Assembly (NCBI RefSeq): GCF_002234675.1
Contig: NC_019875.2
Location: 29,912,897 to 29,976,896 of the forward strand
Length of the DNA: 64,000 nt
DNA from: Oryzias latipes
Lineage: Eukaryota > Chordata > Actinopteri > Beloniformes > Adrianichthyidae
Direction: 5' to 3'
The notes beneath the pieces were generated by a model. The model did not search any database and was not told where the DNA came from. It worked only from the letters and a program-made list of their open reading frames with translations. Position numbers and translations under genes: made by a program. Positions 1 to 64,000 of the stretch are shown piece by piece. The stretch's first letter is position 1. Each line of letters starts with the position of its first letter.

Positions 1-628
1 AAAAAGCCTGATTGGTTTATTTTGTGTAGATGTTTCACAGTTTTTTTAAGCCTCGCACGACTTTCTTCTGTAACTTTTTCAACGGTTTTCGTGAGGGGAA
101 TCAAAGTTTCAGACGCTGCAGCTCATAACGCCAGGAAAGCCAAAAAGATTCTGATCAGGACGGATTCCTGCCACGATGTTCTGATGCAGAAGAACTTTAG
201 GTTTTTACCATCAGAGTCAGTCCGAGAAGATTTAACCGTCAGCATCCACCTTCTGAAGCCGCTGAATCCCTTTCAGGGTCACAGGGTTGCTGGAGCCTAT
301 CCTAGCTACTGTCGGGGTTCACCCTGAGCAGGTCACCGGTCTGTTGCAGGGTCACACGATCACATGCACACCTAGGGGCAGACACCAGTGAAGCTATGAA
401 ATGTGTCTGGACTGTGGGAGGAAACTGGAGAAAACCCACATGTGGACGTGGAGAACACGCAAACTCCACACAGAAAGAACCCAGCCAGGGTTTGAGCCAG
501 CGCCTTGGACCAGCGTGCAGCCGTACCGTCAGCCTTAACGTAAAACATTTATGATAATCAGTAGATTGTTCAGAATCAGCAGGAGTGACCCCCCCCCCCC
601 CCCCCCCCCCCCCGACTTCCTTTCTCAG
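1..628. other. non-coding upstream stretch of PLXDC-type gene
   Basis: No exon could be recognised before 629. The stretch holds a SINE copy (about 258-520) and a run of about 25 cytosines (589-613) ending 13 bases before the splice acceptor of the first visible exon. It is probably intron, since that exon begins with the last base of a codon and so needs an upstream exon. Confidence 0.6.
258..520 (-). repeat. tRNA-derived SINE copy
   Basis: The segment shares a core with copies at 13905, 17530 and 20618: a 'ggagaacacgcaaactccac'-like block, a 'ggaggaaactggagaaaaccc' block and a 'cagggtcacagggttgctgg' block. On the minus strand, near 500, a B-box-like GGCTCAAACCCTGG motif marks the tRNA-like head. 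Diverged; family name not assigned. Confidence 0.55.
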
Positions 629-689
629 ATGCTCCAGCGGCTTCGACCGTAACCGGCAGGACTGGGTGGACCACGGCTGCCTACAGGAG
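629..689 (+). CDS. PLXDC-type gene, PSI-segment exon
   Basis: Acceptor ctttctcag precedes A-TGC and donor gttctg follows GAG. It encodes the CSSGFDRNRQDWVDHGC segment typical of the plexin-repeat (PSI) end of PLXDC proteins. It starts with the third base of a codon and ends in phase 0. Confidence 0.8.
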
Positions 690-2124
690 GTTCTGTTTGT
701 TTTTCAGCCGCTGAGTCGGAACCAAACCCTCAGACTGACTCAGCGTTTGTTTCCCAGGAACGGGATCCCCGCTGCCTTCTGACGCCGGACGCCACGTCAC
801 GCCCACTGACACATGCCGCCCCCTCCCCCACATCCTCGCGGCAGTGGGGGGGGTCAGGGGAGACCCCCACACGGCTCAGCGGGACCTCCACCGGCCCCCC
901 GCCAGGCAGCGGCTGGAAGGATAAGTCTCAGAAACCAGCCGGCAAAGCTGCGGATGGTAATGATGTCAGAGGAACGCCTCGTTTCTGGGCGTCGGCCATG
1001 CGTGGTGTGACAGCAGGAGGGGGGGAGGGGGGGTCGATGTGGTCAGTTATTTTCCAGACCAATGCAATGTGAGCGTGTGCAGCAGGCTTGTTCATGTATG
1101 TGCATCCTTCCGGGGAGCTGCCTCTGCAGACATTGAGGCCTCCTCTAAAGGTCAGGCCTCCGGTGACCTCCGGTGACCTCTTCCTCTGGTTGTTGTGGAG
1201 GTGACCCAAAGGCTCTCAGGTCAAAGCTGAACGTTTCCATGACAACGCTGTTGTTGTCTTTTGCAGACGATGCATCGATCTCGCTCCACATCAGTGAAAC
1301 AGGTGAGTGCTGCTCAGAGGACTGATCTAACGTCTGATGATCGCCGGACGATTGCCTCGCAAACATCAAATGCATCATATCAGATATACCTACATGATCA
1401 CGTGTGATTCACGTCTGACGAACGTCCGATGAGCGACGGGCAAACACCTGAGCAACATCTGACCATCATCTAGCAAACGTCAGAAACACGTCTGATGTTT
1501 GTATGTTGAGCATCCGTGTCACATACGGTTCACGATCGTCTGATCATCTGATGCAGCAGGAAACGCCGACGGACAGCGGAGCGAGGGGGGGCTGCAGAGC
1601 GGCCCCCTGGCTGCCGTGGTCATCGTGATGCTCGTCGTGACAGCAGCCGTCCTGGCGTCCGTCTACATTTACAGCCACCCGACCTCCACTGCCAGCCTCT
1701 TCTTCATGGAGGTGAGGAAGACGGATGTTGTTTAGCTTGTTTAGACTCAGCAGAATCTCAATCATTTCTACTTGGTTTTTCTCTGATTATTGAGATTCAA
1801 ACGGATGAAATATTTGGTGACGTTCCAACGAGGAACAGTTCAGAGTCTAAAGAAGACGAGGAACCTGAACATCGGTTCTCACAAAACCTTGTGTCCAACC
1901 TCCCACAGCGACGGCCGACGCACTGGCCCATCTTGAAGTTCAGGCGGGGCTCGGGGCGCCCCTCCTACGCCGAGGTGGAGACCCCGGGGCAGGACAGAGA
2001 CGGCGCCGTGGTCATCGACCTCAAACCCTCCTTTGAGGTGACCTTCAGGAGAGAGAGCGAGCAGAGGGAGGGCTTCATCGTTCCCGACCAGAGGGAGCGC
2101 TTCCTGCGCCCGGAGAGCTCCTGA
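629..2124 (+). CDS. plexin-domain-containing protein (PLXDC1/PLXDC2-type), 3' end of gene
   Basis: Five exons with consistent phases (629-689, 758-956, 1267-1302, 1560-1711, 1909-2124) encode the C-terminal part of a type I membrane protein of the PLXDC (TEM7) family. In order: a cysteine-bearing PSI-type segment (CSSGFDRNRQDWVDHGC), a Pro/Ser/Thr-rich stalk, a DDASISLH junction, a transmembrane helix (PLAAVVIVMLVVTAAVL), then the family signature HPTSTASLFFME, RRPTHWPILKFRRGSG and YAEVE, ending in a GFIV-containing tail. In mammals these are cell-surface receptors reported to bind PEDF and extracellular-matrix ligands. The tail is longer than I recall for mammals: about 25 residues lie between YAEVE and the terminal EGFIV motif. 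The 5' part of the gene lies outside the window. I cannot decide between the PLXDC1, PLXDC2 or a third fish paralogue. Confidence 0.85.
758..956 (+). CDS. PLXDC-type gene, stalk exon
   Basis: Acceptor gtttcccag and donor gtaatg. It is open in the required frame (phase 0 in, one base out), starts ERDPRC and is rich in Pro, Ser, Thr and Gly, as expected for the extracellular stalk. Low conservation is expected; the phase match on both sides is the main support. Confidence 0.7.
1267..1302 (+). CDS. PLXDC-type gene, 36-nt micro-exon
   Basis: Acceptor cttttgcag and donor gtgagt flank 36 nt encoding DASISLHISET, matching the acidic DD..(I/L)(A/S)LH motif just before the juxtamembrane region of PLXDC proteins. 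Phase fits both neighbours. Confidence 0.8.
1560..1711 (+). CDS. PLXDC-type gene, transmembrane exon
   Basis: Acceptor atgcagcag and donor gtgagg. It encodes a Gly/Ser-rich juxtamembrane segment, one hydrophobic helix of about 23 residues and the conserved cytoplasmic HPTSTASLFFME start. Ends in phase 0. Confidence 0.88.
1909..2124 (+). CDS. PLXDC-type gene, terminal exon
   Basis: Acceptor ctcccacag, then RRPTHWPILKFRRGSG and YAEVE, ending at TGA 2122-2124. The insert between YAEVE and EGFIV contains VVIDLKPSFEVTFRRE. Confidence 0.88.
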   Translation, partial: RRPTHWPILKFRRGSGRPSYAEVETPGQDRDGAVVIDLKPSFEVTFRRESEQREGFIVPDQRERFLRPESS

Positions 2125-3375
2125 CCACAACTACAAATCCCAGAATGCTCTGGGGCAGAGAGGCTTCTTTCAAGCTGATGCTCAGGTTTGTTCAGTCAGA
2201 GACAGAAAAGCTGTCCAACCTCTGAGAGGCGGAAATGAGAGTTGGACGGAACGTTTTTCCCGTGGTTTTGCTCAGGAGGTTCAAGGTTTACAGAAGCTGC
2301 CGCCGCCGCCACGGGTTTTGAACCCTCTCAAAGATGGGCTTTCCGCTCCATATCTGCCCATTCCACACCTCCACGCGCAGGAATGTCACACCTGGACGCT
2401 ACTTCCTTCCCTGAAAAACACAGACCGCATTCCTGACGGGGACGCCCGCCTCCGTCTGGCGGGCTGACGGCGGCGTTTGTGGACATGTTCCATTTATTTT
2501 CTCTGCTCTTCGTTCGGTACGCAAAGTAAACGACAGCAACAAACAGGAAGTCAGATTATTTTGACGACACTTTCCAGACTTCAGTCAGTTTGGAAAAAGC
2601 AGTTTTTTTCTGTTTTGTTGTTCTACGTTTTAATGTTTCATCAACCAGAAAGGATCAAAGAATTGTGGGTAAATTAAAATAATTATTCCACTTTTCAAAT
2701 GAAGATTTTCTGAATCTCTGATCACTTTATGTTCATTTATTTTCGTTCATCTGTTGTCAATTTTTAAAAAATATATTTATTTGATCTACTTTTTAGCACA
2801 AAAATCAGTTGTCGGTCGTTACAGGAAACAGTTTTAAGGCGGACGGCGTTGGGATGCACAGCTTCAGGTGATGAGTTCAGGTAACATCGGACATCAGAGT
2901 GCCGGTGCGTCAGAGTTTTTTGTTTTCTGCAAACAGAATTGAAAAGACATTAGTGTGAGGTCAGCTGTGAAATATGAATCTGTAATTTTCTAATCCCCGA
3001 CAGAAAATCCAGACTCTGAGCAGGAAGTGATGACGATAAGATGAAGAATAAAAGCATAAAAATACATGAGAATAAAGTCAACATTTTAGGAGAATAAAGT
3101 CATAAATTGATGCTTGAAAAAGTCATAATTTTACAAGATAAAAATTGTGATTTTTGAAAAAATGAAATGTTAACTTAGCTTTGTAAATGTTTCAACAAAG
3201 AAATGATCTGTTTAGGATTCAGAGAAACTCCTCAAGGATCTACTGTTTTTGTAAAAGCATGAATTTCTCCTCCTGAAATGTTATTTTCTCATCATCTTTA
3301 GACTTTATTCTCACTTCTGGTGCCCCAAACACTCCGTCGTGGACGTCACTTCCTGTTGACTGAAAAAAGCGCCGG
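2125..3375. other. convergent 3' regions of PLXDC-type gene and MYRIP
   Basis: No coding sequence was recognised. AATAAA at 3047-3052 on the plus strand is a candidate poly(A) signal for the PLXDC-type gene, and its reverse complement at 3304-3309 lies 67 bases past the MYRIP stop and is a good candidate for MYRIP. The A/T-rich middle is ordinary 3'-UTR or intergenic sequence. Confidence 0.55.
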
Positions 3376-3468
3376 TCATGAAGGCGTGTGGGGAAGGTGA
3401 GGTCCACCTTGCACAGGTGTTGCAGGTAACCGCCGTCTCAGCTGTCTGGAGGAGTCCAGCGTCACGGC
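3376..3468 (-). CDS. myrip: MYRIP exon 14 (stop codon)
   Basis: Acceptor ccccacggcag. Encodes [20 protein letters not shown], matching the SRQQRRKLPAPPVK block, and stops at TGA (3378-3376). The mammalian protein runs on beyond this point, so the fish C-terminus is shorter. Confidence 0.88.
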   Translation of the reverse strand, partial: AVTLDSSRQLRRRLPATPVQGGPHLPHTPS

Positions 3469-6400
3469 CTGCCGTGGGGAGCAGAGACGTCTCATTTGGA
3501 TCAGAACCTTGGTTACCGGTTGAGGTTTGAGGCTCGGGAACTTACCGGCTCGCAGGCAGACCGGGTCTTGGAGAGGCGGGACTGCGGGTCCACGTTCAGG
3601 CCTGCGCTCTTCAGAGCGGCGATCCTTGAGGAGATGCCGCAGATCTGGGACACAACAAAGCACAACCTGACCTCGGAAAGCTGAAGCGGTGTCAGGGTTT
3701 GGACTTGGAGCCGCTCCTGTGGCCCCGGGCTCGGTTCCGGGCTCGGACCCCGTCTCTGCAGCTCACCTGCAGCTCAGAATGCTGAACCTTTGCAGCCGCC
3801 GCCGCCACCTGCTCCTCCAGGAAGGACAGCTCCACGACGCTGGTGGAGCTGCTGATGCCTCGGGCGCAGCCCTCCAGCTCTCCAAGCTCCGCCTCCAGAC
3901 TGTAGGCCGCACTGGCCGCCACGTAAACCTGCAGCCAATAGAATTTCCAGGAACTCAGAGGATCATCGGCGTCATAATCTTCTCATAAATGAATATTGTT
4001 TGAATAAAAATTGATTCCAAAGGAAAACACAAAAGTTGATTATAGAGTTGCTGCTTCTTTTTGTGACTTCCTGTCAGCAGACGACCTCGTCTGATAAATG
4101 AATCTGGTGACGATTATTTCCTGCTTTTCTTTGCATCACAAATGAATTCAGCTCAAACTCACGCTTTCCTCCAGCTTGCAGAACCGTTGGTCCAGTTTTA
4201 AGGGGTCTGCATTTGGGGGCAGCGAGGGGGCGGGGTCTCGCCTGTCCCCTCCCTCTTCCCTCTGCAGAAGCTCCTCCGTGGCGTTCAGCACCTTCAGCAC
4301 CTCGGTGGTGATGCTGCGCAGAGACGCCGCCGAGGAAGTCTGTGGCGCACAGAAAGGCTTCAGCGGCACAAACTATGATTGATTTATGCTTAAAAAACGT
4401 GGAAAATGTCTCAGGAAGTCCAGACGGGAGAAGATCTGAGGGAAGATGGCTTCATGCAGCAGCTTCACTGCAGAAACAGGATCTTCAGAAAGGAAAAAGG
4501 AACCCTTGTTTCCCTTTTCTGACTTGTAAATAATCTTATCAAGAAAGATTTCAACAGCAAACTAATCGGAGAAAACTTCTAAGAAGAATTTTATTTCTAA
4601 AATCAGAATGTGTGGTTTTCAGACCCCGTTGGCAGATTTTTGGCTTCTTTACAGAAAATCTGCTGTTAAACGTTGGACTTATTTCTGTTTTTACAGTGTT
4701 TAGCGCTGCAGCAGAGATGAAGAACAGATGCAGGTCCAACAGGTGAGAAGAAAGGATCCGAGGCTTAGAAGAGTCTGCAGGAAAGCTGCTGAACTCTGGA
4801 TGAAGCTCAGAAGAACTCACCTCCTGAATCTCCTCTGGGGGGAGAAAAGGCTTTGCGTCTTCTCTGGATGCTCTGTCTGGTTTTTCTTCCCTCTTCTCCC
4901 GGTCAGCAGCGCCTCCTGGAGCCTGAGATGACTCCGGATCTCCTGCTGTCAGCCTGTTTTCTTCCAGCTTCTCTCCATCCCAGACGTCTGTTTTTTCTGT
5001 CTTTGTCTCTGCTTCCTGTGCCTCCTCTTCTCCTCCTCCCTTGTCTTTGTTCTCCAGTTTCAGACGGATCTCTCCAGATTCCTCCGCCGTCACTCTAAAG
5101 ACGTTGGCATCCTCCTCTTTCAGTCCGTTTTCATGGTCTTCATCAGCTCCTCCTCCTCTGTTGTCCTCCACCTGCATGTCCTCCAGGGTCATTGTCAACA
5201 TGCTGCCGATGATTCGGTCAAACTCCCCGTCGTCTTCATCGCTCTGTGCTGCTCCGCTCTCCTCCTGTTCTCCTCTGTTCTCCTCCGTTTCCACAGATGT
5301 TTTCGACCAAATATCTGCTTCTTCTCTGCCCTCAAACCTCGGCTCATCTCCTCCTTTCTCGTCTTCCTCCTCTTCAGTTCTGCTCTGCACTTCATCCCTG
5401 GAATCGAACATTTTCATGTCCATGCCCCCGGTGAACCCTGCGCCTCCCCGCAGCTCCTCCACCTCCTCGCTCTTCCCGGCCCGGTCCAGCTCATCCTCTG
5501 TGGAGGAGAACTGTGAGGCGCTGACCAAACTGGCCAAATCCCGAAGATGATCTTTCTGCAGCTGCGTCCACAGCGCCCCTTCGTCCGTCTCCTCTTCGTC
5601 GACCCCGGCTCTGTCCAGCTCATCCTCGGTGGAGGAGAACTGGGCGGCGTTGATTTGATTCACTAATCTGCAGACTTTCATGGACAAATGCTCCTCCTCC
5701 TCCTCCTCTTCGTCCTCTGTGCCGGTTCTGTCCAGCTCGTCTTCGGTGGAGGAGGCCCGCGCCGCTCCGACTCCTTTTTCCAGCCGACAAAGTCTGAAGG
5801 TGACTTCGTCTGACGCTTTCTCCTCTTCCTCCATGTCCACGTCAATGGATCTGCTCCAATCTTCATCACTTTGCTCGTCTCTGTCCAACTCTTCGTCAGT
5901 GGAGGAAAAATACGAGAGGCTGGACCGCGCCACAAGCCTGTACAACCTGCCCTCCATCTCCTCTTCATCTTTATCCTCAGTGCAGTCGCTGTCCTCCTCA
6001 CCAAACCTCTCCTCTTCCTCATCTCTCATTTGATCAAACTCATCTCCTCCAGAAACAGGAGAACCTCTCCCCCTCTGGATCGGCTCGCCCCCTCCTCCCG
6101 AGGCGGCGTCGTCCCGGTCAGGAGCTTCGGGGCTCGGGGCTCCGGATGTGAGGAGGTCAGAGGTCACAGCGTCAGACCTGCGGCCTTTATGATTGACGTC
6201 CTGTGAATGTCAGAGTTTAGAAGTCAGATTTCTGTTTGAACGTCTGGATGAAAACTTTCTTTCCACGCGTCACAAACGGGTTCAGAGAAGATTTTTACGA
6301 TTGTGACACAAAAACGCAGTTTAAGATACAGAAGTGAACATTTTACCCCTAAAGGAGAAGAAGCTGCAGATTCTTTGTTACTCCTCTGAGACTGAAGGGC

Positions 6401-9400
6401 TTTTCCTTCATCCTCCTCTCCAGGTTCCGTCCTCTCCTCTTCATCTTCCTCTCCTGCTCCTGTCAGGTAGAAGTTCACGTCGATGATGCTGGTCCTGCGG
6501 GACGATGAAGGTTTCCTGAGCTCTGCAGGAACTTTCTTCTTCAGGAGGGCCTGCAGAGGTTTACCCAACTTCCAGTTCCCCTCGGAGTCTGGAAGAAGAA
6601 GATTTTTCTTCAAAGTTACTGAAAAATGTCTTCAGCCTCCTCTTCTTCAGCAGGTAGAAATGACCACAGAAAAACTGAAATAGAACAGAAACACACGATG
6701 GAAAAGAATTTTGTCACCTTTTTGGATCGCTGCCAGGGACATTTGGTCGCCGCCTGAATGAAGGTTAGAGTCTGTCATCTTCCTGTGGATCTCCTGCAAG
6801 ACGGCCCCCCAGGAGCTGTCTGGTTGTGGTTCTGGTTCTGGTTCTGGTTTGGTTTCGTTGTCGGAGTCCAGTCCCTCGTATGCAGACTTCACTCCGGACT
6901 CCTTCTCCAGGGCGCTGAAGACCAGACTCTTCCTCCTAGCCAGGAGGCCGGGGCGGGACAACTGTGCGCTCTGCAGGGCCAGCCAGTTCCCGTCCGGACT
7001 CTTCAGAACTGAGGACAGCCCCCCCCCCCAACCCACAGGGTAAAGACACGAAGGAGCAAACATGGACCCACAAAAAAACACACAGCTGCAGGCCGAGACG
7101 AAACCAGCACCGGGTTCCAAACATGTCATCGGTGATGTTCTGAGGATTCTGAGACACCGTAACTCCTGCAAACGGTCTGAGAGGAACCAGCCTGCAAACG
7201 GTCTGAGAAGAACCAGCCTGCAAACGGTCTGAGAGGAACCAGCCTGCAAACGGTCTGAGAAGAACCAGCCTGCAAACGGTCTGAGAAGAACCAGCCTGCA
7301 AACGGTCTGAGAAGAACTAGCCTGCAAACGGTCTGAGAAGAACTAGCCTGCAAACGGTCTGAGAGGAACCAGCCTGCAAACGGTCTGAGAGGAACCAGCC
7401 TGCAAACGGACTGAGAGGAACCAGCCTGCAAACGGTCTGAGAGGAACCAGCCTGCAAACGGTCTGAGAGGAACCAGCCTGCAAACGGTCTGAGAGGAACC
7501 AGCCTGCAAACGGTCTGAGAGGAACCAGCCTGCAAACGGTCTGAGAAGAACCAGCCTGCAAAAGGTCTGAGAGGAACCAGCCTGCAAACGGTCTGAGAGG
7601 AACCAGCCTGCAAACGGTCTGAGAAGAACCAGCCTGCAAACGGTCTGAGAAGAACTAGCCTGCAAACGGTCTGAGAAGAACTAGCCTGCAAACGGTCTGA
7701 AAGGAACCAGCCTGCAAACGGTCTGAGAAGAACCAGCCTGCAATCGGTCTGAGAAGAACCAGCCTGCAAACGGTCTGAAAGGAACCAGCCTGCAAACGGT
7801 CTGAGAAGAACCAGCCTGCAAACTGTCTGAGAAGAACTAGCCTGCAAACGGTCTGAGAAGAACTAGCCTGCAAACGGTCTGAGAAGAACCAGCCTGTAAA
7901 CGGTCTGAGAAGAACCAGCCTGCAAACGGTCTGAGAGGAACCAGCCGGCAAACACTCTGAGAAAAACCAGCTTGCAAACGGTCTGAAAGGAACCAGCCTG
8001 TAAAAGGTCTCAGAGGAACCAGCCTGCAAACGGTCTGAGAGGAACCAGCCTGCAAACGGTCTGAGAGGAACCAGCCTGCAAACGGTCTGAGAGGAACCAG
8101 CCTGCAAACGGTCTGAGAAGAACCAGCCTGCAAACGGTCTGAGAAGAACCAGCCTGCAAACGGTCTGAGAAGAACTAGCCTGCAAACGGTCTGAGAAGAA
8201 CTAGCCTGCAAACGGTCTGAAAGGAACCAGCCATTAAAAGGTCTGAGAGGAACCAGCCTGTAAACGGTCTGAGAGGAACCAGCCTGCAAACGGTCTGAGA
8301 GGAACCAGCCTGAAAACGGTCTGAGAAGAACCAGCCTGCAAACGGTCTGAGAAGAACCAGCCTGCAAACGGTCTGAGAAGAACCAGCCTGCAAACGGTCT
8401 GAGAAGAACCAGCCTGCAAACGGTCTGAGAAGAACTAGCCTGCAAACGGTCTGAGAGGAACCAGCCTGCAAATGGTCTGAGAAGAACCAACCTGTAAACG
8501 GTCTGAAAGGAACCAGCCATTAAACGGTCTGAGAGGAACCAGCCTGTAAACGGTCTGAGAGGAACCAGCCTGCAAACGGTCTGAGAGGAACCAGCATGCA
8601 AACGGTCTGAGAGAAACCAGCCTGAAAACGGTCTGAGAGGAACCAGCCTGCAAATGGTCTGAGAGGAAACAGCCTGCAAATGGTCTGAGAGGAACCAGCC
8701 TGTAAACGGTCTGAGAAGAACCAGCCTGCAAACGGTCTGAGAAGAACCAGCCTGCAAACGGTCTGAGAAGAACCAGCCTGTAAACGGTCTGAGAAGAACC
8801 AGCCTGCAAACGGTCTGAGAGGAACCAGCCGGCAAACAGTCTGAGAAAAACCAGCTTGCAAACGGTCTGAAAGGAACCAGCCTGTAAAAGGTCTGAGAGG
8901 AACCAGCCTGCAAATGGTCTGAGAAGAACCAGCCTGTAAACGATCTGAAAGGAACCAGCCATTAAAAGGTCTAAGAGGAACCAGCCTGTAAACGGTCTGA
9001 GAGGAACCAGCCTGCAAACGGTCTGAGAGGAACCAGCATACAAACGGTCTGAGAGGAACCAGCCTGAAAACGGTCTGAGAGGAACCAGCCTGCAAATGGT
9101 CTGAGAGGAAACAGCCTGCAAATGGTCTGAGAGGAACCAGCCTGTAAACGGTCTGAGAAGAACCAGCCTGCAAACGATCTGAGAAGAACCAGCCTGCAAA
9201 CGGTCTGAGAAGAACCAGCCTGCAAACGGTCTGAGAAGAACCAGCCTGCAAAGGGTCTGAGAAGAACTAGCCTGCAAACGGTCTAAGAAGAACTAGCCTG
9301 CAAACGGTCTGAAAGGAACCAGCCTGCAAACGGTCTGAAAGGAACCAGCCTGCAAACGGTCTGAGAAGAACCAGCCTGCAAACGGTCTGAGAAGAACCAG

Positions 9401-12400
9401 CCTGCAAACGGTCTGAGAAGAACCAGCCTGCAAACGGTCTGAGAAGAACCAGCCTGCAAACGGTCTGAAAGGAACCAGCCTGCAAACGGTCTGAGAAGAA
9501 CCAGCCTGCAAACGGTCTGAGAAGAACTAGCCTGCAAACGGTCTGAGAAGAACTAGCCTGCAAACGGTCTGAGAAGAACCAGCCTGTAAACGGTCTGAGA
9601 AGAACCAGCCTGCAAACGGTCTGAGAGGAACCAGCCGGCAAACAGTCTGAGAAAAACCAGCTTGCAAACGGTCTGAAAGGAACCAGCCTGTAAAAGGTCT
9701 GAGTGGAACCACCCTGTAAATGGTCTGAGAAGAACCAGCCTGTAAACGGTCTGAAAGGAACCAGCCATTAAAAGGTCTGAGAGGAACCAGCCTGTAAACG
9801 GTCTGAGAGGAACCAGCCTGCAAACGGTCTGAGAGGAACCAGCCTGCAAACGGTCTGAGAGGAACCAGCCTGAAAACGGTCTGAGAGGAACCATCCTGCA
9901 AATGGTCTGAGAGGAAACAGCCTGCAAATGGTCTGAGAGGAACCAGCCTGCAAACGGTCTGAGAGGAACCAGCCAGTAAACGGTCTGAAAGGAACCAGCC
10001 TGCAAACGGTCTGAGAAAAACCAGCCTGCAAATGGTCTGAGAGGAACCAGCCTGCAAACGGTCTGAAAGGAACCAGCCTGTAAACGGTCTGAGAGGAACC
10101 AGCCTGCAAATGGTCTGAGAGAAACCAGCCGACAAATGGTCTGAGAGGAACCATCCTGCAAATGGTCTGAGAAGAACCAGCCTGCAAACGGTCTGAGAAG
10201 AACAAGCCTGCAAATGGTCTGAGAGGAACCAGCCTGTAAACGGTCTGAGAAGAACCAGCCTGCAAACGGTCTGAAAAAAACCAGCCTGCAAACGGTCTGA
10301 GAAGAACCAGCCTGCAAACGGTCTGAGAAGAACCAGCCTGCAAACGGTCTGAGAAGAACCAGCCTGCAAACGGTCTGAGAAGAACTAGCCTGCAAACGGT
10401 CTGAGAAGAACTAGCCTGCAAACGGTCTGAGAAGAACTAGCCTGCCAGCGATCTGAAAGGAACCAGCCTGCAAACGGTCTGAAAGGAACCAGCCTGGAAA
10501 CGGTCTGAGAAGAACCAGCCTGCAAACGGTCTGAGAAGAACCAGCCTGCAAACGGTCTGAGAAGAACCAGCCTGCAAACGGTCTGAGAGGAACCAGCCTG
10601 CAAACGGTCTGAGAAGAACCAGCCTGCAAACGGTCTGAGAAGAACTAGCCTGCAAACGGTCTGAGAAGAACTAGCCTGCAAACGGTCTGAGAAGAACCAG
10701 CCTGTAAAAGGTCTGAGAGGAACCACCCTGCAAATGGTCTGAGAAGAACCAGCCTGTAAACGATCTGAAAGGAACCAGCCATTAAAAGGTCTGAGAGGAA
10801 CCAGCCTGTAAACGGTCTGAGAGGAACCAGCTTGCAAACGGTCTGAGAGGAACCAGCCTGCAAACGGTCTGAGAAGAACCAGCCTGCAAACGGTCTGAGA
10901 AGAACCAGCCTGCAAACGGTCTGAGAGGAACCAGCCTGTAAACGGTCTGAAAGGAATCAGCCTGCAAACGGTCTGAGAAAAACCAGCCTGCAAATGGTCT
11001 GAGAGGAACCAGCCTGCAAACGGTCTGAGAAAAACCAGCCTGCAAATGGTCTGAGAGGAACCAGCCTGCAAATGGTCTGAGAGAAACCAGCCGACAAACG
11101 GTCTGAGAGGAACCAGCCGGCAAACAGTTTGAGAAGAACCAGCCTGCAAACGGTCTGAAAGGAACCAGCCTGCAAACGGTCTGAGAAGAACCAGCCTGCA
11201 AACGGTCTGAGAGGAACCAGCCTGAAAACGGTCTGAGAGGAACCAGCCTTCAAACGGTCTGAGAGGAAACAGCCTGCAAATGGTCTGAGAGGAACCAGCC
11301 TGCAAACGGTCTGAGAAGAACCAGCCTGTAAACGGTCTGAGAGGAACCAGCCTGCAAACGGTCTTAGAGGAACCAGCCTTCTAAAGGGAAGTGTTAATCC
11401 TCACATAGTCTGTTTTCTTGTCAGAGACTTGCTGCATCTCGGTTCTGCAGCACAAACTCAAACTGGTCGGTTTGTTCTTTTCTTCTTTACACAATAAAGT
11501 GAGTAGATGTGAAAGTCAAGTGTGTTAATAGATACAGAAAAGGCCGAATCTTAAAGTAGTTCCTCGTCTCCTTCTTACCCATAATTCAACCTGACAGACT
11601 TTTCCTTGTTTTTCTCGTGGTCATTCAGGATCTCACCTGCGTTGTCGAGTCGCTCCACGCCCTTCCATCCCGCCATGGGAGACCCGGCGCCCTCCTTCTG
11701 CAGGGCGGGTGGAGTGTCCTGGATCAGGTCCTCGTTCGACAGAGAGAAAGCTGGGAGCGATCTCTGAAAACACGTCGGACACGTTGAAACTCCACGACGG
11801 CAACGTGTTTCTTATTCATGAGCTGCTTTTTTAGCTCCTGTGGCCAAACTGGAAGCTACAACAAAAGTCAGACAGATTTCTGTGAAACCGAAGGAGTTTT
11901 TACCCAGAGGTCTGGTTGGTGCTTTAGGGAGCTGGAGGCCTGATCGGACGGTTGATGCTGAAGGTCCATGTTGGAGCCAAAAGGCCACTGCTGGTCACAC
12001 TGAGCCTTTATCTGTGCCAACGTTTTCCTTCTGCTAATGATCTAAAACACGTAGATCAGGATCAGCAGCTTAATTCAGAACAAAGCAGCAAACAGTTTGT
12101 TTATCTCCTCAGCTTAGTGTGTGAATCCCACAGAGACTCTCAGAAAACATTTGACCTTTTCCACAATCGTCTCGGCGAGCTCCTGGACGAGCTCCGCTCT
12201 GTGCTCATGAAGATACAGAACCTCACTCTGCTTCTCCTGGAAAACACAAAAACTTTCTCTTTTAAACTTTCAGCTGATGTCTCACTTCCATTGTTTGTTC
12301 ATTTTTGCTCCGATCCACAAGCTTCTCAACCATAGCAAAAAAAAAAGCGTCCTCGCTGTGATTTCAGAATAAAAGCATCTGTGTGGATTTAATGTTTTGA

Positions 12401-15400
12401 AGCGTTTCCTTTGACAAACACAGAAACGCTCAGAGTTAAAAAACCTGCGTGGACGTGTCGGCTTCGGCCTTGGAGATGGCTTCATCTATGGCCTCCTGCG
12501 CCACCCGTGTGGCCACGCTGAGCATCTCCGCCATGCTGTGCTCTGAACACAAAGAGGATTTTCCTTCAGCTTTTCTTACTTACAAAAACTATGAAAATAT
12601 GATCATTTTAAACACGTGTTTCATTCCAAAGTAGTTTCCTACTGATAGGACAATATTATTTTTATATTATAATTTTTTCTACAGAGCATTTAGATGATAT
12701 TAGCTGGAGCTCTTGTCCTGAAGGAAACGCTAGTCGTAAATTATTTCTGTTTTTTAGCAAAATTCTGTAATAAAGCTGCAATAAATGCATCTATATTAGA
12801 GGAAAAAACACTGAAATACATTTTCATCGTAATTAAAAGAGTTCAGGAGGATCCAACGCGTCTCAAAGGCCTTCACTGAACCTGAGTAACCACCAGGGGG
12901 AGCCCTTTGGTCTCCAGATCTCCAAAAGCCTCATTTCTGGAGGGGCCACTGATCGTTCTAAGGAAATGATGCACTATATTTAGTCTGCACATGAAACAAT
13001 AGGCATGTGAACCAACAGTAAAATGTGTCCACGGGGTGGGGCGGAGCCAGTTTCCTCTTGTTTACAGTCTTTGGACTCAGATAAGCCAATAATCTGCTCC
13101 ATTGAGGAAACCACCAGACCTTTGGATGGAATTCTCTGCAAATATTTCCAAATGCTTTTCATCGCATTATAATAATAACCCTTGTGCTATCCTAGGCACT
13201 TTAACGTTGGGAGTTGGGTCATCTAGACCCACTAGACAGTGCTCTGAACCTTTTTTCTTCAATGATTTGTGATCTTCACTGGTGTCCATGGATTACATGA
13301 AATCTTTCCACCTTTATCCACCTTTGTCATGGTAGGGAGAACACGTCAAAGTAAGGGTGGGGTCATCTAAGATAGCACAAGGGGTAAATTACTAAGGATA
13401 CATTTTATATTTTTGACGCCTTTCTCACAACAAGACGTCGTTGATCAAATTAAAAAAAATTAAATGCACACTCTGAAAAGAGTGTTTAGATCAAAGACGG
13501 ACGGGTTTGTGCCGCAGCGCTCACACGGTTGGATTCTAACTGTGGAACAACAGAACTCTGAATGAAAGTCAGAACCATGAAACCTTCAGTTTGTCTGTAG
13601 AACGCTGAGTCGCTCCCGCAGACGCTGCCCTCATTGCAGACGCTGTCGCCGCAGGCGCTGCCGTCTGCAGACACACATTCACACGCGGATAAGAGACAGA
13701 CACAGCTTAAGGGCTGAGACGTTAAGTTAGTTCAAGCCTTCATTTCTCATTTAAAAGGAACGTGATTAAGAGATAATGAAAACCTAAAATGTAAAGTTTA
13801 TCACAACAGACCAATCAAAAACTGTTTTCACTGTTGGTCTTTCTTTCTATTCACTCAGAGCTTTAGGCCTCTTTTCTTCCTCCCAGTTTCCTCTTTCGAG
13901 TCGCCTGCGTGGTGCAGTGGTTAACCCTCTTGTCTCACTCTACGAAAGCCCCGGTTTGAGTCCTGGCAGGGACCCTCCTGTGTGGATGTGTGGCTTTTCA
14001 TCCACAAACACGCTCCATGCTCCCAAAATGTGCATGTGTGATTGTGCAACAAACCGGCAACCTGACCAGGACGTTCCCCGCCAACAGTGGCCGGGGTAGG
14101 CTCCAATGACCCCGAAAGGTCACCGGGACCTCGGATCTCTGAGATTCATAATCTCTTTATGTGCATTTAAAACCCCAAAACAGAGAATTCAGAGAATTCT
14201 CAGATGCAGAAAAAGTACAGAAAGTTATTAAATGTTTATGAGGGCCTTAAATGGTAAAACTGTCAATGAAATGTATTTGATCCATTATGTGCAGCTAAAA
14301 TAAAGATTACAGAAGAAAGGAGTCGAAAGACCTTTCCTCGTCCTGAAACAGCCCTGCAACAATGCAGCCGTTTGTGCTTACGTAAGTGCATTAGAGCGGC
14401 TCGTGTGCCGCATTACTGGATGACCTGAGCTGTGTGCAGCCGGCCAGAACGGCGCGGTGCACAGAGTCACGGCCAATCACCCGACAGGGGCGAAGGCAGC
14501 GCTTTGGCTGAGCGACATTATCTGTGTGATCATCGCAGTGCTCTGTGATGCATGTAGTGGTTACCAAAATGTGTGAACGTTCCTAAAGCTTTACCAGGAT
14601 TACTCATTTATTTTGGTGAAAAGTTCCCATTTGTGTTGGAAATCAAAAAGCAGTTTAAGGCCGGAGCTTTAGCTCCAGTCTTGCTGTTCTTTGAATGACC
14701 GGAACTCTGAGCTTCGAGCTGCTTGTCTTTACATCCGAATCCGTTGGAATATCGGTAAACAACGGAAGAGTTGCAGTTGTTCAAAGAATGTGAGAGGCGG
14801 TGACAGTTTTAGTGTTAAAAGGTTATAAAAGATTTTTTGTTTTTTTTAATCCTAATTCTAGTGTTTGATGTGAGGCTGAAGCATGAAAACGTGCTGCAGA
14901 GACCTACATGTTAGCTGTTCCTGTGGATGGCGTCCGACCATCCGACCAAATCTGAGAACTGGAGCGAGTAAACGTGATGTCATCAACAGAAAACTGTTCA
15001 GTTCCGGCTCAATTCATTAGCATAGTTTGTCATACGGACGCCGCCATGTTGGCGTTTTAGGTGAGCAGTGATTGGTCCAATCAGCAGTGAGCTTGTTGGA
15101 AGGCAACTAGAAAGCGAGATCCAGGAAATCTCTCAAATGTTTTGAATGTTGGAAGTGGGGGCCGGCAGGCTCCGCCTACTTTTACTGAGGCATCTGTTTG
15201 GTCAGTTTGTAACTTGAACTAAAAAACGGGTATGTTCATTCTGACCAATAGAATGACAGAGTAACAGCTGTTTGTTAGTTGTGTCAGTGCCCAAGAAATT
15301 TCCCAGAAGTCCCTGTGAAAAACCAGTGTGCATCGATGCTCACCAGATCGGTGAATGTAGACCACAATGCCAAAAGAAATGTATTTAAATGTATTTTTTT

Positions 15401-18400
15401 ACTAAGCCATCAGTGTTTTTATTTTCAGAAGACAGTGAACTCATAAATAATTTGCAAAACACTCATATCAATTAGATTTGAACTTTATGAATTTGATGAC
15501 TACATCCGCCGTTCAAAAAACAAAAAAAGTAGTGAGCATGTTGGTCGAATTGCTTTTAGAATCCAGGGCACCTCATAGTTTTTTCAGTGGTTAGGGGTTA
15601 GGGTGGGAATTTAGACACAGCCTATGAGATTTTGGCTTCTTGGATCCACTTCCTGGTTGGAACGCCAGGGGGAGGGGCCACGCGGTCCAGTGTTTTAGAT
15701 ACAGTCAATGAATAAGGCGTCCATTTTTCAGAACGTCTTGTGTCAAACTATCAGCTTAAGTAAAGCATAAACAGCAGAGAAACGTGCAGACGCCAGGCTG
15801 CGTGTTACAGCGAAGCCATCATCAGGATTTTTCAGCATCAAACATCAGAAAAAGAAACCTGTCGAGTGATTCTATCAACAGAACACAAACACATCCAGTG
15901 TTCCAGCTGTGGAAATGTTTCTCCTCACTGATCTGTGTTTAGCGCTCTCCTCGGGGTCTCTCTGCTCTTTTGCTTTGCCCTTTGGATGACGCCATGTTTG
16001 AGCATCTCTGAGTCCTCCATGTGAACCCCCCCTCGAGCCTCAGGAGGACTCTGCTGGTGCTGATGCTGCTCGTGGGAGCTGACATTCAGGAGGCGTCCCT
16101 GTCTGAGGTCACAGCCCTGCATCTTTGCTTCACTAAAACGCCTCAGAACGGGAACGACAGGATTTCATAGTAACTCATCGTTCCACCTTAACGGAGGAAC
16201 ATGCTGGAGTAGAAGCCGCAGGATGAAATCAGCAGAACTCCATATTTTCAGGATGATTGCATAATACAAAGATCCTAATCCTGCCTCAGTATTAGCACTG
16301 GGGGGCTCTGACTCCCTGGAGGGTCCAGCTGAATGTTTTTCATTTCATTTCCTCTCTGCCAGCAGTCGAGTCCAGAAGAAAAGCCAGAAGTGAAACAGAA
16401 CCCATAAAGATTTTGATAAACATTTAGCTGATTTGGTGTTTTTATACTTAAATATATTTACTGATTTGAAGTTCAACCTGAACTTTGACTGGAGCATTGT
16501 GGGTAATCTGCTCTCAGCCTCCAGCAGGCATAAATCTGTCTGGTCGTTTTCAGGGTCTCCCTTCATCACGTTGGAGAAGCTATGGTACAGTCCCCCCCCC
16601 CCCTCAACACGCCAACGCTCCATAAAGCCAGGCGTCGTACCTGTGAGCTCTGACAGCGCGATGTGCTCTGCCAGGTGCTTCCTGTAGAGCGTCTTCAGCA
16701 CTTTGGCGCTGCCAAACCTCTTGAAGCGCTTCTTCACGTTGGAGTAGAACCACTCCAGGGACAGGGCCTTCAGCAGCCTGAGAAGAGACGGCAACAGACC
16801 AATCAAGCGATGCTGGGGACAGACAACCGGCTGGATCGCTCAGCCGGCTCAGTGTACAGCCGGAGGAAACTTGTGTTCGATTCCCAGGGAGCCCAATGAG
16901 CTTCATCAGTGTCTTTGAGCAACAGGCTAATGCCCACACGACCTAAGTCTGGGTTTCCCTGTGCCAGTCCCCTGCCTGGATAAAATAAAGGGTTGTGTCG
17001 GGAGGGGCAGGATTCTCCACAGGAACTCCATCCTGTTAAGCGAGCTACCATCTGTTTGCTGGGGGGCAAGACGACCCTCCAGGCTCCACACTTCTGTATG
17101 CTCCAGTAACGACAAATTGTTTGTTGCAATGTAAAAAACAAACCATGAAATGGGGATTTTACTGGTGAAACCCTGTGAAGTAAATCTGAAAGTGGCTGAG
17201 TGGCCAAAGCTGGATTAAGCCTGAGAGATCCACAAACTAATAAAAACCAGATTATTGTGATTTAAACAGATCAGATTCACTCGGTGCTCTTATCGTTTCT
17301 ACATCTGGATTCATTGTTCATGAAGCTGCAGATCAAAGTCTTCAGAAAAAAAACACCAGCAGTGACTCGCTTCACATAATCTGTAGCTTTTCTCCAAATT
17401 AGGATTGATTAATGTGACATAACAAAAAGGTGTTTATGTCACAAGAAGGGGTAGAGAACATTAAAACCTAGAATCAGAAGACAAATGTTAAATTCTCTTA
17501 TCTTACAGTAACTTACTATAAACCTGTGCATCCCGGTTTGGTTCTTTCTGTGTGGAGTTTGGATGTTCTCCTCGTTCCTGTGGTTTGTCTCAAGCTCCCT
17601 ACAGTCCAAAAACAGACTTGGTAGGTTTTCTGGTGACTCTGAATCGTCTTTTTAGTGTGGATGGATGTGCAGTTTTCTGTGATTCAGATTCCTTCATCAG
17701 ACAGTAACTGTGACTGAGCAGGTTTGGAAATGAATGGAGATTATTTCTATATCTATCCTGATGGTGTTGCATGGTGGATTAGTATCTACCTGTGTGTCCT
17801 GATCAAAATCTTCCCCTCTAGAGACCTCCACCATGCTTCACCCTCTGCCATTTTTCTGCACCCCACTTCCTGTGTTGTCCTGCAGACGTGAGCCTCTTGG
17901 CCTCGTTTGAATTTTTGGCTGCAACTTTTCATGAAGATGCTTCAGTCCAGACTTCTCTGGACTGTAGATGGGTTCATCTGTGCCCCGCTGGTTTCTGAGC
18001 TGATGGCACTGCTGGACATCTTGACATTTCAGAGGGTATTTCCTGAGCTTGATGTGTCTCTCATCTGCTACACCAAATTCGACCAACCACTGATGCCCTG
18101 AAGAAAAGGAATAAACCCGGAAATATTTTGGGGGGTTTTTTTTGGCATTGGGAGGAGCTGGAGGTAAACCTGAACCAACAGGAGCAGCAAACGCTGAAGA
18201 ACCCACAAGCTCTTCATCAAGCTCAGGTCAAAAAGGGTTTAGTTATCATCCAGGTCCTTTTTATGTGACCAGACTTACATACCAAGCAGATTGTAGTCCT
18301 GTGGAATGCTTCATATTTTCTCCTTTGCTTTAGCAGGTTAGGTAAAGCTTTCGTCTTCCTCACAAGATCCCAGAAGAAGACCTTTTTTTAGGAGTTGGGG

Positions 18401-19388
18401 GACTGAATTGTGAGAAAACCTATCAACCCTTCCACAAACATCTCCAACAAAGTTTAAATGCGAACCTCCTCAGCTTCACCTTCGTCTACATCACAGATAA
18501 AGACACGGACGGGGCACCGGCCTTACCGGCTCTTCTGGCACGCAGAGCAAAGCCAGATTCTGTCCCGCTTGTTGTAGACCCGGCAGGCCTTGCAGACGTT
18601 GTAGCTGCAGCTGCTGCACTGGCGCTTGGGGTTGAGCAGGAAGGAGAAGGGCGAGCAGCAGCGGATGCAGCAGCGGCGGTTGAAGCACGTCTGCCTTGAC
18701 AGCAGCAGGCAGCGACTGCCCTCCTCGTCCAGCTCCTGCTTCAGTTCGCTGTGGGGAGGAGGAGTCGGAGGAGGATGGGGTGGGGGAGATTTGGTGACAT
18801 GAAGAACGAGAGCTACAGATGTGGAAACAGATGCTGGTGTGTTTGCAACAACATTAAATACATTTAATAGACATTAAATACCTAGAATACACATTTGATC
18901 CCATAACTTTCAAACATGTTGAATAAAAGTGCAAATATCTGTACATTTTTTTCAAATCAGTCTTCATCTGTTAGCTCTTGTTGTCCCAGCTACCCTTACT
19001 GGGGGATATGGGCTGTATGTAGGGGGAAATGGTCATTTATGTTCATCTTTTGCTTATTGCTGTCTTTATATTTATAGACTTTTGCAGGCAGGCAGGCTGC
19101 AGGTCTGCGGCAGACGGGCTGCGTGCCTGCGGCAGACGGGCTGCGTGCCTGCGGCAGACGGGCTGCGTGTCTGCGGCAGACGGGCTGCGTGTCTGCGGCA
19201 GACATGTTCTGTTTTGTTTTTGCGCCTTCCCTCAGCTTTTCCTGGACTAAATCAGACCCTTAAATGTTCAGAGCTAACCTGAGACGCTCCTCATCCTTCT
19301 TACGAAGCTTCATGTCTCTTTGCACCACCTGCAGCACGTGAGCCGCCTCCCCCTCCGTCAGGCCCGTCAGGTCCAGCTTCCGACCCAT
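3376..19388 (-). CDS. myrip: MYRIP, myosin VIIa- and Rab27-interacting protein (14 coding exons)
   Basis: Fourteen exons join in phase to 1,099 residues plus stop. Residues 1-155 form the Slp-homology/Rab27-binding domain: [10 protein letters not shown] start, helix [20 protein letters not shown], a FYVE-type double zinc site with four CxxC pairs, then [20 protein letters not shown], all diagnostic of MYRIP/melanophilin. [11 protein letters not shown] and [12 protein letters not shown] match MYRIP rather than melanophilin. The middle region, which in mammals binds myosin VIIa/Va, includes [11 protein letters not shown]. The C-terminus has the conserved coiled-coil [17 protein letters not shown] and [10 protein letters not shown] tail, the region linked to actin binding. 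In mammals MYRIP tethers Rab27a-bound melanosomes and secretory granules to myosin and actin. The protein is longer than the human one (about 860 residues), mainly because of acidic exon 10. Confidence 0.93.
3546..3644 (-). CDS. myrip: MYRIP exon 13
   Basis: 33 codons in phase 0, acceptor ttgtgtcccag, donor gtaagt. Encodes [15 protein letters not shown], matching the ESRISALTIAGLNV motif of mammals. Confidence 0.93.
3767..3928 (-). CDS. myrip: MYRIP exon 12
   Basis: 54 codons in phase 0. Encodes [20 protein letters not shown] and [16 protein letters not shown], the most conserved coiled-coil stretch of MYRIP and melanophilin. Confidence 0.94.
4163..4339 (-). CDS. myrip: MYRIP exon 11
   Basis: 59 codons in phase 0 between acceptor gcgccacag and donor gtgagt. 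Encodes [20 protein letters not shown] and [11 protein letters not shown], matching the [14 protein letters not shown] coiled-coil start of the MYRIP C-terminal region. Confidence 0.92.
4821..6200 (-). CDS. myrip: MYRIP exon 10, giant acidic repeat exon
   Basis: 460 codons between acceptor gacattcacag and donor gtgagt, phase 0 on both sides. The product is strongly acidic and contains four imperfect repeats built around SST(D/E)(D/E)ELDR, each preceded by a Leu-Arg-rich turn ([32 protein letters not shown]). The later part is Glu/Lys-rich low-complexity sequence. A nearer acceptor (gccgcag at 6178) was rejected because its phase does not fit exon 9. This exon accounts for most of the extra length relative to mammals; the repeats may be phosphorylation or binding sites, which is inference. 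Confidence 0.87.
6347..6588 (-). CDS. myrip: MYRIP exon 9
   Basis: Acceptor cttcttccag, donor gtaaaa. Encodes [19 protein letters not shown] and [15 protein letters not shown] followed by an acidic run. DSEGNW echoes SPDGNW of exon 8, suggesting a repeated small motif. Confidence 0.85.
6718..7008 (-). CDS. myrip: MYRIP exon 8
   Basis: Acceptor gctgtcctcag, donor gtgaca. Encodes [40 protein letters not shown] and a PEPEPEPQP run. The SPDGNW and KESGV..AYEG blocks support MYRIP. Confidence 0.88.
7165..11380 (-). repeat. 26-bp-period satellite, about 162 units, in MYRIP intron 7
   Basis: Units of 26 bp run head to tail for about 4.2 kb; each contains tgcaaacggtctgag and (a/g)gaacca. Diagnostic variants sit at exact multiples of 26: the 'ccattaaa' unit at 8231, 8517, 8959, 9765 and 10779 (11, 17, 31 and 39 units apart) and the 'ccggcaaaca' unit at 7945, 8829 and 9635 (34 and 31 units). 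No indel is therefore visible over long distances, and a 31-unit (806 bp) higher-order block is duplicated. On the minus strand each unit reads with TTCTTCTCAG and GTTTGCAGG. Because 26 is not a multiple of three, each frame cycles through 26 codons, and the minus strand lacks stops in all three over long stretches. It lies inside an intron, so long open frames here are not evidence of protein. Confidence 0.95.
11637..11763 (-). CDS. myrip: MYRIP exon 7
   Basis: Acceptor gtgttttcag, donor gtgaga. Encodes [20 protein letters not shown] and [11 protein letters not shown]. The next intron, 11636-7009, contains the 26-bp satellite. Confidence 0.8.
12156..12236 (-). CDS. myrip: MYRIP exon 6
   Basis: 27 codons, phase 0 on both sides, acceptor tctcctttccag-type and donor gtcaaa. 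Encodes [20 protein letters not shown], matching the YLRDHKEELTEELATTI helix of mammalian MYRIP. Confidence 0.82.
12445..12542 (-). CDS. myrip: MYRIP exon 5
   Basis: Acceptor tttgtgttcag was chosen over an in-exon cag because only it gives the right phase and the conserved HSM motif. Encodes [19 protein letters not shown] and ISKAEA, an amphipathic helix conserved in MYRIP. Confidence 0.88.
13179..13383 (+). mobile_element. piggyBac-type MITE, copy 1
   Basis: Ends CCCTTGTGCTATC and GATAGCACAAGGG form terminal inverted repeats; the interior (cattagtgggtctagatgac-type block, tccacctttatccacctttg) is shared with copies at 23762, 26282, 39354 and 57849. The TTAA target site is degraded here. Assignment to piggyBac rests on the CCC start and the TTAA seen at copy 5. 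Confidence 0.8.
13584..13664 (-). CDS. myrip: MYRIP exon 4
   Basis: Acceptor tgtctgcag and donor gtttca. Encodes [15 protein letters not shown], close to the GSDSTFYRQSEG motif of mammalian MYRIP. The Cys-rich start (SACGDSVC) is not something I recall from mammals. Confidence 0.88.
13665..16640 (-). other. myrip: MYRIP intron 3
   Basis: Contains a SINE at 13905-14135. The rest (14140-16640) shows no coding exon and only vaguely repetitive text, including the 'ttagggttagggtggg' tract near 15590, which is too short to be telomeric. Confidence 0.5.
13905..14135 (+). repeat. tRNA-derived SINE
   Basis: Head with A-box-like tggtgcagtggtta and B-box-like GGTTTGAGTCC about 45 bases later, followed by the 'gtgtggatgtgtggcttttc' core related to the gtgtggagtttgcatgttct core of other copies, and a 'ggggtaggctccaatgaccc' block. 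These are the expected parts of a Pol III-type SINE. Confidence 0.7.
16641..16777 (-). CDS. myrip: MYRIP exon 3, second Rab27-binding helix
   Basis: Acceptor cttctcag, donor gtacga. Encodes [18 protein letters not shown] and [15 protein letters not shown]. The SLEWFY block is the hallmark Rab27-contact motif of the Slp/Slac2 family. Confidence 0.93.
16815..17000 (+). repeat. second type of tRNA-like SINE fragment
   Basis: ggatcgctcagccggctcag resembles a tRNA 5' half with an A box, and tgttcgattcccag fits a B box at the usual spacing. It lies in MYRIP intron 2. Could be a decayed tRNA pseudogene rather than a SINE. Confidence 0.45.
17530..17650 (+). repeat. SINE fragment
   Basis: tctgtgtggagtttggatgt and ttctcctcgttcctgtggtt match the shared core of the copies at 258 and 20618, in plus orientation. 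The tRNA-like head is largely lost. Confidence 0.55.
18527..18748 (-). CDS. myrip: MYRIP exon 2, FYVE-type zinc finger
   Basis: Acceptor ctccccacag, donor gtaagg. It encodes [11 protein letters not shown] and four CxxC pairs (CIRC, CSSC, CKAC, CSAC) expected to hold two zinc ions and keep the two Rab27-binding helices apart. Confidence 0.93.
19084..19205. repeat. 22-bp tandem repeat, about 5 copies, in MYRIP intron 1
   Basis: Units of ctgcggcagacgggctgcgt plus 2 bases repeat about five times with small t/c variants at the unit joint. GC-rich and 75 bases downstream of the exon 1 donor on the sense (minus) strand. Confidence 0.85.
19279..19388 (-). CDS. myrip: MYRIP exon 1 (start codon)
   Basis: ATG at 19388-19386 begins [11 protein letters not shown], the canonical N-terminus of MYRIP, and runs into the first Rab27-binding helix. 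Donor gttagc. The upstream bases include a possible acceptor (gatcttag) near 19420, so a non-coding 5' exon is likely. Confidence 0.92.
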
Positions 19389-20617
19389 CACGGTCCCCCC
19401 TCAATGACACTGGACCCCTAAGATCACAAACAGCCCGTGTGCATTCGATCTAAGCAGAGACATAAACATGACAGGTACCTGGACCAAACGTCTGACTGCA
19501 CATACGATCATTAGAACATTCAGATCAGTTCAGGAATCGATTTTCTCGTTTCTAAATTCTGAGAAAAAAAAGGTTTATTTTCAGACATCATTACATATCA
19601 CAGTGGACACATTAACTTAAACAACATTTCTGAAGGGAATTCTCAATGTCAGAGAACACACAAACTAATAGATACTAAACATTAACTGGAAGTAAATTAA
19701 ACAAAAAAGTTGGGTTTTATCTGCAGTAAAGCAGTAACAGCTGAAATATCAGCACAGACTTTTAGGAGCACCACAGAGTCAATTATTTTCTGTCTGGGGT
19801 GAAGAAAAAATTTATAAGAAATCTTAACTTAAACATCAGATCAGATTCAGAAAACTATATTAGTTTAATCAAAATAAAACTGTTTGATGAATTATTAGGC
19901 ATTTTAAATGAAATCTCACAGCTTATGTGACTTTTTCCCCCCCTGAATGTCTCAATCTGAAGTAAGATGACTTTAAAAACAACTCACCTGTTGGTTTGTG
20001 TTGGGCATAAAAGTGTTGCCTGTTTACTGTTGTCGCTGTGCGTTCACAACACAAATGAAGCAAACTTCTGTTTCTCCTTTGGCTCCTGCAATCATCCGGT
20101 GAGTGAGGGGAAACCAGCACAAAGCCGGAGTAAGCCTCATTTTCCAGCAAACATGTGAAGTGACCACACCCATTTGTGAAAGGAAAACTGGATACATTAA
20201 GAATTTACATATATATAAAATTCCCTGAAGTCAAAGTTTTTTTAGAGATGGTAACATACAATAAAGAAAAGTATAATAAAACTGAGAAAGTGGTCATTTA
20301 AAAGGAGATCCAAAGCAGTTGGATGTCTGAGGACATCTAGTGGTCAACAGGAGAACTACAGACTGACGTAACTGAGCACATTGTGGGCATCCTTTGTCAT
20401 CAGTAATATGAAAGACTGTGTTGAAAAACATAACCACACAGAAGAGAGGCGATGGGTTAGAAAAATAGGCGAACAAAAGATTTGGAAATATATGCATCTG
20501 TTTATAGACACACCATTTATGTGCATTTTTTTGAATGTACACACAAGATCAACTCTGCAGTATTTTATTAATGATTTAAACCATTTAAGTTTTTTCCTGC
20601 ATTAGAGAAACAAACAT

Positions 20618-20990
20618 TCATTCATTCATTCATTCATTTTCTTAACCGTTTATTCCCTTTCGGGGTCACGGGGTTGCCGGAGCCTATCCCGGCCACTTGG
20701 GCGTAGGCAAGGGATACCCTGGACTGGTCGCCAGTCTGTCGCAGGGTAGAATATCCTCAATCACACATCCACTCTCACACTCACACCTATGGACAATTTA
20801 GAGTTACCAATCAACCTATGTCGCATGTTTTTGGACGGTGGGAGGAAGCCGGAGATCCCGGAGAAAACCCACGCATGCACGGGGAGAACATGCAAACTCC
20901 ACACAGAAAGGTCCCCGATTGATGTATTTTTCATGTCCCCCAGCCGGGACTTGAACCAAACATCTGCTCAGTTATTTTGCAGCCTGCATG
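20618..20990 (-). repeat. tRNA-derived SINE with ATGA tail
   Basis: Best-preserved copy. Read on the minus strand it has a B-box-like ggttcaagtcccgg near 20950, the gtgtggagtttgcatgttct core near 20890, a tcccaccgtccaaaaacatg block and a (tgaa)n tail at about 20614-20637. Confidence 0.75.
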
Positions 20991-23761
20991 TATTTTTAAC
21001 TGCTGATTTTACCGTTTATAATTGTAGAGTCCTCCAAACCAAAGCTAACTGTTTGATTGTTAGTTAACGGATGGCAGCGTCCATTACCACACATGACTGT
21101 TGAGTGCCACACACTCTTCACATCTTTTCATTGTTTTCAGTAACAACCACAGTTACAACAGCATTTCAGTTTTTCTCCATTGGTTTGGCTCATTTCTTGA
21201 AACAGAAATTACATTCAGAAAATTCTAAGATCCTTTGGCAAAACTGTGGGATTACATTTCTGCCATTAATTGAAAGGGCGTAAAGACAACTGAGCGGGCG
21301 TATTCAGGAACTGAGTGAGTGAACCTTACAACCGCGCTGGCACAATTCTAACTCAGCGACCCCGTATTTCACAATTGCACGGCTGCAATCCTAACTGAGC
21401 ATTGATCTGGCTGGGTCAGATCCTTTTTGCGCTCACCTGAATTTACGCTCAGTGCTAAGGGGGCGTTTTTGTCACTTGTGGGGCAGGAACCTTTCTGGTT
21501 GATCTGATTGGCCGAAATTTGCATGTCTTATGGGTGAGGCAGAGGGGCGGGACTTTCATTTTTCAGAGGGGGGGGGGCGCTAACAGGCTCTTGATGCAGC
21601 TCTCTGCCTTTTTGCATGGTTTCTAAATACAGAACTTTCACAACCATAAGGTGAAAGTTTTATATTTTCTCCAAAATGTACACAGAGTGGCCCTAATGTG
21701 TGACTTCAGTAAAGAGGATCTAGGAGAGAACAGCATGAGAACGATATGGAGAGAGGAGAGGACGTGAAAGAAGACCCCCCCCCCCCCCCATTGTACAAAG
21801 GTGCAGTTATGAGCATAATGCAGAACAACTTCATTTGTGTAGGCACTGCAAGTCAAAATGATTCGATGTTTTGTCACTATAGCAGAGGACCATTGAAATG
21901 TCCATCTCTCAGTCTTAGCTCAGTCCTTTATTGACAATGGTAACTGTACTGTTTTTGTGTAGCTAACAGAATACAATTTTGTATAAAACTGGGGGAAAAA
22001 AGGATCTTAGGGTGAGAGTAGCTTCTTAGGTTTAACAGCACACATTGCACTCATACTGCCAAGGAAATTCTAACCATTATCATTCACACACATAAAGTAA
22101 CTTTCATACATCGGAGTAAAAAGAAAATGTAAACAGCATAATATACTTTATAATATAAACACAAACAAAAAATAATAAAAATGATATATAGCCTATAGTG
22201 CTGTAAATAATGCTTGAGTTTTACAACCAACAGTTCTTCACTGGTCGCTGTCCTGTGGAGCTCTTCCTGGTGCAAACAGGTGGCAGAGAATTTTAGTGAC
22301 AGTTGCACCAATGGGTTGATGTCCCTCATAGAAAGTACAGTGCTGGGTTCATGTGGTGGAATGATGGGAAAACGACTGTCCGACTTGGAAAACAACAAAT
22401 CTTCCAACACCACCAGAATGCAGAAAGTCATTCTGCGCCTACACAAAGGTCCATTTATCTAGTGCATCATCTACAGGGAGACACCAGAAGTGCATGGAAA
22501 ATAAAACAATTAATCCCAGTTTGGCAGGCCAGATTAAATAATTTAACATATGCCCCCTAGGCTGTCTTTTGCCCACCCCTGTTTTATATGCTGCAGCATG
22601 ATGGAAGTGTTTCAAATCCATATTAAGTTCCATGAAATTCTAATTAGACTTTCTGCATCACAAAAGAGCATTCGGTGAAATCCTTGACCCACCCCAGTAC
22701 CCCTTTGCCCTGACTCCTTTAGATTAACAGGGATGAAGGAGTGGTTATTATTAGTGAATTATTATTATTTCCATCGATGATAGCCATGCCTTAATGAGCA
22801 CATAGACTTTTCTGAGCTAAAACAAGAGAAAGAATCAAAGCATTTAACTTGGTGTTATAGTCAGGTTTGTATTGATCAAAATGAGGAGCACCTAGTTCAT
22901 TATTTACATGGGACTTCCTGCTGTTAGCTGGAACTAACTCATTGTGTGAGCAGTGAGGAAGACTTACTTTCTTGAAAAACTTGCTTACATTCACGGTGTC
23001 TAACTTGTATTGCTGTGCATCTATTCTCTACTCTCATCTATTTCTCTCCATTCTTGATCATTTGGTAACACTTTACCGTAATAAGTCATCTGCATAGAGA
23101 CTGATTTTATGATGGTTGTGTTTGCTTTTAATTCCTGTTACTGCTCTCATGCCGTCTTTTTATAGAGGCTCAATAAATATAACAAAAAGAGAAGGGAAGA
23201 GTGGGCAACCCTGGTTGGTATGGAAGCGATTCTGTAGCATAACTAAAAATAAAGTCAAAACCAGAAATGCTTTTTCATTTTCAAAATGAAGCTGCATTTT
23301 TTGACTCAAAATTAAAATGAAAAAGCAATCCACCAAAATACTTTTTCATTTTATACTTTTAAACCACTTATTCTGTGTCATAATTAAAACGAAAATGCAA
23401 AGAGGGGATTGCATTTGCGTTGTCACATCCATTCCTGCGAAAAGTGTCTCATAATTCAATTCCACTTAGCATTTCCAGAGGGGAGGCGGGGCGATGACGT
23501 CAGTGCGTCTCCGTGTGTCCGGCTGCTAAGAGACACAGACATGTCTAGGAGCAGTTTTGTGTTCGCGGCAGAGGAGAGGGCTTTGTGACGTTTGTGCCCC
23601 CCTGATGACTGTACACAGCTTCTCAGGACTACGTAGCAGCATCTCCGCCTAAGCTAAACGGAAACGGGGCGGCACGGAGGTAGACTGGTGTGATGCAGTT
23701 CCCAATAAAATAGTCCTCACACACAAACGCGTGTGTACTTTTTTTTTTTAAGTTGTAGTAA

Positions 23762-23958
23762 CCCTTGTGCTATCCTAGACACTTTAACGTTGGGTCATCT
23801 AGACCCACTAGACAGTGCTCTGAACCTTTTTTCTTCAATGATTTGTGATCTTCACTGGTGTCCATGGATTACATGAAATCTTTCCACCTTTATCCACCTT
23901 TGTCATGGTAGGGAGAACACCTCAATGGAAGGGGGGGGCATCTAAGATAGCACAAGGG
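23762..23958 (+). mobile_element. piggyBac-type MITE, copy 2
   Basis: Same CCCTTGTGCTATC ends and interior as copy 1, with a short deletion in the left interior (lacks the 'gggagttgggtc' duplication). No intact TTAA on either side. Confidence 0.8.
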
Positions 23959-25417
23959 ATAAACGTAATTGATGTGAGTTTTATTTTTTTTGGGGGGGGG
24001 GGGGGGTCTGTATAAGCGCAGCTGACATTAAATAAACGTAATATTTACAATCATATGACGTTCTTGAGTTTTTCTCCCTCTGTGGGTAGAAGCGGTTGCC
24101 AGACAGAACACAGACAAAAGATGGTAAAATGCTAAATTGCCTGCCGGATTAAAAAATATTGCCAAAATACACCCTTCCTCATATAATCTCATAATAGGGT
24201 GAGGGGGTGGGGGGTTTAGCCTGCGGTGCACCTTGGGGGGGGGGGGGGGGCAAAATACTACAAAAGTAAACTAAAAGAATAATATTTAAATATTATGGTT
24301 AATCATTATTTTCCAAACCTATGTTGATACCTGAAAGTGAATTATTTGATAAACATCTAGATGTTGTCTCAGAACAGATGGGTAAATAGATTACATGTTC
24401 ACAGAAATGTAAAGAGAAGAGACAAAGTCTGCATCTTCATGGTTTCAGAACTGTAGAAAACTTCCTTTTTCCCTGCAGATTCCACTAAACAAACACAAGG
24501 TGGAGCAGATGGACTTCTATGGTAGAGCAGCAGCCAGAACCCTTGAGTTGACCTTTTCCTCACCATATAACACAAAAATATTGTTGTTGTCCCAAAATCC
24601 CAATAATCCCAACTTTTTTCTGATTGTCCTGAAAAAGGAGAATCAAACTTCACTGCAGCTGCATGAGGAGGATGGAGAGAAGATTCTTCTGTTTCATCCA
24701 TTTTGACAATCAAATGTGTTCATTCTCTGATGTTTATCAGGTGTCATTATTCATCATACATGTCAGAAAATACATTAATGTAAAGGAACTGAAGTCCTGC
24801 TTTGTCTGTGACGCCAACAAAGAAGGAGCAGCAGAAGCATGTTTACTGATCAAAACCAGAGCTTTGAACAGAATCTGAACAAACTGGTTCAGTCGAGTGC
24901 AGACGGGGTTTTTGTCGGTGATGTGAAATCCAGCCCAGATGCTGAAAAGAAGCTGCTGGCCCCCCAGAGGAAATGTGGGCTGGCGGGGGCAGTTTGGGTG
25001 GAGCAGAGATGGGAAGTGAGATTATTTGACTGTGATCAGAGTCCAAACGTCTCCCCGAGGGAGAGTGTTTTCCTCCATGATTTGGAATAACAAGAATAAA
25101 GAACTAAAAACTGTTTGAATATTTATTTTTTATTTTGTAACTGACCATGCTATAAGCGGGTTAATGACCTTTGAAGTGTGGATTATCAGCATTAGCACAC
25201 TCCACTTCGCGTCAGAGGGATCAGACTTTCACTTCACGTGTCAGTTTCTGATAATAGAAACTTTGTCGATCATTAACTCTTACTTCAACTCCATAATGCA
25301 AATATTTTTTCTCTTCATCAAACATCTACGTTCTTCTGAACAGCAGCGGTCAGATTTTCCATGACACAAACTTTGCTAAGTTAATATTTCTTTTGCTTGA
25401 TGTAAACATACGACGGA

Positions 25418-26100
25418 AATTTAGGGCCACCAAAAAAAAAACTTGCGAATTTTAAGTCATTTAAAATTTACTAGAAAAAATGTCCTTAATTTCTGAGAAA
25501 AAAACTCGTTAATTTACGAGATTTTAGTGGAAGTGAGCATGCAGAGCAGCAGGTGAACGCCGCGCAGCAGCAGAATGACAGACTATTTTCATTCCTCTTT
25601 ATTGTTTTATGTTGAAACGGGACGTTTCGTCTGCAGCAGGGGGCGTATGGAACACTGTTTACTTCAGCATTGGTGTTGGGATGACATGTTCATGACATAA
25701 TGTGACAGATGAACTTCAGGGTTTGTGAATGAAAACGAGAATAAAGGCTGCAGCGGTTCTCTACACCCAAACGTGTCTCTGAGCTCCTTATTTTACAGAT
25801 GAAACTCCGCTTTACCGACACCGAACCCCAGAAAGCCGGCTCCACTGACAATAATCTGATTTTGAGTCGCCAAAAGGTTCAGAATCTCCTTGTTTTTTAA
25901 ACCTAAATAAAGCTTCACAAAAGGCTCCACATGTTTCAGCTTCAAGCTAGGCTCCGATAAATGGAAAACTTTGGTGCTTTTTCTTAGTCATTCTATGACT
26001 TTTTTTATCGTAAATTTGCGAGATTTTTTTCTAGTAAATTTACGACTTAAAAGTCATAATTAAAAAAAAAAAAAGATTCTGTAAAGTGTCCCTAAAACTC
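25418..26100. mobile_element. non-autonomous DNA element with imperfect inverted ends
   Basis: The left end tttagggccacc followed by A-run, 'cttgcgaattt' and 'aatttactagaaaaaa' is mirrored on the right (ttttttctagtaaatttacg, A-run, agtgtccctaaa). No coding sequence. Superfamily unclear. Confidence 0.5.
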
Positions 26101-26281
26101 TGTCATAGACACATGACAATTCTGAGAAAAAAACATCTCACATTTATGGAAAAAAAGTTTGGAGGAGGTGGTTTTTCAGGCATATCAAAATTGACATATT
26201 TGGCAAAACTGTAACGGAAACACTTTTTTCAAACTAAATGAGTCACATGACCAACAACCTGATGGTGACGCGCTTCTTTAT

Positions 26282-27317
26282 CCCTTGTGCCATCCTATGA
26301 CCCCCCCCCCTTACATTGACATGTTCTCCCTACCATGACAAAGGTGGATAAAGGTGGAAAGATTTCATGTAATCCATGGACACCAGTGAAGATCACAAAT
26401 CATTGAAGAAAAAAGGTTCAGCGCACTGTCTAGTGGGTCTAGATGACCCAACTCCCAACTCTCTTAAACCCTCAAATCAAGTCAGAAACCTAGGGGTAAT
26501 CATGGACTCTGACCTGAACTTTAACAGCCATATCAAGTCAGTAACATCAGCGGCATTTTACCATCTGAAAAACATTGTCAAAATCAAAAACATAGTGTCA
26601 AAGCCAGACCTGGAGATACTTATTCATGCATTTGTCTCCAGCAGGTTAGACTACTGTAACGGCCGGCTCACCGGCCTGTCCAAACGAGCTGTAAAACAGC
26701 TTCAGTACATCCAGAATGCTGCTGCTCGAGTCCTGACCAGAACCAGGAAGTATGATCACATTAGTCCTGTGCTCAGGTCTCTGCACTGGCTCCCTGTACC
26801 TCAAAGAATAGACTTCAAAGCAGCTCTGCTTGTGTACAAGTCTCTCCATGGCGGCGCACCAAAGTACATCTCTGACATGTTAGTGCCATATGAACCATCT
26901 CGTACTCTGAGGACCTCAGGGACCGGCCTCCTGTTGATTCCCAGAGTCAGAACTAAACAAGGGGAATCAGCGTTTCAATATTCTGCAGCTAAAATCTGGA
27001 ACAGCCTCCCTGAAGGCGTAAGACAGGCCTCTTCTGTGTTCATGTTCAAATCTAGACTTAAAACATTTCTGTTCAGCCGTGTATATGACTGAAAGGTCCT
27101 ATCTGCACCTTTCTTTCCTTTCCTTCTTTTATTTTTAAATCATTTTTCAAATTTTTTCTTTTCTTTTAAAGTAAATTTTACGTTGATTTCAATGATGTAT
27201 TGTGATTTTAATGCATTTTTCTGTTTTGTGAAGCACCTTGAATTACTTTGTGTACGAATTGTGCTATACAAATAAACTTGCCTTGCCTTGCCTAAAGTGC
27301 CTACAATAGCACAAGGG
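26282..27317 (-). mobile_element. piggyBac-type MITE, copy 3, split by a LINE
   Basis: Left part 26282-26459 and right part 27293-27317 match reversed copies of the MITE (same orientation as copy 5). They are separated by an 830-bp LINE 3' end. Right flank TTA is close to a TTAA target site. Confidence 0.8.
26460..27292 (+). mobile_element. L2-like LINE, 3' end with reverse transcriptase C-terminal part
   Basis: Open frame to 27092 encoding the thumb and C-terminal part of a non-LTR reverse transcriptase: RNLGVIMDSDLNFNSHIKSV, SRLDYCNGRLTGL, QNAAARVLTRTRKYDHI, LHWLPVPQRIDFK, WNSLPEGVRQ. These are typical of the L2/jockey-type LINEs of fish. The 3' end is a short (ttgcc)n tail. It is 5'-truncated and intact in its remaining frame, suggesting a fairly young insertion. 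An ATG supplied by the MITE (26376) reads in frame into it. Confidence 0.88.
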
Positions 27318-28471
27318 TTACTGGAACTGGCGGCCTTGAGCGCTGCACAGCGGGCGCCACCAGAGGTCTCACAACCTCACACAGCTCATCAATAGTTGAG
27401 CGTCATGTGGAATTGTTGGATCCACAGCTCCTCTGGAAAATCACCAACCACTATTTCCCCAAATGGCTTCATCAGTAGCTCCTCCCACATGTACGGAGGT
27501 TGCCGCTCCACGGCCTGAAGAAGACGTCTCCTTTGATAGATGATGATGAGCGCTAGTGCCGTGGCAGAAATTTTAATGTATCTGCTGTCCATCAAAGCAT
27601 TCTTCACATCCGTCTTCATGATTTTTGTGAAGAAACTGGATTTTCTAGAAAGGACTGTATTGTATTAGTTCGTAACCCCGTCAGTTTCTTGCACACAGAA
27701 ATAATGAATAATGACTCAGAAACAGTTACTTAGCTTTTGTGGAGGTTTTACTTCGCACAAACACGAAGGGGACAGACATGAACATGGTACATTCAAAGTC
27801 CGAACCAACGAGCTCAGGGACGGGCTTTGGTATAAAAACCCTGCATTTGCATATTCAGAAGATCGTCCGATGGACCTCGTGTGAAAATCACGCCCACAGG
27901 TTACTGCTGGAGAGAAGCTCCAAGCCTAAAGTGAAGATAAGTCTGAGGCCTGCTCAGCAGAAAACACATGCACAGAAAAAAGGGGGGATGAGAAAAACTG
28001 TGAAAACAATAGTTTGGCTGTGCTTTCTTCAAATGTAATATAATTTTGAGATGACAATACATGCTCAGTGAATTAAGTTTAAACCATTAGTGTAATAAAA
28101 GTTAAAGGCAGTTTCTAACTATTCTTCACAATTTTGAATGATTTATCGAGAGTTGGTTTGTGTTTATTCACATAACAGCCCAAAAAAACAAACGAACAAA
28201 TAAATAAGGCTGATGTTATTTCGGACGTATTTATGTGCAACCAAGAAAAAAAAAGGATGGAAATTTATATTGAAGATACACATAACTGCATTATTTTAAC
28301 CTAACCATAACCTTAACCCCACCTTGGTAATAGTTACTTCAAAATAAACAATTGAATAATTCAATTAATTCATTAATAATATATAATGCATAAAACATTG
28401 CCAGCACTCCATCAACTCCATTTGGTTCTCCAGAGACATAATAATAAAGTTTACTACTCAAAACAATCTCC
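27293..28471. other. unassigned A/T-rich spacer
   Basis: Apart from the small HARBI1-like frame nothing coding is recognised. Confidence 0.4.
27389..27619 (-). pseudogene. possible HARBI1-like transposase N-terminal fragment
   Basis: The 76-codon frame ends ...ELWIQQFHMT, resembling the start of fish HARBI1-like nucleases (W..NFRMT). Only this fragment is present and no DDE residues are seen. Assignment is tentative. Confidence 0.35.
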
Positions 28472-28650
28472 AGGGGCCTCACTTATAAACGTTGCGTACG
28501 CACAAAAGAAGGCGTACGCTACTCTCTACGCAATAGTTGATATTTATAAAAAGCAAACTTGACGGGAATATTTGCAGTCCTTCACGCAAGCTCTGACCCA
28601 GGCGTACGCACAAAAACGGGTGAAATGAGAAACGGCGACGCCGTCGGCAG

Positions 28651-28854
28651 ATGGAAGAAACACGTGAAAGTGACAGTGTGTGCCAAATCGTGCCGGCATG
28701 TGTTGTGCTACACAATGTGGCACAGCTTAAAAACGTGCCTCTACCCCCTGGCGCCGATTGCTGTGTTGACCCCGACCCTGAACCTCATCCCCACGCATTT
28801 GAGCCAAATGCTGCTGCTGTGCGCCAGCGTTTGGAAGTGATGCGTCGCTTGTAA
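28651..28854 (+). pseudogene. HARBI1-like transposase C-terminal remnant
   Basis: The frame reads VPACVVLHNVAQLKNVPLP, the near-invariant 'A..VLHN' C-terminal helix of Harbinger nucleases, and ends VRQRLEVMRRL. The catalytic DDE part is missing, so this is a deletion remnant. Confidence 0.7.
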
Positions 28855-28945
28855 AGAACAACAAGAGGTGTGGAAAATATTATTTATTCAAGAATTCCCT
28901 CATCGTGCAGTTTAGTTCAGTCAGTCTTGATTTCGCCCAACTCCT

Positions 28946-29620
28946 TCACAACCTCTCTGAACTAATGACTTCCCTCTGCATTTCAAGGACTGCATCAGTG
29001 AGGACACGTCCACTGCTGGAGGGTTGAGAGCCGCGTGCCGTGGAGACGCTGGGTCCAGACGGCTGCTCAGCTGCAGCATCGTAACCACTGGCCCCGCTGG
29101 AAAACCCAGCAGCTAAAATAAAATTGTTCTATATTAATAAACTGTAATTGTGTAGCCTGCATACATGTGACTTGACTGCATTCATTTTAATTATTTCTCT
29201 TACCTGTGTCACCCGGTGCATCTGGCGCGTCGGCGTCCCCCCCGCCTCAGTCTCCACTCCACTTAAAAGGGATTCCCCAATAATAGCCGCCAGTCTCTCA
29301 TCAAGAGGGGTCAGCTCCGGTGTCCCCTTTCCCCCACCCGTGGCAGAGACACTCTGGCGATGCGGCGCTAGACGTCTTTTCGCCTCAACTTTGATGTCCG
29401 ACCATTTCTTTTCTACTTAGGTCACGGTCCGAGGTTGTGAGGCTACAGCATTAACGGCGTTTGCCACCGTCTGCCACTCAAGTGCCTTTTTGGCGTTAGT
29501 AATGCCCACACTGTGCCCTCCAAACAACACTTTTCTCCTCTTTTCCACCTCGCCAACGATAACTTCTACTTCACATTGAGTGAAGTTACGTTTTTTTTAT
29601 TTCCTCTCGGTGTTTGTCAT
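28946..29620 (-). pseudogene. MYB/SANT-like (NAIF1-type) Harbinger accessory gene, broken
   Basis: From ATG 29620-29618 the frame encodes a MYB/SANT-like DNA-binding domain: FTQCEVEVIVGEVEKRR, GITNAKKALEWQTVANAVNA, VEKKWSDIKVEAKRRL. Two in-frame TAA stops break it (after MTNTERK and after TVT). A donor (gtaaga at 29203) ends exon 1, and an open second segment (about 29100 to TGA 28946, with SGPSVSTARGSQPSSSGRVL) follows, though the phase does not join cleanly. In Harbinger elements this protein recruits the nuclease to DNA. Confidence 0.72.
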
Positions 29621-30199
29621 GATTTCGCAATCAATGAATATTCATTTGTGGGCGTTTCACAGACTATTTATGGGCAACTATGGGCGTGTCATGAAGCCGC
29701 AAAAGCTGCGCTGCATTTAGAATTGGTTGTGATTTATTAAGGGAAAGATGCGTAGAATGTGCGTGCGCACGGTTTTATAAATCCGAATATTTCTGTGCGT
29801 GCGCACGTCCTATGTTTCATCCGTACGCCACTTCTGACGCAAATCCTACGCAAAAAACATTCTAGTAAATTACAGTTGTACTTAAAAATAATAACAAAAC
29901 CACATTTTCCGTCTTTTCCTCCAATCATACGGCTGCATTCTGAAAAAGGGAAAAAGTGTAAACTTGTATTTAGTCAAACTCTTCACAAAATTACAAATGA
30001 TGCACAGAAAAAAAGGTTCTGGTCAGCAGCTTTTGTGCCACAGTGCACAACAAAGAGATGTTGTGGGGGTGTGCCAAAATATCGATATGGGGATATATCG
30101 CGATATTTAGTCCCGTGATTGATTCTCGATGCGTCTTCATCAAGTATCGACCTTTTATTTATGTTTAAAGACCCTGTAAACAAGGAGAATAAGCGAGAG

Positions 30200-30640
30200 C
30201 AGCAACTTAAAAGATGCGCCGGCAGCATTGAAGCTGCATCACCCGGAGTTGTGTGAGAAAGCCGTGGCTGCTGCTGGTCTGAAGCCGACTCAGCCCGACG
30301 CGGATACCTTTTTCCAGGCGAAGCTACCACCGTCTTCTGCAAGAGCAGAGACAAAAACAAACGGGAAACTGGCTCCGTCCCTGCAGCGAGGTGGAGAACG
30401 AGAGATTTCGGCTGTTATTGAATGCATTAGAGCCGCACTTTGACATTCCCTCTAGGAAATACTGAAACAATGATCCCTGCGCTGTACGCCCAGACCAGAG
30501 CTATGGTTGAGATGGAAACAGCAGAAAGAGTGGCATTCCCGCTCTTAGACCCCCCTTCTCCTCAAAAGGTAGACGAGCGCCGACTTGACGCTAAAAAGCC
30601 TGTGGTTCTCCAGAAAAACATGAACATTTAAACATAAATC
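30200..30640 (+). pseudogene. ZBED/hAT transposase remnants
   Basis: LKLHHPELCEKAVAAAG resembles the His-bearing end of a BED zinc finger linker, and in another frame LLNALEPHFDIPSRKY followed by IPALYAQTRAMVEMETAER matches hAT transposases of the ZBED group. Frames are broken and most of the protein is missing. Confidence 0.6.
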
Positions 30641-31594
30641 GCATGACCCTTTTCCCCAAACGTTTTGTTCACAAAGATGTTTACTTTTAGATGCACTTTA
30701 AGTTCTTGATGTATTTTATCTCTGGTCATTTATTTTGAAAGCAGTTTATGTCTTAAATAACTTAAAGGAAAGTTTCTAACTACTTGATTTTATTTTCCTG
30801 GGAGAATTTTATTTTTGTTTCCACCACATTTGCACTTAATGGTGTCATTTATTTTTAACAAAGACACTAGAATTTCTTCACATAATTAATATCTGATTTA
30901 CAGATATTTTTTAAATAATGCGATATCTATGGCTTTGTTTTTCAAAAGTTAATACCAATGTGCCTGGCTTATTCATTTTTGATCCCGTTTACAGCAATTC
31001 TGTACTAAATAATGGCTGCTGTTCATGTTCACTATTGTTTAAACCGACTTTTACAGATATTTCCAAATGAAAATTGTCATTGTTTGTCAAAGACAGAGTA
31101 TTACTGATTTCAGCAATGTTACACAAAAGTCTGTTATTATTACACCAAATAACACAAGTTGTTTATTATTATATTGTGTTTAAAAACTGGAAAATAAATG
31201 GGGAAATTGTGGTGGTTCAACCTCAAACCACCACATAGGTGTTAGTATTTCTTTATTTTTCTTTAAATTAAAACATTAATTTTTACTTTGTTTACTTAAA
31301 ATAAATTAACAATGGGTGCACACATTTGATTAATTTGTTTTAAGTGAGAAAAAGTAGTTTATTCACTTTTGTTTTCTGAGTCCATCTCAGGTGAGCCATC
31401 CATAGTAATCAGCAGAGGAGATTGGGGAACTGCAGGGGTTGCCAACTCTCCTCATGGACTTTTGATATTTAAATGAAATGATTTAGTCCACTTTTTGTTG
31501 AAGACTACTTTTGTATCATATGAATTTTGTTTGGTTTCTGTTTCTCTGTTTTGTAATCAGATTAATTAGTTTGAATGTTTCATTAGTTGGTTTC
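30641..31594. other. A/T-rich non-coding interior of the hAT remnant
   Basis: No reading frame or known motif is seen. Confidence 0.5.
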
Positions 31595-31924
31595 TGTTAG
31601 AGTTAAATAATTATCATTTGCTTGCACACTATATCTCCATAATATGATTGTCTCATTTCTATCTGTCAGTAAGAAAACAATGACCTGAAAAGTTGTGATT
31701 ATACGAGAATATGATGTTCTTGTTGTTTCTGATTAAATGACCCACATTCATGTCTGCAACCTTCAGTTTTCAATAAAATAAGGCTCCATGCACTAGGATG
31801 GCGGAACTCCTCTGCGACAGTTCGCGCTGTCACAGACCGATTCTCCTTCTGCAGAAGTCTAGCAAAAGTTCTCATCTCCTGTGTGGTTCTTCTCTTTATT
31901 AAGGAAAAAGTCAGAACCCTGACA
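31595..31924 (+). repeat. 5' LTR of endogenous retrovirus
   Basis: 330 bp starting TGTTAG and ending CTGACA. It contains AATAAA near 31779 as poly(A) signal. By eye it is identical along its whole length to the copy at 37241-37570. The 5 bp before it (GTTTC, 31590-31594) are repeated after the 3' LTR. Confidence 0.95.
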
Positions 31925-31927
31925 TCT

Positions 31928-31945
31928 TGGTGCCGTGACCCGGAT
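31928..31945 (+). promoter_or_regulatory. primer-binding site, tRNA-His type
   Basis: TGGTGCCGTGACCCGGAT, three bases after the LTR, matches the complement of the 3' end of vertebrate tRNA-His at all but one position as I recall it. Confidence 0.75.
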
Positions 31946-32170
31946 CTCAACATACCCACCGGTGGTGGACTGAGGATGACGCGCTGAAGCCGTGCGCACG
32001 CCCGGACATTATAGGCTGTCCGGAAGAAAGTCCCGGGAGGTGAATTCTTTGCCGGGCCAGCGTCATAGGTCTAACCCTCATCTGCCAGCGGTGGCTTGAC
32101 GAGATCCGACCGGAAGTGACGAACCACAGGACTGAGTGAGTTTTGCTTACGATCACAGCGCAAAGAATAA

Positions 32171-32275
32171 AATAGCAGAAAAGGTTTCTGGCTAAAAAGG
32201 GTAACCAGTCCCAAGCGCTAAGAAAAAATAGCAGAAAAGGTTTCTGGCTAAAACGGGTAACCAGTCCCAGCATGC
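32171..32275 (+). repeat. tandem duplication in the retroviral leader
   Basis: Two copies of a unit containing gcagaaaaggtttctggcta and gggtaaccagtcccaa, about 55 bp apart, with few differences. Confidence 0.85.
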
Positions 32276-32741
32276 AAAAGTAAAAAAGAAGGAGAGGTAT
32301 TTTAGAGACCCTCTCTGTAGTACTCCTGTAAAAAGGCAGTACAGGTGGCAGGGAACATTAAAAAATAAAAATAAAAATTTTAAAAGTGAAAAAAATATAA
32401 AATTGTATTATTATATACACACTCATATTTATAGATGCATTTTATTTCCATTTTATTTATTTTTTCTCTTCCTTACCGCATAAATATCAAAGTGACCTTG
32501 GTGTCGGAGATTTGAGCTAGTTCGATCTCCCTGGACCAGGAACTCGGGACATAGCGTGCCATACCTCCTGGTTGGTCAAGGTCACCAAAGTAATCTCGGA
32601 GTTTTTTTGCATCTTTTCAACAACCTCAAGTGTGGACTGCGGAAAATTAAAATTGATTTGTGTGTAAATTAATCGGCCTACAGTTGTGACTGTGGGTAGT
32701 AACTTGAGTAAATCCCCTGACGGGGCTCCTTTACAGGGGGA

Positions 32742-32742
<1 letters not shown>

Positions 32743-32780
<38 letters not shown>
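32743..32780 (+). repeat. poly-A run
   Basis: About 37 adenines inside the provirus, which may be the tail of a retroposed sequence. Confidence 0.9.
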
Positions 32781-32784
<4 letters not shown>

Positions 32785-32965
32785 GCAACAACACCCTAAC
32801 AGCCTACAATATATGTTAAAATAAAAGATAAAGTATGGTGTGAAAGGACAGCTAAAAATAAAAGAATGAAAAGAAATATTTGTTTAACTAGAAACAGTAT
32901 GAGTGAGATAATGCAGCTGCGCGTGCGCCTGAGTGAAATTCTGCTGTCGCTGTAGGCGCGCAGAC

Positions 32966-32990
32966 GTGCGTGTGTGTTTGTGTGTGTGTG

Positions 32991-33040
<50 letters not shown>
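32966..33040. repeat. TG dinucleotide array
   Basis: (TG)n of about 70 bp with a short interruption. Confidence 0.95.
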
Positions 33041-33294
33041 CCATGAGAGAGAGAGAAAAGAGGAATTCAAATAAAATAAGGAAAACATGACTAGTCTTAC
33101 ATTAAAAGATTCATTTCAGTGAAATGGTTTATTTTGCTAAGTGTTAATATACCATTAGTTGTTGTGTTGTGTATTTTTTGCTTTTCTTTTAGTTTGGAGA
33201 GAACTGTTAAAAGTAATTTTTTGTGTTAGCCTGTGCTTTTAAACTGTAATTCAGACATTAAAATATGAATTGGAGAGAACCTTTTGTAGCTCAG

Positions 33295-34190
33295 AAACAA
33301 AACAGATGACAAAACAGAAGTCTTGGTTATCGGTTCTAAAGCAGAGAGAGATAAGGTATTTTTATTATCTGTCAACCAACTGTATGTGATAGTAAGGAAC
33401 CTTGGTTTGATCTTAGATGCTGACCTTAGCTTTGACCAGTGCTAAAATCTTAATTCATGCTTTTTTCACATCAAGAATAGATTACTGTAATGCCCTCCTT
33501 TTTGGTGTAAAGAAAACCCCTCTTATCACATGCAGCTAGTCCAGAACTCTGCTGCACGCCTTTTAACGAGAACCAGGAAGAGGGAGCACATTCCACCAAT
33601 CTTAGAATAACTGCACTGGCTCCCCCTCAGCTTTAGGATCAATTTTAAGATCTTTTAGATAGTTTATAAAAGTGTTCATGTTCTTGATCCTTTTATTTAA
33701 GACTTGCTTTTAGCTTTTGAACCCCCCAGAGCCCTTAGGTCCTCAGGCGCGGGCCTGCTGAAGGTCAGAACTAAAATCCATGAATAGGCCTTGTTTAGAT
33801 ACTACAGACCTCGTCTGTGGAACAGCCTGCCTGAAGATGTAAGGGCCTCACCCACTGTTGAGGTTTTAAAAAAATAAAAATAAAAACATTAAATGTTATA
33901 TTATAATTTATCACATATTTACAGTAGTTGTTTAATGCTAATGTTGTACTATTTATGTCTTACCTTGTTCCAATTTATACTTTAGGTGTTTTAGACATTT
34001 TTATGCACTTTTTAGCATTAATTTATTTTAATTTATATTTTCATATATTAGCTGTTTTTTATATTTTAGCTCTTTTACTTATCACTTCTCTTCATTAAGA
34101 TTTTATATTCATTTCTCTTTTATTTTTGTTTGTTTTGTGTATGTAATTAGGTGCTATAGAAATAAGATTAATTTTAATTTAAGATTAAAT
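33295..34190 (+). pseudogene. L2-like LINE 3' remnant inside the provirus
   Basis: Shares diagnostic blocks with the LINE at 26460: agattactgtaatgccctcc, ccagaactctgctgcacgcc, gcactggctcccc and tggaacagcctgcctgaaga. Multiple stops and indels: much older than the copy at 26460. Confidence 0.8.
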
Positions 34191-34349
34191 TAATGCAAAA
34201 ACACAGAGCCATATGACAGCCCCTTACATTTTACTCCAAAAAGCTTGATCCTGTTGCCCAATCTCTACCACCATGTGTACAGGCAAACTGATTAGGCCGT
34301 TGTCCAGTTACCTAAAACAATCATTGAAGCAGCTCAGCTCCCTCCTAGC

Positions 34350-35861
34350 ATGTCAGCACAAGCAGCTGAAAGTATAGCGTTAACCAGAGCATGTGAATTA
34401 GCCAAAGGAAAAGACCTTACAGTACACAGACAGCCAGTACACTTTCTCAACATTTTTTATTTATTTATTTATTTATTTATTGCCAAACAATGGAAACGCG
34501 GAGAAATGAAAACTTCCACAGGCAAACGCATCACCCACGCACAACTTTTACTTAACCTATTACAAGCCATAAAGGCCCCATCAAGGTTAGCAGTTTGTAA
34601 ATGTGCTGCACACACTGCAAACACAGACACAATCTCAATAGGGAACAGGCTTGCTGATAAAATTGCAAAACAAGCTGCAGCAGGACACCACAACACAGAA
34701 ACATACTCTGCAGAAACAGAAAACACACAACTCATAGACACTAGCATCTTGCATGACATGCAAAGCTCAGCTCCACTGCAGGAAAATAAATTGTGGTTAT
34801 CAAAAGGAGCAGAAATAACTGAAAAACAAATTTATGAACTGCATGGTGAACCTGTACTCCTGAAATCATTGTTCAAAGCAGCAGCAGTTGCGACACATGG
34901 GCCATGCCATGTGTCGACAGGAGGAATGACAGTGCTCATACAAAATTATTTTACAGCATTTGGCCTACAATCGTACTTAAAAAGGGTTTGTACAACATGC
35001 CCTACCTGTATACGGAAAACCCACAGGGTAACATGCGACCAAAGCGGGGAGCTTTTCCTAAGCCATCCTACCCTTTCCAGGTATTACACATGGATTTCAT
35101 TGAACTAACTGCAAGTGGCCCCTATAAGTACTGCCTTGTGCTAATAGACGCATTCTCAAAGTGGGTAGAAATAATCCCTACCAAAAAAAAAAGCAGACGC
35201 GATATCAGTAGCAAAAGGTATCTGTAAAACCATCATTCCCAGTTATGGAATACCAGAAATTATATATAGTGATAATGGAGCCCATTTTGTTAACACCATC
35301 ATCCAAAATATGGCCGCCAGCCAAAAAATGACATTGAAAAATCACTGTGCATACCACCCACAAAGTGCAGGACTTGTGGAACGCACAACTGGAAGAGTAA
35401 AAAGCAGACTCAAAAAATGCATGGAAACAACAGGAAGACCATGGCCAGAGTGTTTAGATCTAGTAAAACTATACATGAGAATCACACCTACATCAGATGG
35501 CCTGACACCCTTTGAAATAGTCTATGGTAGGCCCTATAGGTTACCTATAGTAGCCACAGACTTACAAAAAGCAAATGAAGAACAAACAGTAGCAGATTTG
35601 ATCATAATAATGATAAACCAGAAGGAGGTGTCCAATGCAAATTTACTGCCATCTGACTCTTTATCTCCACAGGAAAGCTCACCAGTGAAACCAGGCGAAT
35701 GGGTGTTCATCAAGGTCCAAAAGAGGAAGAACTGGACCAGCCCATGGTGGGAGGGACCATACCAAGTCCTCCTAACAACACCCACGGCAATGACAATAGC
35801 TGAACGCCCCAGCTGGATACATCTCAGTCACTGTAAGTTGCAGCGTGCACCAGAGGCCTAA
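34350..35861 (+). pseudogene. retroviral RNase H end and integrase, frame-broken
   Basis: Starts with the RNase H C-terminal half (SAQAAESIALTRACELAKGK, later GNRLADKIAKQAA), into which a (TTTA)n tract at about 34460-34482 has been inserted in place of conserved residues. Then the integrase zinc module (H-x3-H and CxxC), the core with three acidic positions ([22 protein letters not shown]) and the C-terminal SH3-like part ([12 protein letters not shown]). The frame changes near 35030 and again around a run of ten A at 35183-35192. It is an inactive fragment of gamma/epsilon-like pol. Confidence 0.85.
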
Positions 35862-35909
35862 AGGAGGCTGTTGTGGTGAAGTCTGACTACAAAGGGGTTC
35901 CGTCTTTTA

Positions 35910-37047
35910 GTGGCGGTTCGTCTCAATCGTCAGCGAAGAAACCAGCCGAACCCAACATCCATTAGAACTTGGATCTTTGAAGTGACTCTGCAACCTAGCA
36001 GCATGGAAGGCCCACTGCTGGGAGACCGCAGCAGGTGGGCGCGGAGCTGCGCTGTGACTGTAGCATGTCTTCTAGTCGCACTGACTTTCCTAGCAATGGA
36101 GAGACCAGGAGAAGGCGGTATCAACCTCGTCCACCGCTCATGGGATCTGTATGAAAAGACAACTCACCTCAATATTGCCACCCACCATCATTCCTACAGT
36201 ACCAATCACTGGTGGCAACTGATGAACAGAACTGCACACGACAGCAACATCACTAGCTGTTGTGTATGCACCTTCATGCTGTATGCCTCACCCAATACAG
36301 GCCTCCACCCAGACAACAACCAGGAGACAAGATTGCCTGCATGAACTCAGCACACATCCTGGCTACTACCGATCTAACGGAGACGCATCTTCATGAATAA
36401 CTGTCCCTAACCTTCACCCCACACGACGGAAACTGGCTGCACCAGAGTTCCACATGAACGCCCTACAAATGACTACCACTACTTGAGTCCCATGGGAGTT
36501 CCGCATCTGGGGTGGAGGAGCAAAATTCGGACAATCACTCCTTCCATGGATCGGAGTGGCAGAAGTAAGAGTCCACATCGAGATCAACAGGTATGCATTG
36601 CTGAGACTCCTTAACACCACCTACAAGTTTTCCAATGTATCAGCAGCAGAGATGTCGGCCATAAGATCTATGGTTCTGCAAAATCGACTCGTGCTCGACC
36701 TTCTAACTGCATCATCAGGAGGTGTGTGCAAAATGGTTGGAGACACCTGCTGCACTTTCATCCCTGACAGCACCAGTGATGGACAGGAAATTTCTATCGC
36801 ACTGCATGACTTAACGGAGCTGCATGCCTACGTTAAGTCTGCGACTCCTGGTGCCAGTCCCACCAGTGAAATCTGGTCCTGGCTTACATCAGGCCCATGG
36901 TGGCACCTCCTGCTGAAATTATTGACCCCTATACTCATCGTTTTGTGCATGTCTTTTTACAACCTGCGCTCTGCCTTGTGTCATGTTCATGATCGCAAAG
37001 GCCACCATGCAGACTTTCATTCGTTACCAGCTTGTCCAACAAGCTGA
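35910..37047 (+). pseudogene. retroviral env, shortened and broken
   Basis: The first frame (35910-36344) has a hydrophobic segment usable as a signal/anchor. The last frame (36556-37047) has a retroviral transmembrane-subunit CX6CC motif (CKMVGDTCC) and a membrane anchor (LLKLLTPILIVLCMSFY). Between them all frames are stopped, and the surface-subunit part is much shorter than usual. Confidence 0.75.
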
Positions 37048-37227
37048 AAATGACCCCTCCCCACGTGAATGCTCCTACTCCAGAGGCATCGTATGAATCT
37101 CTCACACTGAAAGTGCAAAAGCAAGTGGTGAAATGATGTTGTGATGCCCTGTTCTTATGATTAAAAACCATGTTTCACGTTTGTACCTTCCCCTTATGGT
37201 GTTTACTTATGACATGTTTGAAATGAT

Positions 37228-37240
37228 AAAAAGGGAGGGA
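37228..37240 (+). promoter_or_regulatory. polypurine tract
   Basis: aaaaagggaggga lies directly before the 3' LTR, as required for plus-strand priming. Confidence 0.85.
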
Positions 37241-37570
37241 TGTTAGAGTTAAATAATTATCATTTGCTTGCACACTATATCTCCATAATATGATTGTCTC
37301 ATTTCTATCTGTCAGTAAGAAAACAATGACCTGAAAAGTTGTGATTATACGAGAATATGATGTTCTTGTTGTTTCTGATTAAATGACCCACATTCATGTC
37401 TGCAACCTTCAGTTTTCAATAAAATAAGGCTCCATGCACTAGGATGGCGGAACTCCTCTGCGACAGTTCGCGCTGTCACAGACCGATTCTCCTTCTGCAG
37501 AAGTCTAGCAAAAGTTCTCATCTCCTGTGTGGTTCTTCTCTTTATTAAGGAAAAAGTCAGAACCCTGACA
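37241..37570 (+). repeat. 3' LTR of endogenous retrovirus
   Basis: 330 bp, by eye identical to the 5' LTR; followed by the GTTTC target duplication (37571-37575). Confidence 0.95.
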
Positions 37571-38129
37571 GTTTCCTCTCCCTCATGTGTCCAGTATGGT
37601 TTGTCCCCGACTATAAAGCTTCCCCAGTGTGTCAGTTTAAGGGCTAAGTCTGGTCAGGCCTGTTCAGTTTAGTCCCACTTGTTTTGTTTCATTTAGTTAT
37701 GGTTTCAGTTGGGCCCAAATTACTTTAGTTTTGAAACTATTCTGTTTTTGTACCTTTTTATCTTCCTTTACAAAGAAAAAAACTACAAAAAAAAAAACAT
37801 ATTAAAAGATCTTGCAAGAAACCCCTATTTTTGTCCATTGACTAATTGTGAACCTTCACAGAAATATTTTCCAAAAAACTGTTTTTCAAGTTCTTCTTTC
37901 TTAAAATTTGATAAATCGTGAGTTGTTAGAGACGAGATATATCGATTATCACATTGTCGCCATATCGTGATAGTATCGTTATCGAGAGCAATGTATCGCA
38001 AATCGTATCGTATCGTGAGGTACCCAGTGATTCCCAGCCCTAGTTATAAGAGTATTTCTTTGTTTCATTCCTTAAACCAAGAACCAGGAACGGACTCTAG
38101 TCCTCTAGATGGGGAGGAAAAGCATCATT

Positions 38130-38840
38130 TCCTGGTTCATTCCAATCGGCCATTGGACTGAGGATGGTAGCCGGAGGTCAGACTCACGTTGATGCCCAGA
38201 CCTTGGCACATTTCACGCTGGGGGCCACCGTCCAACACAATGTCCTCCGGAAGACAATAGTGCCGGAACACATGATTGATGAGCTTTTCCACTGAATAGT
38301 GGAACAACTCATCAATGGGGTGGATCTGTGATGAAATACACTGTGATGCGCAACCAGGGACGTCGAGGTATGGGCAGTGGATGCAGGAGGCCGGCTGGGA
38401 GCTGTCGGTAAGGGGACGTACACCCTATCACCCGGGTAGGCCAGCGGTGGAGCCTCAGTGGCATTGAGTTCAGACGACTTCGTCATTATATCAGTGATGA
38501 GGGTACAACGAGTTCTGGTGCAACAGGTCCTTCAGCAGAGGTGTCATATAAATAAGACAGGGCACAGTCTTTCCGTTCTTGGAGCCTGAGCGATTTGTGA
38601 TCTGGAAGTGAAAGTGTGAAAAAAACAGGAACCAACATGCCTGCAGTGACTTCAACAGTTTGGCGGACTTTATATACTCCTGGTTCTTGAGGTCAGTGAG
38701 AACCAGGAAAAGCTGAGCCGACCCTTCAAGCCAATGTCTCTATTCAGCGAACACCTCCTTCTTGGCCAGCAGCGCCTGGTCCCCCACCTCATAGTTCCGT
38801 TCTGTGATGTTAACTTTCTGGGAAAAGTAGGTGCACTGGA
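38130..38840 (-). pseudogene. Ty3/gypsy RNase H-integrase fragment
   Basis: On the minus strand, in order: [49 protein letters not shown] and SGSKNGK (RNase H of Ty3/gypsy), then [26 protein letters not shown] and [14 protein letters not shown] (integrase core). Several frameshifts, stops and a large deletion between the two domains. Dead fragment without LTRs. Confidence 0.85.
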
Positions 38841-38899
38841 AAATCTTGGCTGGCTATTTTTCTGTAGTTTTTGTCTGTTATATGCTCTCTCAGCACGAC

Positions 38900-39335
38900 A
38901 CTGTTGCACCTTCAGTGCAAGGAGCGCCACCGCAGGTCCTTCCTCCCCACAGCCACCAGACTGTACAACACCGTGTAACAGTGACACTCCACAAACCCAA
39001 AGGGGTTTTTCAATCACTCATTTATTTGTTTACTTATTGTTGCAGTTGTTGTTTTCAGTTGGTGTTGTTCCTTAACGGTTGTTTCTTTTGGTGTATATTT
39101 TTTTTACAAATTTATTTTTGTTTAAATTTAAGTTACTTGCCGTAAACATTATTTCACAGGTTGCAGGTGTTTTCTGTTTTGTTTATAATATTGTGTCTGT
39201 AGATTCACTGAAGGTCACCTTATTTTTTAGTGAATGTCACTTTTGCTGCTATATTTCTTGGATGTTTTTTTTGCTACCGCCGATAACAATTTCCCCATCG
39301 TGAGATAAATAAAGTTATTTATCTATCTATCTATG
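38900..39335 (+). mobile_element. Rex1-like LINE, 3' end
   Basis: RRSFLPTATRLYNTV at the end of the frame, then a 3' UTR with caatttccccatcgtgagat and aataaagttatttatctatc, a typical Rex1 (CR1-group) 3' end with a short ATCT tail. Confidence 0.7.
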
Positions 39336-39353
39336 AATCGCATGGAATTGTAA

Positions 39354-39558
39354 CCCTTGTACTATCCTAGGCACTTTAACGTTGGGAGTTGGGTCATCTA
39401 GACCCACTAGACAGTGCTCTGAACCTTTTTTCTTCAATGATTTGTGATCTTCACTGGTGTCCATGGATTACATGAAATCTTTCCACCTTTATCCACCTTT
39501 GTCATGGTGGGGAGAACACGTCAATGGAAGGGTGGGGTCATCTAAGATAGCACGAGGG
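39354..39558 (+). mobile_element. piggyBac-type MITE, copy 4
   Basis: CCCTTGTACTATC and GATAGCACGAGGG ends, GTAA on the left and TTAA on the right. Interior as copy 1. Confidence 0.82.
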
Positions 39559-39659
39559 TTAAAGTGACTAAAGAGACAAACTTAAAATGCATTAAAAGAA
39601 GCCATAAAGAGTTTTTATCATGTTCTTGATTAAAAAAAAACACAGACAACTGCATGTGA

Positions 39660-40676
39660 TTAAGTCACATTTATTTTCCCATCAACCTTCCCACGTAAAA
39701 TACATGTACTGAATGGCAACTATAGAACAGTTTGTAGAAAACATTGCATGTTTTCATTTTCATGAACCCCAAAGGATTAAAAGCAATACCTAAATTTTCT
39801 ATTTGAAGTTTTCTTGTTTTACTATTACAGTATGTTTTATACTAAATGCTGTCATGTTGAAAATAAAAATGCTTAAACATTTCCCCAATAAAACTCAAGA
39901 AAGACCAAATTGAGAAAAATCCCCAAAGAACATAACCCAAGAAAGTAATCTACAACTACACAAAAACAAGTACTTAAAGTAATAAAACAAGAGAAAATCC
40001 TATTGTTACTTTTCTGACAGATGAATGAGAACACCCTCTAAACACAACATAAAATAATATACCTGAAAAATTGATGAAGAAAAAGACAAAATAAGAAATT
40101 TCAGAGAGAAAAGAACTAAAACAATTTTAACTATCAAAACTATGAAATTATCTGATCATCCTTTAAATGCAAACCGGCTTACAAAGACAAAATGCACAAT
40201 CATAATTACACAATAAAAATGTTTTGGTCACTTTAAAACTTAACAGTAAGAGAAACTGAATTTTATTTTAAGTCTTAAGTATTTTTTTTAATTCAAACAA
40301 ATATCATTATCAAAGAGAATGAATTTTGATAGGATATTTAATCATCATATCTTATTGTTAATCAAATAGCAGGGATAAAAAAAATAACATGATATTTTTT
40401 TAATAAAGTCTTCCAATTGCACATTTTCATTCCTTAAAGAAATTAATATTGTGTTGATAGTTACTCAAATACAACAATTGAAGTTCTGATATCTTAAATG
40501 TTTTACACAAAACAGAAAAAAACAGATTACAAAAAATCCAACACTAAAAGCAAGATTTAGTCTAATTTACTCAGACAGAAAGAAATGATTCAAATGCTGA
40601 TCCAGAGAAGTTCTTTGTAGAAAATCTCTGCTCCCATTCTTCTCTTTCAATGAAGACACTCTCTGATGTTCTCACT
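39660..40676 (-). other. probable 3'-UTR exon of the SecA-like gene
   Basis: On the minus strand a good acceptor (gtttactttacag, exon from about 40676) faces the donor GTAAGA that directly follows the stop codon of the SecA-like gene at 42240. An AATAAA (reverse complement at 39669-39674) could end the transcript. A/T-rich, non-coding. Inference from splice signals only. Confidence 0.45.
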
Positions 40677-41203
40677 GTAAAGTAAACACAAGACCACTTT
40701 ATCATGGAATTACTTTTTATTTAACGAAAAGTTTTATTCTCATTCAATGTAAGTAACAAAAATTTTTGTTTTTCTAGACTTGAAGTAGGGTTGCATGATA
40801 TGAGTAAAACTCATGATTTGCGAAATTAGTGATCAATATTGCGATGACGATATAACTTGAAATTATTTTTATTTTATTTAACCTTCATTTACCCAGGAAA
40901 TGTCCCATTGAGATTAAGAATCTCAATAAAAAAAGGAAAGAAAAAAAAAAGAATCATAATAAATAAACAAATAGCAAAACATCCAAACACATTTCCATTT
41001 CACTGCAACAGTTTAATTTCAATTAAGAGTTAAAATACCTTAAACTATACTTCAAATGACCCTCGTCTACAGAGGAGGCCAACATCTAACATAAAAGCTC
41101 AATCTGATTGGTCAAAAGCAAAAAGGGATTTATTTGATTCGCTTTGATAAGATTGTTTTAGCACACTAAAGGATTACCATTTATCACGATTTCAGCAGAC
41201 TTT

Positions 41204-42094
41204 GTAGTAGGTTTAGGGGATGTCATCTGGACTTGGTTTTAAAGTAAGAAGACGTTTCAACTCTTATCCAAGAGGCTTTGTCAATTCTGAATTAGCTGGT
41301 CGAAGATCTGGTATAGAGCCGAAATGGAACAGTATTTCAATTCCGTATATCTCAGGCCTGTCTGAAAAACTTAAAAGGATTTTCAGACAACATAACATCC
41401 CAGTTCATCTCAAACCAGTTAATACTCTCAGACAAAAACTGGTTCATCCAAAGGACAAAATTCCCAGCTACAAACAGAGTAATGTTGTGTACTCTATCCA
41501 CTGCAAAGAGAACTGCAACAAACAGTATATAGGAGAAACCAAACAACCTCTACACAAGCGGCTTTACCAACATCGCAGAGCCAACCCAAGTGGACCTGAG
41601 TCTGCAGAAACCTCCACCTGAAGGCCACGAACCACTCGTTCGAGGACAGTGAAGTCCAAATTCTAGCCAGAGAGAAAGGATGATTTTAACGACGAGTGAA
41701 AGAAGGCATCTTTGTCAAGAAGGATAAACCTTCTCTTAATAAGAATGGTGGTCTCAGGTTTATTCTTCCATCCATCTACGGCAGTGTTTTGAAACCTAAA
41801 CAAACCAAACCAGTTCCACCTGGGTCGTTAACAGCTGAAAGAGAGGACCAGTTTGGGGAGGGAGTCACTGGCTCCCCAACCCCCAGCTGAGGACAAAGGA
41901 CTCTTAACGACCCGAAACCATGCAGGCTAAGTGGACAAAACCATCCAGTTTCAGGTCCGACTCCTCCCCCATGAGCGCATATATACCAGCTCTTTGACCA
42001 GCTAATTCAGAATTGACAAAGCCTCTTGGATAAGAGTTGAAACGTCTTCTAACTTTAAAACCAAGTCCAGATGACATCCCCTAAACCTACTACA
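41204..42094 (+). mobile_element. Penelope-like element with inverted terminal arms
   Basis: About 95-bp arms at 41204-41301 and 42000-42094 are near-perfect inverted copies (both begin gtagtaggtttaggggatgt). Between them is the C-terminal part of a Penelope reverse transcriptase with its GIY-YIG endonuclease. Severely 5'-truncated. Confidence 0.82.
41220..41880 (+). pseudogene. Penelope RT C-terminus and GIY-YIG endonuclease
   Basis: ISGLSEKLKRIFRQHNIPV and DKIPSYKQSNVVYSIHC lead into the GIY-YIG motif (VYSIHC..YIGET) and LHKRLYQHR. After a frame change near 41610 it continues with HSFEDSEVQILARE and VKEGIFVKKDKPSLNKNGGL, the end of the endonuclease domain. The frame break makes it non-functional. 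Confidence 0.82.
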
Positions 42095-42238
42095 ATGGAA
42101 CCAACCTGGATGAATGACAGTCTTCATAGACATGTTCAGCAGACTTTTGCAATATAAATATTGCACAGTTAGAAATCACGATAACGATAATTTTGCGATG
42201 TATTGTGCAGATCTGACTTGAAGATAAAATACAATCTT

Positions 42239-42246
42239 ACCTTTTA
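42239..42246 (-). other. stop codon abutting a splice donor
   Basis: TAA 42246-42244 is followed three bases later by AG|GTAAGA. A 3'-UTR intron starting this close to the stop would not trigger nonsense-mediated decay. Confidence 0.55.
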
Positions 42247-45200
42247 CTGTAGAGAACTGAACAACTGGCTCCTCTGAGGATCATTCTTGTTCTTGTATCC
42301 CTCATCTTTGATCCAAGCAGTGATGGTGTTAAGCTGTTCTTGGGTCATGGCATCTTTACCTTGAAGCAGGCCAAACCACTTCTCCACCATATCTCTGCTG
42401 TTTTCTTGAACTCTCTTTTCAAAGCTAGAAAGCCTGGTTTTACTCTTCTTCAGGTTCTGAGAACTCTTGAAGTTGCTGCCACCGCTGACATGACCATAGT
42501 CCACTGCTGCACCAATGACCATCAGTTTGAAGGTGCTCTCAACATCATCCCTGCTGATGGCAGTGGTGAGTAATGTTGTGAATTTTTCAGATGTTCCTGC
42601 TGGAAAGTTCTGATTTTTTCCTTGAAGTGCACCAGCGTTCTGAAGTTGTAGGCCATGATGTTTCTCCACATCAGCATTTACATCCACACTGTCAAAGGTT
42701 GAGGGTTTTGGTCCTACCTCAAGCATGGCCTTGGCCAGTCTGCTGTTCTGGTTAACTTGACTAGCTTCCAGGATACTATTGGGTGGAGGTTGGTGATCTG
42801 TGTTAAAGATTTGTGTCATTTTTGGATTTTGAGGGTAGTGTTTTTGCCATTTTATGTAGTAATTTATTTCTCCAACTTGTGTATTAAGACTTGTCTGGAT
42901 TTTATTCATGATCTGTTTTGGTCTACTTCCCTCTGGGATGTACCAGTCACTACCTCTGAGTCTTTCAACCCACTGCTTGTGCTTGATGAAAGATCCCCAC
43001 TGACTGGGACGTTGAAGTAAAGTCTTGGCCTCCGCAGATCGTAAGTAATCAGCTTCTTGTGAGATCTCTACTTCATTGGCTGTTGGTTTTCTGGCTCTTG
43101 CCAAAGCCAAAAACAGGCTGCTCTTTCCATTGCTGTTGGTGATCACTATCTTGTTATCAATGTAAGTGTCAAAATGACCATCAGGATGTTTGTCACTCTT
43201 TGGTCTGTAGATCAGTGTTACTGTCTGATCAGAGGTTTTGCTGCGTGGGTTTACTTCCTGCATTTTAGTAAGACTTCCATGTTTATTCTCAGTTAGGATG
43301 ACAACTTTAGTTCCTGTAGCCTCTGACAGAACTCTCACATCAAGGATGGTCCCCCCACTGCCAGGGCTTTTGATCTTCTCTGCATAAGACCTTGAGAGAT
43401 GAGAATCTGGATTAACAGTCATGTCTGCAGTTGAACTGCGTGCAGCTTTAAGCTTGTCTTCTGCTCTCTTGAAGCCTTTTTTAATGTATTCTCCAAGGGC
43501 CCCATTCACCTTATCTTGTACTTTAGAAACAATGTGACTGGAGAACTTCTGGTTAAAAACCTCCACCATAGCATCAGCCAGTAATTCAGAAATAGCATTG
43601 GCTATATCTTGCTTGAGTGATTTCAAAATCTCTGAGTCTGAAGCTGAAAGCTCATTTTCTTTCACTTTTTCTGTAATATTTGTATTTTGTTTGAATGATT
43701 CTAGCTCCTTTTGAAGATTTGAGAAGAATTTTGTGGAGATAGTTGATACTGCCGCAACAGCATCAGCTGCTAGTATCGAAAGATGTGCAACTTGAATGAC
43801 TTGAAAAAATACTTTGACTTTTCCTTTGGCCTCTTCTTTAGCTCTGTCTATCACTTTGATAATGGATGAGTTGAGCTTGTTCTGCCAACTAAGGTCTGCA
43901 TAGAATGGCTGCAGTGCAGTTTTGCTTAACTTCTTGAAAACTTCAAGGAGATTAGCTTTTCTCTTTTCATCATTGAGGAGCTCTTTAAGTTGTTCCTTAT
44001 CTACCAGGTGTAGGACAATGGTAGAATCTACTAAAGAACTCAGTGGGTCTTTCTCTAAGTTGGATTCAACCCCATTTGTGATTGTCTTGGTCAGATCATT
44101 TTTTATACTTTTTAATATCTGTTTCATTATTTCTTCCTCTGCCTTTCCAAGCCCTTGGAAAAATATTTCTTTCCCTATTTTTTTACTGGCCTCTTTTACT
44201 GCATTTTTTAGGTTTGTCTTTGTGACAGCACTCATACTGTCTTTAGCATGTTTGGAGATTAGCTTTGGAAGTGCCTTCAGTTTTTTGCCTAAGTGTTTCA
44301 ATGCCATTTTGCAAGCTTTTAAGCCTTTAGAAACCAACTTTCCAACTCCGAATGTAATGAGTGACACACCGACGGAAATGGCTTTCTGTATAGCCCAGTC
44401 TTTCCAGCTGAACTCTCCTGTCACTAGGGCCTCGATGCCATAGATGCAGTCTGACACTCCTTCAGAAATGAGTCCAAAGCCAACTTGAGCTAGTGCTCCA
44501 CAAGTGAAGACAGCAAGCAGAACTCCAGCAACAATCTGTAAGACTCCAAGAAAAAACACCAAAATAGCTTCCCAAATGGAGGGCTCTTGTTCAACAGCAA
44601 ATGCATACTGCAGACCACCTTTGTAGAGGCTGTAAGCTTCAACTTGGAGTTCTTCATCAGCACTTGAAATCAATGAGAAAACTGGAGATTTCTTGGCCAC
44701 AGCATTTTTATCCTTCTCTATGATCTCATCTAACTTCGTAATGGCCTCAGATATGTTTTTACCCCAAGTTTCATACATGTTGCATCTAGTTGTCAATTGT
44801 TTTTCCAGACTTGTTTGTTCATTCTTGGTTGATTCAACAGAACCCATCTTCACAAACTGCAAACAGATCATAGACTCCTCACTAAGGCACTGTAAGGACT
44901 CCTCTGCTTTCTTCAGATCTTCTCTGGCATTTTTTAGATAGTTATTCTTCCTCTGCATAATAGTACAGTAAGCATGATTGTAAGAAGCAATTGCTGCCCA
45001 GCTTTTATCCTGGTCCATGGCTTTCTGAAAGAGACTGGCTCCAAGGTCCCATTTCTTATCATCAAGTGCAACATTTCCAAACTTTATAAAGTGATAAATG
45101 CTTGAACATGGGGATTCCTGCTTTTGAGACTGATCTCTTGCCTCTGCCAAATCAGCCTTCAGACTTTGTTTCAGTTCCTCCCTTTTCAACTGGTCAATGT

Positions 45201-48200
45201 CTTCTGATTTAATTTGCAGCCAAATGCCCCAGAACTCATTCATGATATCTACCATAACTCGTTTTTCATCTTCATCTGAAATCTTGTGAACTTCTTGAAG
45301 AGTTTTGCAGTAGTCTGAGAAAAGTTCCTCCCTTAATTTCATTTCATGGACATCATCCATCATGCAACGTATTCTTTCTTCTGCAAGTGTGTCTCTTGTA
45401 ATCTTAACTTCTTCTAGAGAGGTCCCTGTCTTGAAACCTCGCTGAAGGTGTTCAGTGGACATGATGATCTGGGCAGATCCAGGTTTGCCTTTGCGAGCCG
45501 TTCGACCAAAGGCCTGAAGTTCCACTCTTGTGTTGTCTGAAAGGAACGAGAGGATCACAAATAACCCCCCGTTATTGTTCACGTCTTTGGAAACCTTTAT
45601 GTCTGTTCCTCGTCCGGCAAGGTTGGTGGCAACTATAACATCTCCAGGAAGAAGTGTTTTTTCTATTTTGCTCAAGCTGTCATTGTCGCTTCGGCAGTAG
45701 AGAATGATATCACCTGAGACACAGCTTTTTAGATCGTCATAGATCTCTTTGGCTTTGTTGATTGTTTCACAGATTATCAGAGCCGCTCTTCCATCCCTGT
45801 AGGAATTTTTGGAGACCTGAGCCATCACCACATGCTTTATTTCCGATTTCCACTCTTCAGATGAGGTTGTCACTTTTCCTTTGACTTCAAATAACTTCTT
45901 TCTGTTGAATGCTGGCATTTTGCAGGCAGTCAGGTTTGGGTAAAGGTTCTTCAGAAACAGAATGTCTTTTTCACTGCCAAGAGTTCCTGTCGTTCCATAG
46001 ATTTTCCCCTGGTACTTTTCAAAGAATGCAACGTTGGAAATGTAGTTTGTCACAGTTGAAATTGTGCTGAGTTTGATTTGGTGTTTGATCTCAACAAACT
46101 GCTGGAGACCATCTCCCCATTTCTTATTTAGTTCCACGATCCCTGTGGATCTGAAATCCACTGGACAAACATGATTGTTTTCTACAACGTAATCTCGTCC
46201 CTCTCTTAGTTGCAAAGCCAGAAATGCATTCTGAGTCCACACGGACATTTTTTCACCAATCAAGTTCTTCAAGAATCCAGGAATGCGGATTTCATCTTTG
46301 TTGTTTGTGCATGGGGTGTACTGAATTTTCTCGGAGATCGTATCAGCTATTGGCTGAACTAGAATTTCATCAGAGTCGTAAAGAGAACAACAAAACCCTT
46401 CCTCCATGGCCAGAAATGTTAGTTCTGGAATTGAGTTTTTATCATAAGGGCTGAGTTTCTCAAGAGAAAGCAATCCTTTCTCATTCAAAGTATAGACAGT
46501 AAAGCCATAGGGAACATAGTTTTCCAGTTCTTTAAAGAAGTTAACTGCTGTTTCTTTACTCACAGTTTTCAGTTTGTCACGAAGTTCATCTGGTTTACTA
46601 TTGTAGATTTCTTCAGCAAACCCCATGGGTACAGTGTTGGTTTCTTCAGCAATACGTAAAATATCAATTGGGTCTGTTATTTCAGTTTCTTTTGTGTCGA
46701 TTGAGTCATAAATGGCCTTGAAAAATGAAGCTGGAGGGCCTCGCACAAATGACTGATATGGTGAAGAGACATAGCCATACTGACGGACATGAGCCCAGAT
46801 CATGGCAAGAACAGTGTTGAGGTGCTGCATGCAAACCATGGGACTGGACAAGTAGGTCAGCTGCACCCCTTGGTCAAGCAGCAGAGAGTCCACTTCATCA
46901 ATGATGATGCACTGATATTTACGATCAGGCCTCACATCCTTCATCTCAAATATCTGACGAAGATGATCTGCAGCAAAGGTTTCGATAGTTCCATAGATCA
47001 CATCTTTCTGGTAGCATTCTTTTCTTTCACTGTCCTCAGTCTTGTTTGTGTTTGTGTCAACTGTAATGCCAAAGTGCTCAAAGAATTTACCCCATTCTTC
47101 TGCGTCTCTTTGACACAACACTGACGAGCTGGAGACTACATCCACTTTTTCTCCCCTCAACACACGAAGCACTGCAAACATTGCAATGACACAAGACTTT
47201 CCCTCCCCAGTGCCCATTTCCAGGAGCTTCCCAGTGTCAGACAAGGCCAAGAGGCACCAGCTAATCATCTGAGTGGCTCTGGGCCACCACTTTTCATCAG
47301 CTACTTGCTGATGAACAGCATTGCATAAGAATGCAAGGATCTCTTGAAGGTTCTCTTTGTCCATATTCTGACTCAGAGTTTTTGCCTGCGTTATATCTTT
47401 GTACTTTTTAATTTCACCACTTTGTATCAAGTTTGTGACATGAGTTACAATACTGTAAGACTTGGTCAGTGTTTGCTCATCAATATCTTTCATCTGACGC
47501 AGTTCCTCAAAAAGCATGTCAATGGTTTTGCCTTTTTCATCTTTCAGGCTCTTGTCCAAGTGCTGGATAAGGTTCTCAGTTTTATAAGAACCTAAAAGGT
47601 CAAGAAGAGTTTGATTGCTGTCATCTGTCCATGTGGAAGAAACCTGGTATGTTTCCAACAGGTGTAAAATCTTCATGATGGAAGTGCAGCCCTCAGTGGA
47701 ATGGTGCTGAGTTAATGCTCCAAGCAGGTTTAATAATTCAACTGGTGACCAAGCATGTCTGCTGAAATTTAAAACCATTTCCAAAATCTGTTTGGTTTCT
47801 TCATTTAAATCTTGGGATTGCCCTGCACAGCTAAGCAGAGCCTCCAAACACCATCTGCCAGCTTGTGCTGCCGTTTCTTTCTCAGCTTCTGCTTCGCTAC
47901 AAACGACTCGAACCAGATTCTCCAGAATTGTCAGGATAAAGATCTCGTTAAACTGCAGCGTCTGTCCTGAAATCTTTTTCAAGATGTCGATGATGATTGG
48001 ACTTTTGGTGTTCAAACCTTTGTTCATGTTATTGTTAAGGTTTTGAAACAAAGCTTTCACAAACCATCTTTTTGGTTCCATTTCAAGACTTTTACATCTT
48101 TGCATGATGTTTTGCAGAGTTTGAGCAGCAAACTCCAGTGGACTGTTGCCTTTTAGCTTTAAAAATTCAAGATTCTCCAAAGAATCAAGACTTTGTTCTT

Positions 48201-50370
48201 CAATAAAAAATCCACGAGGAAGTGGAGGAACCCGGTTTTCCATAACCTCTTTTGCATGCTGAATGTAGTCGGACACAAAGTCACTCAATGTGCCGTACAC
48301 AATGTCAGCTTCGTAAACATCCTTAAATGAAGTTCCTGTTGTCTTGTTTGTGTTAAAGGAGATTCCAAGGGAGTTATAAAAGCCAGACCACTCTTTCATC
48401 TGCTGATCTGATTCAATATCAGAGTTCAGAACAATGTCCAGTTTGTTTCCTTTGCAGACTTGTATAGCTGCATACATAGCTAACACGCATGGGTCTTCTT
48501 CAGTACCAACCAGTTGTGGTACTTGGGTGTTCTCCTTCAGCAGCATGGCACACCATTGTAACATGTGCTTCACTGAAGGCCACCAGCCTTTTGAGTCAAA
48601 AACTGCTTTGCACAGCAGAGATAGACAGCTCTGTAGGTCATCTGTGCTCAAAGATCCACTTTTTATTGAATCTCTCATGCATGTTGACTGTTTTTGTGGC
48701 TGTTCAGAGTAGACTAAGACACCAATTGTAATGTTTTTTATCATTTCAATCAAGGAATCATCTAGATTTTGAGACGATTTTAACTCTGCAAGGGCTTTAA
48801 GGAGATTTTTTTCATCACTTTTTCTGAGAATTTTGGGGAAATCTTCAGAGATGTTTGCAGCAAAGTCAATAGCTTCAGTGAAGGTCCGTCCATAGTCATC
48901 TCTCCAGTCTGGGGATACATCATACACTTTGACCAGTATCAGTAATTTAGTTATTGAAGCTTCCTCTGCACATTTCTGTGACAGTCCTTTAAGCAGATTT
49001 AGTGCTTCCATTGGAGTCCACTGGTTTTCTTGCACAAGTCTTAAGATCATTTCAGTGGACTCTGAGTGTGTTTCCTTGGTGTGTAGATCAGTGAGCGTGG
49101 ACAACAGCAGCTTCAGGCATTTGATTTCCATCTTTAAAATGAACACAGACTCTCTTTCAACAGCATTCTGCATTGATGATAAGAGGATGCTCAGGAATTC
49201 TGCAGGGAAAAGAAGATCAGTCGAGAGCTCATCTTCCGCCCATTGTTTGGCTATGAGGACTGCATCTGTGTCCGAGCTGTTGCTGTCACTGTAGAAGTGC
49301 ATCATGGTTAGATACAGAGCTTGGGTCAACAGGAAACTGTCAGCTGCACTGCCTGCTGATTTGCTGATAGATCCTATGAGGAACTGCATGTGGTCACAAA
49401 GCCTTTGTGAGGACTCTTCCTCTAGTTTTTCCACAGACAGCACACATAGTTCTGTGATGTAGACTTGGGTGTGCTTCAGTGTGGTGAGGGATGGAAGAGC
49501 ATGAACCCATTCCTCAAAGAGGAGTTTGTCCAAAGCTGACACAACTTTTCCCAGCTGATCAGAGGAAAGTTCATCCAGACTGAGATCTGCAACCTCAAAT
49601 CCACATTTCAGTGAGAGAATCTCTAAAAGGTCATCACTGTCACCGTCTGACTCAAATTCATCCAAATGTCCTTTCAGAACTTTTCTTTTGGATTCCTGTT
49701 CTGATAAGTTGGTTCTCAGATGTTGTTCATACTGTTCCTTAGCTTGGTGCTGTGATTCTTCCAGTCTTTGATTTAGCTCTTCTTCTCTTCTCTGCCGCTC
49801 TTCCTCTCTTTTTCTCTCCTCTTCTCTTCTCTGTCGCTCTTCCTCTCTTTTTCTCTCCTCTTCTCTTCTCCGCTGCTCTTCCTCTCTTCTTCTCTCCTCT
49901 TCTCTTCTCTGTCGCTCTTCCTCTCTTTTTTTCTCCTCTTCTCTTCTCTGCCGCTCTTCCTCTCTTTTTCTCTCCTCTTCTCTTCTCTGCCGCTCTTCCT
50001 CTCTCTTTCTCTCTTCTTCTCTTCTCTGTCGCTCTTCCTCTCTTTTTTTCTCCTCTTCTCTTCTCTGCCGCTCTTCCTCTCTTTTTCTCTCCTCTTCTCT
50101 TCTCCGCTGCTCTTCCTCTCTTCTTCTCTCCTCTTCTCTCCTTAGGTTTTCTTGGTCATTGATTTCCTTGTTAAAGCAGTAGTTGCACTTGTACATATTA
50201 TCATAGCCAACTGGTCTGTAGTATTCTCCTCCATTGAAAATATAGACGTACTGTCCACGAACCGTATCTTTGCCTAAATGATCAAAGGATGTGCATGGAG
50301 GGAGAACTTTGTTACAAATGCGGCATCTCAGGCTGTCTCCCATGTGACATTCTGATGGTACATTTCCCAT
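42244..50370 (-). CDS. giant SecA-like translocase ATPase protein (2,708 aa), single coding exon
   Basis: ATG 50370-50368 (aaaATGG context) was chosen over an upstream in-frame ATG because a splice acceptor (tttttttcag) lies at 50414, making the earlier ATG intronic. Order: MGNVPS (N-myristoylation pattern); C16xxC19/C62xxC65 zinc-like module; R/E coiled coil about 74-215; helical region; degenerate SecA module 1 (WWPSV 596, GTEED 622, YGT); helical region; SecA module 2 with Walker A GTGEGKS 1053-1059, YGT, Walker B DEVD 1158-1161, TGT about 1457, AGRGTDI about 1585-1591 and GRTARKG 1622-1628; TPR-like stretch about 1757-1830; hydrophobic region about 1930-1975; OTU-like fragment ending at H2399 (GHFDTY); C-terminal region with DHQPPP at 2525. 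SecA is the motor of bacterial and plastid protein export; animals have no classical SecA. Function in fish is unknown to me. Confidence 0.9.
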   Translation of the reverse strand: MGNVPSECHMGDSLRCRICNKVLPPCTSFDHLGKDTVRGQYVYIFNGGEYYRPVGYDNMYKCNYCFNKEINDQENLRREEERRREEEQRRREEERKREEERQRREEEKKREEERQRREEERKREEERQRREEERKREEERQRREEEKKREEERQRREEERRREEEQRRREEERKREEERQRREEERKREEERQRREEELNQRLEESQHQAKEQYEQHLRTNLSEQESKRKVLKGHLDEFESDGDSDDLLEILSLKCGFEVADLSLDELSSDQLGKVVSALDKLLFEEWVHALPSLTTLKHTQVYITELCVLSVEKLEEESSQRLCDHMQFLIGSISKSAGSAADSFLLTQALYLTMMHFYSDSNSSDTDAVLIAKQWAEDELSTDLLFPAEFLSILLSSMQNAVERESVFILKMEIKCLKLLLSTLTDLHTKETHSESTEMILRLVQENQWTPMEALNLLKGLSQKCAEEASITKLLILVKVYDVSPDWRDDYGRTFTEAIDFAANISEDFPKILRKSDEKNLLKALAELKSSQNLDDSLIEMIKNITIGVLVYSEQPQKQSTCMRDSIKSGSLSTDDLQSCLSLLCKAVFDSKGWWPSVKHMLQWCAMLLKENTQVPQLVGTEEDPCVLAMYAAIQVCKGNKLDIVLNSDIESDQQMKEWSGFYNSLGISFNTNKTTGTSFKDVYEADIVYGTLSDFVSDYIQHAKEVMENRVPPLPRGFFIEEQSLDSLENLEFLKLKGNSPLEFAAQTLQNIMQRCKSLEMEPKRWFVKALFQNLNNNMNKGLNTKSPIIIDILKKISGQTLQFNEIFILTILENLVRVVCSEAEAEKETAAQAGRWCLEALLSCAGQSQDLNEETKQILEMVLNFSRHAWSPVELLNLLGALTQHHSTEGCTSIMKILHLLETYQVSSTWTDDSNQTLLDLLGSYKTENLIQHLDKSLKDEKGKTIDMLFEELRQMKDIDEQTLTKSYSIVTHVTNLIQSGEIKKYKDITQAKTLSQNMDKENLQEILAFLCNAVHQQVADEKWWPRATQMISWCLLALSDTGKLLEMGTGEGKSCVIAMFAVLRVLRGEKVDVVSSSSVLCQRDAEEWGKFFEHFGITVDTNTNKTEDSERKECYQKDVIYGTIETFAADHLRQIFEMKDVRPDRKYQCIIIDEVDSLLLDQGVQLTYLSSPMVCMQHLNTVLAMIWAHVRQYGYVSSPYQSFVRGPPASFFKAIYDSIDTKETEITDPIDILRIAEETNTVPMGFAEEIYNSKPDELRDKLKTVSKETAVNFFKELENYVPYGFTVYTLNEKGLLSLEKLSPYDKNSIPELTFLAMEEGFCCSLYDSDEILVQPIADTISEKIQYTPCTNNKDEIRIPGFLKNLIGEKMSVWTQNAFLALQLREGRDYVVENNHVCPVDFRSTGIVELNKKWGDGLQQFVEIKHQIKLSTISTVTNYISNVAFFEKYQGKIYGTTGTLGSEKDILFLKNLYPNLTACKMPAFNRKKLFEVKGKVTTSSEEWKSEIKHVVMAQVSKNSYRDGRAALIICETINKAKEIYDDLKSCVSGDIILYCRSDNDSLSKIEKTLLPGDVIVATNLAGRGTDIKVSKDVNNNGGLFVILSFLSDNTRVELQAFGRTARKGKPGSAQIIMSTEHLQRGFKTGTSLEEVKITRDTLAEERIRCMMDDVHEMKLREELFSDYCKTLQEVHKISDEDEKRVMVDIMNEFWGIWLQIKSEDIDQLKREELKQSLKADLAEARDQSQKQESPCSSIYHFIKFGNVALDDKKWDLGASLFQKAMDQDKSWAAIASYNHAYCTIMQRKNNYLKNAREDLKKAEESLQCLSEESMICLQFVKMGSVESTKNEQTSLEKQLTTRCNMYETWGKNISEAITKLDEIIEKDKNAVAKKSPVFSLISSADEELQVEAYSLYKGGLQYAFAVEQEPSIWEAILVFFLGVLQIVAGVLLAVFTCGALAQVGFGLISEGVSDCIYGIEALVTGEFSWKDWAIQKAISVGVSLITFGVGKLVSKGLKACKMALKHLGKKLKALPKLISKHAKDSMSAVTKTNLKNAVKEASKKIGKEIFFQGLGKAEEEIMKQILKSIKNDLTKTITNGVESNLEKDPLSSLVDSTIVLHLVDKEQLKELLNDEKRKANLLEVFKKLSKTALQPFYADLSWQNKLNSSIIKVIDRAKEEAKGKVKVFFQVIQVAHLSILAADAVAAVSTISTKFFSNLQKELESFKQNTNITEKVKENELSASDSEILKSLKQDIANAISELLADAMVEVFNQKFSSHIVSKVQDKVNGALGEYIKKGFKRAEDKLKAARSSTADMTVNPDSHLSRSYAEKIKSPGSGGTILDVRVLSEATGTKVVILTENKHGSLTKMQEVNPRSKTSDQTVTLIYRPKSDKHPDGHFDTYIDNKIVITNSNGKSSLFLALARARKPTANEVEISQEADYLRSAEAKTLLQRPSQWGSFIKHKQWVERLRGSDWYIPEGSRPKQIMNKIQTSLNTQVGEINYYIKWQKHYPQNPKMTQIFNTDHQPPPNSILEASQVNQNSRLAKAMLEVGPKPSTFDSVDVNADVEKHHGLQLQNAGALQGKNQNFPAGTSEKFTTLLTTAISRDDVESTFKLMVIGAAVDYGHVSGGSNFKSSQNLKKSKTRLSSFEKRVQENSRDMVEKWFGLLQGKDAMTQEQLNTITAWIKDEGYKNKNDPQRSQLFSSLQ
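45430..47300 (-). other. SecA-like module 2 (motor motifs intact)
   Basis: Within the giant gene. GTGEGKS, YGTIETF, IIIDEVDSLL, IYGTTGT, VATNLAGRGTDI, GGLFVI and FGRTARKGKPGSAQI occur in the order and approximate spacing of bacterial SecA (NBD1, substrate cross-linking region, NBD2). The tail of SecA (zinc-binding SecB site) is absent. Confidence 0.88.
48060..48640 (-). other. SecA-like module 1 (degenerate)
   Basis: Within the giant gene. WWPSVKHMLQWCAMLL, GTEEDPCVLAMYAAIQVCKG and ADIVYGTLSDFVSDYI align with WWPRATQMISWCLLAL, GTGEGKSCVIAMFAVLRVLR and KDVIYGTIETFAADHL of module 2 at a constant offset of 431 residues. The P-loop Gly-Lys-Ser is replaced by Glu-Asp-Pro and no DEVD box follows, so it should not hydrolyse ATP. 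Confidence 0.8.
49770..50150 (-). repeat. coding 39-bp tandem repeat (13-residue R/E coiled-coil units)
   Basis: Nine to ten in-frame units of RREEERKREEERQ and close variants. DNA units differ by few bases, indicating recent expansion; copy number is likely to be polymorphic. Predicts a long charged single helix or coiled coil. Confidence 0.92.
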
Positions 50371-50794
50371 TTTTACTGAGTTTTTCAGTCGCAAGGTTGA
50401 AATTTGAGCTTTCCTGAAAAAAAAGGCAATTACAATTTTCAATATAGAATACAGTTAATGGTAACGTAAAATCTATTACTACTTATCTTCTGTATATTTA
50501 TTTTAAAACTATTACCGTTAATTATTTTTAGTATGACCGCGTGTCCTTTTCAGTTGTACTTAAAGTTGGTAATGTAAGGCTGTCTTAACTAAACTAGATC
50601 AAAATGGAGTTGAATGTGTTTTTATTTATTTATATTAATTCCAACTGGCTTTATACAATCAATATTAAAAATCTCAACAGCATCTTGTCTTCCATTAGAA
50701 TGAAGGTGAACTTTTGAAACAGTAACTCACATTAAAAAAAGCTTGAGTAATCTTCTTTATGTTTTACTGTTAAAAAAACGTTTTCTTTCGTCTC

Positions 50795-50930
50795 CATCCA
50801 TCCATTTTCCTAACCTGCTTTATCCAGTTCAAGGTTACAGCTACTGTGGTGTGAGGGCGGGTACATCATGGACAGCTTGCCTTTCTGTTGCAGGATCACA
50901 CACTCATGTTTATGGATAGATTTGGTATTT
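50795..50930 (-). repeat. SINE 3' fragment
   Basis: ccatccatccattttcctaa, tttatccagttcaaggttac and gttgcaggatcacacactca correspond to the tail half of the SINE at 20618. Confidence 0.5.
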
Positions 50931-51963
50931 TTAAATTAAATCTTTATGACCTTATTATTTATGACACAAAACAAAGTGAAAACAATAGCACATCTCTTGA
51001 CTTTAAAACAGTGCAGTGTTTTTTTTTAAGTTTAAAAAGAAACTATCCATAAATTTGTTGACATCAGTCAGCCACTGCACATTTGACGGTAGTGTGATGT
51101 TAATCTGGTGGCAGGAATGTTACCACTAATTTGTAATGTGTCTGTGCATGCAATTCAATTTTATTTATATAGCCCATATTTAATAAGCCCTAATCTGTTC
51201 AGTTCGTTCATGAATGCCACATCTCTAATGAAGGTGTGTTTATAATATAGTTTTTTACGTAAATAGCACTATTGTGTGTGCGAGTAGTATGTACCTCTAT
51301 TTGGGCGCTGCACATATTTTCTTGTGTATTGAAAATGTGCGAGCAGTGCACAGGGAACAGTGCCCCGGGCTACTGGGCGACTGCAGTCCGCAGACATTTA
51401 AACATTGACCAGTCAAAGCTGCTGCGGCTGAAGATTCGGCTGTGATCGCTCAGCTGTTGCCCGCTTTTGCAATGACATCATCCCCACTTGACTGACTGAG
51501 GCTGGACTGCCGCCGTCTGCCTTCATGACCATGCAAACGATTTTAGAGAACTTGGGCGGTGGCAGCAACTAATGTTCAAGATTCTGCCCATGCCTCCCCA
51601 TCATACAGTGGTAGTTGTGTATCTGACCGTAGCTTAGACAAAAGATTTCTTTATTTATTTCAAATGAAAATAACGTATTTACTTGTTAAGCTTCCTTTTC
51701 ACTAAAAGATTCTAAACCTAAGAAACAGCTTTTCCTTTATCAAGATATGCCTTTGTTAAAAAAATCATCTTATAAATGAATTGGTAAATCTTACATTTAT
51801 GCAAGAATGCAAAAAAAATAATAAAATAAATAGAATTACTGGTGTTGAATAGGCTTTTGTTACAATAACACAATAGAATACACTTTATACCACACCTGCA
51901 TTAACAACCATAGAAATATCACTACATTCTTTTTGTGTGACAAGTACATTCAAATTACTTTAC

Positions 51964-52010
51964 CTTCATCTGTAAGTGCACGTGACGAAAACGACCTCTT
52001 GCCTCAGTGT
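51964..52010 (-). other. probable 5' non-coding exon of the SecA-like gene
   Basis: On the minus strand a donor (GATGAAG|GTAAAG at 51964) fits the acceptor at 50414. A CACGTG E-box lies at 51979-51984. No ATG precedes the donor in a long frame, consistent with a leader exon. Confidence 0.5.
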
Positions 52011-52033
52011 CTGAACTTCAAGTGAGGCTCTGG

Positions 52034-52041
52034 CTTTTTAA
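52034..52041 (-). promoter_or_regulatory. TATA-like box of the SecA-like gene
   Basis: CCTTAAAAAGCC on the minus strand, about 30 bases before the inferred transcription start near 52008. A single motif; the call depends on the leader exon being right. Confidence 0.4.
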
Positions 52042-52451
52042 GGATCGGGTTAGGTAGGTGGACCCTCCTCTGGCGTCATGTGGTTTCTCTTCAGCATCTC
52101 TTGACCTGCTCTCAGTTCATATTGCTCAACATTCATGGCTCCAAGAATCAGTTGATGTGGTTCATTGGGTATGACTTAAACACTCAATCAGTCTCTGGCA
52201 AAAGCACAGTGGAATAGTTAGCAGCTTGGCAGTTTCATGACTTGTCTTGTTGCACAGGAGCATTCTTGACAGAATTCTCTAAGCCCCTGAGTGCGCCCAT
52301 TCAATGTATCATGCAGTGTATGATGATAAATGGTTTTACATACCGGAAAAGAAGAATCTGAATCCAGTTATTTGTATGGGACAGTTAAGACTTTTGAACC
52401 CTCCCTTAGAAGTTTAAGAACAGTAAGAATGTACCTGCGGATGCTGTGCAT

Positions 52452-52670
52452 GAATGCAAGTAATTTTTTAGCCAATACATTCAAGAGCATGTCTGTGCTT
52501 ATTAGGGCAACAGTAATAACACTCCAGGGGATAAGGGCTGTAATTTAGCAGAGGCAGTAGCCAATACATTCAAGAACATGTCTGTGCTTACTTGTGCAAA
52601 AATGTAAGAAACCAATAGTAATAACACTCCAGGGGACAAGGGCTTTAATTCAGCAGAGGAAGTAAGAGCT
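52452..52670 (+). repeat. tandem duplication of about 105 bp
   Basis: agccaatacattcaaga(g/a)catgtctgtgctta and acactccaggggacaaggg-type blocks occur twice, the second copy with a short insertion (aaaaatgtaagaaa). Confidence 0.85.
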
Positions 52671-53339
52671 TTTTGTGTTCAGAAAAACTATTGTTCAATG
52701 TTTTTCTGAAAAACTGGTAAGTTTTATAAATGTTTAGGAAAAAACAGAATTTCAACAGAACCACTATAATGTTCTCCCCTTTTCTGCGAGGTCTACCAGA
52801 ACCGTCAGTAATTTTTAAAACACTTATAAAAAATAATAATCTTTTTACTCAGGCTTTTAACTCCAGTGAGCAGATTTAGAGGGTCAGCTTGTTAATTCTA
52901 TTAATTATATTCTTTTATTGTTTTTGTTGCTTTTATTGTTTAATTATGGCCCGCAGCAGCAGTCACAAACTGCTACGAGGGCCGAACACTCAAAAAGGTT
53001 CAAAACGTCAAAAAAAAAATCAGGTCAAACGTCGCCCAAAGCACAACGACATGACAATTGTGTAACGCAACAAAATACACACACACGCACAACATCACGG
53101 CAAAAACGTCTAAATTGTAATCGCAAACATGACGACAAAAACACAAAAAAGCCCCAAAAAGCCCTCAAAGGAAGGGTATAAAGCCCAAAAGACATGCCCA
53201 GCCTATAGTAAAAGACAAGCCGCAATGAAATACATAGGCCAACTGACCACAAAAACTTCTTATTGTTTCTGCTTCGTTTCAAATTTGAGCTCACTTTGAG
53301 ATCAAATTTGACCTCCGCCACATACCTGAAAAGTCACCA
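52671..53339. other. no recognised feature
   Basis: A/T-rich; from 52950 an A- and C-rich stretch without gene content that may be the edge of the repeat that follows. Confidence 0.4.
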
Positions 53340-54560
53340 AAATTGGCACGCACCAAGGATAAATCGGCAAAGATAACGTCACCCCCCCACAACGATGACA
53401 TCACGGCGAGCGTTCCCGTAAAAATAAAAATGAATGGGCCGAAGATAACTTATGGGGCTAAAATATCAAAAAACTGTTACAAAACCAAAACACGCTTGTT
53501 GGAGATATCCCAAAGGAGTTTTAAAATCATTATGGGATGGCCACACGACCTACGGCTTGGCGGCCATTTTGTGGCAAACTCAGAGAAATTATCATTTTTA
53601 TGTTTTTTGACAATATGGGAAAACAACACTTATGTTTGAGCGATTTTCATGAAATTGCACACACATGCCGCCAGCTTCATTCTACAATAACCAAAGAAGT
53701 TTCGTTGACCTTTAACCTTGGGAAGAGGCGGCCATCTTGAATTTTCAAAAGAAAGCACCTTTAGTACCAGATACAAACGAAACCTCGTCCTAGGGATTTT
53801 TAGCGATCTTCTTGAAACTTCTTGGGCATCAATGGCAAGCTACTGTGGACAAAATGTTGGAATTAGAAGTTGTAGATTTTGAAAGGCGTGCACATGGCGA
53901 ATTTGCAACTGTTACGATTTTAGCTAGCTCGCACATTTCTTATCGGAATGTCGTGACAATTAAATATGCCATTCCCTGGCCCACACTGAACAAAACGATG
54001 TCACATACAACAAGATGGATAAAGGAATGTGGGTGTGGTAAGCAAAAAACTGTAGAAAAAAAGTGCTGACTCGGCTAAAAAAGAAGATTTTGGATTTTTT
54101 TTTTATTAATCGGCTAACGTAACCAACATAACTTTGTGGGGTATATCCAAACGAAGTTTTGAAATCAAAACATGATGGCAACACAACTTACGGTTTGGTA
54201 GCCATTTTGTGCCAAAATTGACCATTTTGAGATTTTTGCATTTTTACACAATATGGAAAAATTAACTTTTTTTCGAGCCATTTTCATGAAATTTGACTCA
54301 CGCTTCCCTATAGTTGGTCTACAATCACAAGTTTAGGTCGACAAAGGTCGACAAGTTTCGTCGACCTTTGAGATCGGGAAATTTTCCATCGATCAACTTG
54401 AAACTTTTTGGGCAACAATGGCAAGCTACTGTGAAAGAAATGTTGGAATTAAAAGTTGTAGATTTTTAACGGCGTGCGTGTGGCAAGCTAGCAAAGTGGC
54501 GCACAGTTATAACACCCATGACTTTCAATGGAATACAGTAAAAATTTAATGCATTTATCG
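53340..54560 (+). repeat. two diverged tandem copies of a 0.6-0.7 kb repeat
   Basis: Copy A (about 53480-53960) and copy B (about 54120-54540) share ordered blocks: atatccaaa(c/g)g(a)agtttt, acttacggtttggtagccat, cattttcatgaaat, ggcaagctactgtg and gttggaatta(g/a)aagttgtaga. Non-coding; family unknown. Confidence 0.75.
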
Positions 54561-55169
54561 ATGTCAGGAACTGAACATAATGAAAAACACTGGATATGGA
54601 CATATAAGGAATGTGGGCTTGGTTAGCATAAAAATACTGTTGCGAAGGACAACAAAAGGTTTTTTCCGATTCGTCTGAAACTGACGATCTATTCGTCATC
54701 CCCAGGCGACCAAAACATAAAATGGAGCACTGATGCTGTAGTATCGTGAGACCCAACGAGATGAGTGTGGTGAGTCAACTTGGCGGTGCGTAAGAAGTTG
54801 AACAAACATTTTCGACCTTGTTTCATTATTCCGCCATGTTAAAATAATTCCAGTAAACTGTAAACCTGATAAGATTATTAAGCTTTTTTCAGCCTGGAGG
54901 ACCTGGAGAAATTCATTGACAAGTGTTACAATACCTGCGTCATGGGGAAAACCAAGACCACCACCCCCTCCTCCAAGCGTGGACGCACCTGAAGCACCTG
55001 GTTTGGATAATCATTCATCAATTGGATTAAAATATTATATCACAACCCCAATGCATCAGTCAGAACTAACAAACAGACTTCCAACAGGTTTTTTTTTCTC
55101 GGAAGAGGAACCAGACAGGGTTACCCAATCTCCCCCTCTCTTTTTGCTATTTTTATTGAGCCTCTAGCT

Positions 55170-56291
55170 CAGGGGTCGGGAACCTTTTTGGCCAAGAGAG
55201 CCATAAACGCCACATATTTTTAATTGTAATTTTGAAAGAGCCATACAATAATGTGGTGTCTCTTTCCCACACTGAGGCACGGAGACTTAACCTCTTTTAA
55301 GGTTCTTTATTCTGGTTACTGCACACCGCAACAAACGCCATAAAATTAATTCAGCAACTCCTGAATCTCTCCCGCTGAGACGAAAAAGAGCGCTTCTCCC
55401 AACTTTATATTCCCTCACTGCCGCGTCAGCCCTCCCATTTCCCTTATTCGGCCCATAGCTGAACCCCATTGGTCCAAACTACCTAACAACAGGCTGAGCG
55501 ACAGAACTGAGAGCCAATCAGATCTCTGCTTGATGCGTTAAATGAACTCCAGAACTTATAACGCGGCCCAACAGCCACCCAGCCCAACTCAGTCCGCGAC
55601 AATATGTTTAAAAGTAAATATACAAATGAATGTGTGAATTTGATGTAATTTCAACATTTTTAAAGTACAATAAGTGTGTGGATTATTTTTAATAACATCG
55701 TTATGCTGTTGCTAATAAATGATGAGTATTTCTCGTGGTAGTTTTGCTGATGGTCTAGTCTGGTTGATACGTGGTGAGTTTCTGCTTCATGCATGCGTTG
55801 AGACTTTAAACGTGATCTTAGGTTAGTATGAATGTACTTTAGATGTGAGACAGACTGATCACATGCAGACGTGGAGCCAAACACACACCCACACGCTGCA
55901 GTGAGTGACGGGCAGCGGGATTTACGTTATTACAATCCCTGCGCAATTCACCTGCTGCCGGTCCCCACAACCCCTCACCCCCACCCTCTGCTTTCTTCTT
56001 CACACCTCCCGTCCCCGCAACTGAAAGAGCGCGCAGTATTAGGCATGGCAATTCACAGGTTTCCAGCTGGTACAAACTCTGAGAAAAATTAGATAATAGT
56101 AAACTGATATACGGTGCAGATTTTTCTCCCCAAGCACCGATACTGCTGCGCGCCTCTGGCATCCCATCGCGCACGAGAATGACTGGTCTAATGAAAAAAA
56201 AAAAAAGTATAAATAAAGATTTGTCTGCGAGCCACATGTGACCATCAAAAGAGCCATATATGGCTCGCGAGCCATAGGTTCCCGACCCCTG
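55170..56291. mobile_element. hAT-type non-autonomous element with 8-bp target duplication
   Basis: 1,122 bp. Ends CAGGGGTCGGGAACCTTTTT and ...GGTTCCCGACCCCTG are inverted repeats; inner agagagccata / tatggctcgcgagccat also mirror. Flanked by CTCTAGCT at 55162-55169 and 56292-56299. No transposase frame. Confidence 0.93.
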
Positions 56292-56469
56292 CTCTAGCTG
56301 CAGCAATAAGACATAATGAGAGCATTAAAGGAAATTAAGTAAAACACAGCCATCATAATCTGTTTTATTATCACTGAACAGCAATGCGGAGCAAAGACTC
56401 ACAATACCAGTCAAATCAGGCAATATCAAATATCTAGGTATTTATTTTTCCCCTAAATTATCAGAACTG

Positions 56470-57455
56470 GTGCAGCTAAACCACACCCCATTACTGAAAT
56501 GCAAACGGGACGATCTAACACGCTGGGTCAACCTGCCTCTGTCCCTTATGGGCAAAGTAGCCACGGTTAAAATGAAAATCTTACCCAAAGTTAATTATCT
56601 CTTTTCAATGATTCCCACACAACCGCCACTAAAATGGTTCAAAACAGACTCATCCATATCAAACTTTTTATGGAACAATAAACCTGCAAGAATTAGTCTA
56701 AAAACTTTAAAATCTGCAAAAAGCTGTGGAGTCTTAGAGTTACCTAACTTCAACAAGTACTTTCTTGCAAATAGATTACAATACATCTTAAAATGGTTAA
56801 AAAATAATCCAGAAACCAACTCATGGTTAGACTTGGAACAGGCGTTATGTGAAAAGATAAACCTGTCAGATCTACTGTTTATCAGCCAAACAGTTAAAAA
56901 ACAGGATTGTTTCCAAAGTATTAATATAAACGCCACTTTAACAGGCTGGTGGGAATTTCTCAAAATATCAAAATCGTCAATTTCAACCGTGCTAAATGAC
57001 ACCCATCTGGAACAACCCGGACATCCTTATAAATAAAAAAATGTTACACTTCCCATCTTGGCAAGCAGGGGGCGTAACAGTACTAAAGCACCTAATTATT
57101 GACAGAAGATTCATTACACCCCAGGAACTTCAAGACAAACATGGAATAAATAACTTCTTGGAATATCAGCAACTTAAATCAATTATTACTAAAAAGTTTA
57201 AATACAGAGACAACGATTTAAAGCTACCAGATGTAGTTACCTCTCTGATTAATTTCTCAATGAATAAAACTCTCTCCAAAATATACAAACTTTTATGTAA
57301 CCTAGATAATAATATTTCACTTCCAATAACAAAATGGGATGCAGATTTGAGCATCAGCACAGATGAAAGCTTCTGGCCAGAACTTTGTCTACACACCTTT
57401 AGACTGACAAAAAGTCCAAACTTGCAGGTAATCCACATCAAAACTCTTCACAGAG
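56470..57455 (+). pseudogene. L1 ORF2 C-terminal part
   Basis: Two overlapping open frames (56470-57036 and 56996-57455) are joined by a single-base shift near 57000. Otherwise well preserved. Truncated at the end by a hAT end piece. Confidence 0.8.
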
Positions 57456-57456
57456 T

Positions 57457-57834
57457 TTACTTCCCCGTACTGACCCTCAGAGCCTCCAAAGCGGATTAAT
57501 AATAGAGCCAGCCTCTGTTTCTTTGGAGAAAACCTTTTTATTGCTGTTCTCCGTAAGTGAGTAACACAAACTGAACGCGCGCTCACACAAACACTCTTGC
57601 GTTGCGCGCTCCCACACTCTGCCCCCCCCCCCCCCCCCTTCTTCCTACAGACGCACGAGTGCCACCATTGAGAGTCTTGGTGGAATACCGCAAATAACAA
57701 TAGTTCCGCCTCGGCGCAAAGTTAATACATTTGGGGGATAAAATAAACAAACAAAAAAGCAAAACGGTACAAACGTGAACTGAAATTGCCATCCCCAAAT
57801 GGTTCGGTCCAACTACATGTACCGTTACACCCCT
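57457..57834 (-). mobile_element. hAT end fragment
   Basis: On the minus strand it begins aggggtgtaacggtacatgt, a common fish hAT terminus. Includes a run of about 17 C. The other terminus was not found with confidence. Confidence 0.5.
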
Positions 57835-57848
57835 ATTAGCCACATTAA

Positions 57849-58021
57849 CCCTTGTGCTATCTTAGATGACCCCCCTTACATTGACGTGTTCTCCCTACCA
57901 TGACAAAGGTGGATAAGGGTGGAAAGATTTCATCACCATTGAAGAAAAAAGGTTCAGCGCATGTCTAGTGGGTCTAGATGACCCAACTCCCAATGTTAAA
58001 GTGCCTTGGATAGCACAAGGG
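57849..58021 (-). mobile_element. piggyBac-type MITE, copy 5, with TTAA on both sides
   Basis: CCCTTGTGCTATC and GATAGCACAAGGG ends directly flanked by TTAA (57845-57848 and 58022-58025), the target site of piggyBac transposases. Internal deletion of about 30 bp relative to copy 1. Confidence 0.9.
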
Positions 58022-58025
58022 TTAA

Positions 58026-59354
58026 AGCAACTTTCCTCCACCCTGCCACGTTGCTTCATCATAACACTTTATTGTTTCTGGAAAGAATTAGTGTCCCCCC
58101 CCCCCCCCCTCTTTTTTTTGAAGCACCATTCAGGCTCCTGAACGGCCTAAAAAAACTGGAGAAGCTACAGTAAGTAATGTGGGGAAAAAACAGCCCTTTA
58201 TTTCCACAATTTCTTGTCTATAGCTTACTGTCTTCTAATCGCTGGTGATGGGGAGTTTTGAGGATGGCTTGTTATCTGATTCACTGCTGTAAAACGTTAA
58301 GATGCAACACATGGTAGCCGATAACAAAAACAACATAAAAACACAGGCCACTTTCCTCCTCCTCCTTCTTTTCACATTCCACCATCCATTTTAGAAGAAC
58401 ATAAACACTCACCTGAGCACTGGTGTTAGCTCACCTTTGCACTAATAGTTTGCATGATTGAATGAATGAAAGATTTCACACTGGTTGGTTTAAAGGCATA
58501 GGTATGCGTTCCTGAACACTATCTGTTTTGTGTGCATGTTGACATGTGGACATTTTTGCGGCTAGCAGGTGTGTTGATAATATTTGAGTGTGTGTGAACA
58601 GGCCCCGCCCTTTTTGTACTACATTTGAACCGTACCGTAACGATAAACAACCAGTAAACCTGTCTGCTCTATGCTGCTTCATGGTCTTACCCCCCTTCCC
58701 CTCCTATTATCACCCTCCTACCCCCCCCCTCTCTCTAACGTCCCTCTCTCTTCTTCCCCTCTTTCCTTTTCCGTCCGGTCCAACACCAAAGATTTTCAAA
58801 CATGATTGAAATTAATAAATTTTGGCCTCAATTACAAAAGGGGTTTATTCAGACATACCTTTGGTTTGTCTGAAGATGAATAACCCCTCTTGTTAAAATA
58901 AAATATGTCCAACACAAGAGGCCCTCAGCTCTCATCTGTTTGCCTAGCTGTTGGACAGGACAAGTTAAAAGAAAAAAAAACAAAAAAAAAAAAAAAAAAA
59001 AAAACACAGGCCACTTGATGCTGTTTAACTGCTAAATATTTGCGGAAGGCACAGAATAATGTTTTCCAGTAAGGAGCTCTTTTTCAGATATCAGTTGAAA
59101 ACAAGCCTTGGCATATCAGTGCATGATTGTGAAAAATGTCTAAGACAGCAGTTTTGTACATGCCTGTGCCTTTCTGTGTTTTCATGTGAGAACATTTTCC
59201 GACAGTGCGTTCAAGACCTTGTCTGTGCAACAACACAAGAAATTAATTGTAACCTTGTTGTATGAATGGCACACACACTTGCTGCCATTTTAAAGAGCAT
59301 TTATTGAGATGTCCAAAGGTCCAGCTAAGAGCAGCTGTTTCCTAATTATATGTT
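58026..59354. other. no gene recognised
   Basis: Contains a C-run (58097), a pyrimidine-rich tract (58690-58780) and a poly-A run (58969-59003). Confidence 0.45.
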
Positions 59355-59355
59355 C

Positions 59356-60160
<805 letters not shown>

Positions 60161-61440
60161 AACAGCAGGCTAGAGGTCACTTGCTGAAACTACCTGATCA
60201 GCTCGTCATCTGTGTTATTGCTGTGTCAGAAATAAGTGCAACTTTTAAATAGTTGGAATAGTAGTTCACAATAAGGTTTTTTTTATGCTAAAATGAATAA
60301 ATCCATACTAACTGCATTTCCTTCTGCTAGTTGTGAACCAGCAAAGGCTACATAGGAAGATTGGTGCTTTATTTATCAAGTTCAATGTGGTGGAACTCTG
60401 ATGATGCATCACACTTGGTAAAATAAATCCCCCAAGCTGTTCTACTCAGAAAATATCAGATTTACTGTAATAAGTAAACTGACTCAATCTGCGGGTTACA
60501 TATTATTCACTTGCATAGTAAATTCAAAGGTATCTTTTATGAGGCATTACACTCATAAAATATACATGCAAGCTTCCAAATTTCCTTAGAAGTGACGCAT
60601 ACAAAGAGACTTCAGATAAGATATAATTTTTCATACTTTCACAGAAATTACCTGGGCTGACTGGTAATGTATGATTAAGGGTCAATGATTTACTAAAGGA
60701 AAAAATACAGTAGATAGTAGTTTATCAAAGTAACATACGTCACAACAAACGTTAAAAATCTAATTTTATTAAACTTTTGTGGAAATCATGCAAAAAATAG
60801 CAAGGAACAGATAAGAAGTGATACATTTATTCTTAAACTTCTAAAGTAATAATGGGATTATGTATGTTTCCTTTAAAGGTTACACTTCATTTTTTTAAAA
60901 ATTGAATTGACAAAAACCTTAAAAGATGGAAAATAGTTCTGTAATATTCTTGCTGGATGTTCTAATTATGTTCTTTAAAAAGAGTGAGAAGTTTTTGGAG
61001 TCTCTCTAAAAACGCTGCCTCCCACTAAAGCATCTGCTTCTCAGTCAGCTTGTTGATAAATGGCAAGTTTTTTTAAAGAAGATTTTCTTTCACCTTTTTT
61101 AAGATTAAGATTAAAAAAGATTATTTATTAAGATTATTTGAACAAAATTCATCTATAGCATCTTATAAATATCCTAATAATCCTTTTAAATGTGTTAACT
61201 TAGTCATATAATAAACCTTATTAGACTTATTGTACTAATAAATGTCTTACTGATATCCTATAAACTCATGAATAATGCTTGTTAATGAGTTAAAGCTTGT
61301 TAAGGAATCTTAATATAAAGTGTTAACTTTGAAGCCTGCCATCCCCTACCTAGGAAAACGAAAAATACCCCCCCAGCAATAATAATGCCATTTTCAAATA
61401 GAAAGCATAAAAATGCCCTCCTAAAGCAAGGAAAAAAAAC
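60161..61440. other. A/T-rich stretch, nothing recognised
   Basis: No coding frame, repeat core or RNA gene is seen. Confidence 0.5.
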
Positions 61441-61452
61441 TACAAGGAACAA

Positions 61453-62510
61453 ATGAACATGAATGAACATCTAACCAAGAAAAATGCTGACATCGCACGG
61501 AAAGCACGGTTTCTCAGAAAAGAAAAGAAAATACAATCAACGTGGACAACAGACTGTAAATTTTTCATTAAACTAAACGGCCCACCTGAACAGGCAAAAG
61601 TAAGTGCAATCAGAGAAATGGATGAACTGGATCAATTTTGATAGAAAACGGCAAAAGTACAGTCCTCTTTGACACGAATAAAAAATAATACACAACTATG
61701 AACGTAGACATTGACCCAGATGCCAATTTCTTTGACTTTGTGAATAACCACTGCAGTTATTACACAGAAGAAGAATACAATAGAAACACAAATCCTAATC
61801 ACGAACTCTCAATCATACATTTCAACAGCAGAAGCCTAAACCATTGAAGAATACTTACAGCAATTTAACAAACCTTTCAAAATAATTGCAATTTCATAAA
61901 CCTGGCTAAAAGTGCTTCCAGCTGGAGAGCTATGACTTTCACTAAGTACAGGAAAAATAAGCAAGGTGGGGGGGTGGCTCTTTATATAGACAACAGTCTT
62001 AAGTCTTGGAGACAATGTCGGGCTGTATTGATGATGTCATGGAATATATATCTGTAGAGATTAGTATGGAGAAACAGAGTAACATCATAATCAGCTGCGT
62101 ATATCGAGCCCCTGTATCTGACATGGAAACCTTCACAAGTGCTATTGAAAACATGGTTGCCAATATTTCCAAGAAGGTCATACTTCTTTGTGGCGATTTT
62201 AACATAGATTTGTTGAACCAAAACAATCACAACAAAACAGAAGATTTCACGCACACAATGTACAGTCTAAGCTTATATCCATTAACCAACAAACCTAGCA
62301 GAATAACAACAAACAGCGCAACCTTGATAGATAATATTTTCACAAACTGCCTAGAAAACAGAATAAAAAGTGGATACTAATGACAGACATCAGTGACCAC
62401 CTCCCAGTATTTGCTAACTATGAATGCGTTTGCAGAGAAATAAAAGAGAAAAAGCAAATAGTTTACCAAAGAAAACTAACACAGGAATCAATACATGCAT
62501 TTAAATCAGA
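61453..62510 (+). mobile_element. non-LTR LINE fragment: ORF1 end and endonuclease
   Basis: 61453-61638 encodes a basic ORF1 end (NADIARKARFLRKEKKI, FIKLNGPPEQAK). From about 61690 the apurinic-type endonuclease starts (LSIIHFNSRSL) and continues in 62006-62380 with SCVYRAPVSD, LLCGDFNIDLL and SATLIDNIFTN, as in Daphne/CR1-group LINEs. Stops and frame changes between the parts; no reverse transcriptase follows. Confidence 0.75.
62006..62380 (+). pseudogene. LINE endonuclease domain fragment
   Basis: Contains the GDFN motif and the S-A-T-L-I-D-N block with the catalytic Asp-Asn region; the N-terminal part is in another frame. Confidence 0.75.
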
Positions 62511-62539
62511 ACTACAAGCACAAGGTGTGTGTGTGAGCG

Positions 62540-62634
62540 TGTGATTGTTTGGCCTGCAACAGACTGCGACCTATTCGGGGTGAAACCTGCCTTCACCCTG
62601 TCAGTAGCTAGTTTGGCTTGAAGCAGGTTTGAAG
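62540..62634 (+). repeat. SINE 3' piece
   Basis: ggcctgcaacagactgcgac, ggggtgaaacctgccttcac and the move into (GGAT)n are the tail half of a fish SINE. Confidence 0.5.
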
Positions 62635-62777
62635 ATGGATGGATGGATGGATGGATGGATGGATGGATGGATGGATGGATGGATGGATGGATGGATGGAT
62701 GGATGGATGGATGGATGGATGGATGGATGGATGGATGGATGGATGGATGGATGGATGGATGGATGGATGGATGGATG
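62635..62777. repeat. GGAT tetranucleotide array, about 143 bp
   Basis: Pure (ATGG)n/(GGAT)n following the SINE tail. Confidence 0.98.
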
Positions 62778-63354
62778 TTTCCTGCTTTTTGCGTAGGGCT
62801 TTGAGACCTAAACTTGCATTTTCCTAAGAAATTTGAATTGAATGGCATCATGTACAGACCAATTGTAAATGGTAATGTATAACTTGCTAAACAGCCTTTC
62901 CAACGAAAAACTGCTTTATCAAAACTTTAACTGCTAGTTTAACTGTTTAACTAGTTTAATGTTTAACTGCTAGTTAAACATTAAACATCAAGATGAACAA
63001 TGTGCCTCTTTCTTTATAAGGCTTCATGAGGAATTTTGACATCAGAGGCACATGCATTCTTCTGCACCTAATCCTGCACAAGAAGGTAATGTAAGACTTT
63101 CAAAGTACTAGACCATGGATTTTTAAATGTTTTGGAAGGAGAGCCAGTTAAAACGAGGTTAATATATATATGAGGGAAGGCTTTCCAACCAGAATAATTA
63201 ACTGGCATCATTCAGCAGAGAAGAAAATTTTGTTAAGAAATAAAATAATACAATTTTAATTCTTAAAATATAATGGCCAACAGTCAGTTTTGCCAAATTT
63301 ACAGCTTTACAATTGAAATGAGCTTCCTCCGTAGTGTGGCTGCACTCTCCCTTT
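62778..63354. other. no recognised feature
   Basis: A/T-rich; a short local duplication of taactgctagttta occurs near 62925-62985. Confidence 0.4.
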
Positions 63355-63359
63355 AGAGC

Positions 63360-63560
63360 GGTGTTTCCCAACCCTGCACCTCGGATAACACTGTCCTGCA
63401 TTTTCTCAATTCTACCCTGCTCAAACACACCTGCCTTTGATGACTGTCGTTTTTAGGTGTCTGCAGAGCCGGATGATGAGCTGAATTAGATGTGCAAAAG
63501 CACCGCAACATGGATAACATGCAGGACAGTGTTCCCCAAGGCCCCAGGTTGGGGCCCTCT
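63360..63560. mobile_element. fold-back/hAT-like MITE
   Basis: Ends gtgtttcccaaccctgcacc and ggccccaggttggggccc with inner aacactgtcctgcat / atgcaggacagtgttcc form inverted repeats. A common short fish element. Confidence 0.7.
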
Positions 63561-63589
63561 TAGAAATAGGGTGAGAAGCTTGGTTACCC

Positions 63590-63745
63590 GGACAGGACTC
63601 AGATTAGAGCCACTGCTCCTCCATATCGAGAGGAGCCAGTTGATGTGGGTAGCCCATTTGCTCTGCATGCCTCCTGGACGCTTCCTGGAGGTGGTGTTCC
63701 ATGCATGTTCAAGGACTCACTGGAGTATGGAGAGAAATTAGACTC
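63590..63745 (+). repeat. dispersed-repeat fragment
   Basis: ctcctccatatcgagaggag followed by 'cagttgatgtggg' and gcctcctggacgcttcctgg is a block I recognise as widely dispersed in fish genomes. Family not assigned. Confidence 0.45.
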
Positions 63746-63749
63746 AGTC

Positions 63750-63960
63750 GGATTTGTGCGTGCGTAATTCTTGATTTGTGCGTAAATTAGGATTTGTATA
63801 TGCATATTCTTGCTTTGTGAGTGCGTAAATTAGGATTTGTGCATAAATTTGGATTTGTGCGTGATTTGTTACTCACATAATACATTTTGTGTATAAGTTA
63901 AAAAAATATAAAATGAAAAAAATACAAAATGCAATTTACGTATGCACAAATTAAGATTAC
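63750..63960. repeat. degenerate tandem of a tttgtgcgtaaattaggatt unit
   Basis: About six to seven irregular units of 25-35 bp containing 'gatttgtgcgt' and 'aaattagga'. Confidence 0.7.
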
Positions 63961-64000
63961 AACAGCTTGAAACTACTTACACACACACATCTTAAAAAAA

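Follow-up and report, generated by a model that had tools for sequence, protein, structure and literature searches.

The genome of the medaka Oryzias latipes contains an intact reading frame for a 2,708-residue protein that, judged from its sequence, is a divergent SecA-type protein and not a classical SecA. Animals are not known to possess SecA. The gene lies on the minus strand (42,244-50,370) of the window, the whole 64,000-nucleotide stretch of DNA that was analysed (C17:29,912,897-29,976,896). In the reading that we put forward, with rather less than even confidence, its product would be a membrane-seated SecA-type motor that uses ATP to thread or unfold polypeptides, guided by a ubiquitin-directed OTU-like domain. 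If fish do have an intact, multi-copy SecA-type family whose members combine a permuted OTU domain with a membrane-type start, vertebrates would possess a protein-threading machine of a new class.

The coding frame is a single exon of 2,708 codons plus the stop, counted from the methionine of an MGN start; from stop to stop it measures 2,736 codons. The original prediction had claimed that this frame runs without interruption and carries the SecA motif series, and both points are borne out: all named motifs occur in the expected order and spacing, with GTGEGKS at residue 1053, GRTARKG at residue 1622 and about 570 residues between them. In a Pfam search the protein matches SecA_DEAD (7.6e-41, 140.7 bits against a cut-off of 24.6), P-loop_SecA (7.9e-8, 32.6 bits against a cut-off of 27) and DEAD (2.3e-12). 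Solved SecA chains are also matched, e.g., that of B. subtilis SecA at 1.1e-39. Of the profiles proposed earlier as a check, SecA_DEAD thus gives a clear match, whereas the SecA preprotein-binding profile (21 bits, cut-off 23.5) and Helicase_C score below their own cut-offs. Eight NCBIfam SecA or SecA2 models match, down to 6.4e-56, and none of the eight reaches its curated cut-off (e.g., 151 against 800 bits), a shortfall large enough that the protein is not filed as a classical SecA. The SecA C-terminal zinc tail motif has no match in the window protein; this tail is also missing from some true SecA proteins. The SecA DEAD motor is present with its motifs, and the wider SecA architecture of clamp and helical scaffold appears in the predicted fold.

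The SecA-type reading of the frame stands, but it had not covered the paralogs, nor several parts of the protein: the dead second motor domain, the MGN/CxxC start, the TPR-like region, the hydrophobic region and the permuted OTU domain. The core with motor domains, clamp region and helical scaffold spans residues 955-1750 (45121..47508, minus strand, as are all the parts of the protein). Ahead of it, residues 581-758 (48097..48630) form a second, degenerate copy of the SecA nucleotide-binding domain 1 (NBD1), which is 28% identical to the true domain (E 1e-33), has GTEEDPC in place of GTGEGKS and scores 25.6 bits, and in another search 26.7 bits, with SecA_DEAD (cut-off 24.6). Residues 1-75 (50146..50370) consist of the MGNVPSE start and CxxC pairs that are predicted to form a zinc site. 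This start, with its Gly2, fits the N-myristoylation pattern, so that myristoylation is predicted; the same pattern is fitted by 36 of the 53 proteins having the N-terminal start module. A repeat search traced the charged helical region that comes next (49777..50139), which is of variable length, to a 39-bp tandem repeat; in the C17 paralog described below it is 91 residues shorter and has fewer repeat units. Behind the core lies a TPR-like helical region (residues 1750-1889, 44704..45123), to which the majority of the VIA-align rows displayed point and which is predicted from the modelled fold, as is the SecA architecture through the helical scaffold. Residues 1929-2006 (44353..44586) comprise conserved hydrophobic helices that, from hydropathy and the model, would insert into a membrane as a hairpin, and all 96 members tested have a hydropathy window within this module. 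The Latrotoxin C-terminal domain was considered for this part on the strength of a presumed resemblance. With its MGN start and its hydrophobic helices, the protein is likely to be tethered to a membrane.

Residues 2326-2480 (42931..43395) are predicted to form an OTU-like domain of the circularly permuted type. Its assignment combines the predicted fold, the motif order, Pfam and a search with swapped halves, each of them weak alone. The His-aromatic-acid motif stands ahead of the Cys position, as in permuted OTU domains. Pfam OTU is matched in 7 of 12 family members and is not matched when single pieces of the window protein are searched. A PDB profile with the OTU halves swapped gave a best E of 0.01 and 13 chains, unrelated ones included, and VIA-align placed one OTU among the 50 rows shown. 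Foldseek on the C-terminal half returned 150 matches with E values up to 10; the lowest was 0.11, no match reached 0.001, and OTU was absent among the best 50 of them. The window copy retains H2399 and D2401; the catalytic Cys is replaced by Ser (S2418), and likewise in the C17 paralog, so the domain is predicted to bind rather than cut. Among 88 full-length OTU modules, with the window protein counted twice, the Cys is present in 59 and absent in 29. The last part of the protein, residues 2481-2708 (42247..42930), is a family-only domain with an invariant DHQP motif. No related fold was found for it: three PDB chains were matched, all at E 0.29 or worse, and no Pfam family was matched by more than one of nine members (best lone match 0.0063, DUF4455). 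A protein search with the DHQP domain of sturgeon yielded 14 proteins, i.e., 13 family members already listed and a new one from Lates calcarifer. Of 119 large proteins, 95 contain the OTU module, 67 the DHQP domain and 63 both.

The claimed nuclear location is confirmed by the assembly, in which the window belongs to the 31.8-Mb C17, one of 25 contigs totalling 734 Mb. A SecA_DEAD search of this genome finds three genes, namely the window gene, a second one on C17 and a frame on C14. The second C17 gene (L006/L007; C17:29,981,997-29,989,847, plus strand) is an inverted paralog, intact, with 2,617 residues from its Met. Between the two C17 proteins, identity is 98.5% over 2,546 residues, and a comparison of their coding DNA shows 23 synonymous and 40 nonsynonymous differences; the resulting Ka/Ks of 0.46 suggests constraint, although gene conversion may have played a part. 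Of the splicing proposed for the window gene, the acceptor directly upstream of the ATG exon recurs in the paralog; the leader exon near 52.0 kb is putative, as is transcription of the gene. The C14 copy (L008; C14:23,354,000-23,363,999, minus strand) is open over 1,737 codons and lacks some modules of the window protein; it is a second, older SecA-type lineage within the medaka genome. It is preceded by an acceptor-like TAG, and an OTU-like piece occurs about 1.4 kb downstream of the part that was matched.

The surroundings of the window gene are those of a fish chromosome with its repeats. A 3' intron with fish transposons had been proposed; the transposon-bearing stretch is for the most part a recently inserted segment of about 1.43 kb that follows the stop codon (40785..42214), since it is flanked by a 9-bp duplication and occurs in the window copy only, the paralog being without it. 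Within the insertion there is a GIY-YIG endonuclease piece (41217-41618, plus strand; 24 bits, cut-off 22.6), which we take to derive perhaps from a Penelope-like element. Elsewhere in the window are endogenous retrovirus pieces with RNase H, integrase C-terminal and envelope matches (34296-37044, plus strand), about 162 tandem copies of a 26-bp unit (7165-11379) and a FYVE_2 zinc finger exon (18526-18873, minus strand; 4.8e-22) of a host gene of ordinary look. Because the SecA family is bacterial, one could suspect that the assembly is contaminated. The probability of this is negligible in view of the chromosome-scale context, the inverted paralog, the G+C content of the gene, which resembles that of the surrounding DNA, an Oryzias melastigma protein that is 87% identical over the 1,171 residues used as query, and family relatives in dozens of fish, to which the long branch described below is added. 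Contamination is rejected, barring an error common to many assemblies, in agreement with the earlier judgement that none was obvious.

Two protein searches retrieved 456 and 416 proteins, and each was listed down to its 120 best matches. Named sources among the matches listed are ray-finned fish (Polypterus, sturgeon and teleosts), Latimeria, one crayfish, one hemichordate, one sand fly and one Bacteroidota MAG; a ferret label occurs among them only on clusters shared with Oreochromis. In fish the family has two classes, a long one and one of about 1,190 residues; the latter, like the C14 copy, is without some modules of the window protein, and the OTU and DHQP modules were not found in it. 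Trees were built from 68 cores, i.e., 62 hand-chosen sequences of the 243 in the family and six ordinary bacterial SecA proteins, with plastid, WO and Amoebophilus proteins left out; a second tree omitted four long rows (Lutzomyia, the Bacteroidota MAG, L001 and P0092). In the tree of 68 cores, about 4 changes per column separate the 62 family rows from the six bacterial ones. This long branch from bacterial SecA, together with the retention of the family in many fish, fits the original prediction of an old SecA-type gene. The C14 copy has a long branch and falls outside the main fish clade. A crayfish protein (P0062, Procambarus clarkii) with the full long architecture stands among vertebrate rows in both trees. 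For groups named after the tree had been seen, the AU test gave p 0.007 against the 34 fish and coelacanth rows alone as a group and p 0.028 for vertebrates, crayfish and C14 as one clade. The crayfish placement may reflect animal-to-animal transfer or a contaminated crayfish record.

This nested crayfish protein, the single-exon coding frame and the tandem copies would also be compatible with a selfish gene, or with one that belongs to a mobile element, instead of a host system. Such an origin is very improbable, as the SecA_DEAD search finds only three genes in 734 Mb, the repeats around the window gene have genes of their own and a pattern scan of viral contigs found no relative. In the scan of viral contigs with family-specific regions, 22 and 59 pattern stretches were obtained and none was confirmed. 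The corresponding scan of 84,980 prokaryote genomes gave 12 and 12 pattern stretches, leading to none and to one doubtful contig, respectively; these region scans used two short patterns each, which divergent relatives would escape. A family relative with the hydrophobic module lies on a 3,959-base contig (L001, coverage 3.9) of a Myxococcales MAG, perhaps eukaryotic DNA binned with a bacterium.

The small yield of the prokaryote scan bears on a further explanation, in which the fish recruited a bacterial protein, effector or toxin-like, that uses its motor and hydrophobic helices to carry its own C-terminal domains across a membrane. The domain order, from motor through hydrophobic helices and a peptidase-like domain to an uncharacterised C-terminal domain, is in line with it. 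A bacterial effector origin is made possible by reports that describe SecA-like and OTU domains in the effector repertoire of Amoebophilus (PMC3482391), SecA-like ATPases within giant actinobacterial toxins (PMC8195603) and SecA genes of Wolbachia phage WO that are nearer to invertebrates than to bacteria (PMC5062602). However, these likenesses are by description, and the family-specific regions have no bacterial relative in the scan except the one doubtful contig, which leaves this explanation improbable.

Returning to the preferred reading of a membrane-seated threading motor, the features on which it builds are the full set of motor motifs, the dead NBD1 duplicate, the conserved MGN, the hydrophobic segment and the His-before-Cys order. 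A complete ATPase site within a SecA-wide predicted fold makes ATP-driven polypeptide threading the most likely activity, and ubiquitin is, given the OTU domain, the guide to be expected most. A bacterial-type channel partner is not evident, because SecY-family matches occur in the genome at two C5 places only, which we infer to be Sec61-alpha genes. In the proposed sequence of events, the protein would be tethered to a membrane by its predicted myristoylated start and hydrophobic hairpin, and the SecA-type core would spend ATP to thread and unfold polypeptides. The OTU-like domain would recognise ubiquitin as a guide, acting as a binder here and as a protease in Cys-bearing relatives. Ubiquitin-marked proteins would then be pulled out or dismantled at the membrane, perhaps that of an intracellular microbe. 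Of the roles suggested in the original prediction, defence or the remodelling of membranes or proteins, one in defence is plausible but hypothetical.

The same parts can be read differently, as an ATP-dependent sensor or scaffold, likely immune, in which the SecA core serves as a nucleotide switch and threading has been lost. The dead second NBD1, the TPR-like region and the often-dead OTU domain suit a regulatory scaffold, and two fish gene models join SecA_DEAD with other domains: that of Megalops (P0233) with a GIMAP-like and that of Prochilodus (P0094) with a presumed NACHT/NLR-type domain, each along with several more. These fusions may be artefacts of annotation, or they may reflect a location among immune genes in other fish. 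Linkage to GIMAP genes in medaka was rejected, as none of the 55 AIG1 matches of the genome lies on C17; two are on C14, about 0.5 Mb from the C14 copy. With no AIG1 match on C17 and with the clamp region and scaffold, i.e., the threading parts, retained in the predicted fold, a sensor or scaffold is a possibility to which we give limited credence. The boldest form of the threading reading, which we regard as speculative and rather unlikely as a whole, is that animals, fish foremost, possess an undescribed SecA lineage of self-contained, membrane-anchored, ubiquitin-guided threading machines against intracellular microbes, one chain doing what a p97-like segregase and an OTU partner do together, while the dead second motor domain serves as a regulator.

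Literature searches, judged by titles, found no paper on a fish SecA-type protein. Some of the fish relatives are already known to annotators as "protein translocase subunit SecA-like"; these database entries belong to the same family and offer a label only, and those of the class of about 1,190 residues differ from the window protein in the modules noted above. With bacterial SecA and SecA2 the window protein has in common the motor motifs and the fold through the helical scaffold, at about 30% identity in the matched pieces, but it differs from them by its second, dead NBD1, by large N- and C-terminal additions and by the lack of a zinc tail. The domains of Wolbachia phage WO and Amoebophilus are likewise described as SecA-like and occur in bacteria living inside eukaryotes; among the 22 phage records matched, none has a Wolbachia label. 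EschOTU, a permuted OTU deubiquitinase of Escherichia albertii, agrees with the OTU-like domain in the order of His-aromatic-acid before Cys and in predicted fold, whereas the domain of the window protein sits in a SecA-type protein and has Ser for Cys. Among working systems, p97 together with an OTU partner comes closest, as a threading motor is there likewise combined with a ubiquitin handler.
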